55,651 bases of DNA, from the NCBI GenBank assembly GCA_003604975.1, contig QZIR01000002.1, forward strand, positions 1-55,651. Direction: 5' to 3'. The notes beneath the pieces were generated by a model, which was given only the letters and a program-made list of their open reading frames with translations, searched no databases and was not told where the DNA came from. Below, one piece after another: positions 1-55,651 of this stretch (position 1 is the stretch's first letter; each line of letters starts with the position of its first letter). Both the position numbers and the translations under genes were made by a program. The stretch comes from Desulforudis sp. (GTDB taxonomy: Bacteria > Bacillota > Desulfotomaculia > Desulfotomaculales > Desulforudaceae).

Positions 1-99
1 AGTGATTACTGCGGGGTATAACCTTCAGCAGTTCCAAGCTAGCATCTCGCAGCGGTTCAAGTTCAGATGGGGTCGTCAGCCATACCTTCATTAATATAG
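1..99. repeat. Terminal direct repeat, left copy (circular contig overlap)
   Basis: Bases 1-99 are identical to 55553-55651. Both copies encode the same in-frame stretch of brxA. An exact overlap of 99 bases at the ends of a contig is the usual signature of an assembled circle, with the overlap equal to an assembly k-mer length. The true circle would be 55,552 bp. Confidence 0.9.
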
Positions 100-286
100 T
101 AATAATCTTCTCTCGGTTGCCACGCACAGCGCTACCGCCGATGGAGACTTTATTTTCTAGGATACCCTGCAGGGCATCATTAATCGACTGCTTGTCGTTT
201 CCTGCTAAGATAAGGTTTGCTGTCTTCTCGAGCCACTCCAAGCGTACCCGCTGGCTGAAACCAACTTGTTGTGTAAGGTTCTTCAT
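1..286 (-). CDS. brxA: BrxA (DUF1819), N-terminal part; gene crosses the contig join
   Basis: First part of the last gene of the BREX operon. The ATG at 284-286 overlaps the 3' end of pglZ, and the frame runs open to base 1, then continues across the circular join at 55552 down to 55089. Joined, the product is 249 residues, the usual size of the BrxA (DUF1819) family. The N-terminus reads MKNLTQQVGF, with helical text and the motif N..K.SIN before the part encoded at the far end. In other BREX systems BrxA is a small DNA-binding protein needed for or supporting defence. The ATG at 89-91 is an internal methionine, not the start. Confidence 0.85.
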   Translation of the reverse strand, partial: MKNLTQQVGFSQRVRLEWLEKTANLILAGNDKQSINDALQGILENKVSIGGSAVRGNREKIITILMKVWLTTPSELEPLRDASLELLKVIPRSNH

Positions 287-2289
287 CCGCTCCTCCTCGT
301 AATCTGTACAAGGGGAACGATGAGTTCTTCGATTGAGATACCTCCATGACATACCGTGTTTTTTCCCTCTTGAACGAATGCCTGTCCGACCGGTGCCAAG
401 AGAGCAAGATAGTCTTTAGGGAGGCCAATGGGCTCCCAGGCCAGTGCGGAAGGAAAGCCTTCTTTTACTGTGCCACGAAGGCCTTCATCGGAATAAATCC
501 GGACTCTTTCTCCTCGCAGGTCCGCTACAGCTCCCTCGGCTGGTTTACCACAGCCCTCAGCCTCGATATTGCCATGATCAGAAGTGAGATAGATATGAAA
601 GCCATGGTCAAGGAGTAGATTGATAAGTGAATTCAGATAAGGTTGCGTGGCCCACTGGCGCACTTGGTTGTACATCCCTGCAGCACCCAGTTGCATCCCG
701 TGCATTATCTTGTCGACCTTGTCTACGACCAGCCCGGCTATTTTTACCTTGGGATGAGATAGTGCTTCCGAAACGGCATCGAGATTGCCCTCCCCCAGCC
801 CCTTCATGTATATAACCTCGTTGGGTGCGTGCCCTTGGTCAGCCCAGAATTGTGTCCAGAGCGATGGCTCCTTCTCAGTGCCATTGATACTGTTTGGGAA
901 AAAGAGGGGGGCTTTGCCGGCAAAGGCAGCCTGGCGCGAAACCGATGTGAGCGAAGGGATCCAGGCGAATACCGCTCGCTCCTTAAAGCGAAGGCCTGCT
1001 TCCCTAAATGGAAGCGCATCGCGGATTACCATCCATTGCCCCAGGGAAAGGCCGTCAACCAGGAGCATAGCAACCTTGGCGCTGCGCCCTTCCTCAATTT
1101 GTCGAGCCAGGAATCGCGGAATATGATGCAGCATGACCGGAGGAGCCGGAGGCAGATTGACGAGCCCTGCGTACCTTTTTAAAAGCCATGCACTAAAAGC
1201 GCTGCCCAGTTTGGCCTGCAAACTCTTTACACGTTCCCCGATCTCAGCAAGAGCAACTCCGGGCTGCCCACTTACAATCAGAGATAACTCTGCCCATCCT
1301 CGGGCGAAGCTGAACCAATCAGTATACTTAGCATCCTCAACCGGAACGGATTCTTCGAGATTATCGAGAAGCCTGCCCAAACGGCGGGAGCGGTCCTCAA
1401 CAGGGTCGGATAAAACACCAACGTTCACCCAAGTCTTGGACAGAGCATCGGAATATGCATGAGGAACAGAACGAAGTAGCCCCTCAAGAAACAAATTATC
1501 GATGTAAACCCGGATGTCGTGATGGTCGAAGGGCAAATCAATGGGGCCTTTAACGGCAGGCTTGTATGGTTCGCCTCCTTCTCGATCGCTGGCTTCTCCA
1601 TCAGCAGTCATACGGTCCAGAAAGTATGGCCAACGCTCCTGAAGAAACGTGAAGAAAACTTCGCGATCGGAAATGAGAACTTCAAGCGGCCAGTCATCAA
1701 AGGTATCGTTCTGGCCTAGTAGTTGAATTAGCCGCTCATCCAAGCTCGGAGGGATTTGCTGGTCATGATAATGGCGCCTTATTAGCATTAACAACAAATC
1801 CGAGGTTTCTTTGTAAAGCTCCGGAGCTATCTGAAAGACGTGGAGAAGGATAAAATCCTTAGTTGCGTTATCCCCCAGCCGTCCAGGTGTATGCCGCTTC
1901 TGAGCATCATACAAGGCAGCAAGGTCCCCCCTGTCCAATGCGGCCACCACCGGATAACTCAAATTTGGGAAGATGTCACCGAGGTTAAAGGAGAGCTTAC
2001 GCCCGGCCTGGAGCAAATCATAAGGCAACTCGCCGAGGTCACTAGCTGGAGAACGCATAACCACAATCAGTTCAGTTTGTTCTCCCAGGTCCCAGCGTGA
2101 ACGGAATCCAGATTCATAAGCGTAGCGGAACGCAATATGGTCTTCGAAGGGAATTAGCTCGAAGCCACGCTCGTGAATTCCTTCGAGGATACCTTCTTCG
2201 AGTAGGAGGCCGTCCGGATCTGCCACCAAGGTGAGCCGGGCGACCTTAGGGGTTAACTCCTTTAGGATTTGGTCACGCCAACTACTCAT
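283..2289 (-). CDS. pglZ: PglZ-family alkaline-phosphatase-like protein of type 3 BREX
   Basis: 668 residues, the hallmark PglZ component of BREX, which blocks phage replication by a methylation-dependent self/non-self mechanism. The PglZ domain lies in the C-terminal half: AMLLVDGLSLGQW holds the metal-binding Asp and TSDHGN the metal-binding Asp/His of the alkaline phosphatase superfamily. The N-terminal half is helical, with the text typical of type 3 PglZ. It overlaps the start of brxA by 4 bases and the end of brxHII by 8 bases, so the three are translationally coupled. The biochemical role of PglZ in BREX is not settled. Confidence 0.92.
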   Translation of the reverse strand: MSSWRDQILKELTPKVARLTLVADPDGLLLEEGILEGIHERGFELIPFEDHIAFRYAYESGFRSRWDLGEQTELIVVMRSPASDLGELPYDLLQAGRKLSFNLGDIFPNLSYPVVAALDRGDLAALYDAQKRHTPGRLGDNATKDFILLHVFQIAPELYKETSDLLLMLIRRHYHDQQIPPSLDERLIQLLGQNDTFDDWPLEVLISDREVFFTFLQERWPYFLDRMTADGEASDREGGEPYKPAVKGPIDLPFDHHDIRVYIDNLFLEGLLRSVPHAYSDALSKTWVNVGVLSDPVEDRSRRLGRLLDNLEESVPVEDAKYTDWFSFARGWAELSLIVSGQPGVALAEIGERVKSLQAKLGSAFSAWLLKRYAGLVNLPPAPPVMLHHIPRFLARQIEEGRSAKVAMLLVDGLSLGQWMVIRDALPFREAGLRFKERAVFAWIPSLTSVSRQAAFAGKAPLFFPNSINGTEKEPSLWTQFWADQGHAPNEVIYMKGLGEGNLDAVSEALSHPKVKIAGLVVDKVDKIMHGMQLGAAGMYNQVRQWATQPYLNSLINLLLDHGFHIYLTSDHGNIEAEGCGKPAEGAVADLRGERVRIYSDEGLRGTVKEGFPSALAWEPIGLPKDYLALLAPVGQAFVQEGKNTVCHGGISIEELIVPLVQITRRSG

Positions 2290-5140
2290 GTATACCCTCC
2301 ACTCTAATCACGAGTAAGGGCGTCATCTCCGGAAAGACCTGCTCATTCTTGACTAGTTGCTCCTGCATGGCTTGCTTTTCTTGCCCCAATAGTTTTAAGC
2401 GGTGGCTGCGAACCTGAGGCAGACCTATGCGTTCGATTGCTTTGCTACGTGCAGCGAAAGCATCAGCAGCCTTCTCCCGTTCTCGCACCAGGTGTTCCCG
2501 GTGCTCGGCTACCAACGCTTCGTATACGGGCTTCCCATATTCCTCGGCGGCCATCTGCAGTTGTGCGAAGACGTTCTGAGAATCCTCGCTGTCAAGAAGG
2601 AAGCGGACCTCGGGTCCGGTTGAAAGCAACTGATCCCAAATATGCCTAGCCGTTGGCATGAAGACCTTGCCATTGTCGGCCAGGAATAGCGGCATGACCC
2701 TCCGACGGTTCCATTCGGCTGTGGAGATAGCGATTCGCCACAGGGACCAGAATCCCCGGGCCTCTTCAGTCACGTCGGAGATTGAAACAACCGGAACCTG
2801 CTGGCCTGGTGCAAAGTAAGGAATTCGCATTGCCAATCCTCTTACCCTTGGGTCTTCCAGTGTGAGGTGCTTGGCAGCTGGCAACCTCTCCGCTTCCTTG
2901 CTGGTGAACACTACATTCGAATAAACATGGCCATCAGGCCAGGTAAGGTGCCAGCTTGTTCCCTTATGCTCCGCCGACCCTCCGTGAGCTTTCAGGTAGC
3001 TCACGGTCATGTTCTCGACCCAATACGGGAATGGGTGGGCAAGCAGCCGCTGAGCTTCACCCGGTTCCAGGTCTCCGGTTTCTCCAAGTATGGACGAGGT
3101 CGTGCGCGCATCTCTAGCCTGCTCCTGCAGAAGAGTGATTACATTGTCCACGGAGTCTTCCACCCTATCCGGGTTGAGGATAGCTTCTACGTACATCGCA
3201 TCGAACATGCGACCTGCCTGGGCGGAATCCAGCACATCGCCGGTCTTGTCGACCCCGAATTCCTCGAGAATCACTGCGAGTTTCTGCTCTAGTACCTCCC
3301 GGACCCGATGCTCGACTGATCCCTCGAAGACGAAGTTAACCGCTTGAACGGTGTGGGTCTGACCAATGCGATCCACACGGCCAATACGCTGTTCGAGTCG
3401 CATCGGATTCCAGGGAATATCATAGTTAATCACCACGTGGCAGAACTGGAGGTTCAATCCCTCTCCCCCGGCATCCGTAGAAACAAGAATGCGAGCATCT
3501 TCTGCGAATGTCTTCTGGGCTTGTTCGCGTTCCTCAATATCCATGGAGCCATTAAGACAGACGACCGAAAAGCCCCGCTCGGTGAGGAAATTGCTCAGCA
3601 TCTCCTGGGTTGGAACGAACTCGGTAAATACTAACACTTTTAACTCCGGGTCTCCCTCTTCTGCCTGGAGACGATAGAGCCAGTCCAGCAAAGCCTCAGC
3701 TTTGGCGTCCGGCGCCTTCTGCATGCATCTGGTCGCGGCTTCCATCAGAAGTTTGACCTCGGCGCGCTCGTTCTTAAGTGCCTTGAGGCGTGTGCCAAGC
3801 AATATATCAACCTGTTCCTGACCATCCAGGTCTGCCCAGTCATCATCGGAGGCTGAGAACATTGACAGTTGCTCCCGGGGAGCATCAAGTGCTTCCAATC
3901 TCCTCTCTAGTGTAATGTGGATAGCACGGGTACTGGAGACTACCAAGCGCTGCATAAGGATCATCAGAAAGCCGATGTAGCTGCGCTTCTCCCGCATAGC
4001 CTGGTTATAGCCCTCGCGCACATATTCCGTGACAGCATCGTAGAGAACCTGCTGATCTCGGTGGTGCTCACCCCATGAAACGGGTATGAGTTGCGTGCGG
4101 CGTGGCTTGAACAACGGACTACCCTCTGCGTCTATGGTGTGCCGCTTTTCGGTGCGTATGACGTGCGGTTGAACCCTTTCCCGGGTGACGCTATCGACAT
4201 CCGGGAACTCTTGGGCGTCTATCAAGGAGACTAGTCGGTGGAAGGCATCAGTTTTTCCTTGGTGCGGAGTTGCAGAGAGCAGAAGTATGTATGGCGATGC
4301 CTCGGAGAGTCCTTGCCCCAGCTTGAAGCGGGCCACCTGGTCTGTACTGCCGCCGAGCCGGTGCGCCTCGTCTACGATGACCAAATCCCAGCCGGCGGAA
4401 ATCAGGTCTTCAAACCGTTCGCGATTGTACTCGTCCACCTGCGCTGCGGACCATCCCCGGCGTTTATCCAGAGGCTTTACCGAGTCCATCGGTACAACAA
4501 CCTGGGACAACACCTGCCAGGCATTGTTGGGCATGATTTCCTGGTCATCAATTCCCATGACCTCGCTCCTTGAGCCGAGACTATGTGGGATTCTTCTTAA
4601 TGTTTTCAAATCATCCGGGAGAACAAGCTGAAATGTTTCTCCGAAATGGAAGCGCATCTCGCTAACCCATTGAGTTACTAGCCCTTTCGGAACAATGACT
4701 AATGTACGCTTGACTAGCCCTCGGAGTTTTAGTTCCTTCATGATGAGTCCGGCCTCGATGGTCTTGCCCAAGCCTACCTCGTCCGCCAGGAGATAGCGTA
4801 CTCGGTCGTTGGAGATGGCACGGGAAAGGGCTCGTATCTGATGCGGCAAGGGAATCACAGAGGATTCAATGGGCGCAAGCATCACATCCCGGGTAAGGGC
4901 ATCGGCCACCCGTGCAGCAGCAGCAATATAGGAAATGCCCTCTGGCGAACCTGTCAAGGCATTTTCCATAGGCCCCAACCTCAAGGCTGAAACACGGATT
5001 ACAGTGTCTCGACCAGGTAGCCAGACGCGGCAAATCGCCTCTCCCCAAAGCGTTTGGGTCTCGATGATTTGGCAGGGCTGCCCGTAGTCTAGGCTGCAGT
5101 ACCATGAGCCGTTTATCAATAACCATATCTCCTTTTCCAA
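2282..5140 (-). CDS. brxHII: BrxHII, SNF2-type DEAH helicase/ATPase of type 3 BREX
   Basis: 952 residues. Superfamily 2 (SNF2-like) ATPase with motif I DEVGLGKTIEAG at about residues 120-131, motif II DEAH near 255, LLLSATPHQGK (motif III) and a C-terminal helicase domain with STDAGGEGLNLQ and QRIGRVDRIGQ (motifs V and VI). Its position between the methyltransferase and pglZ is that of BrxHII in type 3 BREX. The start overlaps the preceding DUF3800 gene by 25 bases. It probably acts as a DNA translocase on foreign DNA; DISARM DrmD is a relative, but the neighbours rule out DISARM. Confidence 0.9.
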   Translation of the reverse strand: MEKEIWLLINGSWYCSLDYGQPCQIIETQTLWGEAICRVWLPGRDTVIRVSALRLGPMENALTGSPEGISYIAAAARVADALTRDVMLAPIESSVIPLPHQIRALSRAISNDRVRYLLADEVGLGKTIEAGLIMKELKLRGLVKRTLVIVPKGLVTQWVSEMRFHFGETFQLVLPDDLKTLRRIPHSLGSRSEVMGIDDQEIMPNNAWQVLSQVVVPMDSVKPLDKRRGWSAAQVDEYNRERFEDLISAGWDLVIVDEAHRLGGSTDQVARFKLGQGLSEASPYILLLSATPHQGKTDAFHRLVSLIDAQEFPDVDSVTRERVQPHVIRTEKRHTIDAEGSPLFKPRRTQLIPVSWGEHHRDQQVLYDAVTEYVREGYNQAMREKRSYIGFLMILMQRLVVSSTRAIHITLERRLEALDAPREQLSMFSASDDDWADLDGQEQVDILLGTRLKALKNERAEVKLLMEAATRCMQKAPDAKAEALLDWLYRLQAEEGDPELKVLVFTEFVPTQEMLSNFLTERGFSVVCLNGSMDIEEREQAQKTFAEDARILVSTDAGGEGLNLQFCHVVINYDIPWNPMRLEQRIGRVDRIGQTHTVQAVNFVFEGSVEHRVREVLEQKLAVILEEFGVDKTGDVLDSAQAGRMFDAMYVEAILNPDRVEDSVDNVITLLQEQARDARTTSSILGETGDLEPGEAQRLLAHPFPYWVENMTVSYLKAHGGSAEHKGTSWHLTWPDGHVYSNVVFTSKEAERLPAAKHLTLEDPRVRGLAMRIPYFAPGQQVPVVSISDVTEEARGFWSLWRIAISTAEWNRRRVMPLFLADNGKVFMPTARHIWDQLLSTGPEVRFLLDSEDSQNVFAQLQMAAEEYGKPVYEALVAEHREHLVREREKAADAFAARSKAIERIGLPQVRSHRLKLLGQEKQAMQEQLVKNEQVFPEMTPLLVIRVEGIHE

Positions 5141-5964
5141 TGGCCATTGGGTTTCGACCGTACTTCCCTAAGAATTCTGTTTATTTCGTTCATCCCGCGT
5201 CCTTGTCGATCAATCAACTCCTTCCTTCGTATCCGATTATGGATTGATAGGTAGCATTCAGCATAGAACTTCTTGATTTCTTCCGAATAAGATTCGCGAT
5301 AACCATTATCAATTTCTAAAAACTTCTTTGCACAAAATACGACAAGATCCGATAGCTGGACCATTGGATTCTTCTGCGAGTCAATAGGGTAACTGAACTC
5401 GACAATCCACTTGATGCGATGGGCAGCTGCCCCTTCAAATCGCCGCGCTCGAGTTATACGCTCTATGTCAGCTTGAAACTGTTCCTTCGCATCAATGATG
5501 AGCATGCCTCTAGCTGATGAGCCAAGTTGGTTTCTTACAAACCAATTGATGTAGGTGATGAGGTAATCATACGCAATATGGTATGGCGTCATGGTGTCGT
5601 AAGGGATTGCTACACAACAAGAACTGGACTTCAGCTTCGCTTTGTCGATTGCGTACAGGTGGACATCATGGCTACGCTCCTCCAGCAAGCCAAGGACACT
5701 CTTTGCCAAATTGTTACGCCTCTCTCTAGCATGGCCAGAGAATGGGCCGTCGCCATCCGGGGATAGAAGATGTTCGGCATGCAATTCAAAGTTCTGAGGT
5801 ATTGCGCCACTGAAATACTTTTCGATAATCTTAGCCATCGACTCTTGAGTGCTGTTCCAACCCTCGTCTCTAACGCTTATGCCGCCAAGAACAAAGATTG
5901 GTTGCTCGGTATTTCCAAGATCTTTGCCGGTACAACCAGCTTCATCAAGATAATAGAAATGCAT
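5116..5964 (-). CDS. DUF3800 protein inserted in the BREX operon
   Basis: 282 residues. It starts MHFYYLDEAG, the characteristic DUF3800 opening with acidic DE, and has LIIDAKEQ in the middle and VQLSDLVVFCAKK near the end. These acidic residues resemble an RNase H-like or nuclease metal site, but activity is not shown for most members. It is not one of the six standard type 3 BREX genes, yet it lies in the operon: 28 bases after pglXI and overlapping brxHII by 25 bases. That makes co-translation likely and suggests an accessory effector or regulator of this BREX. Confidence 0.8.
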   Translation of the reverse strand: MHFYYLDEAGCTGKDLGNTEQPIFVLGGISVRDEGWNSTQESMAKIIEKYFSGAIPQNFELHAEHLLSPDGDGPFSGHARERRNNLAKSVLGLLEERSHDVHLYAIDKAKLKSSSCCVAIPYDTMTPYHIAYDYLITYINWFVRNQLGSSARGMLIIDAKEQFQADIERITRARRFEGAAAHRIKWIVEFSYPIDSQKNPMVQLSDLVVFCAKKFLEIDNGYRESYSEEIKKFYAECYLSIHNRIRRKELIDRQGRGMNEINRILREVRSKPNGHWKRRYGY

Positions 5965-5992
5965 TATTTAGGATTCCCTTCATAAAAGTTAA

Positions 5993-8776
5993 TCATGAGT
6001 CCTCTCCTGAGCGAGTGAGAGCTTGGTCGTACCACATGAGGAGCTTGGGATCCTCTTGCAGTACGCTTTCAGGTATCTTACGGGCCACCATAAGAATTGT
6101 CTCATAGTCGTGTTCCTGCCATGCTTTCTTGAAACCAGTACGAACTGCTTCAAGACGAAAGACCTTCAACCGATTTTGACTGGATGTTCGATAATCCTCA
6201 AACTCCTTTAGCAAGGATCTCTCTCGCAGCTTCTCCAAATCGCCAGCCTTGGTAGGTTCTGGTACATACCATCGATCCTTGCCTTTAGCACGAAGGCTTT
6301 CGTCATCCTTGGGAAGGTTGCGAAGTTCCTTGAAGTTTGTGGATTGGTAACTATGGATCTGGGTAGGAACCTCACCTTTTCCGTCATAACGCAGGAAGTT
6401 CTGCTCAAGGAGCTCTAAGAGTTCGAGGGGCTTTTCGTGCTTTTGCCATCCGCCAATCTCCCTAAGAAATTGCGGGTGCATTTCTTGAAAAGTCTGGGGC
6501 TTCTTTTCAAGCTGCTGCTTGAGCCATTGGATAGCTGATGACTCATCGAGCACGAAAAGTTGGAGTTGCATGACTTCCCGGACATTCATACGCTTTTTAT
6601 CGTATTCGGCCGCCTGCTCGGAAAGGAAGTACATTCCATCCCTCTCCGAGAAGCGTTGGGCTAACCCTGCGTAGAAATCACTTGCAGATAATGGCACTGT
6701 CACTCCCCTTTGGACGTGAAAAGCCACCATGCGGTCGAAAAGTAGGTAGTTCTGTCGCTCGGCGATTATTTCAGCCTGGTCGTCCTTGGAGACAAAGACT
6801 GGGAGCTGCTTCAGGTGGGTGCGGATGAAGTCCCACACACCGTCCTCCGTGCCAGCTTCAAGTTTGAAGCGCTCCTCAAAGCCGCCGTTGGGCTTGTAGG
6901 CTGAGATGACAAGATCTTGTTTAACCGCCCCCGCTCTATTGACCACATTGAATGTCCCTTGCTTCTTGTCCAGAACACGGACATCTGCAACGGTGAACCC
7001 CGCTCTCCATAGAGCCTCTTGAATTGCCATCCATACACTGTTCTGCGAATTGTGGAACTCAACTGTTATCCATCGGCCAGGCTTCAGGATTCTATATGCA
7101 TGTGTAAACGCTCCAATCATCAGGCCTTGATAGAATGACAGGTCCTTATCGTGTACGTAATTCAATACGCAGTCCTGTTCTAGCTGTGTATGCACCTTTA
7201 TCCAAGCCTCGTGGAAGAAGTTAAGTTCCGCATACTGCAAAGATTCACCGAAAGGCGGATCGGTGAATATGTAGTCAATTGAGTTGTTCGGAATGTTGGT
7301 GAGGTAGGTGTGAGATTGGCAAGTAACGATAGCCTCTGCCGACTCTGTGATTAGGCAAAGGGATACAAATGACTTATTCTTCCGTTCAATCACATCGAAT
7401 GCATTCTTTTCAATCTGAAGAGAAGGAACATACAACGTGCCTGATTGCGCACCTTTACCGGTTCCGTCCCTATAACGTTCACGCCTCGATAGCAGTGTTA
7501 AGACAGATGACCAGAGAAAGAGCAATTCAGGCTTGCATCCGCGAAACTCCTCTGAGTTTATTAACTCAAATGCACGGCTCACAATTGCTAACGCCCTCTG
7601 AGTATACATCTGTGGAATCGTCGATATCCCTGAGCCAGATTTCACTTTGCGGGTCTGTCGACCATGGGGGAACTCCTCAGGTGGCACCCATGCTAACGAC
7701 TGTCGGCTAATTTTCTCAATTCTTTCCTGATCGTACATGGTCACAGGAAACCTATAAGTTCGGTTCCCCACCCGAGCAGAAACTTCGACGAGCTCGCACC
7801 TCGCTTCTTTTCGAACTTGACCATAAGCCGCATCGATGGAAGCCGTCCATACCCTATCCAGGCTATCCTTTGTCAGATCTGCGTTACAGGATGGGCAAAG
7901 AAAAGTGTTTTTTAGACTGTATGTTAGTGAATCAACAGCAAAAGTAAACAAGGGAGCCGAATATGTGCAATGAGGACAGGCGAAAACTTCTGACCACACA
8001 TAGAATTTCGCAATACCAAGGGATTGAGATTCTGGATCTCTTGTGGTGTAGCAATCTACAAATTCTGCCTTCAGTGTGTCGATAAACTTTTTAACAGAGA
8101 TGGACGAGTATTTCAAGGAGTGGAAATCATTGTATCGAGCAGCCACAAACGATGCAATTGGCGAGAGATCACAAAGAATAGCGTGTCGAATACCTATTTT
8201 CCCAATTCGCTTACCTTCCGTGTCCAGAGCAGTTCCGTCTTTCTGCACCCTCAGCTCGAGCGATTCCACTGTTGCTCTGTCCGCACACATCTGTGCAGCA
8301 ACGCCTGCCATGCCAGTTCCACAGAATCCGTCAAAGACTATATCTCCCGGCTCAGTGTAGTGAAGGATGTATCGCATTATTGCCTTATGCGGAACTTTGG
8401 TGTGGTAAGAATGTGCGCTATATATCGGGTCATTCTTTCCTTCGCTTACGTCCGCGGCAAATGGTTCTCGCTTATATGGTTCGTTTGGGTCGTATGGTTT
8501 TCCACGGAGCTTGATAAAATTCGCGATAAAGGGGTTGGGGCAAGCTGTATAGTATGGTGGGTCGGATAGGGCAAGGATGTCTTCGTCTGAGCCAATGGGG
8601 AAACCTTCAATCTTGCGGAATTCGGGATCTTTCAGCCTCTCCCGTAGCTTCTCCACAAAATATTTCCTTCGTTCCTCGTCGTTCGGGAATGTTATACCCA
8701 GACATTCAACCGGCCCCTCGGGGGTGGAAGCTGCGTGTATATCAAAATGGCCCTGGTCGGATATTTTCCTAGCCAT
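5993..8776 (-). CDS. pglXI: PglXI-type DNA methyltransferase of type 3 BREX
   Basis: 927 residues. S-adenosylmethionine-binding motif FDGFCGTGMAG near residues 148-158 and catalytic motif TDPPFGES near 505. An extra DPPYYTACPNPF lies near residue 71. A zinc-ribbon pair, CPHC and CPSC, sits near 264 and 292. This is the layout of BREX/DUF1156-like methylases, which mark host DNA so that BREX spares it. The ATG is preceded by GGAG at a good distance, and the gene begins 10 bases after brxC. The DPPF motif fits an adenine-N6 or cytosine-N4 amino-methyltransferase; the target site cannot be read from sequence. Confidence 0.88.
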   Translation of the reverse strand: MARKISDQGHFDIHAASTPEGPVECLGITFPNDEERRKYFVEKLRERLKDPEFRKIEGFPIGSDEDILALSDPPYYTACPNPFIANFIKLRGKPYDPNEPYKREPFAADVSEGKNDPIYSAHSYHTKVPHKAIMRYILHYTEPGDIVFDGFCGTGMAGVAAQMCADRATVESLELRVQKDGTALDTEGKRIGKIGIRHAILCDLSPIASFVAARYNDFHSLKYSSISVKKFIDTLKAEFVDCYTTRDPESQSLGIAKFYVWSEVFACPHCTYSAPLFTFAVDSLTYSLKNTFLCPSCNADLTKDSLDRVWTASIDAAYGQVRKEARCELVEVSARVGNRTYRFPVTMYDQERIEKISRQSLAWVPPEEFPHGRQTRKVKSGSGISTIPQMYTQRALAIVSRAFELINSEEFRGCKPELLFLWSSVLTLLSRRERYRDGTGKGAQSGTLYVPSLQIEKNAFDVIERKNKSFVSLCLITESAEAIVTCQSHTYLTNIPNNSIDYIFTDPPFGESLQYAELNFFHEAWIKVHTQLEQDCVLNYVHDKDLSFYQGLMIGAFTHAYRILKPGRWITVEFHNSQNSVWMAIQEALWRAGFTVADVRVLDKKQGTFNVVNRAGAVKQDLVISAYKPNGGFEERFKLEAGTEDGVWDFIRTHLKQLPVFVSKDDQAEIIAERQNYLLFDRMVAFHVQRGVTVPLSASDFYAGLAQRFSERDGMYFLSEQAAEYDKKRMNVREVMQLQLFVLDESSAIQWLKQQLEKKPQTFQEMHPQFLREIGGWQKHEKPLELLELLEQNFLRYDGKGEVPTQIHSYQSTNFKELRNLPKDDESLRAKGKDRWYVPEPTKAGDLEKLRERSLLKEFEDYRTSSQNRLKVFRLEAVRTGFKKAWQEHDYETILMVARKIPESVLQEDPKLLMWYDQALTRSGEDS

Positions 8777-8786
8777 AAGGTCGCTC

Positions 8787-11700
8787 CTACTCTATTACGA
8801 TCCTTACCTTGCCAGGTTCCTTGCCTTTGGTGAGCCCATCCAAGTATTTTTCAAATCGCTTCTTCATTTCCTCCGGAGTAGCCGGCGCTCCACCCTCGAT
8901 AAGCACGGAACGCAAATCCCCGGCTTTGATTGATACCTTTATGAGCCCGGAGAGGACTTCTTTCAGGGCATTGATGAAATCCTGACCCAGGTCATCCGGC
9001 AATACTTGCTCCTTGATGAAACCATCAACTAGCTTACGCTGCTTTGGTTTGAGCAGGCTGAGGTTTCCTTTGGTGGTCGGGTCTTCGAGGTTGTTCAGCA
9101 GTGTCTGGGTCCAGTTTTCTACCAACTTATCGAGTTCGTCATCCAATCCGTCAAGCATCACGGCAGCTGGTACGGTTGCCGTCTCGATGGCGGGTCTGAA
9201 GATGCAATGTGGACACTCAGGCGAAGCATCGAGTTCATGCTCAGTGAGGGCAAAACAGCTCTTTAAGGAAGCCAGCCGGTTCTGGAAGTCGGAAAGGTGC
9301 TGGAGCGGCATCAGGTCAATGGTGATGAGCTGCTGCAGGACCTTGAGTCGCTTATCCCCTGTAAGCTTCGACTTGCGTTTATCCTCGTTAACACCGAGGC
9401 GAGCCTTGGAGTGCATCGCAAGGTAAATCTGCATGTAGGCTTTCTTCAGCTCGCTGAACTTTCGCTGGGTCTGCTGCCGGAAGCTGGCATCTCCTCGCTT
9501 GACCGAGTCACCGATTTGGGCGAGGACCTCGTCTCGTGCCTCCTTCATCTTGTCTATCATGTCATGGCCAGTGGGTAAGACCGCTTCGGCATTGGAGAGA
9601 TACGAGGCCATGGAACCGAGGTCTCCCACCAGCTCCTTTAATGCCTCGATTTTCTTAAGCGCCTGCAAGCCGTTTCCGTGGCCCTGTACCTCTCGCGCGC
9701 TGTAACGAAAATTCTTCAGCTTACCGGGTGTCGTATAGGCTTGCAGTGTTTCGAGGAATGCCTTGGTCTCATCCAGTTTAGACTTTATCTTTTGTGTCTC
9801 GTCATCGGCAAGCAAGCTCCGGCCCCAGAAGAACAATCCGTTCTGCAAGCTTTGCTGCGCCAACACCAGCCGTTCTACCGTTGAAGTGACTTTCTTCTGA
9901 AGCTCATGAACCGGTTCATCCTTACTCTGAGTAACCAGTTGGGCCATGCCAGGAGTAAGACCAAGCAGTTCAAAAAGGGCTTTAAGCGCCGGAAGATTCC
10001 AGTCCTTGGGGCGCTCGACGTGTTTGAACTGCGCGAGTTCATCGACACTGGTCCCGGCCAGTTGCGGAAGACCCGTGGCGTCGAACTTGTTCCCGGGGAT
10101 CGCCAAAACCAATTCTCCGGCATAGACGAGCGCTGCTAAAACCACCACGGTCCATTCAGGTTCGAGCCTTAGCGACTGCGGAGCCAGATACTCTACGCCA
10201 AGAATATCCTGGACCAGTTCGGAACGGTTGACCACCTGGCCGTGTCCTTTCTTTTTGGCTACATTCAATATGTATTGGGCATACTTTGATTTATTCGGGT
10301 CGAGCCGCTCGCCATCGAGCAATTCTAGTGCATCGAGCACCGCAATCGCCTGCTTGGTCCGGTTCTGTCCGGCGATGACTCGCATGGCGTCCTGTGCAGC
10401 CTGAGCCTGGTTGGCTCCCGTGATGAGTACGGAGAAGAACGGGTACTCGGGTGCCTGCTCCTTAAAGTGCGTGTCGAGGCAGATTCCGGCGATGGTGTTT
10501 ACCAGGTCGCGGAAGTTGATGCGTTCATGGGGTCCGATACCGGAGAACTCCCGGATGGACTTGCCTTTAGCCCATTCAAGGAACGCCTTGGAACGACCCT
10601 GGTAGGTTACCTCAAAAGCGGTAATCATGTTCTTCTGCAACCATTGCACCAGGTCGCGGAGAAAGTTGCCAGCCTTAGCTTCATAGGTATTCTTAGCATT
10701 TCCGGACGAGGTGGATGCAAGGTCTAGGGCCGCTGCATAGTTCTCAAGCGCTGTACGGAACTCCTCGTCAGCATTCTTTAAGCGAAAAAATACCTCGTCC
10801 GGCTTCTTTTCGTCTTTGAAATGCGGCGCGTCATGAGGCTGGATGAAGTAGAGGTAGAAGTCGCGCGGCGGCACGGCGGTTGACCGCTCATTAGGCGCGC
10901 CAAAGAAGAGATATCCCTGGCGTGAGGCCTTGCGCTCGAGCCATTCAAGCTCATGCTGCCAGATTTTATAGTCGGTTACATAGGTCTGGTCGGTGCACTC
11001 CATTACTCTTTTCAAGGCCTCGTAGTAGTAGCGATCGAGTTGCGAGGAATCCAGGCTCTCGGCTCGCTTCTCGATTAAAGCGTCGAAGTCGTCTGTCTTC
11101 TTGAGGTCGAGGTAATACTGGTGGTTATCCGGATTGGAGGAGATGAACTGCCCGCTTACCGTTTTGTGTATTTCCCGCAGGACGGTCTCCACCTGGGAGA
11201 GCAGGTCGTCGGCCGGCTCGCCTCCCAACTCCTCGATTCCAGGCTGAAACAGGCAAAGGCTGTCACGCAGCTCCTCAGCCGTAGCGCCCAGGGGAACATA
11301 AATATCCCCTGTGGTAAGCCGGTTAATCGAGAGTGCATGGATAATCTGAAGAGCCATGGGCTTGTAAGGCGGTCGCGAAAAAGCCTGTTGAACACGCGAC
11401 TCGAGCACCTGGCTGCAATCAATGACCGCCTTGATTTCCGGAATAGTACGAAAAGACGGGTTCTCGCGTAAGGTAGGCCAGTAGCTGTCGTAAGCGATAA
11501 GTCCTGGGCGGTCTTCCGGGACAGCCTTTGCAAGTAACTTCTTCATGGCCACTGACAGGGTCTTGAGCACCTCACGCTTTTCTACCGCAGTGACCCGTTC
11601 GAAGGTATCAATATAATCCGGGTGCACCGGGAAAAGGCGTACGAATTCGTCCATGCGCTCGTTCATGCGACCGTAGAACATGGCGAAGGGCATCAGGTAG

Positions 11701-12515
11701 TCACGTATCTTCACCTGCTGTTCGACAGTCTTCTTGAGCAGGCGCTCCGCAACTACGAATTTAACATCCTTTCGTGCGATGAGAACCTGTTCAAAGCGGT
11801 CCTTCACCCGGCGGATGCTATCGGCTACAAAAGAGAAGCGAGGGCTGTCGAAGATGGCTTCCTGGACGCCGGCCATGAACCGGAAGCGCAGGTCCTTGCA
11901 GACCTCACCTATCTCGCGTAGGAAGTTCAGGTCAAGGATGAGCTCTTGGTCCTTGCGCGCACGCAGATAGTCGAGCAACTCGTCTACCACCAGAAGCAAG
12001 CCTAGGTCAGGATATTCCTGGTGGAAGGCGGCCATCATCTCCTCAAAGGCCTTCTTGTTGTTAGATACCTTGTCCGAGGAAGGGAACGTATAGGATACGC
12101 CGATGGCTTCTAGGTGCTCCTCCAGCTCTGCTACGAGGATGTCACGCAAGGACATTGTGGTCGAGCCGATCTCCGTCCTGACCACCTTGAAACGACCGGC
12201 GATCTTGCCGGCTGCGTCTACCACGCTTTTGTTATTGAGAAAAGATGATAACTCGCTGTTTTCCGCCAGGGATGAGATAACGGACATGAGATGGGACTTA
12301 CCGGTGCCGTAGTTACCGACAACCAGCAAGCCTTTATTGTCCATAGGCAGGTCAAACTGAAGCTGGGGGATGGCTAGACTAGTCAGCTTTTCGGCCATCT
12401 CCTCGGAGATGACGTAGGTCTGGACAAGCTGCCGAGCAGCAGCGGCCTCGTCGGCATCCCGCAGCTGAACCACCGTCTCTATGGGTTCGAATTGAATCAG
12501 TTCTCCGTATTTCAT
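8787..12515 (-). CDS. brxC: BrxC, large P-loop ATPase of BREX
   Basis: 1242 residues from the ATG at 12515, which follows a GGGGGT ribosome site; a TTG 15 bases upstream is possible. Walker [10 protein letters not shown] at residues 67-75 and Walker [13 protein letters not shown] near 187. The remainder is a long helical protein with coiled-coil stretches and a CPHC pair near the C-terminus. BrxC/PglY is the second universal BREX component and is ORC/STAND-related. The gene follows brxF by 31 bases. The length and the neighbours make the call secure. Confidence 0.92.
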
Positions 12516-12546
12516 TGCATCTACCCCCAACTGGTTTTATTCTTCT

Positions 12547-13023
12547 TCATGCTGAGACCTCAGATCTAACAACCAGTATGTCTTTAAATGGATAGCGTCT
12601 ATATTCTGAGTGGTCCGGCGTCGCATAGGCTAAATATTCGCTATCGATGGTCCCGCTCCAAGCTACGACTACGGTCTTGTCCCGAGAGAGCCCCTGCAGG
12701 AGTCGCATCGGGTCCTGCTGGAGAGAGATATCAAAGAGCATTTCGATATTGTCGAGCAGTATCACATCTACCTGGGATTCTTTTACTACATCGGACAATA
12801 AACGAGGTAGCTGGAGCGTGCGTTGGCGCTCGGTGAGCTCGAGCATGCGCCGGGAGAGCTCGAGGTTGACGTTTAGCAGTAGGGCATCCGTTCGTTCCTG
12901 AACATTTCGAAGTGTGGCAGTTTTGCCTGAGCCAGCCGGTGCTACCAGGATAATAAGACGATAGTACGATTCGGCTGCCTGGTCAATTCTTCTTATCACT
13001 TTGTCAGCAAGCGCCTCTGACAT
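12547..13023 (-). CDS. brxF: BrxF, small P-loop ATPase of type 3 BREX
   Basis: 158 residues. Walker A APAGSGKTATL near residue 29, Walker B DVILLDNIEMLF near 90. A small ATPase immediately upstream of brxC is the defining first gene of type 3 BREX, and its order relative to the next genes matches exactly. It is the first gene of the operon, with a GAGAGGG ribosome site before the ATG and a TATAAT box 110 bases upstream. It probably partners BrxC. Confidence 0.88.
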   Translation of the reverse strand: MSEALADKVIRRIDQAAESYYRLIILVAPAGSGKTATLRNVQERTDALLLNVNLELSRRMLELTERQRTLQLPRLLSDVVKESQVDVILLDNIEMLFDISLQQDPMRLLQGLSRDKTVVVAWSGTIDSEYLAYATPDHSEYRRYPFKDILVVRSEVSA

Positions 13024-13133
13024 GTATGCCCTCTCAACGATTGATACGTAATCTTGGCAGGTAAAGCTCTTACATCGTTGGCTTGAGGCCGAGAACAGCT
13101 AAGGCATTCCTTCCCCGCATGCGTTTCTCATAT

Positions 13134-13139
13134 ATTATA
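13134..13139 (-). promoter_or_regulatory. Candidate -10 box of the BREX operon
   Basis: On the minus strand the text reads TTGCTATAATATATG, a perfect TATAAT 110 bases before brxF. No convincing -35 hexamer lies 16-18 bases upstream, so an extended or activator-dependent promoter is possible. Apart from this box, I see nothing in 13024-13304 beyond a 30-codon open stretch without support. Confidence 0.4.
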
Positions 13140-13304
13140 GCAAGTGGAACGATAAAAGCTGGGGATACCGGGGCGGAATGATTGTGTACAAAGCCGTTGA
13201 GGCAGGCGAAGGACCCCCTCTAATTAAAGACGACCGACTAGGTTTCTTTCCGACGATTTTTCTATGATACAGGTGCTTGAAAGCCTGCCCCACTCCTGGA
13301 TATA

Positions 13305-13498
13305 CTACTCTACCTCGGGGAACTCGCCCTGACTTTTAAGACCCAGCTCTTTGAGCAGTTTCCTCGGGATCTTTGCGTGAGATAGCCTACCGGGGATTTA
13401 TAATGGACAATGATGAAGCTATCGCCGGTACGCAGTTCCTGAGTGATGAGCGCTGTCTTCTGCCGCATCTCTGAGGCATTCACCATGTATGTTGACAT
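13305..13498 (-). pseudogene. Phd/YefM-like antitoxin with a frameshift
   Basis: Starts ATG at 13498 after AAAGGAG and reads MSTYMVNASEMRQK, then ...GDSFIIVHYKSPVGYL, the usual fold text of Phd-type antitoxins. After GYL the frame gives 20 unconvincing residues, while another frame continues as LSHAKIPRKLLKELGLKSQG and ends at 13305, clearly the real C-terminus. A one-base change in or near the AAATCCCCGGTAGG run would restore one protein of about 64 residues. No toxin gene is adjacent. Either a decayed solo antitoxin or a sequencing error in the C run. Confidence 0.6.
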
Positions 13499-13702
13499 AT
13501 GCTCTCCTTTCTATTACATATATTATAACTAATACATATTATACAAGTATTCTATTGGGGTAAAGCTCCTGGATAGCGGCGTATTTATAACCCTACGGTA
13601 AGGCGCGTTCGGGCCTCTTGGGGGCTCTCATGAAGCCGGATTTTAGCCGTTCCTCAGATCGGCTATATATGAAGGTTATTGGCTAATCCGCCATGGAGAT
13701 AA

Positions 13703-13858
13703 TCAAGGCCATTTCCAGATCTTGCTGATCTTGCGACCCAAGAACTTGTTCTTGGCGCGCCGGCCGATGCGCTTGGGACTGCCACTCGAAAGCACTTTCA
13801 CATCCCTCGACATCCTAGCCAGCTTATAAAAGAGAGAGGATATATCGCTCTTCGCCAT
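13703..13858 (-). CDS. Small basic protein, 51 residues
   Basis: The ATG at 13858 follows GGAAGGGGG at a good distance; an upstream ATG has no ribosome site. The sequence begins MAKSDISSLF and turns strongly basic in its second half (RIGRRAKNKFLGRK), ending in WKWP. Such a charge pattern suggests nucleic-acid binding. I do not recognise the family. It stands alone, downstream of the clamp-fusion gene and separated from it by a terminator-like hairpin. Confidence 0.55.
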   Translation of the reverse strand: MAKSDISSLFYKLARMSRDVKVLSSGSPKRIGRRAKNKFLGRKISKIWKWP

Positions 13859-13906
13859 AGCAACCCCCTTCCCTATTAACCATATATCAACCCCGGGATA
13901 ATAGAA

Positions 13907-13941
13907 AAGAGCTCTCAAGATTTCTCTCAAGAGCTCTTTTT
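13907..13941 (-). terminator. Inverted repeat / possible terminator after the clamp-fusion gene
   Basis: AAAAGAGCTCT pairs with AGAGCTCTTTT around a loop of about 14 bases. On the minus strand the second arm ends in TTTTCTATT. It lies about 80 bases after the stop of the gene ending at 14019, and would serve in either direction. Confidence 0.55.
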
Positions 13942-14018
13942 AACCACCCTCACCGTACCGCCGACACCATAAAGGTTCAACGGTCTATAGGTAAAAGCGA
14001 TGACTGCTAGCGAACTTG

Positions 14019-16277
14019 CTACAACCTTATCGGCATGATCACGTAGCGCATCTTTCCCTGGCTGAACATAGCCGGCTTGAGAGGTTCCTTGAAACGTATG
14101 TCCAGAGGTTCTTTCTCAAAGATGCTCCCGACGTCGGAGAGAAAGGAGGGGTTGAACGCTATGTTCAGCGGCTGGTTATAAGCCTCCTCCTCGCTCTCCA
14201 CCGAGACGAGCACGCCGAGCTTGGCCTTGGCCCTGATCCCGCTCTCTCTGTCATCCGAGGACAGGTGTAAGTCCTGCCCCTCGACGTGTAGGGTGACGTT
14301 TCCAAAGCCCACCTTGGCCACCGCGTCGGCGAACTCCTTGGCGGATACCCGCACCCTGATGGGGTTCCCCTTGCCGTCCTCTACGAAGGATACGTACTTA
14401 GGGAACTTGCCCTCGCAGCACTTGGTGGTCAAGCGGATGCCGTCTGTGCAGATCTGGGCGACGTTGTGGTCCCCATCGTAGAGGACCCGGGCCGGACCCG
14501 CCGCTTTCAGCTTGAGGATCTCCCGCACGACCTTGGCACAGAGGAGTATCTCCACCTCCTCGGTGCCCCGCCATCCCGCCTCGTAGACGGCCATGCGGTA
14601 GCTGTCCGTAGCCGCCATGTTGCCGTCTTTGTAGCTGAGCAGGAGCGAGCACAGCGCGGGCCTCTTTTCGTCCTTGCTGCTCGCCACGGACACCCTCTTC
14701 ATGGTCTCGCGGAGCTCCTCGAAGTCGTGCTCCGCTACGAAGCTGAAGGAAAAAGAGGGCATCTGCGGGAAGTCCTCGAGCGGCTGGCTCCGCACCTGCA
14801 GTTCCACGTCGAAGTCCGTGAACGTGATGTCCTCGGACCTCTCGGCCTTGCTGATCCGGATGCTGTCGCCGAGCCTCTTGAGGAAGCCCTTGAGCTCCCT
14901 CGCGGGGGCGGCGAAGGCGAATATGCCCTCACCCATGCCTGAGATGGCCATCTCGACCGTGGTATCCAGGTCGGTGGCCCTGGCCTCGAGCATACCGGAG
15001 GAGCCCTCGAAGCGGATGGAGCCAAGAATCTCCAGATCTCCCTTGGTACCGGCGAACATGGAGACGACGTCGATCAGGTTCTTGAGCTCCTTCTTTGAGA
15101 CGTCAATATAGGAGGTGGGTCCGCCATCCTCCTCGCCTTCCGGGTCTTCCTTTCCTCCCGGCTCGATCTCGCAAGGGGGATAATCTTCGCCAGATACCTC
15201 CTCCTCGCCCGCAACCGGCTCTCCATCCTCTTCGGCCTCGGGGGGCGCGTAGTCGGTTGCGGGAGGGGTTTCCTCCCGAGTCTCGGGACATTCGTCCTCA
15301 GATGTGTTAGGGATACCGCCTCTCACCTCCCCCGTTGGCTCTTCCGCGCGGGCTCCGGGGTCCTCCTTTACGGAGATGCGCACCAGGTCCTGGATCATCT
15401 TGCCCGAGGCGTCCAAGGCCCTGTCCATGCAGGCCAGGATGGACTTGCCGTCCTGTTCCCAGAGGGCCAGGTACCTCGCCCCTCCCGGCTCGATCCCGAG
15501 CCATTTCGCCACCACATAGGCGGTGGTGGCTGCTTCTGCCTCCCTCGTTTCGCGCCCGATATCCCTGTGGTTATGGGCGAGGATGTTGTGGGCGATCTCG
15601 TGCAGGAGCACCTCCACCTTGGTGGGGGCGTCCAGGTCCTCGCGGCAGACGATCTTCTCGTAGTCGGTATATCCGAGGGCGCTGCCCTCTATCTCCGCGA
15701 CCTCCACGAGGAATCTCACCGTATCCGCGAGCTTCTTCACCAGCGGGACCAGCTCCTCCGCGTCGCCTTGCGCGGCTATGGCCCACTCCAGGGTGAGGTA
15801 GCCGTCTTTGAGCGGCTCGCCCGTCTCTCTGTCGGCCATGACCTGCGTCTGGGAGACGTCGAACACCCACACGGGGTCGAAGAAGGTGCGGCTGACCGCG
15901 ACCTCTTCTGTGAGCGGCTCTCCCGAATCGGGGTCGTAGAGGATCTCCCCTGTCTCGGGGTCCTTCGCCGGGACCACCTGCAGGTGCTTTTTCTGCTTGG
16001 GAGCGAGCACCCAGAATGCCTCGGAACCCTTCTTCACGATCCGGTTCAGGCTGTTCCAGGTCTTGGTACCCGCGAACCTGGTGGGCACTATTCCCTGCTC
16101 TTTGGCTTGGTACATGAGCCAGACCCGGTTCTGGAAGCTGTACTGGTGGAAGCGTGAGCAGAAGTCCAGGTATTCCCGGACGCGCTCATCCTTCACGGCC
16201 TCGTCAGCCTCCTCGGCGAGCTGCTGTATCGCTTCCGCGATCAGCCATCTCACCTCGTTGCCATCGTGCTTTGCCAT
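14019..16277 (-). CDS. ArdC-like antirestriction/metallopeptidase domain fused to a DNA polymerase III beta clamp
   Basis: 752 residues from the ATG at 16277, preceded by AAGGAGG. Residues 1 to about 300 look like plasmid ArdC-type proteins: an N-terminal ssDNA-binding-like part (YSFQNRVWLMYQAKEQG, then FAGTKTWNSLNRIVKKG) and a zinc metallopeptidase motif HEIAH near 226, with a candidate third ligand in AEAATTAYVV. Residues 305-388 are an acidic, Pro-rich linker. Residues 390-752 are a full-length DnaN sliding clamp, with ATDSYRMA in the second domain and the typical end YVIMPIRL. A linker rich in Glu/Asp/Pro argues for a true fusion rather than a missed stop. It may load or protect plasmid DNA entering as single strands and recruit polymerase. 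I know of no described protein of this architecture. Confidence 0.85.
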   Translation of the reverse strand: MAKHDGNEVRWLIAEAIQQLAEEADEAVKDERVREYLDFCSRFHQYSFQNRVWLMYQAKEQGIVPTRFAGTKTWNSLNRIVKKGSEAFWVLAPKQKKHLQVVPAKDPETGEILYDPDSGEPLTEEVAVSRTFFDPVWVFDVSQTQVMADRETGEPLKDGYLTLEWAIAAQGDAEELVPLVKKLADTVRFLVEVAEIEGSALGYTDYEKIVCREDLDAPTKVEVLLHEIAHNILAHNHRDIGRETREAEAATTAYVVAKWLGIEPGGARYLALWEQDGKSILACMDRALDASGKMIQDLVRISVKEDPGARAEEPTGEVRGGIPNTSEDECPETREETPPATDYAPPEAEEDGEPVAGEEEVSGEDYPPCEIEPGGKEDPEGEEDGGPTSYIDVSKKELKNLIDVVSMFAGTKGDLEILGSIRFEGSSGMLEARATDLDTTVEMAISGMGEGIFAFAAPARELKGFLKRLGDSIRISKAERSEDITFTDFDVELQVRSQPLEDFPQMPSFSFSFVAEHDFEELRETMKRVSVASSKDEKRPALCSLLLSYKDGNMAATDSYRMAVYEAGWRGTEEVEILLCAKVVREILKLKAAGPARVLYDGDHNVAQICTDGIRLTTKCCEGKFPKYVSFVEDGKGNPIRVRVSAKEFADAVAKVGFGNVTLHVEGQDLHLSSDDRESGIRAKAKLGVLVSVESEEEAYNQPLNIAFNPSFLSDVGSIFEKEPLDIRFKEPLKPAMFSQGKMRYVIMPIRL

Positions 16278-16403
16278 GCCTACCTCCTTACATGTAAGGA
16301 GGTGCACCGATGGGCCGCGGGGTATCCCCGGGACCGCCGGCACACCTCGTTCTGTGGGGCCGGCGGCCCCTTTCCTCTCGCTATCGACACTATGGAGTTA
16401 TCA
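16278..16403 (-). promoter_or_regulatory. Structured leader of the ArdC-clamp gene; Shine-Dalgarno inside a palindrome
   Basis: 16282-16303 is a perfect 22-bp palindrome (ACCTCCTTAC/GTAAGGAGGT) whose 3' arm on the minus strand is the ribosome site of the ArdC-clamp gene, so folding would hide it. Upstream lie CGGGGATACCCCG and an 8-bp stem CCGCCGGC/GCCGGCGG (16334-16366) that encloses CCCACAGAACGAGG. Still further upstream is the box ACCTTGATAACTCCATAG (16388-16404), also found near 17970 and 19262. Confidence 0.5.
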
Positions 16404-16412
16404 AGGTCCGAT

Positions 16413-16475
16413 ACAAAACCGCTGCGCGGTTATTGTTAGGGAGTGGGCGAGTGGATTTCTCCTCTCGCCCTTGAT
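16413..16475 (-). terminator. Terminator-like hairpins between two small-gene units
   Basis: On the minus strand, GGGCGAG pairs with CTCGCCC over a 12-base loop. It is followed by CACTCCCTAA and then AACCGC-GCA-GCGGTT running into TTTTG. This lies just after the stop at 16483 and before the next leader. The CACTCCCTAA text after a hairpin recurs near 18020. Confidence 0.5.
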
Positions 16476-16482
16476 CGACCGT

Positions 16483-16869
16483 CTAGAAGATAATCTCGGT
16501 TGCGCCGGTTGCGTGCTCGCACTCGATCTTCACGCGACCCTCGATGCTCAAGACACCGGCTGCTTTGGCGATGCGATTCTCCTCCTTGAGGTCGATGTCA
16601 ACGTCGAAATCGCAACCGCAGCAATAGATCGTCACGTCGTCGTCCAGATGCCCTATGGTCTTGAACAGTCGGTATTCGCCGCTCTGCTCGTCGAACTCGA
16701 GCAGGTGCTCCACTCTTGCTGCGTATTCAACCAACACTACGAGCGGTGATTTGCCCTCGTCCTGACAGTTGTGGCAAACGAAGCGGCCCGGAGGAGCGGG
16801 CCTTCTGGGCTCTGCGGCCGATGGTGCCTCTTCCTCCATACAGATCTCGATCTGCTCGCCTTTTCCCAT
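16483..16869 (-). CDS. Zinc-ribbon-like small protein
   Basis: 128 residues from the ATG at 16869, after AGGAGG. Cysteine pairs CHNC (about residue 32) and CCGC (about residue 83) could bind one zinc. The rest is acidic, with a C-terminal stretch IKEENRIAKAAG-like in text. It begins 12 bases after the DUF2958 gene and is the last gene of a three-gene unit (17503 to 16483). Family not recognised; small zinc proteins of this sort are common on conjugative elements. Confidence 0.65.
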   Translation of the reverse strand: MGKGEQIEICMEEEAPSAAEPRRPAPPGRFVCHNCQDEGKSPLVVLVEYAARVEHLLEFDEQSGEYRLFKTIGHLDDDVTIYCCGCDFDVDIDLKEENRIAKAAGVLSIEGRVKIECEHATGATEIIF

Positions 16870-16880
16870 TTCCAGGCCTC

Positions 16881-17207
16881 CTATGCGTACCAAGGGAGCT
16901 CTTTTTTGGCCTCAGAGAGCGGCTTCTCAACCCAGTAGAGATCTCTCTCTATACCCAGGCCTAGGACCTCGGTGCTCTCCATCTCCGTAAGGGATGTGTA
17001 TCCCAGCTCATCGCAGGGCGGTCCGGTGATGGAAGCGAAACCGAAGAACACCCGATCCTCGGAGTGATAGGAGATCGCGAAGAACGTCCAGCTGGACATG
17101 GGGTGGAAGTATTTCGCTACCACCACCGGGTCCTCTGACTCCTCCTGATCACCCAAGGCGCGGAAGCGGGATAGGAGCTCAGCCGTGAGGAGTTTCAATT
17201 GGACCAC
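16881..17207 (-). CDS. DUF2958-like protein
   Basis: 108 residues from the GTG at 17207, which overlaps the end of the preceding gene by 13 bases and follows AGAGGGGA. The text matches my memory of DUF2958, a plasmid and ICE family: LLTAELLSRF at the start, VVAKYFHPMSSWTFFAISYH, then DELGYTSLTEMES and GIERDLYW near the end. Family function is unknown; it commonly sits with antirestriction and ArdC-type genes on mobile elements, as here. Confidence 0.75.
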   Translation of the reverse strand: MVQLKLLTAELLSRFRALGDQEESEDPVVVAKYFHPMSSWTFFAISYHSEDRVFFGFASITGPPCDELGYTSLTEMESTEVLGLGIERDLYWVEKPLSEAKKELPWYA

Positions 17208-17503
17208 TCCCCTCTTGTGAGCCCTCCCAGGTGGAGGCGGCCCTCTGAGGGGCTGCACTCCCCACGGCCGGCAGAGAGCCCGAATATACCGGGCTCATCA
17301 AGGTCCAGTTCCTGAGCAAACCTCGCCAGGCGCACCGAGAGCACCCTGCCGTCGACTCCTAAGAACCCGTCTCCGCCATCCAGCTCCATGCACCCCATCC
17401 CCGTGGCATATTCCCTCGCCTCTTCTTTTGTCTCGAATATCGCCAGCAGGACGGGAAAACCCGGTTCATCCTGCACTACCAGCGCCCATGACATCGTGGC
17501 CAT
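17195..17503 (-). CDS. Hypothetical protein, 102 residues
   Basis: Starts at the ATG at 17503, where AAAGGAGG stands 8 bases upstream; an earlier ATG lies within the ribosome site. Begins MATMSWALVVQDEPGFPVLL, followed by a short helix FETKEEAREYATGMG that looks like a small alpha/beta module. The C-terminus is Gly-rich. First gene of the 17503-16483 unit, with its own structured leader. Family not recognised. Confidence 0.65.
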   Translation of the reverse strand: MATMSWALVVQDEPGFPVLLAIFETKEEAREYATGMGCMELDGGDGFLGVDGRVLSVRLARFAQELDLDEPGIFGLSAGRGECSPSEGRLHLGGLTRGEWSN

Positions 17504-17595
17504 CGGCTTTCCTCCTTTCATCTCATAAGAGATGCGCCGGCCCCGGAGGGCCGGTTCTCTCTTCCGGTCCTCCGGTCCAGCCGGAGGTTTAGCGA
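17504..17595 (-). promoter_or_regulatory. Structured leader 1 (similar to leader 2)
   Basis: Reading 5' to 3' on the minus strand: a 7-bp hairpin CCTCCGG/CCGGAGG (17569-17587), CCGG-AAGAGAGAA-CCGG, GGCC-CTCC-GGGGCC, then CATCTC-TTAT-GAGATG (17519-17534), AAAGGAGG and the start codon. The order and much of the sequence recur before the gene starting at 17869, although the two genes are unrelated. Confidence 0.5.
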
Positions 17596-17599
17596 CTGG

Positions 17600-17869
17600 C
17601 TACTTGCGTGCCATCAGCGGGACATACGGCGAGCCCAGGATCTCGCTCAAAGGTCTCCCTTCTGTGGGCCATCGCCTCTCCTGGTCTCTGACCGCACCTA
17701 ACAGGAACGGGTCCCGGCGCCCGCAAAGGCCGGCGAGCACAAGGTCGTACATGGCCTCATCCGTTCCGCAGTCGTTGCACACGTAGGTCTCGTTGTCACG
17801 GCGGGACAAGGCGTTGCGCACCTTCTCCGGGTCGAGCTTCCGCTCCCCGCAGCGAGGACAGGTCTTCAT
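17600..17869 (-). CDS. Zinc-ribbon protein, 89 residues
   Basis: The ATG at 17869 follows AAAGGAGGG. Begins MKTCPRCGERKLD and has a second pair, CNDCG, near residue 31, a classic four-Cys zinc ribbon. The C-terminal part, EGRPLSEILGSPYVPLMARK, is not recognised. It sits alone between two structured leaders. It could be a transcription- or plasmid-related small regulator; no function is assigned. Confidence 0.65.
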   Translation of the reverse strand: MKTCPRCGERKLDPEKVRNALSRRDNETYVCNDCGTDEAMYDLVLAGLCGRRDPFLLGAVRDQERRWPTEGRPLSEILGSPYVPLMARK

Positions 17870-17990
17870 CTTCCCTCCTTTCATCTCTCGCGAGACGCGC
17901 TGGCCCGGGGGCCGGCAACATCTCTGTTCCAGCCCCGGCCCAGCCGGAGGCATAGGCGGTCAATCAAACTCTATGGACTTTTCAAGGTGC
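17870..17990 (-). promoter_or_regulatory. Structured leader 2 and upstream CTTGAAAAG box
   Basis: Minus strand: box ACCTTGAAAAGTCCATAG (17969-17987), then CCTCCGGCTGG, stem GGGGCTGG/CCGGCCCC (17908-17936) around AACAGAGATGTT, a second GC hairpin, TCTCGCGAGA (17886-17895), GATGAAAGGAGG and the start. It aligns block by block with 17504-17595. Confidence 0.5.
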
Positions 17991-18015
17991 GTATATCCAG
18001 ACTTTAAATACCGTT

Positions 18016-18075
18016 ATCTCCCGCTCTCTTTAGGGAGTGGAGGCAGTGGGCTGAGCGATAATAAATACCGCTAGC
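18016..18075 (-). terminator. Hairpin after the gene ending at 18124
   Basis: On the minus strand GTGGGCTG pairs with CAGCCCAC across about 20 bases containing TATTTATTATCG, and CACTCCCTAA follows. Same layout as the hairpin at 16413-16475, so the whole intergenic block looks duplicated. Confidence 0.4.
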
Positions 18076-18123
18076 AGCCCACATACCTCCATAGAGCCCC
18101 GACCCGAAAAGCCAGCCCTTAAC

Positions 18124-18408
18124 CTAGAACTCGACGTACTCGGTGGGCTCGGCTTCTTTGGTCTCTTCCTTGGTTTTCTTGCGGTTGGCGGGGTTGAAGA
18201 GGGGGTTATCGTACTGTTGCCGCAGCCATTCCTGGTCGATCCTGCCGTACTCCCCTATCTTGGATTTGGGTATCCAGCCTTTACGCTGGACCACCTGCAC
18301 CTCGTAGGCGCCGTCCTTGGGGACGATTATGGGCACGTCCACCTCGGCCAGTATCCCCTTCTCCGTCTCCCGCTCGACCCTTTCCTTCTTCACACTGAAG
18401 AGAGCCAT
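18124..18408 (-). CDS. Hypothetical protein, 94 residues
   Basis: The ATG at 18408 follows AAAGGGGGTG. Begins MALFSVKKERVERE, then GILAEVDVPIIVPKDGAYEV, probably beta-rich, and ends with a Lys/Glu-rich tail KKTKEETKEAEPTEYVEF. Family not recognised. It is monocistronic, with a long structured leader upstream and a hairpin downstream. Confidence 0.6.
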   Translation of the reverse strand: MALFSVKKERVERETEKGILAEVDVPIIVPKDGAYEVQVVQRKGWIPKSKIGEYGRIDQEWLRQQYDNPLFNPANRKKTKEETKEAEPTEYVEF

Positions 18409-18620
18409 GCTTGCACCCCCTTTCGGGATGAAAGGGGGGCGGCCAGGTTGCCCCGCGCCGCCCCTTCTTACAGTGGTATATAAACGGCGCGGGTCACCCG
18501 GTCCGCCGAGCCGGGACCCTAACCGGGCCAACTTTTAAATGCCGCCCCCCGGCGGCGCTTATCCGATGCACCGGCGGAGGAGGCTCGGCCTCCGCGCATC
18601 AGATCTTTTATGCTTAGAGG
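18409..18620 (-). promoter_or_regulatory. Structured leader 3; Shine-Dalgarno inside a hairpin
   Basis: The ribosome site (AAAGGGGG on the minus strand) is the 3' arm of an 8-bp stem CCCCCTTT/AAAGGGGG at 18416-18438, so it can be hidden. Upstream are a stem GGGTC/GACCC with inner CCGG/CCGG (18491-18519), GCCGCC-GGGG-GGCGGC and GATGC...GCATC. More than 200 bases precede the gene with no open reading frame of interest. Confidence 0.45.
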
Positions 18621-18775
18621 CGGTCAGCCCGAGATCTCTCTATTCCTTTCTCAATGTGCTATATAAGCCGCATGCGGCCTATCTTTTGGGGGTGGGCGCA
18701 AAAAGAGCCAGTCTCTCCGCGCCCGTTTGGCCTTCTAGCTTCTTCCGTATAGGCGGCCGCGCAGCTCCCCAGGGC

Positions 18776-19027
18776 CTACTCGACCATCCCGTCTCTCGCA
18801 TCCATCACCGTGAGCATGAACGGGTAGTTGTCTACCATCGCATATCCCCTGCGGTCTAGCTCCATGCGGACCTGCTGGTAGACGTCCAAGTCCTCTAAGC
18901 TGAACCTCTCCTCCACCTCTATGGCCAGATAAAGGCCCTGGTGGAGCTTGTGCAGGGCGACGTCGGGGAAGTCAGATACCCCGATCTTTCCCGCGTCCCT
19001 CTTCCTCACGTGCGCTTCCCTCGCCAT
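18776..19027 (-). CDS. Hypothetical protein, 83 residues
   Basis: The ATG at 19027 follows AAGGAGG. Begins MAREAHVRKRDAGKIGVSDF and has ALHKLHQGLYLAIEVEERFS and VYQQVRMELDRRGY, likely helical. It ends MLTVMDARDGMVE. Family not recognised. It is the first gene downstream of the T4SS block, but has its own 250-base leader, so it is probably transcribed separately. Confidence 0.6.
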   Translation of the reverse strand: MAREAHVRKRDAGKIGVSDFPDVALHKLHQGLYLAIEVEERFSLEDLDVYQQVRMELDRRGYAMVDNYPFMLTVMDARDGMVE

Positions 19028-19277
19028 TTTTTAGTCCTCCTTCTCGCTCTCTTTAAGTGAGGAACGCCAGCCCGGGCGGACCGGCGTATCCAGGGTGCCG
19101 GTCCGAGCGGACCTTCGGGGTGTTCTCTGTGGGGGACCTCGCATAGCCACCGTCGGCCACTGGGCGAACCTGGCAGCTCGCACCTCACGCTAGCCGGCGC
19201 GTGGCCGAGGAATCTTTATCCCGGCCCAGCCCAGCTGGGAGGTGCCCGAAGGCCAAAACCCTATGTTCTTTTCAAGG
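19028..19277 (-). promoter_or_regulatory. Structured leader 4 and upstream CTTGAAAAG box
   Basis: The box ACCTTGAAAAGAACATAG (about 19259-19276) is followed by GC-rich hairpin text including CCCACAGAGAACACCCC (about 19128-19142) and a perfect 8-bp stem GGACCGGC/GCCGGTCC at 19078-19104, then GAGAAGGAGG and the start at 19027. Confidence 0.45.
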
Positions 19278-19279
19278 TG

Positions 19280-19876
19280 CTAATCTTTTAGGAACCTCAC
19301 CACTATGTAGGGCGAGGAGATGCCGGCGCCTGACGCCTTCTCCAAATCCAGGGTGTATCTCTCCTCCCTCTCCGAGAGGCCCTCTTGGTTTGAGAAGTAA
19401 AATGCGGTGACCGAGAGCCCTATCTGGAAGCTCTCCCCCTCGTGGGAAAGCACCTCCACCTCCCCCACCCTCGTGACCCTCACTACCCCCAGCTGCTGCA
19501 TGCGCGCGGCGGCTATGGCCTGCGCGCCCTCGGGGGAGGCGGCCTCCTCGGGCAGCAGGTAGGGCGATATCCTCTCCCGCGCGAGAGCGACCGCTAAGTC
19601 TTTATGCGCGTATATCTCGAGGCCGGAGGTATCCAGGCAATCGATATATGAGAAGCAACCGTACTCGTCCGCGAACCCCAAGATGGTGCTCTCGAGGGCA
19701 TCGAGCTCCGAACGCTCGATGCCGCTCTCCCCCTGACCCTTAAGGCTCTCGCTAGCCCCCGAAAATATGTTTATGAGCATGACCACCGCGGCTATGAACA
19801 CCCCAACGGATACGAGCTTGTGCCTCACCGCCCACGCGTAGAAGGAGGCGCCCTTCTCCGCTGCCTTCTTTAGCAT
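19280..19876 (-). CDS. VirB8/TcpC-like T4SS protein
   Basis: 198 residues from the ATG at 19876, after GGGAGGAAG. A short cytoplasmic N-terminus is followed by one membrane segment, LVSVGVFIAAVVMLINIF (about residues 21-38), and an extracytoplasmic domain ending in YIVVRFLKD. Single-TM proteins with such a domain, next to NlpC/P60 and VirB4 genes, are VirB8 (TcpC, Orf13) homologues in monoderm conjugation systems. It follows the second such gene by 32 bases. Assignment rests on topology and context, since this family diverges strongly. Confidence 0.6.
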   Translation of the reverse strand: MLKKAAEKGASFYAWAVRHKLVSVGVFIAAVVMLINIFSGASESLKGQGESGIERSELDALESTILGFADEYGCFSYIDCLDTSGLEIYAHKDLAVALARERISPYLLPEEAASPEGAQAIAAARMQQLGVVRVTRVGEVEVLSHEGESFQIGLSVTAFYFSNQEGLSEREERYTLDLEKASGAGISSPYIVVRFLKD

Positions 19877-19908
19877 GACTTCCTCCCGCTCTCTCTTCTG
19901 CCCCCGCC

Positions 19909-20463
19909 TCAATAGGAGGAGGAGACGTCCACTACCCTTCTGCTGCCATCCTCCTCGGAGACGATTAAGTAAAAGGACCGCTCGATCTCGTAGCCGTGCC
20001 CCAGGCTGGGGTCGGAGTAGCTCTCCAGCGCGCTGAGGTGCGCCTTCCATACCCCGCCTGCGGCCGAGACCCCCAGGCAGGCAACCTCCACCTCCTGGGC
20101 CTTGGCGTGATCGAGGAAGGTCTTGGTGTTTATGAGGTAGTCGTCCACCTCTCTCCAGTCCACCTGGCCATCCAAATAACCCTTCACGAAGGAGAGATAA
20201 TCGCTTCCGGTCACGGGCTCCAGCGAAGAGGTCCAGAGCTCTGTGCCCTGCTCCGTTGCGTAGAATTTTTTGAGCCACTCCGTGCAGAACTCGGAGATAT
20301 CGCCTTCTTCCTGCGCGCCCGGTGCGGCGCCTCCGCCCATGCCCTCCCCTGGGGGCGTCCCCGTTTGCGACCCGCTAAATAGCGGAACGGATGCGAGGAT
20401 GCATACCAGAAGCACGAAGAGGCTGAGGCCGAGATAGAGTCTGCCCTCGCCTGCCCTGCTCAT
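19909..20463 (-). CDS. Second single-TM T4SS protein, VirB8-like
   Basis: 184 residues. The ATG at 20463 overlaps the stop of the NlpC/P60 gene (ATGA), so the two are translationally coupled. N-terminal membrane segment LYLGLSLFVLLVCILASVPL, Gly-rich linker, then a domain with ISEFCTEWLKKFYATEQGTE and FVKGYLDGQVDW, resembling the NTF2-like fold of VirB8/TcpC in predicted helices and strands. Either a second VirB8-like subunit or another channel component. Moderate certainty. Confidence 0.6.
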   Translation of the reverse strand: MSRAGEGRLYLGLSLFVLLVCILASVPLFSGSQTGTPPGEGMGGGAAPGAQEEGDISEFCTEWLKKFYATEQGTELWTSSLEPVTGSDYLSFVKGYLDGQVDWREVDDYLINTKTFLDHAKAQEVEVACLGVSAAGGVWKAHLSALESYSDPSLGHGYEIERSFYLIVSEEDGSRRVVDVSSSY

Positions 20464-21530
20464 AGGCCACCACCCCCGCCGGCCAAGCAGTCCAGGTCCC
20501 CGTATCCCCACAGGTCGGCGCGGTCGGAAAGACGCGACTCCATGACGGGAAGGCCGGTTCTCGGGGCATGGATATATACGCCATCGCCTACGTAGATGCC
20601 GACATGGGCCGGCGGCATCTGGGACCCCACCTGCGCCAGGCCCCCGACGAAAAAGACCACATCCCCGGGCTCTATGCCCCTCTGGGCGGCGTCGAAATAG
20701 CTCACCGCCCTCACGGCACCGCCGCGCTTTGAGAAGATGGCCCACTGCACCTGCGAGGGGGCCGGGAGCACCGAGGTCCCGTCCGCCGCGATGATGCCCG
20801 CCTGGTGGGTCACGTATTGCACCAGCGTCGAGCAGTTATGCGCCGCGGGGTCCAATGGATAGGCGGTGTCCTCGAAAAGGTAGGGCTTGCCGAGCTCCCC
20901 CTTAGCGATGGCGATGACCCGCTCCCGCAAGTCCCCTATCTCGCCCAGGGGAGGGGCGCAAAAAGCGTAGATCTCCTTCATGATATTCTCCACCCCGCTT
21001 GCCCAGGCGGGGTTCACCTCCCCGAAATGCTCCTCCCCCCAGGTCCAGGTGGCGCTGAGCTCGCGCAGGGTCTTCACCCCGATCCCCTCCATGTGTTTCT
21101 CGCGCACGGTGCGGGCGGCGTCTTCGTAGGAGTCCTCCACCTTCGCGTAGGTGACGTAGTCGTTCCCGTCCCCGCCGGGTGAGTTGAGGCCGAAGGGATT
21201 GTTGTTATTGGTGCCGGAGGAGCCCGGCGCGGTGGCGAAGTGCGTCTCGTGTCCCGCCATCGCGACGAGGAGAGCGGGATTTAGATCGTAGGTCTCGCAG
21301 GCCGCCACCAGGGCCCCCATGGTGCCGACCATGGGGGATGCGGGGCAGCGGTTGAGCATGAACTCATCTAAGCGCTCCGGGTCGAAACGCACGAAGCAGA
21401 GGCTTCCGTCCCAGCCCCTGGCCGCCCCGGATGAGGAGGTGCTCCCGCCGGCCTCGGTTATAGCCCCGCCCGCAAGGAGCGGGATCCCGACCACGCACGC
21501 AACCAGAACGGCCGCAATTCCCCGCAGCAT
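20460..21530 (-). CDS. Secreted bifunctional peptidoglycan hydrolase (glucosaminidase/lysozyme-like plus NlpC/P60)
   Basis: 356 residues with a signal peptide (MLRGIAAVLVACVVGIPLLA). Residues 70-170 hold a glycosidase-like domain: ALLVAMAGHETHFATA contains the catalytic-type Glu, and NNNNPFGLNSPGG is typical of glucosaminidase/lysozyme domains. The C-terminal NlpC/P60 domain has HNCSTLVQYV with the catalytic Cys (about 232) and PAHVGIYVGDG with the His (about 311). It is the VirB1/Orf14-type wall hydrolase that opens peptidoglycan for a T4SS. It overlaps the VirB4 stop and the following gene start. Confidence 0.85.
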   Translation of the reverse strand: MLRGIAAVLVACVVGIPLLAGGAITEAGGSTSSSGAARGWDGSLCFVRFDPERLDEFMLNRCPASPMVGTMGALVAACETYDLNPALLVAMAGHETHFATAPGSSGTNNNNPFGLNSPGGDGNDYVTYAKVEDSYEDAARTVREKHMEGIGVKTLRELSATWTWGEEHFGEVNPAWASGVENIMKEIYAFCAPPLGEIGDLRERVIAIAKGELGKPYLFEDTAYPLDPAAHNCSTLVQYVTHQAGIIAADGTSVLPAPSQVQWAIFSKRGGAVRAVSYFDAAQRGIEPGDVVFFVGGLAQVGSQMPPAHVGIYVGDGVYIHAPRTGLPVMESRLSDRADLWGYGDLDCLAGGGGGL

Positions 21531-21531
21531 C

Positions 21532-24147
21532 TCAGACCGCCTCCCCTAAGCTGGTCGAAAAGAGGCGCGTCTCCTCGCGCGAGGCTACCACGCGGGTGAG
21601 CGCGCGCTGCACGCCGGCATGGATGATGCACTCCCCTTTGGTCAGGGTGGCCATCATCTCCTGCTCGCGCTCGGTCAAGGTGATGGCTTTGCTCACGTAG
21701 TTGTCTATGAGCCCCTTGTCCATGCCGAAGAGGCATTTAATGGCGCAGTTGGAGACGATGGCGCGCGACTTGTCGTTCGCGAACAGCTGGTCCAGCTGCT
21801 GGTCAATGATGACGAAGGAGACCCCGTACTTGCGGCCCCTGCGGGCCAGGTTCTCGAAGGCCTCGGCGCACTCGTAATCCCTGAGCAGCCACGAGGCCTC
21901 GTCCACCTGGAATATCCGCATGGTGCGGTCGTCTCTGATCTTGCGCCAGAACCAGCCGTCGATGACGGCGATGGCCAGGCCTCGGTGCTCCCGCTTGATG
22001 CCGGAGAGGTCGAAGGCCACGAAGGGGGAGGAGAGGTCCACGTTGGTCTCGCGGTCGAAAAGCCCTCTCAGTGTCCCCTCTGTCCAGGGGCGCAGCGCAT
22101 GGTGGATGTCCTGCAGCCCCATCTCAGCGGCCACCTCTTTTAAGTCCGCGAGCAAGGGTCTTTCGTACCTGCGGTAGACCTCGTATAGAAGGTCCTCCGC
22201 CTCGAGCGGCCGGTAGTCCATCTTGGCGTCGGCGAGGATGAGCTTTAGAAATATCATGTTCTCGCGCACCAGGTTGTCCGTGCCCGAGAGGGACGAGTCC
22301 TCGAGGCGAAAGCTGCGGTCGAGCGGGTTTATGGAGTGGCCTGAGCGCGGCTCGAAGGCGATGTACTGGCCCCCCAGGGCCTCGCACATGGCCCGGTACT
22401 CGCGCTCGGGGTCGATGCACACCACGCTCACCCCCCGGGCGAGCTCGCGGGTGAGGAGGGCCTTGGCGAAAAAACTCTTCCCCTGGCCCGACTGGCCCAC
22501 GATGGCCATGGAGTGGTTGGGCATCTGGGGCGCAAAGCGGTCCAGCATGACCAAGGAGGACCCGTCCTCGGAGGTCCCATAGAGCACCCCTCCCCCCGAG
22601 CTCATGTCCGTGCTCGAGAGGGGGAAGGAGGCGCCGATGAGCGAAGAGGTGAACCCCCGCGTAAACGGCAGGGCGATGAGCCCCAGTGGGACATAGGATA
22701 AGAACGCGTCTTTTGCGAGGTGCCTGGGGACGTCTACGGTGATCTCCCTCGCGGCCATCTTGGATACCACCATCTCGGTCTTTTCCTCAAGCTCCTCAGT
22801 GGAATAGGCCTTGACCGCGAGCAGGCACAGGTAGTCGAAGAGCTTCTCCTCGCCGGAGGCGAAGGAGCGCATGAGCTTTTCGGTCTTCTCCTTCTTCACC
22901 TCGGTGAGCTGGTCGGTGGGCATGTTGCCGAGCTTGTCCGCCATGGTGGCCCCATGCATCTTGCGCAGGCTCGCGGCGATGTAGCGCATGTCTGAGCCCA
23001 TGTCGCGCGGGCTGATGTGGATGCTTATATCCATGTCGTCAGCCAGATCGTTTAGGTCCTGCACCCAGCCCGACCACAGGCAGGCGGGCCACTCCATGAT
23101 CGCGAGTATCCTTATGTAGAGCTTCCCCACCCTGATGTGGCCCGGGGCGAGCTCGACCGACGGGGGGGCCACGACCTCGGCTAAGTTGCCCTCCCCTATC
23201 CCCTGGGCCAGAAAGGGCCGGATGTCCTGCCGGCGGCTGAGGTCCCCTTCCAGGTCCGGGTTCAGCACCTCGTAGAGGAGCTGGGCGATCCCCGCTCGGT
23301 CCAGGGTCTCCGCCTCGATGCCGCACCTTTTGAGCCCGCTCCTTATGATCTCCTCCCGCATCTTGAGCTGCTCCCGCGCGTCCTTTATCTTGACCTCCTT
23401 CCCCCTCTGGGAGAGAAGGCCCTTAGCGGTATCTAGATAGTCGGTGGCGCGGTACTTGCGGGCGGGGAGCGAGTAGATGTTATAGGAGATGACGAGGAAG
23501 AACTCCTTCTGGTGGACGTTTCCCTCCTCCGCCAGGCCCCTCAAGAACTCTATATACTGCCTCTGCGCCTTCTCGTATCCCGCCCCTGCGTGGGGGCGCT
23601 CGAGCCCTGAGATGATGTCCTCGCGGGTGATCTTGCGGGAGCGCATGAACACCTGGACCGGAAAGCCGCGGGAGAGGGAGTGGCACAGGCCGCGGAAGGC
23701 CTTCTCCGTGGACCTCTTCTCCTGCTCAGACAGGAGCCCGAAGTTGAGCGAGGAGACTCTTAAGATCTTTATCGCCGTGCCGCCCGCGAGCTCCACCATG
23801 TCGGGCTCGAGGCGCCCGATGGGAAGGAGGTCCCGGGTGGAGGGAGCCTTCCTCCCTGAGCCGGAGGAAAATTGGCGGAAGCTGCGCGGGGAGATGCGGA
23901 AGCAGGCCCAGTTGAAGAGCATCCTGTCCAGCCCCTGGCCGTATTTCTCGTACCTCGCCAGCATCCAGGCGCAGGCCACCAGGGGGATGGCCAAAAACAG
24001 CCGCAGCCCCGCGGATGCCTGCGATTTCAGAAGCAGAAACGCCGGGTAGCAGAGCAGGAGGAAATAGGAGAAGGTCTTGAGCGAGAAGTCCCTCCATATA
24101 TGGGGGGAGTATTTGAAATCGGGTGGAACCGCGTAGTCCTCTTCCAT
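21532..24147 (-). CDS. virB4: VirB4-family T4SS ATPase with PrgI-like membrane N-terminus
   Basis: 871 residues. Two membrane segments near residues 28-65 (TFSYFLLLCYPAFLLL, LRLFLAIPLVACAWML) form a PrgI/VirB3-like N-terminus fused to VirB4. Walker A GQSGQGKSFFAKAL near 550 and Walker B FQVDEASWLL near 744, with RRGRKYGVSFVIIDQQ after it. Powers pilus assembly and substrate transfer at the membrane. The gene follows the VirB6-like gene by 22 bases and overlaps the hydrolase start (TGAGATG). The T4SS core gene here is secure. Confidence 0.9.
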   Translation of the reverse strand: MEEDYAVPPDFKYSPHIWRDFSLKTFSYFLLLCYPAFLLLKSQASAGLRLFLAIPLVACAWMLARYEKYGQGLDRMLFNWACFRISPRSFRQFSSGSGRKAPSTRDLLPIGRLEPDMVELAGGTAIKILRVSSLNFGLLSEQEKRSTEKAFRGLCHSLSRGFPVQVFMRSRKITREDIISGLERPHAGAGYEKAQRQYIEFLRGLAEEGNVHQKEFFLVISYNIYSLPARKYRATDYLDTAKGLLSQRGKEVKIKDAREQLKMREEIIRSGLKRCGIEAETLDRAGIAQLLYEVLNPDLEGDLSRRQDIRPFLAQGIGEGNLAEVVAPPSVELAPGHIRVGKLYIRILAIMEWPACLWSGWVQDLNDLADDMDISIHISPRDMGSDMRYIAASLRKMHGATMADKLGNMPTDQLTEVKKEKTEKLMRSFASGEEKLFDYLCLLAVKAYSTEELEEKTEMVVSKMAAREITVDVPRHLAKDAFLSYVPLGLIALPFTRGFTSSLIGASFPLSSTDMSSGGGVLYGTSEDGSSLVMLDRFAPQMPNHSMAIVGQSGQGKSFFAKALLTRELARGVSVVCIDPEREYRAMCEALGGQYIAFEPRSGHSINPLDRSFRLEDSSLSGTDNLVRENMIFLKLILADAKMDYRPLEAEDLLYEVYRRYERPLLADLKEVAAEMGLQDIHHALRPWTEGTLRGLFDRETNVDLSSPFVAFDLSGIKREHRGLAIAVIDGWFWRKIRDDRTMRIFQVDEASWLLRDYECAEAFENLARRGRKYGVSFVIIDQQLDQLFANDKSRAIVSNCAIKCLFGMDKGLIDNYVSKAITLTEREQEMMATLTKGECIIHAGVQRALTRVVASREETRLFSTSLGEAV

Positions 24148-24169
24148 TTCCTTATCTCCCGTCTTTCCT

Positions 24170-25459
24170 TTATGCGCCCGCGGCGCTGCCGAGGCGCCTG
24201 CCGATGAAGTAGGCGGCGGCCCTCCCCCCGGATGAAACCCCGCTCGCGGTACCTGAGCGCAGCATCATGGAGGGCACCTTGATCATCAGATAGATCATGC
24301 ATATGCACATGAGGCAGGCGGAGAGGACCTCCGTGCCCGAGAGCATGGTCGCCTCGAAGACGGCGAGGATGATCACGTGGATGAACTGCATGAAGACCAC
24401 GGCGATAAAACCCTTGAGCCACTCGTAGGTTATATACTGCGTGTCGTCTAGGATGTAGCAGGCGAAGGCCACTGGCGAGAGCACCACCATGATCAGGATG
24501 GTGGCCAGGCGGAGCTGATAGATGATATAGAGGATGCACAGCATGAGGATGAGCACGATGGCCCCGATGAGGACCACGAAGGCGGATCCCAGGGCGGCGT
24601 TGTCGGTCAAAGTCTGGTAGAAGGTGCCGAAGGCGGAAGTGCTGGCTAGGTTGGTGGTCTTTATCATATCCCAGGACATGACGAAGCTCAGGTCCAATAT
24701 CTTCTGGCAGACAAAGAGCGAGAAGTAGCCCCCCACCACGGCGAAGATGGTGCGGGGGACGATGGAGCGCGCGGTGTAGAGGCCGTGGCCCCCCACCGAT
24801 CCCGCTATGGCCTTAAAGGCCGCTATGACTATCAATATCAGGATGAGCCATAAGGATATGGCCCTGGCCATGCGGTACTTGTCCCCGATATAGCGGGCGT
24901 CCTTGACGTCATAGTTGTTCTTGCCATCGGCCCCGGTGCTCCCGGGCCTTATGGCGGTATCGGTCTTGTCCATCACCTCCTGCCTGCCCATGAGCTCGAC
25001 GCGGGAGTTTATCTCCGGCACCACCAGCTCCATGATCCAGTGCAGCCCGACCAGGACCGTCTGCAGCAGGAAGAACGATATGCCATTAACGAGGTTGCCC
25101 AGGAAGTTCTTGAACCCCGAGCCCACCCAGCCGGCGATCTTTTTGGGCCAGTCCCAGACGTAATACCAGGGGGTCCCCTTGGAGGAGTCCTCCACCTCTT
25201 GCTTGAGGCGGTCGAGGGTGGGGGTGGGATCAGATACGTAGTCGTTATCCCCGCTGTATTCGGCGAGGCCGTCTATGGGATCCTCATCTAAGCCCTCCCC
25301 CTCCTGAGGCTCCTCGGTCTGCGGGTAGACCTTCGCCAGCTTGGAGGCGAAGTCCGCGCATGCCCTGCCCGGCATGGCCAAAAAGACGAGGAGGACGGAT
25401 AGGAGCACGAAGAAGACGGTATACCTCCTTACGCATTTCCCCCCTTTACCATCTCCCAT
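24170..25459 (-). CDS. VirB6/TrbL-like polytopic T4SS membrane protein
   Basis: 429 residues. Signal-like segment YTVFFVLLSVLLVFLAMP, then a hydrophilic stretch, and at least six further membrane segments between about residues 125 and 410, including LWLILILIVIAAFKAIAG and LIGAIVLILMLCILYIIYQL. A polytopic protein between a pilin-like gene and VirB4 is the usual VirB6/TrbL channel subunit. The C-terminus is Gly/Ser/Ala-rich. It follows the VirB2-like gene by 19 bases, in one operon. Confidence 0.75.
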   Translation of the reverse strand: MGDGKGGKCVRRYTVFFVLLSVLLVFLAMPGRACADFASKLAKVYPQTEEPQEGEGLDEDPIDGLAEYSGDNDYVSDPTPTLDRLKQEVEDSSKGTPWYYVWDWPKKIAGWVGSGFKNFLGNLVNGISFFLLQTVLVGLHWIMELVVPEINSRVELMGRQEVMDKTDTAIRPGSTGADGKNNYDVKDARYIGDKYRMARAISLWLILILIVIAAFKAIAGSVGGHGLYTARSIVPRTIFAVVGGYFSLFVCQKILDLSFVMSWDMIKTTNLASTSAFGTFYQTLTDNAALGSAFVVLIGAIVLILMLCILYIIYQLRLATILIMVVLSPVAFACYILDDTQYITYEWLKGFIAVVFMQFIHVIILAVFEATMLSGTEVLSACLMCICMIYLMIKVPSMMLRSGTASGVSSGGRAAAYFIGRRLGSAAGA

Positions 25460-25478
25460 CTCAGCGGCGCTCCCGGCC

Positions 25479-25835
25479 CTATGAGATGAGGCCCTTGGCG
25501 AAGTTGAGCACGCCTAGGGCGAAGGTCCCGATCAGGAAGCCGGCGATGGCCACGCCCAGTCCCAGCCGGGCCTGGTGGTGTTTCTCCGCGTTGCCGCGCG
25601 CGAACATATAGATGATCGCTCCCACGGCGAGCGCGGCGCCGGCCACGAAGTAGAGGGGCTTCTGCACTTCCTTGAAGATGTTCTCCGCCGTCCTCTCCAT
25701 GTTGATGGGATCGCCATCTCCCTGGGCTAGAGCGACGTTTGCGCTTGCCAACTGCGCAACGAAGAGGATGAAGAAGGTGGCCGCGCAGAACAGGCAGAGG
25801 ATCATCCTCTGTCTCTTAAGGTCTCTTAGCAACAT
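25479..25835 (-). CDS. VirB2/TrbC-like small membrane protein (pilin-like)
   Basis: 118 residues. The ATG at 25835 follows GGAGGTG. Signal peptide ILCLFCAATFFILFVAQLASANVALA, then about 20 polar residues and two membrane segments, PLYFVAGAALAVGAIIYMF and LGLGVAIAGFLIGTFALGVL, separated by a short basic loop. That is the two-helix hairpin layout of VirB2-type pilins. First T4SS gene downstream of four tiny genes. Confidence 0.7.
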   Translation of the reverse strand: MLLRDLKRQRMILCLFCAATFFILFVAQLASANVALAQGDGDPINMERTAENIFKEVQKPLYFVAGAALAVGAIIYMFARGNAEKHHQARLGLGVAIAGFLIGTFALGVLNFAKGLIS

Positions 25836-25862
25836 ACCATCACCTCCTGGGATCTTGGCCTT

Positions 25863-25973
25863 CTAAATGGATTGAGCCTTAAGCGGATAGGGGCTCAAGG
25901 GTCCGCGCATGGGAAGGTGCCTCCTCTCGCCCCTGGCTTTTTTCTCGAGGTAGCCGCCCGCGGGGGGTCTCAC
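25863..25973 (-). CDS. Tiny open reading frame coupled to the gene before it
   Basis: 36 residues from a GTG that overlaps the preceding stop (GTGA). Begins MRPPAGGYLEKKARGERR and is Arg/Lys-rich, with Pro. The overlapping start and the good packing before virB2 favour a real gene, but its size leaves doubt. Not recognised. Confidence 0.35.
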   Translation of the reverse strand: MRPPAGGYLEKKARGERRHLPMRGPLSPYPLKAQSI

Positions 25974-26092
25974 GCGGCGTCCTCCCCCTCCTCCTCCACC
26001 CCGCCCTCGGGCTCCTTGCCGCCCAGCCCGAGGAGGGTGCGTAGGAGGGTCTTCGGGTTCCTGTACTTGTCGCTCACGAAAATATATTGCAC
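25970..26092 (-). CDS. Small acidic-tailed protein, 40 residues, GTG start
   Basis: The GTG at 26092 has a near-perfect AAGGAGG 6 bases upstream. Begins MQYIFVSDKYRNPKTLLRTL and ends in an acidic tail (GVEEEGEDAA). Beta strand, helix and acidic tail are all that can be seen. Part of a run of four overlapping or closely spaced tiny genes (26480 to 25863) leading into the T4SS genes. Confidence 0.5.
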   Translation of the reverse strand: MQYIFVSDKYRNPKTLLRTLLGLGGKEPEGGVEEEGEDAA

Positions 26093-26103
26093 TTTCTACC
26101 TCC

Positions 26104-26325
26104 TTAAGCGCTTGCTCGGGCGGCTGCGCCGGCACTGCCCCGGCAGCAGACACCGCCCTTGATCATGGAATGGCAGAGGTGCTCGAGCCCGAGCACCCCG
26201 ATCCTGCACGCCCGGCAATCCCCCGCCACCCGGGCGGCCCTGACCACAGAGGCAGCGAGTTTATAAGAGCCGGGGCTGAATGTTGAGCGGTCGAGGGGGA
26301 AGGCATAGGCCGCACCCATGTTCAA
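26104..26325 (-). CDS. Cys-rich small protein, 73 residues
   Basis: The ATG at 26325 overlaps the stop of the preceding gene (ATGA), indicating coupled translation. Begins MNMGAAYAFPLDRSTFSPGS. The text DCRACRIGVLGLEHLCHSM plus GGVCC offers five to six Cys and His that could hold a metal. Family not recognised. Confidence 0.5.
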   Translation of the reverse strand: MNMGAAYAFPLDRSTFSPGSYKLAASVVRAARVAGDCRACRIGVLGLEHLCHSMIKGGVCCRGSAGAAARASA

Positions 26326-26480
26326 GCCCTCCCTGTGAGGGCGTTGATGCGGGCTGTCACGCGGTCGAGCTCGATGCTTTCTTCCAGGGTGCCTTCTCTA
26401 AAGAAGGCGCTGGGGGTGTTGAGCAGCATCGACCAGGTGAGATCTCTCTTCCTTCTCTTCAGAATGCTCAATTCCGTCAT
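26322..26480 (-). CDS. Small protein, 52 residues; first gene of the T4SS operon
   Basis: The ATG at 26480 follows AAAGGTGG and lies about 30 bases after a strong promoter at 26518-26545. Begins MTELSILKRRKRDLTWSM, then NTPSAFFREGTLEESIELDR, with one amphipathic helix at each end. A longer frame upstream would start inside the promoter. It may be a regulator or leader of the T4SS operon; not recognised. Confidence 0.55.
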   Translation of the reverse strand: MTELSILKRRKRDLTWSMLLNTPSAFFREGTLEESIELDRVTARINALTGRA

Positions 26481-26517
26481 CACAACCACCTTTACTCGGA
26501 TTACCAGATAACACGAT

Positions 26518-26545
26518 ATTATATTGAAACGTGTAACTGTGTCAA
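26518..26545 (-). promoter_or_regulatory. Promoter of the T4SS operon (shared TTGACACA type)
   Basis: Minus strand: TTGACA (26545-26540), 16-base spacer CAGTTACACGTTTCAA, TATAAT (26523-26518). The spacer text ACAGTTACACG recurs beside the promoter at 40383. It belongs to a set of four similar promoters in this element. Confidence 0.75.
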
Positions 26546-26781
26546 TATGTATGTGTGTTAAGATAGGGCGATTACCTGACATAAAGGGGCCCCAAGGCCT
26601 CCGGGTAGGAACTCGGGGCAGTTGTTAGGTACCTGCAAAGGTTGCACGATTGCGGGATTGTCTTGGCTTCAAACGCCTTCATCCCCTCACGCTCATGCAT
26701 CTACGAAAGCGATTATGGGAATAGCGGACGCTAAAGACTACCTTGCAGAGAACTCAGCCGGTATTGTGGGGCTATATTAAG
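26546..26781. other. Intergenic stretch without a gene
   Basis: Between the T4SS promoter and the partition-operon terminator. I see only short frames without ribosome sites and no notable repeats. Confidence 0.4.
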
Positions 26782-26822
26782 AAAAACCCTGCCGGAGGCC
26801 CGGTGGGCTGGTCCAGCAGGGA
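26782..26822 (-). terminator. Rho-independent terminator of the par operon
   Basis: On the minus strand CCCTGC...GCAGGG encloses a GC-rich, partly paired loop and runs straight into TTTTTCTT. It lies about 65 bases after the stop of the small partition gene at 26888. Confidence 0.8.
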
Positions 26823-26887
26823 ATAGATCCTGCTATCGTTCTTCTTCATGCCTAATCAGATATAAAGAACCCCGGCCAATGTCTCGA

Positions 26888-27250
26888 TCAGATGCTCTTC
26901 AGCTTCAGCTTCAGGTAATCGTCCAGGCCGAAGGCCACCAGCTCCGCGATCACCTTGTTATACCCGTATCTCGGAACCCCCATCTTCTCCTTGATCTGGC
27001 GGTCCGCCTCCTTGAGCTTATCTTCTATCTCCCGCGGTATCCGCGCCGAGATCATGACCATGCTGTAGCGGTCCCACTTCATTTCCGGAAGGACCTTTTC
27101 CTCCTTTGCTGTCGGATTCTTGGGCTTGCTCGCTTCCCCTTCCGTCTTCTTGGGCTCCTTCGCTGGGATGCGTTCCTCTGCAGCTTCTTCCCGCGTCGGG
27201 AACCCACCTGGCATATATCCAAGTCCCTTTTCATCAGCGGCGCTCGGCAT
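26888..27250 (-). CDS. Probable ParB-type partner of ParA (RHH-like)
   Basis: 120 residues. The ATG at 27250 follows AAGGAGG and overlaps the 3' end of parA by 17 bases, the usual parA-parB layout. A polar N-terminal half is followed by MVMISARIPREIEDKLKEAD and VPRYGYNKVIAELVAFGLDD, which fits a ribbon-helix-helix fold: a beta strand and two helices. Small RHH partners are the centromere-binding proteins of type Ib partition systems. It probably binds the AT-rich repeats upstream of parA. Confidence 0.7.
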   Translation of the reverse strand: MPSAADEKGLGYMPGGFPTREEAAEERIPAKEPKKTEGEASKPKNPTAKEEKVLPEMKWDRYSMVMISARIPREIEDKLKEADRQIKEKMGVPRYGYNKVIAELVAFGLDDYLKLKLKSI

Positions 27251-28040
27251 CCTTCATCACCTCCTTCGCCACCTTCTGATATTGCATACTCCCCTCATGG
27301 GTCGCTCTCCAAAGGACGGCCGGGATCCCCTCGGCGTTCGAGTTCTTGAAGACCGAGAGGTTCTTTATAAACGGCTCGTATACCTTGTAGGTCTTCTGTC
27401 CTTTCAGAAACTCGATGGCCTTGGCGTGATCTCCCAGCCTCATATCATACTTAACGACTATGAACCCCAAGATGTTCTGTTGGGTTTTCGATGCCTTCTC
27501 CACCTTGAATATCCAGGAGAGGAGCCTCTTGGTGGCGTAAATGGTGAGATATTCCGGCTCTACCGGTATGACCAGGTAGTCCGAAGCCGTGATCACGTTC
27601 TCCGCCATTGTGGACCTACCGGGCGGTGAATCCAGTATCACGTAGTCGAAGAAGCCCATCTCCCCTACCTGCTTTATGATCTTCTTTAAGTTCTGGTATC
27701 TCTCCGGTGCACGCTGCGCGCCCAGGCTCTCTATGGTGTCTCCTAAATTATCTGAGCCGGCGATGATATATAGAGGTAAGTCCCTCAGTTTCTCGCTCCA
27801 CCATGCGTTGGTGGGGGTCCAACGATATATCGCCTCCTTTACCTCCCTCTTCCCTACGAGAAGTTCTGCAAGTCCTGCTTTTGTGCTCTCCATTCTCAGG
27901 GCGTTCGTTAAAGATATCTGGGGGTCGCAGTCTATCAGGAGGGTGCTCTTCCCCGCCTTGGCCAGGGCCGCTCCGATGTTTATAGAAGTGGTGGTCTTCG
28001 CCACCCCTCCCTTCTCGTTGGTGAATGCCAGTACCTTCAA
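27234..28040 (-). CDS. parA: ParA-family partition ATPase
   Basis: 268 residues. The start is a TTG at 28040, after GGGGAGGT. Deviant Walker A NEKGGVAKTTTSINIG near residues 8-23, LLIDCDPQISLT near 36, and VILDSPPG near 127. Drives segregation of plasmid copies on the nucleoid. Followed, with overlap, by the small RHH-like partner and then a strong terminator. No extended N-terminal HTH is present, so autoregulation likely falls to the partner. Confidence 0.9.
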   Translation of the reverse strand: MKVLAFTNEKGGVAKTTTSINIGAALAKAGKSTLLIDCDPQISLTNALRMESTKAGLAELLVGKREVKEAIYRWTPTNAWWSEKLRDLPLYIIAGSDNLGDTIESLGAQRAPERYQNLKKIIKQVGEMGFFDYVILDSPPGRSTMAENVITASDYLVIPVEPEYLTIYATKRLLSWIFKVEKASKTQQNILGFIVVKYDMRLGDHAKAIEFLKGQKTYKVYEPFIKNLSVFKNSNAEGIPAVLWRATHEGSMQYQKVAKEVMKDAERR

Positions 28041-28065
28041 CCCACACCTCCCCCGTCAATAGATA

Positions 28066-28232
28066 TGCAGCTGCCTATATATCTTAATATAATGCTAGCT
28101 GTATAGCAAGCCTTATATATATCCATCTTTATATATTTCTTATATGCTATATATAATGCTAGCCTTATATTATGCTATATTACTATCCTCATATATAGCT
28201 ATATTGCTGGCTAGCCATATATCTATCCTCCT
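28066..28232. repeat. AT-rich repeat region upstream of parA; candidate centromere
   Basis: In a GC-rich element this stretch is almost pure A/T, broken by recurring TGCTAGC, TATGCTA and AGCTATA cores: AATGCTAGCTGTATAGCAAG, TATGCTATATATAATGCTAG, TTATGCTATATTAC, TATAGCTATATTGC and GGCTAGCC. Spacings are about 20-25 bases. The position just before parA is where RHH-type partition proteins bind. Could also be the parA operator or an AT-rich unwinding element. Confidence 0.5.
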
Positions 28233-28581
28233 TGAAATTAGGCTGTATCGTTCTTTTTCCCGATTTGCATCTATCATCCCCGTAATCATTGCCTCTCAGC
28301 GCGCTTCTCGTTACTTCTGTGCCGTTCCTACTTCCCAGTGCTGGTTCATCCCGCCATTCATCCCTATATCCCCACATGAGCGCTCTTATCGCTTCCGTGT
28401 ATTCTTAACATATTTCCGTTCGTTTACCTTTCTATCCATTCTTCACCATGTTTCTGCGTGTCCCTTTTCTTATCCGGAAGGTAATTGAAGCCCCCCCAGC
28501 TAATTAATCTACAAAAGGACACGTAAGCGATATCTTGCTTTTGGATAATATTAAGACAGGGATTTCGCTAGGGAGCCCGCG
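28233..28581. other. Intergenic stretch without a gene
   Basis: Between the AT-rich repeats and the nuclease-like gene. Frames here lack ribosome sites and read as low-complexity text. I see no strong hairpin. Confidence 0.4.
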
Positions 28582-29736
28582 ATGCAGACACCGCCAGAAT
28601 ATGCCGTTTACCTAAATGGCCTCAGGTCAACCTTCCGTGAGTACCTACAAGAGCGCTTCCCGCCGTATGCCATAGATTTAAAGAAGGGGGAGGGGTATGT
28701 ATTTACAAAGCAACATGAACTTCTAAATATTTTCGACCCGCACCTAGCCTTTTACATTCCTCCCGAGCGGAGGCACCAATGGTTTCACTCGATGGCAAGC
28801 TCGCAGGCACTCACCTTATCTGTCCTGGATACGATAGCCCGAAGGGGTGACCTCGGCCTTCTAGGTGGTCTTATCTGCGACAATTCCCGTCCACTCCTCA
28901 CGCCGGGATTGGACCCTTGGTTCCATTGTTTTGAGTTCACCCCCTGGTGGCTGGAGAAGGGGGAGCGGAAGTCTCAAATAGACTTCTACCTTGTAAGCAA
29001 TACCACAAGGATAGCGGTTGAGTGCAAGCTGACCGAGAAGGATATCGGTATCTGTGATCCTACCGCTAAAGGAGAAGCAATAAGAGCTTACTCGCGCCTT
29101 CCGGCGTTCGAGGTCTGCAATCGAGTGAGATATAACGGGGCGAGATACTGGGAATTCTTGCCGGAGATATCTAATACGCCCTTCCCCTTCTTTTGCCCGG
29201 AACGCTGCCCTCTATATAAGTCGTACCAGCTCGCAAGGAACGTGATGGCCGCTGTCGTGGACCCAGTGGCGGAGAGGGTGGACAGCCAAGGAACCGCGCT
29301 CCTCCTCTACGATGCAAGAAATCCATGCTTCAAGGCTGCCCAGGGTACTCCCGACATCCTGCGCAGCACTCAGGAACTGCTCCGTGACCCATCTCTGCTA
29401 TGCTCCGCATCCTGGCAGTCCCTTGCCGGTCTCCTGGGCTCTACGGGCAGGTATGAAGAACTACTCATATTCCTCAAAGACAAATATGGAATCATGCCAG
29501 AAGGCTCGCCAGGGGAAGGGTCCGGCAGCAGCCCGCTTACCATCTGCCTTGATGCAGATCCCATCAACGAGGACTGGATCAAGGTCGTCCACTGGGACCG
29601 TATCCTATCCCGCACGAAAGACCTGGACGGTTTTCGCAGCCATCTGAGAAGTGAGGGATTCACGCCCGAGGAGTTCCGGGGACTGCATTACTTCGCCCTC
29701 CTGGCAGAGAAACACCCGTGGCTGAAGGGGCTTTAG
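28582..29736 (+). CDS. PD-(D/E)XK nuclease-like protein
   Basis: 384 residues. The ATG follows TAGGGAG. An N-terminal part contains WFHSMASSQALTLSVLDTIA, and the core near residues 134-160 reads QIDFYLVSNTTRIAVECKLT, giving the Asp and the E-x-K (ECK) of a PD-(D/E)XK nuclease. The HxxSSQA text before the core recalls the PGN_0703 group of putative restriction endonucleases. Plus strand, alone between par and the small regulators. Likely an effector against foreign DNA, but no methylase or partner sits beside it. Confidence 0.65.
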   Translation: MQTPPEYAVYLNGLRSTFREYLQERFPPYAIDLKKGEGYVFTKQHELLNIFDPHLAFYIPPERRHQWFHSMASSQALTLSVLDTIARRGDLGLLGGLICDNSRPLLTPGLDPWFHCFEFTPWWLEKGERKSQIDFYLVSNTTRIAVECKLTEKDIGICDPTAKGEAIRAYSRLPAFEVCNRVRYNGARYWEFLPEISNTPFPFFCPERCPLYKSYQLARNVMAAVVDPVAERVDSQGTALLLYDARNPCFKAAQGTPDILRSTQELLRDPSLLCSASWQSLAGLLGSTGRYEELLIFLKDKYGIMPEGSPGEGSGSSPLTICLDADPINEDWIKVVHWDRILSRTKDLDGFRSHLRSEGFTPEEFRGLHYFALLAEKHPWLKGL

Positions 29737-29953
29737 CGCAAGCATATGCAGCTTGGGTTTCCTTGTGTACTTCCTAGCATGTTGGCTATTTATAACTGTG
29801 CTTCGGCTAGCTTGCAGTAAGCTGGAGCAGTGCTTCTATTCATTAGACCCACCGGTATCTCTCTCCTGACCCTTAAAGTCATTTCTCTTTTTTGATTGTC
29901 ATCTCTCCGGATTATTCTAGTTTCGTATGTCTTGGCTGCAGGCAATAAACAAC

Positions 29954-29981
29954 TTGACACACTAACACAGTTTAATGTATT
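29954..29981 (+). promoter_or_regulatory. Promoter of the 30024 gene (shared TTGACACA type)
   Basis: TTGACA (29954), 16-base spacer CACTAACACAGTTTAA, TGTATT. It matches the promoters at 34677, 40383 and 26545 in spacer length and in CAC and TTTAA text. Confidence 0.65.
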
Positions 29982-30023
29982 GATAAATTGACATGGGGTC
30001 ACCAGCCTAAAGAGGAGAAGTCT

Positions 30024-30419
30024 ATGGGGATAGAGATCAAGCCGACCGCAACCGCTTGCCCCTGCCTGGTCTGCGAGCGCGACGAGGGATACGAGAGGGA
30101 GACGGGTGACCTCGCTTCCTATCTGGATAGGAGGAAAAGGTGCCAGCTGTACTGCGAGATATATGCCTACTACCAGAAGTATGGCATCAACACCTATATC
30201 CAGCCTGACCCCGTCGAGATGGACCACCTGATCACGGTGATCACCGAGCTGCTGTGCAAGGTCGAGTGCGGGGGGTTGGGTACAGATGACTTAGACCGCC
30301 TCGACGTATGGAGCAAGCGCCTGTCGGTGATCGTGAACATGGAGGACGCCAAGATAAGCGCGGCCAAGAGCGCGCTAGGGGAGGCTGCGAGGGTCAGCAG
30401 TGATGGTGACAACGGCTAA
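30024..30419 (+). CDS. Hypothetical Cys-containing protein, 131 residues
   Basis: The ATG at 30024 follows AGAGGAGAAG; an earlier ATG has no ribosome site. Begins MGIEIKPTATACPCLVCERD, with three Cys within five residues plus Cys in RRKRCQLYCEIYAYY, which may be a metal site. The rest looks helical. Followed by a HTH protein gene. Family not recognised. Confidence 0.6.
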   Translation: MGIEIKPTATACPCLVCERDEGYERETGDLASYLDRRKRCQLYCEIYAYYQKYGINTYIQPDPVEMDHLITVITELLCKVECGGLGTDDLDRLDVWSKRLSVIVNMEDAKISAAKSALGEAARVSSDGDNG

Positions 30420-30520
30420 TAGAACTGACACAGAGACAACAAGAGTAAGCGTATCTACGGAATGTTAAAGGTATAGAGCCGTGGAATGGCGAAGAAAAGG
30501 GCAGTATGGAGGTGATGCGG

Positions 30521-30709
30521 GTGATAAGGCTCTATACGCCCGAAGAAGTCGCGGAGATACTCGCGGTCAAGGAGTCAACGGTCAGGCACTGGATGAGGAG
30601 CGGGACCATGCCGGGCATCAAGATCGGTAAGTTCTGGCGCATCCCGGAAGAAGCATTGAAGAAGTATCTCGAGAACAAAGCCAGGGAGATAGAGCTGGTC
30701 GGACGTTGA
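30521..30709 (+). CDS. Excisionase/MerR-like HTH protein
   Basis: 62 residues from the GTG at 30521, which has GGAGG 8 bases upstream; an ATG 15 bases earlier sits inside the ribosome site. The text LYTPEEVAEILAVKESTVRH followed by GTMPGIKIGKFWRIPEEAL is the HTH_17/excisionase family: winged helix binding DNA. May control excision (an integrase remnant lies at 42.7 kb) or regulate rep. Confidence 0.85.
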   Translation: MIRLYTPEEVAEILAVKESTVRHWMRSGTMPGIKIGKFWRIPEEALKKYLENKAREIELVGR

Positions 30710-30738
30710 GGCCAGGGGCGCCCGGCGTGTTTCGTGAC

Positions 30739-30760
30739 TATCATCCCTGAGCGGATGATA
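30739..30760. repeat. Perfect inverted repeat between xis-like and rep genes
   Basis: TATCATCC-CTGAGC-GGATGATA, an 8-bp stem. Just downstream, ATCCGGT and ACCGGAT (about 30817-30850) form a second inverted repeat around GAGGGGCCCGC. Either could be a terminator of the HTH gene, an operator, or part of the origin. Confidence 0.45.
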
Positions 30761-30896
30761 CGTGGATACCAAATGACAGGAGGACGACAGGAAAAAAGAA
30801 CAGGTAAAAAGTAAAAATCCGGTTTCAGGTTGAGGGGCCCGCTTACCGGATTAGGAGGATACTCCTTGCTATTAACCTAGCAGACCGGAGGAATGA

Positions 30897-32516
30897 TTGC
30901 AAGAGAGAAAAGGCCGGGAAACAGAGCTAGCGCAGAGGCGCGGGCAGAGGAAGAAGGCGAGTGAGCCTGCCCGCGCGCTAGACGCACCCGCAGCAGGGGG
31001 CGGCCAGCTCACCTTCGTGGATGAAGGGGAGGCTAAGCAATACCTCAAGGACATCAAGAGGGAGCTGCTGTACCTCTTCGGTTTCACACCCATACCGGCA
31101 CCTATCCTGAGCGGCCCCTATTATGCGAAGAAGGGGCATGCGAGAGGCGAGCAGAGGAGGCTGCGAGATATACACCGGTCGGCGCTCATCATCCTGAGGC
31201 TGTACGCCTACGGCAAGGACTACTGCTTCCCCTCGAACAAGACGCTCTCCAAGATTCTTTGCCAGAAGCAGGATTACACAAAAAAGATCGTGCGAGATCT
31301 CGACAACGACTTCGCCCTCATAGCGAGGAACGAGAGGTTCAATGAAGACGGGTCGCAGACCTCCAATGTAACCAAGCTGCGGCGTCTGGATAAAGGGTGG
31401 GTGGAGGACTTCAACCAGAAGATCACAGGCGTCGCCGGCAAGACCACGAAGATAAAGGAGTTCCACTCCAAGCACGAGGACCATCAATCGACCTACGACT
31501 CGATTGGGATCGACAACCTCGTGCTCATACATTACGCCGGCGTCCTCAGCCCCAGCGCCTTCATCACCCTGTGCTTGCTCATCGTCCTTCATAAGATGCG
31601 CATCTATTATTTCTCCGGATACGACCTCGCCAATATCCGCGGGGTCAGCAAGTCCAAAATATACAGGGACCTGGACGAGATAGAGGCCACCGGCTTGGTC
31701 GAGATGATAGAGAAGAAGCGGGGGACGCAGAGGACCATCCTCCACAAATACCCGAGTCTCGAGCTCATACTCGAATACTGCAAACGGGATATAAAGTACG
31801 TCCAGGCGCTGAGTAAGATCATCGAGGATATACCGGGACATGTCCTGCATCAGATCTTCGGTGACCACAGCGTCGACAAAATAATAGATGGCCTAATAAG
31901 TGCTTCTACCAGCTCTGTTGCGGTGAGTGTCCCATATAGTGCCCCCCCTCCCAACGAATACAGCGATGGTGTCCCATATAGTGCCCCCCCGATATCTAGT
32001 GGTAGAAAGAGGGGTGTCCCATATGGTGCCCCCGGGGACAAAAATGCGCGCATGGGTGTCCCGCATAGTGCTACCCCCGTGTCCCAAATAGACCCCCCCA
32101 TGAATAACCGTTATATCGAAGAACCTATATTAAATAACGTTATAGAAAAAGAAACGGCTGCCACAGAGAGTGTTGATAACGGTACTAAAAATTTTCAGAG
32201 GAGAACGGCAGGAAAGGGTTATTTCAAACACGAGATCCCTGAGGCGGTGGTGGGGGAGATAAGAGAGTTCGTGAAGGAAGAGATATGCGACTTCCTAGAC
32301 GACCACGCCAGTCTAAACAACTACGTCTTCTTAGCCGATCTCTGCTACGACAACGGCAAGGAATATTGCGAGGTGATATGGAGGGCCAAGAGCCTCTTTA
32401 AGTATGAGAGGACCGCCGGCGCCGTGAAGAACGAGAAGCGGTATTTTAACTCGCTCCTTAGAAAAGTCATGCGAGATGAATACAAAATCGAGATCCCGAG
32501 AATAAGAAATAGCTAG
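30897..32516 (+). CDS. Replication initiator-like protein with two winged-helix domains
   Basis: 539 residues. The start is a TTG at 30897, with GGAGGA four bases upstream. First winged helix around residues 93-165: CFPSNKTLSKILCQKQDYTK, then a wing. Second around 215-290, with LANIRGVSKSKIYRDLDEIE. Two tandem winged helices are the layout of many plasmid Rep proteins. Residues 343-400 are a Pro-rich linker of VPYSAPP repeats whose DNA is an iteron-like array, followed by a C-terminal domain (about 435-535). Downstream is the convergent XRE gene. Function is inferred from architecture and the repeats. Confidence 0.7.
   Translation: MQERKGRETELAQRRGQRKKASEPARALDAPAAGGGQLTFVDEGEAKQYLKDIKRELLYLFGFTPIPAPILSGPYYAKKGHARGEQRRLRDIHRSALIILRLYAYGKDYCFPSNKTLSKILCQKQDYTKKIVRDLDNDFALIARNERFNEDGSQTSNVTKLRRLDKGWVEDFNQKITGVAGKTTKIKEFHSKHEDHQSTYDSIGIDNLVLIHYAGVLSPSAFITLCLLIVLHKMRIYYFSGYDLANIRGVSKSKIYRDLDEIEATGLVEMIEKKRGTQRTILHKYPSLELILEYCKRDIKYVQALSKIIEDIPGHVLHQIFGDHSVDKIIDGLISASTSSVAVSVPYSAPPPNEYSDGVPYSAPPISSGRKRGVPYGAPGDKNARMGVPHSATPVSQIDPPMNNRYIEEPILNNVIEKETAATESVDNGTKNFQRRTAGKGYFKHEIPEAVVGEIREFVKEEICDFLDDHASLNNYVFLADLCYDNGKEYCEVIWRAKSLFKYERTAGAVKNEKRYFNSLLRKVMRDEYKIEIPRIRNS
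31927..32100 (+). repeat. Iteron-like direct repeats inside the rep gene
   Basis: GTGTCCCATATAGTGCCCCC begins at 31927 and 31969 (identical for 20 bases). Diverged copies start at 32014, 32056 and 32079. The first four are 42, 45 and 42 bases apart, close to four helical turns. The same codons, including the uncommon AGT for Ser, are kept while the spacers differ completely, which points to selection on the DNA. Likely the origin's Rep-binding iterons. Confidence 0.65.
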
Positions 32517-32518
32517 CC

Positions 32519-32782
32519 CTATATACCTCGCCAGATCTCCGCAGACCCAACCCCGTAGAAGTCCGCGATCAACTTTATGGCGTCGGCGGTGATGCGCCTG
32601 GTGCCACGCTCGTAGGCCAGGATGGAGGCCGGCGATATTTCTATGGCCTCGCCCACCTCCTTGGCGGTGAGGCCCCGCCCCTCACGCAGCTCCCTCAGGC
32701 GGGCCCCTATCGCAGCCGAGGTCTCTTTCCCGAAGCGGCTGGTGGATCTTCCGTTGCCGTTGCGCTTCTGCGCGATTGCCAT
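32519..32782 (-). CDS. XRE-family HTH repressor
   Basis: 87 residues. Begins MAIAQKRNGN. An HTH_3 domain reads LRELREGRGLTAKEVGEAIE then SILAYERGTRRI, with IADFYGVGSAEIW at the end. Convergent with rep (two bases between stops) and divergent from the pseudokinase gene, with an operator-like palindrome between them at 32808. Probably represses itself and/or the surface operon. Confidence 0.85.
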   Translation of the reverse strand: MAIAQKRNGNGRSTSRFGKETSAAIGARLRELREGRGLTAKEVGEAIEISPASILAYERGTRRITADAIKLIADFYGVGSAEIWRGI

Positions 32783-32807
32783 TCCTTGCTTCCTTACAAA
32801 GAGTTAA

Positions 32808-32828
32808 CTTGTTAGAATAACGAACAAG
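32808..32828. promoter_or_regulatory. Operator-like palindrome
   Basis: CTTGTT-AGAATAACG-AACAAG lies in the divergent region 26 bases upstream of the XRE gene. Nearby GCGTCTGAGTGACGT-like text (about 32848-32866) is a second, imperfect dyad. A natural site for the XRE protein. Confidence 0.5.
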
Positions 32829-32913
32829 CCATTGCTTAGGGTTATAAAACGTCACTCAGACGCTTTATAAAAATAGGGTATCAAACGGATGGCGTCAACG
32901 GAATGGGGTTGAC

Positions 32914-34635
32914 ATGCCAGAGCTAAAAGTACCTGAGTTCGTCGACAACCGCTTTCAGGTGCTCAACATCAACGGCCACAACCCGCCCGAGACCACCATC
33001 CTGGCCCGGGATCTTAAGGCCAAGAACTCAAAGAACAACCTGGCGATCATCAAGTATTTCCCCCCCGAGCATGAGCTGAAGGAAGACATCTTAGAGTTCC
33101 TGCTGGCCCACGTCTATCTTAGCGACGTCGACCTAAAAGGGGCCCTGCGGATAATCACCGCGAAGCAGAACTGGATAGCGTTCGAATACCTGGCTACCCA
33201 GAGTCTGTACAAGGACGTCATCTTCAACCGGCCCTTCACCACGGAGGAAGCCCTCGAGGTCTGCAAGAGGATCGCGGTGGTATTCGACACCGCCGAGGGG
33301 CATGAGATAGTGCACATGGCGCTCAACCCCAGGAACGTGTTTGTGATCAAAGACGGCACGGTGAAGATAAAGGACTGGTTGGTGGAGGAAAAGTGGCTGC
33401 CGCTCTTCGCAGACCTAACCGAGCCCTACTACTTCCAAGCGCCCGAGGTGCTGGGCCTCAACCCGCAGGGATATACCTCGGACATCTACTCCCTGGGGCT
33501 TTTGGCGGCTTTCCTCGTCACCGGGGAATGGGAGATCAAATTTAAGCTCTCCGAGGTGGAGCTGCCCGGACCGCTCGCTGCCCTCCTCCCTTATTTCCTC
33601 TCCGAGGACCCGGAGAGGAGAATCGGGAGCTGGAAGGAGGCGGTCATTGCCTTCGACTCAGGCAGGTTCGTGCCGGTGATGAAGGTCGAGCCGGTCCTGG
33701 AGATGCCTGCAGCCGGGAGCGGGGACGCAGAGAAAAGCGTCCAGGCCCAGGAGGCAGAAGGCACAGTTGTCGCCCCTGCGGCGGTCCCCCGAAGGAAAGA
33801 GAAAAAGGAGAGGCCCAAGAGGGAAAGGAAGCAGCGGGAACCCGCTTTGCCGAGGATTAAGGCAGCCACCGTAGGCATTATAGAAAGAACGGCAAAGAGC
33901 GGGTTAGGACTGAGCCGCAGGGTAAACTGGCGCTACGTGGGGATATGTGCGGCCGTGGTGTTGTCTTTTGCCTTGCTCGTGGTGGTCTCGCTGGCCGTGC
34001 CCGTACTCTTCGGCTCCGACGGCACAGCAAAGGTGGTGGGGGAGCCAGAGATATCATCGCTTCCCTCCCTGGTAGGCATGTCATACGAAGATGCCCAGGC
34101 GAAGTTGGCGGAGATGGGATGCGAGGCCGAAAGGGAGGAGGCCTACTCCGGCGAGGTGCCGCCTGGGATGGTGATCTCCCAGGATCCCGCGGAGGGTGCA
34201 GAGGTCTCCGGGGCCCTGGCCGTGAAGCTCGTGGTGAGCAAGGGGCAGGAGCCGCAGGCGGAGGGGCAGCCGGCGGCCACGGGCCAACCCCCAACAGACC
34301 AAGGCCAGACCACCGGCACCACGCAGCCCTCGGGGGAGGCCCAACCGGCCCCCACCCCGACGCCACAGTCAGGCCAGAGGCCGGTGGCCTCCTTCTCCAT
34401 GAGCCCTTCCAGCGGCCCCTCGAGCGGCGTTTTCGTAAGCTTCGACGCCTCCGCGAGCTATGACCCCGACGGCGGGAGCATCGTCTCCTATTCCTGGTCT
34501 TTCGGGGCATCGGGGACGACGGCGTCACGGGAGTTCACCTCCGCAGTGGCGCCGGCGGACGTAGCGGTGACCCTCACGGTCACAGACGACGAGGGGCAGT
34601 CCAGCTCCGTAACCAAGAGCGTGCATCTTTATTGA
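32914..34635 (+). CDS. Pseudokinase-TM-PASTA-PKD membrane protein
   Basis: 573 residues. Residues 5-250 follow the Ser/Thr kinase fold: AIIK with K47, APE at 176-178, SDIYSLGLL near 189. The catalytic HRD is HMA (134-136, Asp lost) and DFG is DWL (154-156), so it is probably a pseudokinase. Basic linker, membrane segment at 341-366, then an outside PASTA domain (381-443), a Pro/Gln/Thr linker and a PKD domain (490-573) with DASASYDPDG and TVTDDEG. PASTA domains bind peptidoglycan fragments, so this looks like a wall sensor or anchor. The gene at 40648 has the same outer half with a different inner half. Confidence 0.85.
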   Translation: MPELKVPEFVDNRFQVLNINGHNPPETTILARDLKAKNSKNNLAIIKYFPPEHELKEDILEFLLAHVYLSDVDLKGALRIITAKQNWIAFEYLATQSLYKDVIFNRPFTTEEALEVCKRIAVVFDTAEGHEIVHMALNPRNVFVIKDGTVKIKDWLVEEKWLPLFADLTEPYYFQAPEVLGLNPQGYTSDIYSLGLLAAFLVTGEWEIKFKLSEVELPGPLAALLPYFLSEDPERRIGSWKEAVIAFDSGRFVPVMKVEPVLEMPAAGSGDAEKSVQAQEAEGTVVAPAAVPRRKEKKERPKRERKQREPALPRIKAATVGIIERTAKSGLGLSRRVNWRYVGICAAVVLSFALLVVVSLAVPVLFGSDGTAKVVGEPEISSLPSLVGMSYEDAQAKLAEMGCEAEREEAYSGEVPPGMVISQDPAEGAEVSGALAVKLVVSKGQEPQAEGQPAATGQPPTDQGQTTGTTQPSGEAQPAPTPTPQSGQRPVASFSMSPSSGPSSGVFVSFDASASYDPDGGSIVSYSWSFGASGTTASREFTSAVAPADVAVTLTVTDDEGQSSSVTKSVHLY

Positions 34636-34676
34636 CGCACGCGCCGGTGCCTCCATTACAGGTACACAGAAGCTTA

Positions 34677-34704
34677 TTGACACACTTTCACGCTTTAATG
34701 TAAA
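34677..34704 (+). promoter_or_regulatory. Promoter of the Phd-like/ssb genes (shared TTGACACA type)
   Basis: TTGACA (34677), 16-base spacer CACTTTCACGCTTTAA, TGTAAA (34699). Transcription would begin near 34711, so the gene start at 34758 with its GAGGAGGG site is preferred over an ATG at 34713. Confidence 0.7.
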
Positions 34705-34757
34705 GTAGGGGCATGGAAGGGCGGTACTATTCTAGCTTCGACGAGGAGGGCGTCAGC

Positions 34758-35216
34758 ATGAGTAGATCAGACGAGGTGAGGCCGGAGAGGTACCGGCCAA
34801 AAGAAGATCAGGAGATCAACATCATAACCATCTCCGACTTCAACAAGAAACCCATCGAGATAAGGAACAAGCTCAAACAGGGCGAGGACTTCATCGTGAC
34901 CTGGAACAAGCGGGCCCTGTGCTACATCCGCCACCTCACGCCCGAGGAGCGGCAGAGGTGGGAGGAGGCAAGGGAGCTCCCCCCCGGGGTGGACGGCATC
35001 ATGGGCCTCTTCTCCTTGCGCAACGAGAGCAGGGAGGAGTTCATAGACGAGATCGGCGAGGGAAAGACCTTCATCTTCACCATCTACAAGCACCCCATGG
35101 GCCTGGCCTCCCAGTATATGCCGAAGCGGGCCAAGGAGATGTACGAGGAGTGGTACGAGGAGGCCAAGGCGAAGGAGAGCGAGATAAAGATAGAAGCGGC
35201 CAAGAAGAGGAAGTAA
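34758..35216 (+). CDS. Double Phd-like antitoxin-fold protein
   Basis: 152 residues from the ATG at 34758. Two halves read alike: IITISDFNKKPIEIRNKLKQ with GEDFIVTWNKRALCYI, and LFSLRNESREEFIDEIGEG with KTFIFTIYKHPMGLAS. Each resembles the Phd/YefM N-terminal fold (strand, helix, strand-turn-strand), so this is a tandem duplication. The C-terminal tail is Lys/Glu-rich. Its stop overlaps the next Phd-like start (TAATG). No toxin is present, so it is more likely a DNA-binding regulator. Confidence 0.65.
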   Translation: MSRSDEVRPERYRPKEDQEINIITISDFNKKPIEIRNKLKQGEDFIVTWNKRALCYIRHLTPEERQRWEEARELPPGVDGIMGLFSLRNESREEFIDEIGEGKTFIFTIYKHPMGLASQYMPKRAKEMYEEWYEEAKAKESEIKIEAAKKRK

Positions 35217-35410
35217 TGCTTATCGTCACCAAGACCGACCTGCGCACGAAGACCTCCGACATCGAGAGGGCGCTGCTGCAGGGGGAGAGGATGGTCATCT
35301 TAAGCAATGGCATGGCCATCGGGATGTTGGTGCCCGATATCGACGAGGACATAAAGGACAATTTCCGCATAAAGAAGAGCGATCATCCCTTCAAGAGGGT
35401 GGGAGAATAA
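35216..35410 (+). CDS. Phd-like antitoxin-fold protein, 64 residues
   Basis: The ATG at 35216 overlaps the preceding stop. The text MLIVTKTDLRTKTSDIERAL and GERMVILSNGMAIGMLVP is a typical Phd N-terminal fold: Arg after the first strand, then GExxVI..NG. The tail KSDHPFKRVGE is short, and no toxin gene follows; ssb starts 10 bases later. A solo antitoxin-like regulator or an orphaned partner. Confidence 0.65.
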   Translation: MLIVTKTDLRTKTSDIERALLQGERMVILSNGMAIGMLVPDIDEDIKDNFRIKKSDHPFKRVGE

Positions 35411-35419
35411 CGAAAGGGG

Positions 35420-35776
35420 GTGAATGGGCTGAATAACGTAGCGATTACAGGTAATCTCACTCGGGACCCCGTGCTGAAGGATATCAACGACGGCGAGAAT
35501 CAGGTGGTTTCCTTCGGCGTGGGCCGCAGCCGCAAGAAGGCTGATAGCGACGAGCGCGTAAGCGAGTTCTACGAGGTCGAGGCCTGGGGGACCCTGGCCG
35601 CGAACATAGCCCGTTCGCTCAGCAAGGGCGATCCTGTCTGCGTGATCGGCAAGCTGCGCTACGATCAGTACGAGGTCGACGACATCAAGCGCAACCGCAC
35701 CTACCTCGTAGCCTCCCACGCCGGCCCGGATCTGAGGTACCGAGAGGCGGAGGTCAAGAGCAACGGCAGCGAGTGA
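35420..35776 (+). CDS. ssb: Single-stranded DNA-binding protein
   Basis: 118 residues with a GTG start after AAAGGGG. OB-fold text: NNVAITGNLTRDPVLKDIND, VVSFGVGRSRKK, FYEVEAWGTLAANIARSLSK and GDPVCVIGKLRYDQYE. The C-terminal acidic tip typical of host SSB (DDDIPF) is missing; it ends EVKSNGSE. Plasmid SSBs protect DNA during transfer and replication. It shares the operon with the two Phd-like genes, and a hairpin terminator follows. Confidence 0.9.
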   Translation: MNGLNNVAITGNLTRDPVLKDINDGENQVVSFGVGRSRKKADSDERVSEFYEVEAWGTLAANIARSLSKGDPVCVIGKLRYDQYEVDDIKRNRTYLVASHAGPDLRYREAEVKSNGSE

Positions 35777-35788
35777 GGTATCTACATT

Positions 35789-35812
35789 GGCCCCGGGAAT
35801 GTGACCGGGGCC
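35789..35812 (+). terminator. Hairpin after ssb
   Basis: GGCCCCGG-GAATGTGA-CCGGGGCC, an 8-bp perfect GC stem 12 bases after the ssb stop. It lacks a T run, so it may be a weak terminator or stabilise the 3' end. Confidence 0.55.
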
Positions 35813-36033
35813 TCCGCACCTCTTCTAGCGGAAGATAAGAATGGGGGTGCAAGCCTATAGGGCGAGTTAATGGGGGAGACCGTTGATTAAGCAGAACATA
35901 CTGACCGGTATTTGCAGTTAACAGGGGCTTGTAAGGGGTAAATAAGGCGGGCATGCAAAACTTGCAGGAAGAATAAATACGGGTGGGGCTTGTTTCTGTC
36001 GGTAACGACCATCGACCGTAAAGGAGGCTAGGA

Positions 36034-36540
36034 ATGAAGGTAGTAGTGCTAAATCCATGGAAGGTCCTTGCGGCGGGAGTTATAGCATGCATACTCATCT
36101 CGGGAACCGTCTTGGGGGCCCTGGCGCTTTGGGGCGTTTTTCGGGGAGAGCCCGCGGAGGCTTATGGAGCTGCCGGCGTGGGGGCAAAGCGTTGGTACTT
36201 CGCCGAGGGCTACACCGGCCCGGGGTTTGAGGAATGGATACTTGCATATAATCCACCCGCAGATGCCGGTGGTTCTGGCCAAGAGATGGCTGTAAACATT
36301 CTGGTGTATGGGCCAAACGGTCTTGTAGCGATCGGTGGCATAGGCCCGCTAAAGCCTGGTCAGAGGGGCACGCTCTATATTAACGATGTAGTGGCCAGGG
36401 TAGGATACTCGGGTGACGTATCAATTGTTGCTACAAGTCCCTCACCATTTATATGCGAGAGGGCTTTGTATTTTGACTACAAAGGTAAATGGACAGGCGG
36501 AAGCCAAATACTCGGCTACCAGGAAGGGGCCAACGAGTAA
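36034..36540 (+). CDS. Membrane-anchored protein with one AEG/ERPMYF-type repeat
   Basis: 168 residues. The ATG follows AAAGGAGG. N-terminal membrane segment or signal VLAAGVIACILISGTVLGAL, then one repeat of the type seen in the next gene: RWYFAEGYTGPGFEEWILAY ... CERALYFDYKGKWTGG. From memory this repeat resembles DUF5719 of actinobacterial surface proteins. It ends 3 bases before the next frame opens, so the two are co-translated. Could be an anchor or pilin-like partner of the large protein. Confidence 0.65.
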   Translation: MKVVVLNPWKVLAAGVIACILISGTVLGALALWGVFRGEPAEAYGAAGVGAKRWYFAEGYTGPGFEEWILAYNPPADAGGSGQEMAVNILVYGPNGLVAIGGIGPLKPGQRGTLYINDVVARVGYSGDVSIVATSPSPFICERALYFDYKGKWTGGSQILGYQEGANE

Positions 36541-36552
36541 GGGGTGATAAGA

Positions 36553-39500
36553 ATGGCAACAAGAAGAAGGCTGACTATCTACGTACTTTCTATCTTAGGC
36601 ATAGCCCTGATGCTTCCCCTGGTATCGATGCAACCAGCGGAGTCATATCCACCAGCGGGGACGGGCTTCAATGGTTGGACGGCAGAAGCTACCGCCCCGA
36701 ACGCCTACTACGGCTATCACGCACAGCTGGCCAAGGGAGACAGTTACATATATATGATCGCGGAAGCCCCCGGCAACGGCGGTGTTGGGCTTTGGAAGGC
36801 TTCGGATACGAACACCCTCAACTGGACGTACGCGGGACTCATGGACACCAGTGAACCCACATACGCTGCCGATCCCTACATCGATGCTGAAGGCAGCTAC
36901 GTGGTCGCTTCCTGGAAGGAGCATAACGGCTCCACCTGGGGTCTAGTGGTAGCTGTCTCCCCCAATTGGGGTGCCAGCTGGGTGAAGTGGACGGACTCCA
37001 ATCCCGGCTGGAACAACTACGAGGCCCACGTGGATATTTCCGGGGGGAAGATACACTGCGCCTACGTATCGGACTACGGCGGGAGGAGCGAGGTTTATTA
37101 CCGACGCTTCGACCTCGCACTGAATATGGAGCACCTGAGCTGCGTCTCCAACAACTCCGATGGCGTAGCTGCCTCCTTTCCCTGCATCGAGTCAACAGGC
37201 GCTTCGTTCGCCAACGTCTATTACCAGCATGGCAGTTCCAGCCCTCACCCTATCTACGAGTCCTGGACCAACAACTGGGGATCCTCCTGGAATATCACTC
37301 CCGACATCATCCCCACTGGCGGAGGCATAGACTTCGCTTGGCCGGAGGTGGCGGTTTTTTGGGAGGGGGCGGATCGCAGGAAAATGGTGGTAGCAGACGG
37401 CAGAAACATCACTACAGGGTTTCACTTTATTTATTACAACAGGTATTACAACATTGGCTGGCAGGGTAGCACGGGTCTTTGCGACCTCGGTACTGAGCCC
37501 TCCTACCCACAAATCTCATCCCGTGATAACGACCTCTTGGTCGTCTACCGGGGATCGGGTGGTTCCACCGGCAACGAAGGCCAGGGAAGGATAAACCCCA
37601 ACTCCGGGGAAGGCACCTGGAGCTTTATCGACAACCTTTTCTACGACCAGATGCCTTATAACGGCTGCGGGGCCATGGACTGCTGCTCCGATGGCTCCCG
37701 CTTCTATGCCTCTTCCTGCAGCTGGGGAAGCCACATCGAGGTCCTCACCAAACGGGAGGATAATACTGACCCTAATGCCGCCTTTGTCGATCCTGGCAAG
37801 TATCACAACTCAAGCTGGTGGGTGGATGCCAGCATCGCTGACGATTTCAATCACGCAGGTACGTTTATGCTCGGACCCAGCCCCTTTGATCAAGCCTATG
37901 AGGCCGGCATTGCCTACGCGGAATTCACGTATCGCAAGAACAACGGGCCCTGGCAGGCGTTATATACAGACCCGGAGTCCCCCTGGGGGGCATGGTTCGA
38001 CGGGCCGGGCAAGGGCGACGGCGAGTACGATTTCCGCATCAGGGCCTACGATACGGCGGGCCGCTGGACCGAGGACTACCTGGGCGGAGGCGGTGCGACC
38101 GACGGCATAATCATGGACAGCGCCCCGCCCACCAATGTGGACCTCCAGGTTTCAGCCCCTGACGGCAGCAACGGCTGGTACATATCCCAACCGGGCATGG
38201 GGCCGAGCATCGTGGCGCTGGACTTGACCTCGGGGATCAAGGCCACCTATTACAAGTATGACGATGCTGTGGACTGGACCGTCTTCAGCACGCCCTTCGC
38301 CTTCCTTGAGGGCGAGCACGTCATCCATTACTACGCAGAAGACAATGCCGGGAACTCTTCGGAGGTAGAGGATTTCATCTACCAGGCGGACTTCACCGAT
38401 CCTACGGGAACCATAATCACTCCTGGGGGTGGGGAATTCTTCAGGACCAACTTCTCTATGTCGGTTAGCGCGGATGACGCCTTGAGCGGGGTTGCGCGGG
38501 TCGACTTCTACTTCGCCAGCGACCTCTTTGCATCCGACGATACAGCCCCCTTCACCAAAGGCTGTGATATAAGCGGCTATGCCGACGGGGAGAGGGAGGT
38601 GCAGGCGAGGATCTACGACCAAGCCGGGCGCTCGGCTTGGACCACCAAGCTGGCTATTAAAAAGGATACGAAGGCTCCGGCCGTTGAGATCACAGAGCCG
38701 GTGGGGGAGGAGTGGATCCGCGGCATGGTGACCTGCAAGGCCAACGTGACCGACGACGCGCCAGGCGAGATCGCCAAGGTCGACTGGTACATCGACGGCG
38801 AGCTCTTCGACTCCAGGACCTCGGCGCCCTGGATGGGGAGCTTAGATACGACCGCCTGGTCAAACGAATGGCACACCATATCCGTGAAAGCTTGGGATAA
38901 AGCCGGGAACGAGAACGCCGAAGGCGGCAAGGCACAGGTGGAGCAGTTTATTGGCAACAACATCTCCGAGACCAACTGCTTCGCCGAGGGATGCACCAGG
39001 TCCGGCTTCGACACCTGGCTCTGCATCCAGAATCCGGGCGATGAGATGGCCGACGTGACCGTCAACTATATGCTCGGCCCCGGCCAGGGCCAGGCAGCGG
39101 CGCGCAACTACGCGGTACCTCCGCACAGCAGAATGACAGTGAATGTGAACTCTGACGTGGGCCCTGATAAGGACGTATCCATACAATGTACGTCCACAAA
39201 GCCCGTGGTGTCGGAGAGGCCGATGTACTTCAACTACTCTGGACTCGGAGGACACAGCTGGAAAGGCGGCCACACCGCCCAAGGGGTCTCGGTGCCGGGG
39301 CAGGAATGGTATCTCGCCGAGGGGTGCACCCGGGCAGGGTTCGAGGAGTGGCTGTGCATCCAGAACCCGGGGGACAAGGCCGCCAACGTGAGCGTTGACT
39401 ACATGCTCGGAAGCGGCCAGGTTATACGGAAGAGCTACAGCGTCGCCGCCTGGCAGAGGTTCACCATCTCCGTGAACCGGGAGATAGGCCCGGACCAGGA

Positions 39501-40254
39501 CGTGTCCGTGAAGGTCACCTCGGACCAGAATATCGTGGTCGAGCGCCCCATGTACTTCATGTACCAGGGGGTCTGGGACGGCGGACACAACACGATGGCC
39601 GTAAACTCGGCCAGTACCGAGTGGTATTTCGCCGAGGGGTGCACCCGGGCCGGATTCAACCAATGGCTGTGCATCCAGAATCCGGGGGAAGAGCTCGCCA
39701 CGGTGGACATAACCTACATGACCGAGGACGGCACCCAGATCGTCAAACAGGCCATCGTACAGCCTCATTCCCGGCACACCATCAATGCCAACGTGGACGT
39801 GGCCCGGGAGCACGACGTCAGCACCAAGCTCACCTCCGACCAACCAATCATCGTCGAGCGACCAATGTACTTCTGGTATGGAAACATGGGAGGCTTCGAC
39901 GAGGGGTCCTGTGCGATCGGCGCGAATAAGGCCTGTTCTACCTGGTACCTGGCGGAGGGATGCACCCGGGCAGGGTTCGAGGAGTGGATCTGCCTGCAGA
40001 ACCCGAATGACGAGGTCGCCACGGTGAGGCTCACCTACATGCTCGAGAACGCAAGTTGCCCGGAGCAGGTAGTAAACGTGGCGCCGAGGAGCCGTCTCAC
40101 CGTACGTGTGAACGACTTCGTGGGCCCTGACCACGATGTGTCCACGGAGGTACAGAGCGACAAGCCGATCATAGTCGAAAGGCCCATGTACAGCCTGTAT
40201 CGCGGTGAATGGCCGAGTGCGGATAGTCTCAATGCCTATACCTTCGAGAGATAA
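36553..40254 (+). CDS. Large secreted surface protein: propeller-like domain, Ig-like domains, four AEGCTRAGF/ERPMYF repeats
   Basis: 1233 residues from the ATG at 36553 (AAGGGG site; a GTG 9 bases earlier is possible). Signal peptide YVLSILGIALMLPLVSM. Residues 30-415 are Trp/Gly-rich with AVSPNWGASW-type (BNR-like) motifs, suggesting a sialidase-like propeller. About 415-800 hold Ig-like modules with IHYYAEDNAGN and DWYIDGELFD. The C-terminus is four repeats of about 105 residues beginning WYLAEGCTRAGFEEWLCIQN and ending ERPMYFxY. No sortase signal or membrane anchor is visible. Likely an adhesin or surface layer component, possibly for mating or attachment. Confidence 0.75.
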   Translation: MATRRRLTIYVLSILGIALMLPLVSMQPAESYPPAGTGFNGWTAEATAPNAYYGYHAQLAKGDSYIYMIAEAPGNGGVGLWKASDTNTLNWTYAGLMDTSEPTYAADPYIDAEGSYVVASWKEHNGSTWGLVVAVSPNWGASWVKWTDSNPGWNNYEAHVDISGGKIHCAYVSDYGGRSEVYYRRFDLALNMEHLSCVSNNSDGVAASFPCIESTGASFANVYYQHGSSSPHPIYESWTNNWGSSWNITPDIIPTGGGIDFAWPEVAVFWEGADRRKMVVADGRNITTGFHFIYYNRYYNIGWQGSTGLCDLGTEPSYPQISSRDNDLLVVYRGSGGSTGNEGQGRINPNSGEGTWSFIDNLFYDQMPYNGCGAMDCCSDGSRFYASSCSWGSHIEVLTKREDNTDPNAAFVDPGKYHNSSWWVDASIADDFNHAGTFMLGPSPFDQAYEAGIAYAEFTYRKNNGPWQALYTDPESPWGAWFDGPGKGDGEYDFRIRAYDTAGRWTEDYLGGGGATDGIIMDSAPPTNVDLQVSAPDGSNGWYISQPGMGPSIVALDLTSGIKATYYKYDDAVDWTVFSTPFAFLEGEHVIHYYAEDNAGNSSEVEDFIYQADFTDPTGTIITPGGGEFFRTNFSMSVSADDALSGVARVDFYFASDLFASDDTAPFTKGCDISGYADGEREVQARIYDQAGRSAWTTKLAIKKDTKAPAVEITEPVGEEWIRGMVTCKANVTDDAPGEIAKVDWYIDGELFDSRTSAPWMGSLDTTAWSNEWHTISVKAWDKAGNENAEGGKAQVEQFIGNNISETNCFAEGCTRSGFDTWLCIQNPGDEMADVTVNYMLGPGQGQAAARNYAVPPHSRMTVNVNSDVGPDKDVSIQCTSTKPVVSERPMYFNYSGLGGHSWKGGHTAQGVSVPGQEWYLAEGCTRAGFEEWLCIQNPGDKAANVSVDYMLGSGQVIRKSYSVAAWQRFTISVNREIGPDQDVSVKVTSDQNIVVERPMYFMYQGVWDGGHNTMAVNSASTEWYFAEGCTRAGFNQWLCIQNPGEELATVDITYMTEDGTQIVKQAIVQPHSRHTINANVDVAREHDVSTKLTSDQPIIVERPMYFWYGNMGGFDEGSCAIGANKACSTWYLAEGCTRAGFEEWICLQNPNDEVATVRLTYMLENASCPEQVVNVAPRSRLTVRVNDFVGPDHDVSTEVQSDKPIIVERPMYSLYRGEWPSADSLNAYTFER
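38968..40215 (+). repeat. Four protein-level tandem repeats of about 320 bp
   Basis: Units begin near 38974, 39304, 39618 and 39940. Each carries GCCGAGGGGTGCACCCGGGC or a close variant near its start and GAGCGCCCCATGTACTTC or a variant near its end. Copies differ enough at DNA level to be old duplications. Confidence 0.8.
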
Positions 40255-40286
40255 GAGCCGCTTTAAGGTTGGAGTGAACAGGGTTT

Positions 40287-40340
40287 AGTGCGAGTACCTT
40301 CGCACTAGCCTCCGGGGGGCCGCGCAAGCGGCCCCCTTTA
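40287..40340 (+). terminator. Double hairpin terminator after the surface operon
   Basis: AGTGCGA-GTACC-TTCGCACT (40287-40306), then GGGGGCCGC-GCAA-GCGGCCCCC running into TTTAAATAA (40315-40344). The second is a strong stem with a GNRA-like loop, 60 bases after the surface-gene stop. Confidence 0.8.
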
Positions 40341-40382
40341 AATAATCCGAGAGAATAGGCATCATATCTACACAGTTACACG

Positions 40383-40410
40383 TTGACACGTATATATAAA
40401 GTAATATAAG
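40383..40410 (+). promoter_or_regulatory. Promoter of the pseudo-receiver unit (shared TTGACACA type)
   Basis: TTGACA (40383), 16-base spacer CGTATATATAAAGTAA, TATAAG (40405). ACACAGTTACACG lies immediately upstream (40370-40382) and also occurs in the T4SS promoter on the other strand. Confidence 0.7.
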
Positions 40411-40429
40411 ATATCATCAGGTGATGCTG

Positions 40430-40588
40430 ATGATAAATACGAAGGTTTACAAGGATATAGAAAGGCTCTCGGGGATCCCGAGCAATCTTTTTGCCTTCCG
40501 CTTCGTCCAGATTCTGCTCGAGAACGGGCTCATAGAGCCCTGGCAGGTGATATTCAATCCTAACCCAGTGTTCAGAATCCTAGGATAG
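40430..40588 (+). CDS. Small protein, 52 residues
   Basis: The ATG at 40430 follows AGGTG; an ATG 6 bases earlier is less likely. Begins MINTKVYKDIERLSGIPSNL and includes ILLENGLIEPWQ. The ENGLIE text recurs in the gene at 41965, suggesting distant paralogues flanking the pseudo-receiver gene. Function unknown. Confidence 0.55.
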   Translation: MINTKVYKDIERLSGIPSNLFAFRFVQILLENGLIEPWQVIFNPNPVFRILG

Positions 40589-40647
40589 ATGGGGGTGATT
40601 GCGTCCCTGCCCCGCAGGACTTCTGGGGGGCATATCGCGCGCAAAGC

Positions 40648-41955
40648 ATGTATCTGGTTATCGTAAGCGAGGTTTTTCCCGACGAGGACGCCAAGCTGCT
40701 CCGTGACGTGGGCCACAAGGTGATAACCCCGCGCTCCATCGAGAAGGGCCAGAAGATTATCGACAAAGCGCTGAAGAAGAACTCGAACGTCCCTGACGCC
40801 ATCGTCGTCGACAACGGCTTAAAAGGGGCCCAGTTCTTCGCCAAGGCCCTGAAGATAGGCCTGCAGGAGGGCGGGGAGGACAAGGACATATACCTGGTGG
40901 TCAACCCCGATATCATTGGGGCCATAGACCCTGAGTATTTCGGCATCACCGGCTTCGTGGAGGCCCCTCTTAACTCCAAGAAGCTGCTGGACCTGGTGGG
41001 CATCCCGGAGGGTCCGGTGGGGGAGAGGCCCAGGGAAGGGGAAACACCGCCCGCGGACAAGCCCGAGGAGGGAACAGGTCCAAGAGAAGATCCCAAGAGG
41101 GAAGAGCCCTCGCCCATGGCAGATAAGGAGAAGATGACGAGCGGGCCAGCGCATGAGGTGACTGCGCCGGCCCGCTCGTCTCAAGATACCCAGGCGGGAA
41201 CAAACCATAAAGAAGGCAACAAGGCATACCGCCTGGCGTTCTCAGCGGTCTTGGGAGTATGCGTCCTTTTGATCTCCATAATGGGATACTCCGCTTTGGG
41301 CAACAGGCAAGCCCCATCCACAAGAGAGTTTCCCAACTTCTACGACATGAGCCTGGAGGAGGCCGAGAGCCTGGCGTCTTCCTATGGGCTGGGGTGCGAG
41401 GTGGAGTATGCTCCCTCCGAAGTTCAATCGGGCAAGATACTCTGCCAGTACCCACCTGCCGGCACCCCTATAGAGAATCTTGATAAAGTTGCTCTCGTTG
41501 TGTCGGAACCGGTGGATGAAGAGACAGAGGCAGAAAGCCCTTCCGGCGAGGGCGAGAGCGACGGCCAAAGCATATCTGGGGAAGTGGAGAGCGGGGGAGC
41601 CCTCATGGCTGACGCCCCACCCGATGATCTCAGTCACTCTCCCGCTCCTCTTCCTACCTATGCCCCCGCGCCGGCCCCGGCACCAGTGCCTGCTTATGGA
41701 GAAGTGCCGGTGGCGAGGATTTCGGCCTCTTCGACCAGTGTTCCCTCGGGGTCGATCGTCTCGCTTTCGGCATCGGGCTCATACGACCCCGACGGGGGGC
41801 CGCTTAACTACAGCTGGTCATGCGGGGGCTCAGGGCCATCCACCAGCAGGGAGATGGTATCCAACGTTGTCCCGGGAAGCGTGACTATATCGGTTACGGT
41901 GACGGATCGCGAGGGAAAGAGCGCATCGGCCTCCATAACGATCAGCGTCTACTAG
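40648..41955 (+). CDS. Pseudo-receiver-TM-PASTA-PKD membrane protein
   Basis: 435 residues. Residues 1-118 read like a receiver-type alpha/beta domain: MYLVIVSEVF, PDAIVVDNGL with D55 at the phosphoacceptor position, IYLVVNPD, and GITGFVEAPLNSKKLLDLV, where the conserved receiver Lys-Pro is Glu-Ala-Pro. Charged linker, membrane segment at 196-216, PASTA domain (227-287), Pro/Ala linker, PKD domain (353-435) with SASGSYDPDG. The outer half is clearly akin to that of the pseudokinase at 32914. No good ribosome site precedes the ATG. Confidence 0.75.
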   Translation: MYLVIVSEVFPDEDAKLLRDVGHKVITPRSIEKGQKIIDKALKKNSNVPDAIVVDNGLKGAQFFAKALKIGLQEGGEDKDIYLVVNPDIIGAIDPEYFGITGFVEAPLNSKKLLDLVGIPEGPVGERPREGETPPADKPEEGTGPREDPKREEPSPMADKEKMTSGPAHEVTAPARSSQDTQAGTNHKEGNKAYRLAFSAVLGVCVLLISIMGYSALGNRQAPSTREFPNFYDMSLEEAESLASSYGLGCEVEYAPSEVQSGKILCQYPPAGTPIENLDKVALVVSEPVDEETEAESPSGEGESDGQSISGEVESGGALMADAPPDDLSHSPAPLPTYAPAPAPAPVPAYGEVPVARISASSTSVPSGSIVSLSASGSYDPDGGPLNYSWSCGGSGPSTSREMVSNVVPGSVTISVTVTDREGKSASASITISVY

Positions 41956-41964
41956 AAAGCGTAA

Positions 41965-42120
41965 ATGAAAAAGGTCAAATATAAGAAGGTGGCGAGGAGC
42001 CTGGATAGGGAGTACGAAAACTGCGAGAGCGCGGAGGAATACTTGCGGGCCATCATGCGCATATGGACGGAGAACGGCCTTATAGAGGGGGAGTGGTCCT
42101 GCGACCTGGTTGGGGAATAG
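41965..42120 (+). CDS. Small protein, 51 residues
   Basis: The ATG lies 9 bases after the pseudo-receiver stop, with AAAGCG near it. Begins MKKVKYKKVARSLDREYENC and includes MRIWTENGLIEGEW, sharing ENGLIE with the protein at 40430. Mostly helical and charged. Not recognised. Confidence 0.5.
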   Translation: MKKVKYKKVARSLDREYENCESAEEYLRAIMRIWTENGLIEGEWSCDLVGE

Positions 42121-42178
42121 GGATAAAGGTTCGAGCGATATGCTTTTCCTATCCTAGATACGAAGGGAAGGAGATCCA

Positions 42179-42337
42179 GTGAGCAAGAAGGATGCGCCGG
42201 CGTTTCTCTGGGGCAGGTCCTATATCTCAGAATGTCCCTTCTGCAGGACGTTGACCGGCGAACACGAAAGAGAGGGCTGCCCCCACCTCAAGAACATCCT
42301 CCCTCAGGGGAGAAAGGTATTTGTATTTGAGGGCTGA
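42179..42337 (+). CDS. Small zinc-binding-like protein, 52 residues, GTG start
   Basis: The GTG at 42179 follows AAGGAAGGAG. Begins MSKKDAPAFLWGRSYISECP; CPFC and CPHL with nearby His (GEHERE) could bind zinc. Last gene of the plus-strand unit that starts at 40430. Confidence 0.55.
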   Translation: MSKKDAPAFLWGRSYISECPFCRTLTGEHEREGCPHLKNILPQGRKVFVFEG

Positions 42338-42708
42338 AACAAGAGCTGCTATATTCCGATATAGAGGATAAAAAGAACAAAGAACTCCCCCTGTACCCTT
42401 CGGGGTCAGGGTGCGGGGCCGGCCTTAAAAAGTCGGCCTCTGCTTATTATGGGGTCTCGAAGCGATATATAAGGCCGGGAGTATTGGGAATAAGCCAATT
42501 CCCATCTTCGATTGAAGACGCAAAGGGGGCTTTTCACAAACCTGCTGCCTGGTAATCTCGATACTTGAACCCATCACCTAACGGCAATCTATGTGCTCTC
42601 GGGCGAAAGCAAATAAGCTGGGCGTTTGGATTCAATAAAGTAGTCTAGAGCACTTCACAAATGCGATATTACGACCAAGCAGTGTAGGTTGATAGCCTAG
42701 CAGCACTA
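42338..42708. other. Intergenic stretch with two hairpins
   Basis: 42390-42414 holds a stem CCCTG/CAGGG with inner ACCC/GGGGT, and 42418-42440 holds GGCCGGCCTT/AAGTCGGCC-like pairing. Both may end transcription of the unit before. The remainder up to the integrase remnant shows nothing I can name; no intact attachment site is apparent. Confidence 0.45.
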
Positions 42709-43038
42709 TCAGCCCAAGATTTCAGAGCCGCTTCGCCGCTTCCTCGAGGACAGACTGTCTACGGCCTCCACCAGGTCCTCTTTAGCCAGGTGGAGGTATA
42801 TCTCGGTGTTCTGTATGCAGGAATGGCCTAGGAGGTCCTGTACGTGCTTGATGGGCCACTTCTCTCGGGCCAGGTGGGTAGCGAAGCTATGCCGGAAGGT
42901 GTGAGGGGATATCTTTCTGTTGTCCACGTCCAGACCCGCCATCCGCGCATATTTCATGAAGAGAGCCCTGAACCCGAAGGTTGTCATGGGCTCACCGTTG
43001 CTCAAATTGATGAACAGGCAATTGCTATCAACATCCGG
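42709..43038 (-). pseudogene. Tyrosine recombinase C-terminal fragment, cut by an IS
   Basis: About 110 residues remain: MTTFGFRALFMKYARMAGLD, then ISPHTFRHSFATHLAREKWP with the catalytic HxxR, LLGHSCIQNTEIYLH with His and the Tyr nucleophile. The N-terminal DNA-binding part and first catalytic Arg are missing. At 43039 the frame enters the left end of the IS3 element. I do not find the rest of the gene beyond the IS. It once gave this element, or a part of it, an XerC/D-like integrase. Confidence 0.8.
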
Positions 43039-43088
43039 TGAATCGCCCCGACTTTCCTGGAGGCTCCATAGTCTGAGAGGATGGAGCC

Positions 43089-44317
<1,229 letters not shown>

Positions 44318-44466
44318 ACCCGGGGCGATTCAGAAGACATGCGTAAGCTGCGCTTGACCGCCCCTGTCCTGCTGACAATCAAAGCCTCCACTTATCCGCA
44401 AGACTTCTGAGAAAACCCTCTCTGGTCTGGATACCAAACTATCGACTGTATCCGATACCCCAGCAA

Positions 44467-44601
44467 TCATTTGCTCTTACCCTGTCCTTTGGGACGGCCC
44501 TTCTCCTGTCTTTTGGGGCGAGGGGGTGAACATCCTCCCCTGCCCTGATTGGCACGAGTTCCTCTACCACTGCCATCTTTCTTCGGCACTCCTTTCGGCA
44601 T
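44467..44601 (-). CDS. Small Gly/Arg/Lys-rich protein, 44 residues
   Basis: The ATG at 44601 follows GAGGAGG. Begins MPKGVPKKDGSGRGTRANQG and is strongly basic throughout with two Pro-Arg-Pro-type turns. Upstream lies a copy of the dispersed MGK leader module (44666). Not recognised; may bind nucleic acid. Confidence 0.45.
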   Translation of the reverse strand: MPKGVPKKDGSGRGTRANQGRGGCSPPRPKRQEKGRPKGQGKSK

Positions 44602-44629
44602 CTCTACACCTCCTCTCGTTATTCCCTCG

Positions 44630-44700
44630 ACACCATCTCTACTATTGCAGCCTGGCCTTTCCCCATATCCACCTCCCCGACGCCACCATTCTACCACCCC
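44630..44700 (-). repeat. Dispersed leader module, copy 1
   Basis: Minus strand: GGTAGAATGGTGGCGTCGGG, then GGAGGTGGATATGGGGAAA. It encodes a 15-codon leader starting MGKGQAAIVEM at 44666, and the next gene begins 64 bases later. Same text as 47931-47978 and 51469-51513. Confidence 0.55.
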
Positions 44701-44739
44701 GCAGGGTGGCTAACTCTTCCCGGCGCCCCTCTTCTCCAT

Positions 44740-45334
44740 ATTCATATTTCTTTAAATCTCCGGATGCCCCCCCTATATAAAAATGCCCTCCGCACTTGCG
44801 CCCCGCGGGGCGTCCGCAGGGCCTCGCCGCAGCGAGGCCGCCGCATGCCGGTCTGTTCAAGACCGGAAGTGAGAATGGAAGCGAGCATTTTTACGGAAGC
44901 ACAAAGCAGGAAACGGGTTTTCGCAAAAACCCGCAAACAGCAAGACTGGAACTTGCCCGTAAATATAGGGGAGAGATAGCTGTAAGGCTGTACGAATATC
45001 TGCGATCTGCTGCAGGCCATAGATCAACTTTACAGAACATATATTATCGGCTTGCTTGCTTTGCTGGGATTATGATGATAAATGGCTATCATCAGGTGCC
45101 AGTGGATGAGATCTACTTAGGTCCGCCTGGCGCCGGAAGCTTCTGTAAGTTCATCGCAGGCTTGGGCCCTTGCCCGGGCTCGCCTGCGGATCCGGCGCAA
45201 GCCTCACTGCTGAAAAGTGGACATCCTAAACTGTTCGCCAGCATATTCTGACCGCGAGACGCAGGCCCCGCAAGCGAGATCTCCCCTCCTCTCCCCTATC
45301 GGCCATGTCCCTAATGTTTATCATTTGTTAAACA
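44740..45334. other. Hairpin-rich stretch; one unsupported open frame
   Basis: Palindrome CGCCCCGCGGGGCG (44799-44812), stem GGCCTCGC/GCGAGGCC (44820-44839), stem CCGGTCT/AGACCGG (44848-44866) and GGGTTTT/AAAAACCC (44914-44933) follow one another. A 151-codon plus-strand frame (44796-45251) spans them and reads KYRGEIAVRLYEYLRSAAGH in its middle, but lacks a ribosome site and known motifs. Likely a structured noncoding RNA or origin-type DNA. Confidence 0.4.
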
Positions 45335-45352
45335 TATGCTACTATAAGCATA
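45335..45352. promoter_or_regulatory. Operator-like dyad before the TA pair
   Basis: TATGCT-ACTATA-AGCATA just upstream of the antitoxin start at 45378, overlapping a possible -10 TATAAG. Phd-type antitoxins repress their own operon through such sites. Confidence 0.55.
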
Positions 45353-45377
45353 GAGGAAGAAAGACGAAAGGAGAGAT

Positions 45378-45668
45378 ATGCCCTACCCCGTCCACCGAGA
45401 TGACGAATTCGTAGGAAGAAGGGATTTCCGGGAGAGGCTTCCGGAGATACTGGAGGCTGCCCGCAAAAAGAAGTCCCTGGTGTTCATAACCGACAGAGGA
45501 AAGCCCGACGCCGTCCTCATGCCGGTCGAGGAATACGAGGCTTTCATAGAGCTCCTGGAAGACCTGCGGGACCCGGAGCTCATCTCCATGGTCAAGAGAT
45601 CTCGCCGCGAGATCGAGAAGGGTGAGGTCATGGAGCTCTCAGAGCTTAAGGATTACCTTGGCCTCTGA
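45378..45668 (+). CDS. Phd/YefM-family antitoxin
   Basis: 96 residues. The ATG at 45378 follows AAAGGAGAG. Begins MPYPVHRDDEFVGRRDFRER; LVFITDRGKPDAVLMPVEEY is the Phd/YefM core. The C-terminal half, RDPELISMVKRSRREIEKGE, is the toxin-neutralising tail. It overlaps the RelE start by 11 bases, forming a classic type II toxin-antitoxin operon. Confidence 0.85.
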   Translation: MPYPVHRDDEFVGRRDFRERLPEILEAARKKKSLVFITDRGKPDAVLMPVEEYEAFIELLEDLRDPELISMVKRSRREIEKGEVMELSELKDYLGL

Positions 45669-45933
45669 GAAATACCGGGTGATCGTCCCCAAGAGCGTGG
45701 CCCGGGACCTGAAGAAACTACCCCGCGGTGATATTGCCCGGCTTTTCGGTACCTTGGAATCCCTTGCTTCGGATCCCAGGCCTCCCGGATGTGTGAAACT
45801 GAAGACAAAGGATCTGGGCGAGTACCGGGTGCGGGTGGGATCCTACCGTATACTCTACGATATCGACGATGGCGAGCTGGCGGTTGCCATAATCGCCGTG
45901 AAGCGTCGGGCAGAAGATACCTACAAGAAATAG
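45658..45933 (+). CDS. RelE/ParE-family toxin
   Basis: 91 residues from a TTG at 45658, after AAGGA. Text YRVIVPKSVARDLKKLPRGD, then GCVKLKTKDLGEYRVRVGSY and RILYDIDDGELAVAIIAVKR is the RelE fold, with the conserved YRVRVG-RILY. Basic and aromatic residues in the last third match ribosome-dependent mRNases. Partner of the Phd/YefM antitoxin upstream; maintains the plasmid by post-segregational killing. Confidence 0.87.
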   Translation: MASEKYRVIVPKSVARDLKKLPRGDIARLFGTLESLASDPRPPGCVKLKTKDLGEYRVRVGSYRILYDIDDGELAVAIIAVKRRAEDTYKK

Positions 45934-46029
45934 GCCTAGGCAAAACCTCTTACGCGACCCGGAACGGCCCTTAGAAGGCCTCTCAGAGCGTCGTTTTTCC
46001 CTTACCTTCAGTAAGTATGGCTGACGCGC

Positions 46030-46500
46030 TGATTTATAGGGTTTCGGGCTGCCCCCCCCGTCTAACGCCCCAACCCGGGCCAAAAACCCCCAACCTGGGC
46101 CTCACGCCCGCGCCTCCCCCCTCGCCAGGCGCCGCAGCGCCGGCATGCTCGGGGGTCCTCACCCGGCGGGGGTCGCCAGGTTCCCACGCTCCCCTCCCCC
46201 GCCGGCAATAGCATCCGGTCCTTTAAGGGACCGGCATGAGCAGGGCACGCTCCCCTCCCCTGGCGGGGCAATAGGTGGGGGCCCCAGCACGGGCCCCCTG
46301 CTTGCACTACCTCTCGTTTCTCATATGGGCATATGGGTCTTTGAGGGTAGTATGGCTATTTTATCATGGCGCCGGCGGTAGCCCCCCCGCCGGCAGCAGC
46401 AGCCGGGCCTTGCGGGCCCGGGGCTCTCACCTGCGGCCGCAGCCGCACGCTCAATTTCTTTAGAAAAGAGTCCGGAAGAGCCCCCCTAATATATATTCAT
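46030..46500. other. GC-rich hairpin cluster, no gene; candidate origin or transfer region
   Basis: Stems CCGGTCC-TTTAAG-GGACCGG (46215-46234), GGGGGCCC-CAGCAC-GGGCCCCC (46277-46298), CATATG-GG-CATATG (about 46322-46336) and CCGGGCC/GGCCCGG (46403-46421). A direct repeat CACGCTCCCCTCCCC...GGCAATAG occurs near 46189 and 46248. Long C runs on the plus strand are striking. I see no coding sequence here; 46500-46724 is also empty. Confidence 0.5.
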
Positions 46501-46724
46501 AACTTAAAAGTGCGACAATCGCGGGGCTGCGGCCCCGAAAGATGCAGGATAACGGGGTGTGCCCCCGAAGTTATGCATGAATAGAGGCGATATTCTAAAC
46601 TGGATGCTGTGGGCTTTCCCGGATAGGAGGGATTGCAGGATATAGAAGTGCCGGCGCAGAAGGCAGTTTAGAAAACAGGCGGTTTTCTGGAACACCCCAA
46701 ACAAGAGAAAGGCCCTTCATAATT

Positions 46725-47876
46725 TCAACACTTGATGTTCGGATATTGTTGCTTGAACCGTCGTCTTGCTTCTGCATATATCTTGGCCAAAGCTTCTTCA
46801 TCCTGGCGGTTTTCCATAAACACAATATCAACGCATTCTTCAGGCGTGAAAAGGTGAAATGGCACACTCAGTTTGTTCATTCGATCGAGCAGTGCCTCCT
46901 TCAGCTCTTCGTCAGTAAATCCGAGCTCCTCTTTGCATTTCATGATAGCGCTGATTACGCCAGGGGCTGTCGTTGCGTTCGATTCTTTGTAGGGGAAGAA
47001 ATATTTCGCGCTAATGTCCATAAATCGGGGATCATAACCGTTGTCGAGACCGCTCAAATCATAAAACACAACTTCTGCCAGCATAGCCAGAGCATCCTTT
47101 ATCCGTTTTTCCTCCATCAAGAACAAATGCATCTGATAGCGGCAGTTTCGGTATAAACCAAAATCCCCGGCTTTAGCATGCTTTATACTGCGTTTATTTA
47201 GATATCCCCAAATCTTATCGCGCCAGGGCATATATGGGGGCGTATGTACGATTTTATTTAAGGACCATATATCCAGATCCTCGAATTGATGGCGATGGAT
47301 GTATGGCACGTAGCTCTCTTCGTCCAGGGCTTGTTTTCCGAGATCGGTCAACTGATATGTTCTCTTTGCAAATCGAACACTAAGCTCTTCGTGGGGAGCT
47401 TCCTCTAACAGACGTTTCACTAATTCCGCCTTTTTTCCACTTGTTTTTAGCCCGCGGTTCTTCAATTCGTCCTTTATAACTGTAGCCTTCTCTTTCTCGA
47501 TGGCACTCTGCAGGTCCCCAATCTGCAGGAACCCTCTATCAAGCAAAGAGCGAAGCCCATTATCAACATCCCTCACTCCATAGCTGTACCACCAAAAGCC
47601 TGGAAGGGAATTACTTTCTGTGTAAAAGGATTTTGCATAATCAAGCATTAGCACCTCGTGAGGGTATAATCCATGTTTGCTCGGAACGGCACTTTTAATC
47701 ATTTTTTCCGCAGGAATGACTTCATTTGTCTGATATGTGACTGTTTCAGCCGGTACATTGATGGTTGGAGCGGTAACATTTGACTTCACCGTTTCCGGAG
47801 ATGCTCCAACTCTAGCTTGTCGAAAGGATTTCTGACCACTGGCTGGGTTCTTTTTGAAGACATCAAATAATGACAT
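46725..47876 (-). CDS. SAP-domain protein
   Basis: 383 residues from the ATG at 47876 (GGAGGT site). The in-frame ATG at 47939, also with GGAGGTG, would add 21 residues, MGKHSLSLPKMP..., and belongs to the dispersed leader module. Near residues 148-175, IKDELKNRGLKTSGKKAELV is a SAP DNA-binding motif. The remainder is helical, with LYRNCRYQMHLFLMEEKRIK and a C-terminal acidic-basic helix. Such proteins are frequent in phages and mobile elements; role unknown. Confidence 0.7.
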   Translation of the reverse strand: MSLFDVFKKNPASGQKSFRQARVGASPETVKSNVTAPTINVPAETVTYQTNEVIPAEKMIKSAVPSKHGLYPHEVLMLDYAKSFYTESNSLPGFWWYSYGVRDVDNGLRSLLDRGFLQIGDLQSAIEKEKATVIKDELKNRGLKTSGKKAELVKRLLEEAPHEELSVRFAKRTYQLTDLGKQALDEESYVPYIHRHQFEDLDIWSLNKIVHTPPYMPWRDKIWGYLNKRSIKHAKAGDFGLYRNCRYQMHLFLMEEKRIKDALAMLAEVVFYDLSGLDNGYDPRFMDISAKYFFPYKESNATTAPGVISAIMKCKEELGFTDEELKEALLDRMNKLSVPFHLFTPEECVDIVFMENRQDEEALAKIYAEARRRFKQQYPNIKC

Positions 47877-47930
47877 GGTAGACCTCCATAAAAAGTAGCT
47901 GCTGGGCATTTTAGGAAGGCTTAGCGAGTG

Positions 47931-47978
47931 TTTCCCCATATGCACCTCCTGATGCCAGCATTCTACCATCTCGTAGGC
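47931..47978 (-). repeat. Dispersed leader module, copy 2
   Basis: Minus strand: GGTAGAATGCTGGCATCAGG, then AGGAGGTGCATATGGGGAAA. Here the MGK leader stays in frame with the SAP-domain gene. Confidence 0.6.
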
Positions 47979-48048
47979 TGGTTGGCATTCTCAAGGTACT
48001 CTCCCCTCCCCCACCGCAGAGCCTATATAGAGCATACCTCCACGCGTC

Positions 48049-48180
48049 CCGTGGATTCGCCGCAGCCGGTACAGTGGGGCGACATCGGCTACCTGGAGCT
48101 GGGCCTCAAGGCCTTCAACCTCGATCAGCTCTACCTTAACCTCAAGAGCAAGGGGGTGGAATTCCTGTTGAATCCTCTGC
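48049..48180 (+). pseudogene. Glyoxalase/bleomycin-resistance-like remnant
   Basis: Open text QWGDIGYLELGLKAFNLDQL then YLNLKSKGVEFLLNPLQ resembles the C-terminal half of a VOC (glyoxalase-like) domain. No start, no ribosome site and no N-terminal half. The GC-rich codon use differs from the AT-richer ABC genes next door. Likely a leftover from an earlier recombination. Confidence 0.35.
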
Positions 48181-48190
48181 AAAATTCACA

Positions 48191-49912
48191 CTAAAAACGA
48201 AACCCAAACAATCCGCCATTTTCAGTAGCATCCGTTAACGTAACAGGCAATACATAATCATGGAGGTCGAATCCATCTATCTTCTCCTTGAAAGCATCAT
48301 CTTCATTCATGGTGACTATGTATTGGAAGCCAAGTTCGTTAGCAGTTTCTGCACCGACCTTCATTGCACTGATAAACTGGCGACCATCTACTGAATCAAA
48401 AAGATGGCTGTCATGAATCAGGAAGCCCGGCCCAATACCTCTATTTGCACAAATACGCATGAGCATAAGATCAAAACAGAAAATCTGCATTTGCTGTATG
48501 CCTTTGCTTCGTGACCCCTGAATGGGAAAGTGAAAACTAGGGCCATTAGAAGTTATTTCAATCGTCATGGATCCCGCCGATTCATATAGTCGTTTGGAAG
48601 TCTCCTCAAATGCAAGAATCGCTTCTGTAACACGTTTATCTTGTTCCAGAAAATCCCTCCGCAAACGTTGGGTAAGTTGATTTCTCCTGATTTTAAACTC
48701 GTCTCTGGAACTTTCGAGTTTCTCCGCTGACCTAAATCGATTTCGAAGGGTTGCCACCTCTGCTTCTTGTCTCCCCACCTCGGCTTGAAGTTTGAAAAAC
48801 TGTTCGAGTGCACCATGGCTTTGGAGGATCTCCATAATTACTGATCTGCGATCATCCAGATCTTTGCTCAGTTGATCACGTTTTATCATTCGCTGTCTAG
48901 CAGAATTGAGCTCGTCTTCCAGATAATCCTTACGGTTACGAATTATTGATCTATGGAAGTTAAGAACATCTTCGTAAGTTTCTAATACTACTCCAGGCAG
49001 CAGGACGCCAGCTTCAGCATAAAGTGATTCTAGATCAGTTAATACTGGTGGGGTTTCCTCCCCTAGCGCCTTCTCTAAATCACGAATCCTTGCAGCATCA
49101 ATAGTCTGATCATTTGCCAAGGAATTCAGTTTGAATGTGATCTCGTCAGCCTCTGTCTCCAGGTCTGAGTATTTCGGGAATACTTGAAATTGATCTAATT
49201 GCGACTTGAGTTTATTAAGTTGATCCTCTGATACGGCTAGTTTGGTTCGAAGGTCAGCAACTTTGCCAATAATATTCCCGAGAGTTCCTGAACCAGCTGC
49301 CTTTTTCAGTTCCCTTAAGTTCTTTTCGTCATCTCTTACAAGTATCCAATCACTCGCTATCTCCCAGTCAAGACCTAAAAGATACATGAGAGCCATCTGA
49401 TAGTCGCCAACTTGCTGGCTTCGAGACTGCTCTTCTGGCTTAATGAAAGCGCCGCTTTGTTGTCTGCGGACAAAGTATGCAAAGAGCGAGCGGAAAGTCG
49501 GAGAACGCCGAGGGAAATCCTGAAGACTGCTTAAATTAAACATTGCATCTCCGAGTATCTCGTGCCATTCAGGAATTGAAACTTTCCCATTGCCCCCAAA
49601 GAGGTTATTATTAAAAACGTGAACCTTTGATTTCTCTATTCCACTGCGTTCTGCCTTTATCCTATTTCCGCCAAGGTCAAACTCAATACCAAAGATCGAA
49701 TCAACCAGTGCATCCATGCGGAAAAGCGATCCCATACCCGCATCAGCACCCATGAGAAAATGAATGATTTCAATCAGGCTTGTTTTCCCAGCCCGATTCC
49801 GAGTCTGGTAGATGCTCGCACCTTGTTCCTTTTCAGCGATAAGCACATTAAGCCCAGCCTTAACCTCAAGAGTTTTAAAAGTTGGGAGAGTGCTGTATAT
49901 GTTATAAATCAT
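48191..49912 (-). CDS. ABC-three-component (ABC-3C) SMC-like ATPase, DUF2326
   Basis: 573 residues. N-terminal P-loop within QTRNRAGKTSLIEIIHFLMG near residues 36-55, then a long coiled coil (about 190-470), and C-terminal FLIHDSHLFDSVDGRQFISA carrying the Walker B-type Asp. This is DUF2326/SMC-like, the ATPase of ABC-3C conflict systems. The next two genes upstream (83 and 300 residues) fit the middle component and the effector. It senses DNA or phage products and activates the effector. Confidence 0.8.
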   Translation of the reverse strand: MIYNIYSTLPTFKTLEVKAGLNVLIAEKEQGASIYQTRNRAGKTSLIEIIHFLMGADAGMGSLFRMDALVDSIFGIEFDLGGNRIKAERSGIEKSKVHVFNNNLFGGNGKVSIPEWHEILGDAMFNLSSLQDFPRRSPTFRSLFAYFVRRQQSGAFIKPEEQSRSQQVGDYQMALMYLLGLDWEIASDWILVRDDEKNLRELKKAAGSGTLGNIIGKVADLRTKLAVSEDQLNKLKSQLDQFQVFPKYSDLETEADEITFKLNSLANDQTIDAARIRDLEKALGEETPPVLTDLESLYAEAGVLLPGVVLETYEDVLNFHRSIIRNRKDYLEDELNSARQRMIKRDQLSKDLDDRRSVIMEILQSHGALEQFFKLQAEVGRQEAEVATLRNRFRSAEKLESSRDEFKIRRNQLTQRLRRDFLEQDKRVTEAILAFEETSKRLYESAGSMTIEITSNGPSFHFPIQGSRSKGIQQMQIFCFDLMLMRICANRGIGPGFLIHDSHLFDSVDGRQFISAMKVGAETANELGFQYIVTMNEDDAFKEKIDGFDLHDYVLPVTLTDATENGGLFGFRF

Positions 49913-50160
49913 AATGACTTGCGGGCCATAAGCCCGTCCTCCAATTCAACTGAACCAATGAGAAACAGAAAGTCTAGAGCGAGAACAAACGTATCATAGC
50001 TTAAAGCCGATGAGCTCATATGGCCCTTCTCCACAGTTTGGCGCGGCACTTCTTCCCAGAGCGCGGATAACGTCATCGGTCGATCAAGGCTTCGCAATAT
50101 CTGTCCTCCTATTGTGAGAAGTGCCCGGTCTTGCGGAAGATGCTTGGATGGAAGGATCAC
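49909..50160 (-). CDS. ABC-3C middle component
   Basis: 83 residues, overlapping the ATPase gene and the effector gene by 4 bases each. Begins MILPSKHLPQDRALLTIGGQ and reads PMTLSALWEEVPRQ, then LDFLFLIGSVELEDGLMARK, a winged-helix-like fold seen in ABC-3C middle components (my memory suggests MC6). Adaptor between ATPase and effector. Confidence 0.75.
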   Translation of the reverse strand: MILPSKHLPQDRALLTIGGQILRSLDRPMTLSALWEEVPRQTVEKGHMSSSALSYDTFVLALDFLFLIGSVELEDGLMARKSL

Positions 50161-51059
50161 AATATATCCTCCCTCGGTTCCTCATAAATTTCGCAACTCT
50201 CAAAGTAGTAAGCCATTATTGTAAGGACCGCCAGTTGATGTTCGGGTGTACCCAGTGCAGAACCACCGATCCAAGCCTGAAGCTCAGAAAAGATCTGATT
50301 CGGTGTATGATTATCGCGCAATAACTCATATTGGACACGAAAAGATTCAGCAATTCTTTCTCCAAACATTGGGTCATGCCACTTTGAAAAGAATTCTTCC
50401 ACTAGAGGTGCTTTTACCATACCCTCTTTCAGTAATATCGCAACGTTATCCGATAGACTATTTGCTTCAATTTTCCCTTTAGGCACCTCTTTAACCTGGC
50501 TTATATCAGGCGTACCTCGATCTTCAATAGCCTCAAGAATCACCTGTAAGTCTTTGAAGCCTAACTTATCTTTTGCCTCCTCTGTGGGAGCATTACCAAA
50601 CCATGACTGTAAGTCCTCCAACTTAAGGCGTTTAAAAACGATGAGGAACTCTTCCCATCCCCAAGTCTCCAAGACAATATCAGGATTATCTTGTTGAAAT
50701 TCAAGTAACGTTTTATGTACATGCGGCGGTAATCCTTCTATCGCATTATGGGCAAAAACCCATTTGTCAAATAGAACACCCCAGTGCTCTTTCGCGCCCT
50801 CAAAGTCCTCTTCAATTTTTTTGATTGCTTTACTTTCGCTCATTTCATACGGTGCATAAACTTGGAATAACCGACGCTCGGTTCTTAAGAAACCGTCGTT
50901 CTTCCTGTCGCCCCTGTTTCCCCAAGGCCGGCAGGCAATAAAATCACCCTTATACGCAATTCCCATCAATTTATTAAAAAGATCCTGGAAAGCAGTTCCC
51001 TTCGCCTTGATAAATTCATTCTCAAATTTTTGCTCGTAGAATGCTTTCTGAATATCCAT
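50157..51059 (-). CDS. ABC-3C effector with nuclease-like N-terminus
   Basis: 300 residues. N-terminal half: FNKLMGIAYKGDFIACRPWG, NRGDRKNDGFLRTERRLFQV then YAP, giving the GD...DGF...QVYAP pattern of a divergent PD-(D/E)XK-like domain. A helical C-terminal domain (about 180-300) is the CTD that links to the other components. First gene of the three-gene cassette, which is visibly AT-richer than the plasmid backbone. Confidence 0.75.
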   Translation of the reverse strand: MDIQKAFYEQKFENEFIKAKGTAFQDLFNKLMGIAYKGDFIACRPWGNRGDRKNDGFLRTERRLFQVYAPYEMSESKAIKKIEEDFEGAKEHWGVLFDKWVFAHNAIEGLPPHVHKTLLEFQQDNPDIVLETWGWEEFLIVFKRLKLEDLQSWFGNAPTEEAKDKLGFKDLQVILEAIEDRGTPDISQVKEVPKGKIEANSLSDNVAILLKEGMVKAPLVEEFFSKWHDPMFGERIAESFRVQYELLRDNHTPNQIFSELQAWIGGSALGTPEHQLAVLTIMAYYFESCEIYEEPREDIL

Positions 51060-51268
51060 TCCTTATGTTCCTTCTGTCCTCCGGACATCGAGCTTGTGTA
51101 GGCACTTATCACAGCCCATGAAAGCGACCACGATATCCATGACATATATTATCTATTATCGTAAATACTTTTCCTTCCTATCTTGGTGTACTGAAAAAAG
51201 CAAAATTCCTTATTGTATAAAGGCACTGGCTGGCACAGCAAACAAAGGAGATCAAACAGCCAATCCAT

Positions 51269-51435
51269 CTATCCAAGATCCTGCTCTTTCCACCCATCGT
51301 TCCGCTGCACCCTAAGTACTTTCCCATCCTGGATCACGAAACGATCTCCCCATACTGTACCTGCTCTATCCGTTCCCTAGACTTATCAGCGATCTCTTTG
51401 ATTTGTTCGACCACGGATATGGGCCTACCTTCCAT
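51269..51435 (-). pseudogene. DUF2292-like small gene with a frameshift
   Basis: The ATG at 51435 follows GGAGGTAGAAG. Reads MEGRPISVVEQIKEIADKSR, ERIEQVQYGEIVS, then a stop. Shifted by one base, the frame continues FVIQDGKVLRVQRNDGWKEQ and ends at 51269, together a normal DUF2292 protein (GEIVFVIQDGKV). One base is missing near GAGATCGTTTCG. A leader module copy lies just upstream. Confidence 0.6.
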
Positions 51436-51468
51436 CTTCTACCTCCACTATTCTATCTAATATGACAT

Positions 51469-51513
51469 TTCCCCATATGCACCTCCTAATGCCAATATTC
51501 TACCACCCATCGA
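51469..51513 (-). repeat. Dispersed leader module, copy 3
   Basis: Minus strand: GGTAGAATATTGGCATTAGG, then AGGTGCATATGGGGAAA. Encodes a 7-codon leader (MGKCHIR) that ends before the DUF2292-like gene. Confidence 0.6.
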
Positions 51514-51591
51514 GCTAGCTGATGTTTCTACGAAATGATTATGCCTCGCCCCTCCCCCCCGTTTCTCTATATATAATATCCCTATGAAATC

Positions 51592-51933
51592 GTGCCCCTC
51601 TACGACGGCGACCAGAACATAGGCTCCGCCCCGCTCGTAACCAACCTAGACACCTGGGATGGCATGAGGTGGCGTTTTCAAAGGACCGGCTGCCACCTGG
51701 GGGTGGGCAAGCTGGATGACGGCCGGTATTACGCCTGCTATTCCAGCGACTGGCCCGAGGGCATCGTCAGACGCAAGAGAGACGACGGCACCTGGGAGGC
51801 CCTCTCCCGCTGCCCGGACGACTTCGGCCCCCCTGCCCTGGCGGTGGTGATCACCGAGGAGGAAGCAAGGGAGCTGGTGCGAGAGCACAAGGCAGAGATA
51901 TATGAGGAGATGTTCGGAGGTGAACCCGAATGA
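51592..51933 (+). CDS. Hypothetical protein, 113 residues
   Basis: The start is a GTG at 51592; no clear ribosome site, so the N-terminus is uncertain. Reads MPLYDGDQNIGSAPLVTNLD, then GVGKLDDGRYYACYSSDW and ITEEEARELVREHKAEIYEE. A degraded copy of its C-terminal half lies at 53075-53235, so the gene was duplicated. Family not recognised. It reads GC-rich compared with its neighbours. Confidence 0.6.
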   Translation: MPLYDGDQNIGSAPLVTNLDTWDGMRWRFQRTGCHLGVGKLDDGRYYACYSSDWPEGIVRRKRDDGTWEALSRCPDDFGPPALAVVITEEEARELVREHKAEIYEEMFGGEPE

Positions 51934-51946
51934 TCTACCCCATATC

Positions 51947-52153
51947 CTACTTCTTACGGCGGTTATATGGCGATTGGTTCGTCGGCTTGAGAGAAATACC
52001 CTCGTCGCTTGCCTTTGAGCGGATGGCGTCTTCTGTTCTCCCAAGTTTAATTCCAACTACACGCGTAGGTGTGTTCTGCTTTGCCAACCCGCTCAGCTTA
52101 TTTACATCATTCTTCGTCCATTGCTTCCCGTGATTACTCGGTTGTTTCGACAT
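51947..52153 (-). CDS. Small SANT/GcrA-like DNA-binding-like protein
   Basis: 68 residues. The ATG at 52153 follows AAAGGAGGTGAGATC. Text HGKQWTKNDVNKLSGLAKQN and GIKLGRTEDAIRSKASDEGI is a short helical module like a Myb/SANT repeat, known from many small mobile-element proteins. Likely binds DNA; role unknown. Convergent with the gene at 51592. Confidence 0.7.
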   Translation of the reverse strand: MSKQPSNHGKQWTKNDVNKLSGLAKQNTPTRVVGIKLGRTEDAIRSKASDEGISLKPTNQSPYNRRKK

Positions 52154-52259
52154 GATCTCACCTCCTTTATGTCATTACCAAGTATTATAAATATACCGGG
52201 TGACAGAACTATAAGAGGCCCGTAATTCGCAACTGGGAATCGGGCCAATTAGGAAGATA

Positions 52260-53048
52260 TTGAAGCAAATGGGGAATTCGGAGGGCTTGTCAAAAGCAGA
52301 GCGGGATATCCCAATATTGCGATCATTTGTTTGCCGTTTGCTTGATCTTTCCAGTGAGATTCTTAAGTCTCCAATTCGCTATCAAGAATCAGATCACCTT
52401 GCTTTCATGGCCTTGTGCTTCGTGGGTGCGCAAGTCGAGCATCTCACAACGATCAACATTCTAGTTGCTGCGAGACAATATAAGGACGCTGAAATTATAG
52501 CAAGAATCATGATCGAGGGAATGTGTCTTCTCTTGTGGGCTGCCAAGGACCCTGAGGATCGTCCCTTGCTATGGAGATCATATGCTTACGTGCAGGACTT
52601 CCAGCTTATGCAAGATAAGGAAAAGGCGGGAGAAGAGATTGACCCCGTGTCAAAATCCCAAATAATCGAACAGCTAAGTATTTATGGGCACAGCTTCGAG
52701 AAGAAGAAATATAAAGAGGGAGAGTTCCCGTATCGCGGAAAATGGCTACGGGAAAGCGTGCGCGAAGTTTGTGAAGAAATCAACGCAACGCCTCATTACG
52801 AGATAATCTATAGGGAAACGTCTCAATGGATCCACTGGACGCCACGAGGTCTTGGTACTGCAATCCACCGCGAAGGTGATCTTGCTGGATTCTTACCTAA
52901 TTCAGAAGATGCTGCTGCGACAGCCTTGGCGAACGGATTCCAAGCGCTATATGAATCATTGATTTTGTTGGACCGTATCCTGGAACTAGGTTTCACCAAC
53001 CAATTAGATACATTAAATAAGGTCTATATAGAACGGATGTCGACCTAG
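52260..53048 (+). CDS. DUF5677-like protein
   Basis: 262 residues from a TTG; the ATG at 52269 is an equal alternative, and no good ribosome site separates them. Helical text with RIMIEGMCLLLWAAKDPEDR, LLWRSYAYVQDFQLM and ETSQWIHWTPRGLG resembles DUF5677, a HEPN-like helical family that often lies near defence or TA genes. No partner gene is clear. Function is not assigned. Confidence 0.6.
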   Translation: MKQMGNSEGLSKAERDIPILRSFVCRLLDLSSEILKSPIRYQESDHLAFMALCFVGAQVEHLTTINILVAARQYKDAEIIARIMIEGMCLLLWAAKDPEDRPLLWRSYAYVQDFQLMQDKEKAGEEIDPVSKSQIIEQLSIYGHSFEKKKYKEGEFPYRGKWLRESVREVCEEINATPHYEIIYRETSQWIHWTPRGLGTAIHREGDLAGFLPNSEDAAATALANGFQALYESLILLDRILELGFTNQLDTLNKVYIERMST

Positions 53049-53074
53049 GTGTTGTAGATTCAAAGCCGTATCAA

Positions 53075-53235
53075 GCGTAAAGAGCAAGAAAAGGAGCTGG
53101 GAGCCCCTCTTCCGCTGCGAGGACGACTTTGATCCTCCTGGCCTGGCGATGTTGATCACCGGCGAAGAAGCTAAGGAGCTGGTGCGCGAGTATAAAGAAG
53201 AGATGTACTAGGAGATGTTTGGGGAGAAACTGTAA
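53075..53235 (+). pseudogene. Degraded copy of the 51592 gene
   Basis: Frame SKKRSWEPLFRCEDDFDPPG, LAMLITGEEAKELVREYKEE, MY, stop (TAG), EMFGEKL, stop matches the C-terminal half of the 51592 product (DDFGPPALAVVITEEEAREL). The first half is missing, and an in-frame TAG interrupts the last part. It lies just upstream of the Mrr-like gene. Confidence 0.75.
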
Positions 53236-53256
53236 TATAGATGTCAGGAGGTACAT

Positions 53257-54018
53257 ATGGGAAACAACGCAGAATCCTGGCTCGGGCAGATTGATTTTAA
53301 CTTATTCAACGAAACTCAATTCGAGGAGTTCTGTTTTGAGCTTCTTCAGCATGTTGGGTTCGTGAATGTCGACTGGCGAAAGGGCACGAATCTCTCATCT
53401 AGTCCGTCTGATAGCGGCCGCGATATCGTCGCTAATCTAGAGCGCGAAGATTTTGATGGGACAAAGAGATTAGAGACATGGTTCGTTGACTGCAAACACC
53501 AGCAAAAAGGGGTGCCACCCAAAGAATTGCAGAACCTCCTTTCCTGGGCAAACGCTGAACGACCTACTGTTGCGCTATTCATTGTGAGTGGCTTCTTGTC
53601 GAACCCGTCCAAGGACTATCTCCGAGACTACGAGCTGAACAACCGCCCGCCTTTTCTTATTAAATATTGTGAGCGGCCAGTACTTGAGAGATTGGCCACA
53701 GGTAATGAAAACTTCCTACGAAGATTTTTCGGTGATCTCCCCAGAAGCTATAGTGAGATTCTCGCCACTGAGGAAGAGTTCTTCGACCGAGTATGGTATG
53801 ACCGAAATAGACTCCTTGAAAAGCTTATCAAGGAGGGGAAGAAAACAGTCTCAGAGGATGTAGCTACGGGCATGAAGATAGCCAGGATACAGGTTGAAAA
53901 AAAGTATGGTGCTGATAAGCTAGGCCCCTATGACGATTTTGAGTGGGGGATGATAAACGGCAAACTATCTGCACTCAGATGGGTTATGGGAGAAGATTGG
54001 GATATGCTTGATACATAG
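53257..54018 (+). CDS. Mrr-like restriction endonuclease-type protein
   Basis: 253 residues. The ATG follows TCAGGAGGTACAT. N-terminal FEEFCFELLQHVGF then SDSGRDIVANL and WFVDCKHQQKGV give the D...(D/E)xK core of Mrr-type nucleases, with DCK where ECK is usual. The C-terminal half has NENFLRRFFGDLPRSYSE and is not recognised. Likely cuts foreign or modified DNA; no partner methylase is adjacent. Confidence 0.75.
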   Translation: MGNNAESWLGQIDFNLFNETQFEEFCFELLQHVGFVNVDWRKGTNLSSSPSDSGRDIVANLEREDFDGTKRLETWFVDCKHQQKGVPPKELQNLLSWANAERPTVALFIVSGFLSNPSKDYLRDYELNNRPPFLIKYCERPVLERLATGNENFLRRFFGDLPRSYSEILATEEEFFDRVWYDRNRLLEKLIKEGKKTVSEDVATGMKIARIQVEKKYGADKLGPYDDFEWGMINGKLSALRWVMGEDWDMLDT

Positions 54019-54195
54019 GAGTTGCTAGGCTCGGGATCACACTATTCTATCAGGCTACAACTTGGATATAACGTGACTTCGGTCCCATTATAAGATATTT
54101 GGAGAAGCACTATAATTTATACTTAGGGGTTCGCGTGAAATATATCGTTGTTCTTAATTGAGGAAAAGCAAGTAAGGGGTTGAGAGGACAACGCG

Positions 54196-54525
54196 ATGTA
54201 TCGACAAAGCATTCCTGAACTGGGATTATCAATAGAACGTGGAACACCAGCGGTAGCTGACGACGGCAAGTTCCACGTGCTGCTCAACGGCGAGGAAGTC
54301 TTTGCCTCAGCCAAAGAGAAGGAGGCAGTCGAGGAATACCGTCGGCTCAAGGCGGCTCTTGGCGTGCAGTCGGGCAGGAAGAAGTCCATCGATGTGAAGG
54401 CAGCTCTGCAGAGAGAGATTGCAGACCGGCAGGTTACATCGTTTCTGGCGGAGTCGGCCCAGCAAAAGCGCGCCAAGGCTTTGCGCAAGGGCGGAAAAGG
54501 AGGCAGCGGTGGTGTCGGCCGCTAG
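54196..54525 (+). CDS. Hypothetical basic-tailed protein, 109 residues
   Basis: The ATG follows GACAACGCG, without a strong ribosome site. Begins MYRQSIPELGLSIERGTPAV, has a beta segment GKFHVLLNGEEVFASAKEKE and a basic, Gly-rich tail (KRAKALRKGGKGGSGG). Could bind nucleic acid. A TATAAT box near 54109 precedes it. Not recognised. The 185 bases after it hold nothing I can name. Confidence 0.5.
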   Translation: MYRQSIPELGLSIERGTPAVADDGKFHVLLNGEEVFASAKEKEAVEEYRRLKAALGVQSGRKKSIDVKAALQREIADRQVTSFLAESAQQKRAKALRKGGKGGSGGVGR

Positions 54526-54710
54526 AGCCGGTCGCGGTAATGATGGGCTCGTGCTAATACCGATTGGCTCTGTTAGTGCACTTCCAACTTGATGCGCTTA
54601 ATAAGAGGCTTTTCTACAGGCTGATAATGTGAGCGTATCGGTAGCGGCATGCAATGGCGCTTTTAAAATCAATTTGAAATATTCCAGCCTAAATTCCTTG
54701 TACGGGAGTA

Positions 54711-55013
54711 ATGAGAATTAAACATGAACAAATACTATATACCCCCTGGAGGATTAGATGGGCAGAAGAAGAGCTGCACATCTGTTCCCACTGTGAATTG
54801 CCAGATTCCTTACCACTCGTATTCGGATATACCTCACAGGAGATGGATGCGGCAGCAAGTAGAGATGAGATCCATCTCGGCGGATGCCTGTGCCACAGCA
54901 ACGAGAGGGACCACAACTGGTGCTGCCGCAGCTGCGGCATCGAATATAACGGCAGGGATAGGGGCCATTGTGCCGCAGCAAGGCTCAATTACAGAGAATA
55001 TGGAATAATCTAG
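54711..55013 (+). CDS. Double zinc-knuckle protein, possibly frameshifted at its start
   Basis: 100 residues in this frame. Text ELHICSHCELPDSLPLVFGY, AASRDEIHLGGCLCHS and NWCCRSCGIEYN follows a small family with CxxC, GEI.LGGC and W.C..CG, probably zinc-binding. The ATG at 54711 has only GGGAG nearby, while an ATG at 54758 has GGAGG but lies in another frame. A lost base between the two would restore a normal start, so the N-terminus is uncertain. Confidence 0.55.
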   Translation: MRIKHEQILYTPWRIRWAEEELHICSHCELPDSLPLVFGYTSQEMDAAASRDEIHLGGCLCHSNERDHNWCCRSCGIEYNGRDRGHCAAARLNYREYGII

Positions 55014-55067
55014 ACCAGCGGTGTTATCTGACCTATAGGAACTACTCTACATGAGTTTTTCGCGCTA

Positions 55068-55088
55068 CTAGACACCTTCTGGTGCTAG
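55068..55088. terminator. Hairpin between the zinc protein and brxA
   Basis: CTAG-A-CACC-TTCT-GGTG-CTAG, directly before the brxA stop. No T run on either side; it may serve both converging units weakly. Confidence 0.4.
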
Positions 55089-55651
55089 CTACTTTCGCAG
55101 TACGACCAAATCCTCATCCATACCCTGGCGAATAATATCCAACCCAGAAGAAGTCGCTGGTAGGCTCTCAGCCCTAAACTGCTCAAATTGAAACGGGAAG
55201 AGGCTCGGGCTGTCGGAAAGGTCCTTAAGTGTGGCAGAGTCGGTACCTCGCGCTCGCAAAGATGCCTCTAGTAGCAAGGTAGTCAACCTGGGGTCTTCGA
55301 TAAGTAGAGGCGTGCCGGCAATGTATATGCCCTTCTCCCCAATTTCTTCAAGAACATCCCAGTCCAGGTACGATCGCAGAACACGACGAGCAGCGCGAGA
55401 TACAGTTTCCCGCTCACCATACTGCTCACGGACACGACGCTGTACGTGAGCGGCGGCCGCAGAGCCTTGTATCCTTAAAAGACGTCCTGTCTGTGTTGCC
55501 ACATCCGCCCAGAACGGGTAGACTGCCATAACCATCCCCCAATGAATTGCCAAGTGATTACTGCGGGGTATAACCTTCAGCAGTTCCAAGCTAGCATCTC
55601 GCAGCGGTTCAAGTTCAGATGGGGTCGTCAGCCATACCTTCATTAATATAG
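55089..55651 (-). CDS. brxA: BrxA (DUF1819), C-terminal part; gene crosses the contig join
   Basis: C-terminal 187 codons within this window end, continuing the frame that begins at 286. Text MKVWLTTPSELEPLRDASLE and HLAIHWGMVMAVYPFWADVA, with VRRVLRSYLDWDVLEEIGEK-type helix text, matches DUF1819. The stop is at 55089, opposed by the hairpin at 55068. Read as a linear contig the gene would seem to start at 55643; that methionine is internal. Confidence 0.85.
   Translation of the reverse strand, partial: ILMKVWLTTPSELEPLRDASLELLKVIPRSNHLAIHWGMVMAVYPFWADVATQTGRLLRIQGSAAAAHVQRRVREQYGERETVSRAARRVLRSYLDWDVLEEIGEKGIYIAGTPLLIEDPRLTTLLLEASLRARGTDSATLKDLSDSPSLFPFQFEQFRAESLPATSSGLDIIRQGMDEDLVVLRK
55553..55651. 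repeat. Terminal direct repeat, right copy
   Basis: Identical over 99 bases to 1-99. Marks the contig overlap and thus the circular form. Confidence 0.9.

Follow-up and report, generated by a model that had tools for sequence, protein, structure and literature searches.

Within the window, by which we mean the whole 55,651-nucleotide stretch analyzed here (one whole contig of a 75-contig assembly from a Desulforudis sp.), a single minus-strand open reading frame of 752 amino acids occupies positions 14019–16277, running from an ATG at 16277 to a stop at 14019 with no internal stop. Its stop-free translation, Pfam matches and a search of its own genome identify it as an ArdC–zincin–β clamp fusion gene, whose product comprises, in order, an ArdC N-terminal domain, a zincin carrying a HEIAH motif, an acidic linker and a three-domain β clamp ending in MPIRL. 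The preliminary description had placed an ArdC-type N terminus and an entire β clamp in one frame at exactly these coordinates, and translation, Pfam and predicted models bear this out. A strong Shine–Dalgarno sequence, AAGGAGG, lies 5′ of the ATG. The same description had named a stop or start hidden between the two halves as grounds for abandoning the fusion, and at the junction we find no stop, nor any start that a suitably placed ribosome-binding site would make usable. Between codons 300 and 410, the only in-frame ATG, GTG or TTG codons are GTG318, which lacks a ribosome-binding site at the proper distance, and ATG407, which sits within the first clamp domain, so that neither offers an obvious start for a free clamp. 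The GC content at third codon positions (GC3) is 0.859 in the ArdC half and 0.858 in the clamp half, equal to that of the neighboring type IV secretion system (T4SS) genes (0.84–0.88), with the BREX genes on the left side at 0.47–0.66. The frame is thus neither a chance nor an accidental open frame. That an error of assembly or sequencing has merged two genes ranks as the least likely explanation and is very improbable: the assembly is a draft of 75 contigs with no second sequence of the gene, whereas the junction lacks any such stop or start, the acidic linker is clean and in frame, and codon use is uniform.

The region upstream of the fusion gene contains two candidate control elements. A perfect 22-nt palindrome, ACCTCCTTACATGTAAGGAGGT, at 16282–16303 overlaps the ribosome-binding site, and the leader RNA folds with a z-score of −3.05; the palindrome could serve as an operator or as a hairpin that hides the ribosome-binding site. 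Farther upstream, on the minus strand at 16390–16408, is a copy of a CACCTTGAAAANNNCATAG-like motif that recurs at 17971–17989, 18640–18658 and 19261–19279, 5′ of several genes of the module. The window holds five matches to this motif against 0.3 expected, the genome otherwise holding just one near match, and the motif is probably a shared promoter or operator.

The fusion gene is carried by a conjugation-type mobile element. Its neighbors on the same strand include an upstream DUF2958 protein (16881–17258; PF11171, E 1.3e-10), small zinc-ribbon and unknown proteins, a cell-wall hydrolase of the transfer module with NlpC/P60 and glucosaminidase domains found by Pfam (20460–21530), a VirB4/PrgI-type T4SS ATPase (21532–24147; PF19044, PF12846 and PF12666), a TrbC/VirB2-type pilin (25479–25835; PF04956, E 6e-7) and a ParA-type partition ATPase (27234–28040; PF13614, E 2e-35). 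The T4SS module, to which the GC3 of the fusion gene conforms, is in keeping with a function during DNA entry. The nearest plasmid VirB4 relatives are only about 23–27% identical, several of them named CD1110-family, and we found no related transfer module in the phylum at E 1e-90 and no PF03432 relaxase in the genome, so that any capacity of the element for self-transfer is putative. The contig with the genome's only strong match to a type IV coupling protein (C20) was considered as part of the element and rejected, since it seems unlike the rest of it. Because the element proteins tested contain no consensus clamp-binding motif and the ORFs examined include no DNA polymerase or clamp loader, the partners of the clamp would be host proteins. 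Base composition and shared protein families point neither clearly for nor against mis-binning of the contig. To the left of the fusion gene lies a minus-strand BREX cluster of type III make-up (283–13023), with BrxF, BrxC, PglXI, a DUF3800-like protein, a BrxHI/HII helicase and PglZ, whose GC3 is below that of the adjoining transfer genes. Directly upstream of parA, AT-rich imperfect direct and inverted repeats (28075–28222) possibly mark a partition or replication site, and a restriction-endonuclease-like REase-ARP gene (PF22558; 28582–29736, plus strand) separates the partition gene from an HTH_36 replication-like gene.

The N-terminal ssDNA-binding-like domain spans residues 13–147 (15837–16241, minus strand). 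The Pfam ArdcN family (PF08401) matches residues 13–96 with an E-value of 1.4e-8 and 35.4 bits against a cut-off of 22.6, and a PHROGs anti-restriction family matches residues 35–151. The zincin metallopeptidase domain follows at residues 172–305 (15363–15764, minus strand), where structure matches to IrrE/PprI and ArdC proteins coincide with a HEIAH zinc-binding and catalytic motif at residues 226–230 (15588–15602, minus strand) that is conserved in 67–68 of 68 alignment rows. The zinc ligands His226, His230 and, as the third, Glu246 are all present, as is the catalytic Glu227, and Phe43, Tyr46, Ser47, Asn50, Trp74, Arg79, Gly84, Asp140, Gln143 and Thr144 are likewise retained from the conserved set of ArdC. 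A model of this half, built from 68 sequences and predicted apart from the clamp half, has a mean pLDDT of 88.2. Its best match among solved structures is R388 ArdC (6sna, Z 10.4, aligned from residue 49; 6i89, Z 8.8), with the IrrE/PprI zincins next. The relative placement of the two domains in the model differs from that in 6sna, with an rmsd of 15.3 over 193 aligned residues. Structure comparison of the model also places residues 67–147 close to the ssDNA-contacting BHD domain of Rad4/XPC. By analogy with these proteins, the ArdC half would be expected to bind ssDNA.

One substitution sets the zincin apart. Residue 250 is alanine in the fusion and glutamate in 66 of the 68 ArdC alignment rows. 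We take this site to be a second-shell residue, by analogy with the ExxxD motif of thermolysin, and peptidase activity may therefore be altered or weakened, though not necessarily lost, in the fusion protein. Only one other ArdC homolog among the 68 (L230:7953-8909) has alanine at this position.

Joining the two halves is an acidic linker of about 77 residues rich in proline, glycine and glutamate (residues 312–388; 15114–15344, minus strand), with a net charge of −25 from its composition. It is predicted to be disordered, the model pLDDT falling below 60 from about residue 311. Such a tether raises the possibility, which we consider unlikely though the foremost of the alternatives, that the protein is a self-processed precursor: once the protein had entered or been made, the zincin would cut the exposed linker and release a plasmid-specific clamp, dimerizing only with itself, for replication of the element, in the manner of the free clamps carried on Streptomyces and Rubrobacter plasmids. 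The length and predicted disorder of the linker and the existence of those free clamps agree with such a scheme, and autoproteolytic release of the ArdC-N domain by the peptidase has been proposed for the class in the text of Iyer et al. 2017 (PMC5512222). The same text relates, however, that pSa ArdC, a relative of R388 ArdC, and RP4 TraC1 remain full length on transfer, and the Ala250 substitution may weaken the very peptidase that would have to make the cut.

The C-terminal half is a complete three-domain β sliding clamp (residues 389–752; 14022–15113, minus strand). The N-terminal, central and C-terminal DNA_pol3_beta families of Pfam cover residues 393–751 with E-values of 7.7e-8, 2.6e-13 and 2.8e-8, each above its curated cut-off, and the phage clamp family phrog_947 matches residues 391–752 with 144 bits. 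The NCBI DnaN equivalog TIGR00663 matches over its full length with 110.5 bits, under its cut-off of 137.65. An AF2 model of this half, built from 18 sequences, has a pLDDT of 88.8 and superposes on E. coli β with a Z of 37.8 and an rmsd of 1.8 Å over 351 residues, so that prediction of the halves apart confirms both the ArdC and the clamp fold. The C-terminal YVIMPIRL (residues 745–752; 14022–14045, minus strand) forms a piece of the partner-binding cleft. At the positions that we take, from E. coli β, to line this cleft, alignment with enterobacterial DnaN pairs Leu155, Thr172, Arg176, Pro242, Val360, Met362, Pro363 and Arg365 with identical residues in the fusion (Leu542, Thr557, Arg561, Pro626, Val746, Met748, Pro749 and Arg751), the departures being tyrosine for His175 and methionine for Leu177. 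The partner-contact residues, whose survival the preliminary description had asked to be checked, are thus retained. The fused clamp shares with the DnaN proteins of E. coli (2pol) and T. maritima (1vpk) the three-domain fold (Z 37 to both), the cleft and the MPxRL end; in addition to its score under the DnaN cut-off, it differs from them in being carried as a C-terminal domain, in its shortened dimer helix and in its reversed interface charges.

Two features set the dimer interface of this clamp apart. The domain-III helix and loop at about residues 646–664 (14286–14342, minus strand) is 19 residues long, compared with 23–29 in the 61 other clamps (4–10 residues shorter), and the missing stretch includes the equivalents of E. 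coli Ile272 and Leu273. Double alanine mutation of these two residues renders E. coli β monomeric (PMC3022782, PMC4041429). The charge of four domain-I interface positions sums to −4 in the fused clamp versus −2 to +4 in the others, and that of the domain-III segment is +1, the segment being negative in all other clamps tested. From sequence, the shortened helix is predicted to weaken the usual interface, and the reversed charges could preserve self-pairing yet shut out the host clamp. With the dimer segment shortened and the interface charges reversed, ring formation is uncertain: a working ring is not to be assumed, and the clamp might fail to load in ring form. The charge reversal on both sides, self-complementary as it is, would suit a precursor that releases a self-pairing clamp, whereas the absence of the Ile272 and Leu273 equivalents tells against that scheme.

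A clamp that never encircles DNA could also act as a monomeric docking or decoy module, its cleft sequestering or titrating host clamp-binding proteins or the clamp loader and so transiently checking host replication or repair at entry. The intact cleft and the loss of the segment whose double alanine mutation yields monomers (PMC4041429, PMC3022782) are in keeping with this idea, as is the report that a clamp which is monomeric but keeps a working cleft seems to act as a dominant negative in vivo (PMC3022782). We nevertheless think it decidedly unlikely, given that the charges are reversed in a compensating way, which speaks for some self-pairing, and that the entire three-domain arc is preserved, beyond what a cleft alone needs. 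A further reading, in which a clamp without the usual ring closure is a tethered docking module that the ArdC part holds on incoming ssDNA, where it recruits (or sequesters) the clamp-binding proteins of the recipient at entry, also strikes us as unlikely, if worth keeping in mind.

A tree of 62 clamps places the fused one with stand-alone plasmid clamps of the Actinomycetota Streptomyces (pRVR1), Euzebya and Rubrobacter, the enclosing group receiving support of 97/91; long branches in the tree mean that this grouping must be treated with care. Origin by duplication of the host DnaN was rejected as a sister relation (p-AU 0.009), and the evidence against placing the fused clamp inside the chromosomal DnaNs at large falls short of a firm rejection (p-AU 0.07). 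The free plasmid clamps differ from the fused one in standing alone and in having a dimer helix of normal length. We found no ArdC-N gene on the plasmids that bear them, so that a gene-pair precursor of the fusion is not in sight.

As far as could be searched, the fusion is unreported. The preliminary description knew of no protein of this make-up, and none turned up in the collections that we searched or in the literature, where we found no account of a plasmid-borne or fused clamp. Neither the 72,556 plasmids nor the 50,697 phage records included one in which the two halves were matched over 80% of the query, and in about 700 genomes (relatives, the whole class and a sampling across the phylum) ArdC and DnaN matches were always separate. 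Exact-peptide scans of genome and viral contigs returned no close relatives, and scans with degenerate ArdC patterns, covering 80 and 18 viral loci and 80 genome loci, gave no other clamp in the same frame when checked with HMMs. Besides the window's own gene, the sole case of a nearby clamp was an unfused one about 4 kb from an ArdC gene (locus L079). Two long ArdC frames (G196, 843 aa; G109, 1090 aa) proved to be ordinary ICE-type polyvalent proteins that lack a clamp. With no second fusion in the plasmid, phage and genome scans, the protein is a singleton of one 75-contig draft genome. The concern that the fusion might be unique to one assembly, with homologs encoded as two genes, is accordingly borne out as to the single assembly, but the halves do not form a conserved gene pair elsewhere. 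That only one copy is known would be expected of a one-off gene fusion without a selected joint function. We regard such an accident as improbable, however, in that both halves retain their key residues at 20–33% identity to any relative, their GC3 is equal, and their folds are intact despite the long branch.

A precedent for this protein is the polyvalent class of Iyer et al. 2017, whose members, in the text of that survey, carry an ArdC-N domain, then a metallopeptidase, then variable domains of unrelated activity, occur on conjugative elements, and are proposed, in the ArdC class, to shield ssDNA as it enters and to give replication an early start (PMC5512222). The fusion has the same order and setting and, like these proteins, combines at least two domains of unlike activity in a single polypeptide. 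It adds a clamp, and the main text of the survey, which covers 131 domains, contains none of the words "clamp", "DnaN" or "processivity" (PMC5512222). The fusion is therefore a new architecture within a known class. R388 and pSa ArdC (6sna, 6i89; PMC7213743) share with it the ssDNA-binding-like N-terminal domain followed by a zincin, as well as the setting on a conjugative element, but R388 ArdC stops after the peptidase, whereas the fusion continues with a 77-residue linker and a full clamp and has Ala250 in place of a near-invariant glutamate. R388 ArdC binds and protects ssDNA and aids its entry with its peptidase activity dispensable, and it is needed as a recipient-expressed protein, donor delivery not being required (PMC7213743), so that in that system the protein need neither be delivered nor act as a protease.

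We tentatively favor, at somewhat less than an even chance, the reading that a conjugative element here encodes a protein of the polyvalent type, whose ArdC part sits on ssDNA as it enters and whose tethered clamp docks host proteins, favoring synthesis of the second strand. One polypeptide carries both folds and an intact cleft, its clamp belongs to a plasmid-type lineage, and its gene lies in a T4SS setting. The ArdC part would bind ssDNA entering the recipient and shield it from restriction, while the flexible acidic tether would hold the plasmid-lineage clamp beside it. Because the cleft is intact, we propose that it would dock the host replicative polymerase, clamp-loader δ, repair polymerase and ligase next to the entering DNA, and that these docked proteins would favor its conversion to double strand. 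The functional part of the preliminary description, that the protein clears host factors and starts complementary-strand synthesis, is likewise inferential. Counting against the favored reading are the singleton status of the fusion, the altered dimer interface, the Ala250 substitution and the recipient-made R388 ArdC with its dispensable peptidase. Little is understood of how a plasmid that has entered as a single strand gathers the replication proteins of its host, and the physical link between ArdC and clamp opens to direct test the idea that protection is coupled to second-strand synthesis. Should the clamp prove able to function with no closed ring, this would be an unusual use of the clamp fold.

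Two further features of the window concern other genes. An ALIL frameshift pseudoknot (RF01497; 43364–43480, plus strand), typical of IS3-family elements, lies at the start of a transposase gene, and a surface-protein-like ORF at 36544–40254 has short stretches in common with a 5762-aa open frame elsewhere (G000:C40:26348-28288).
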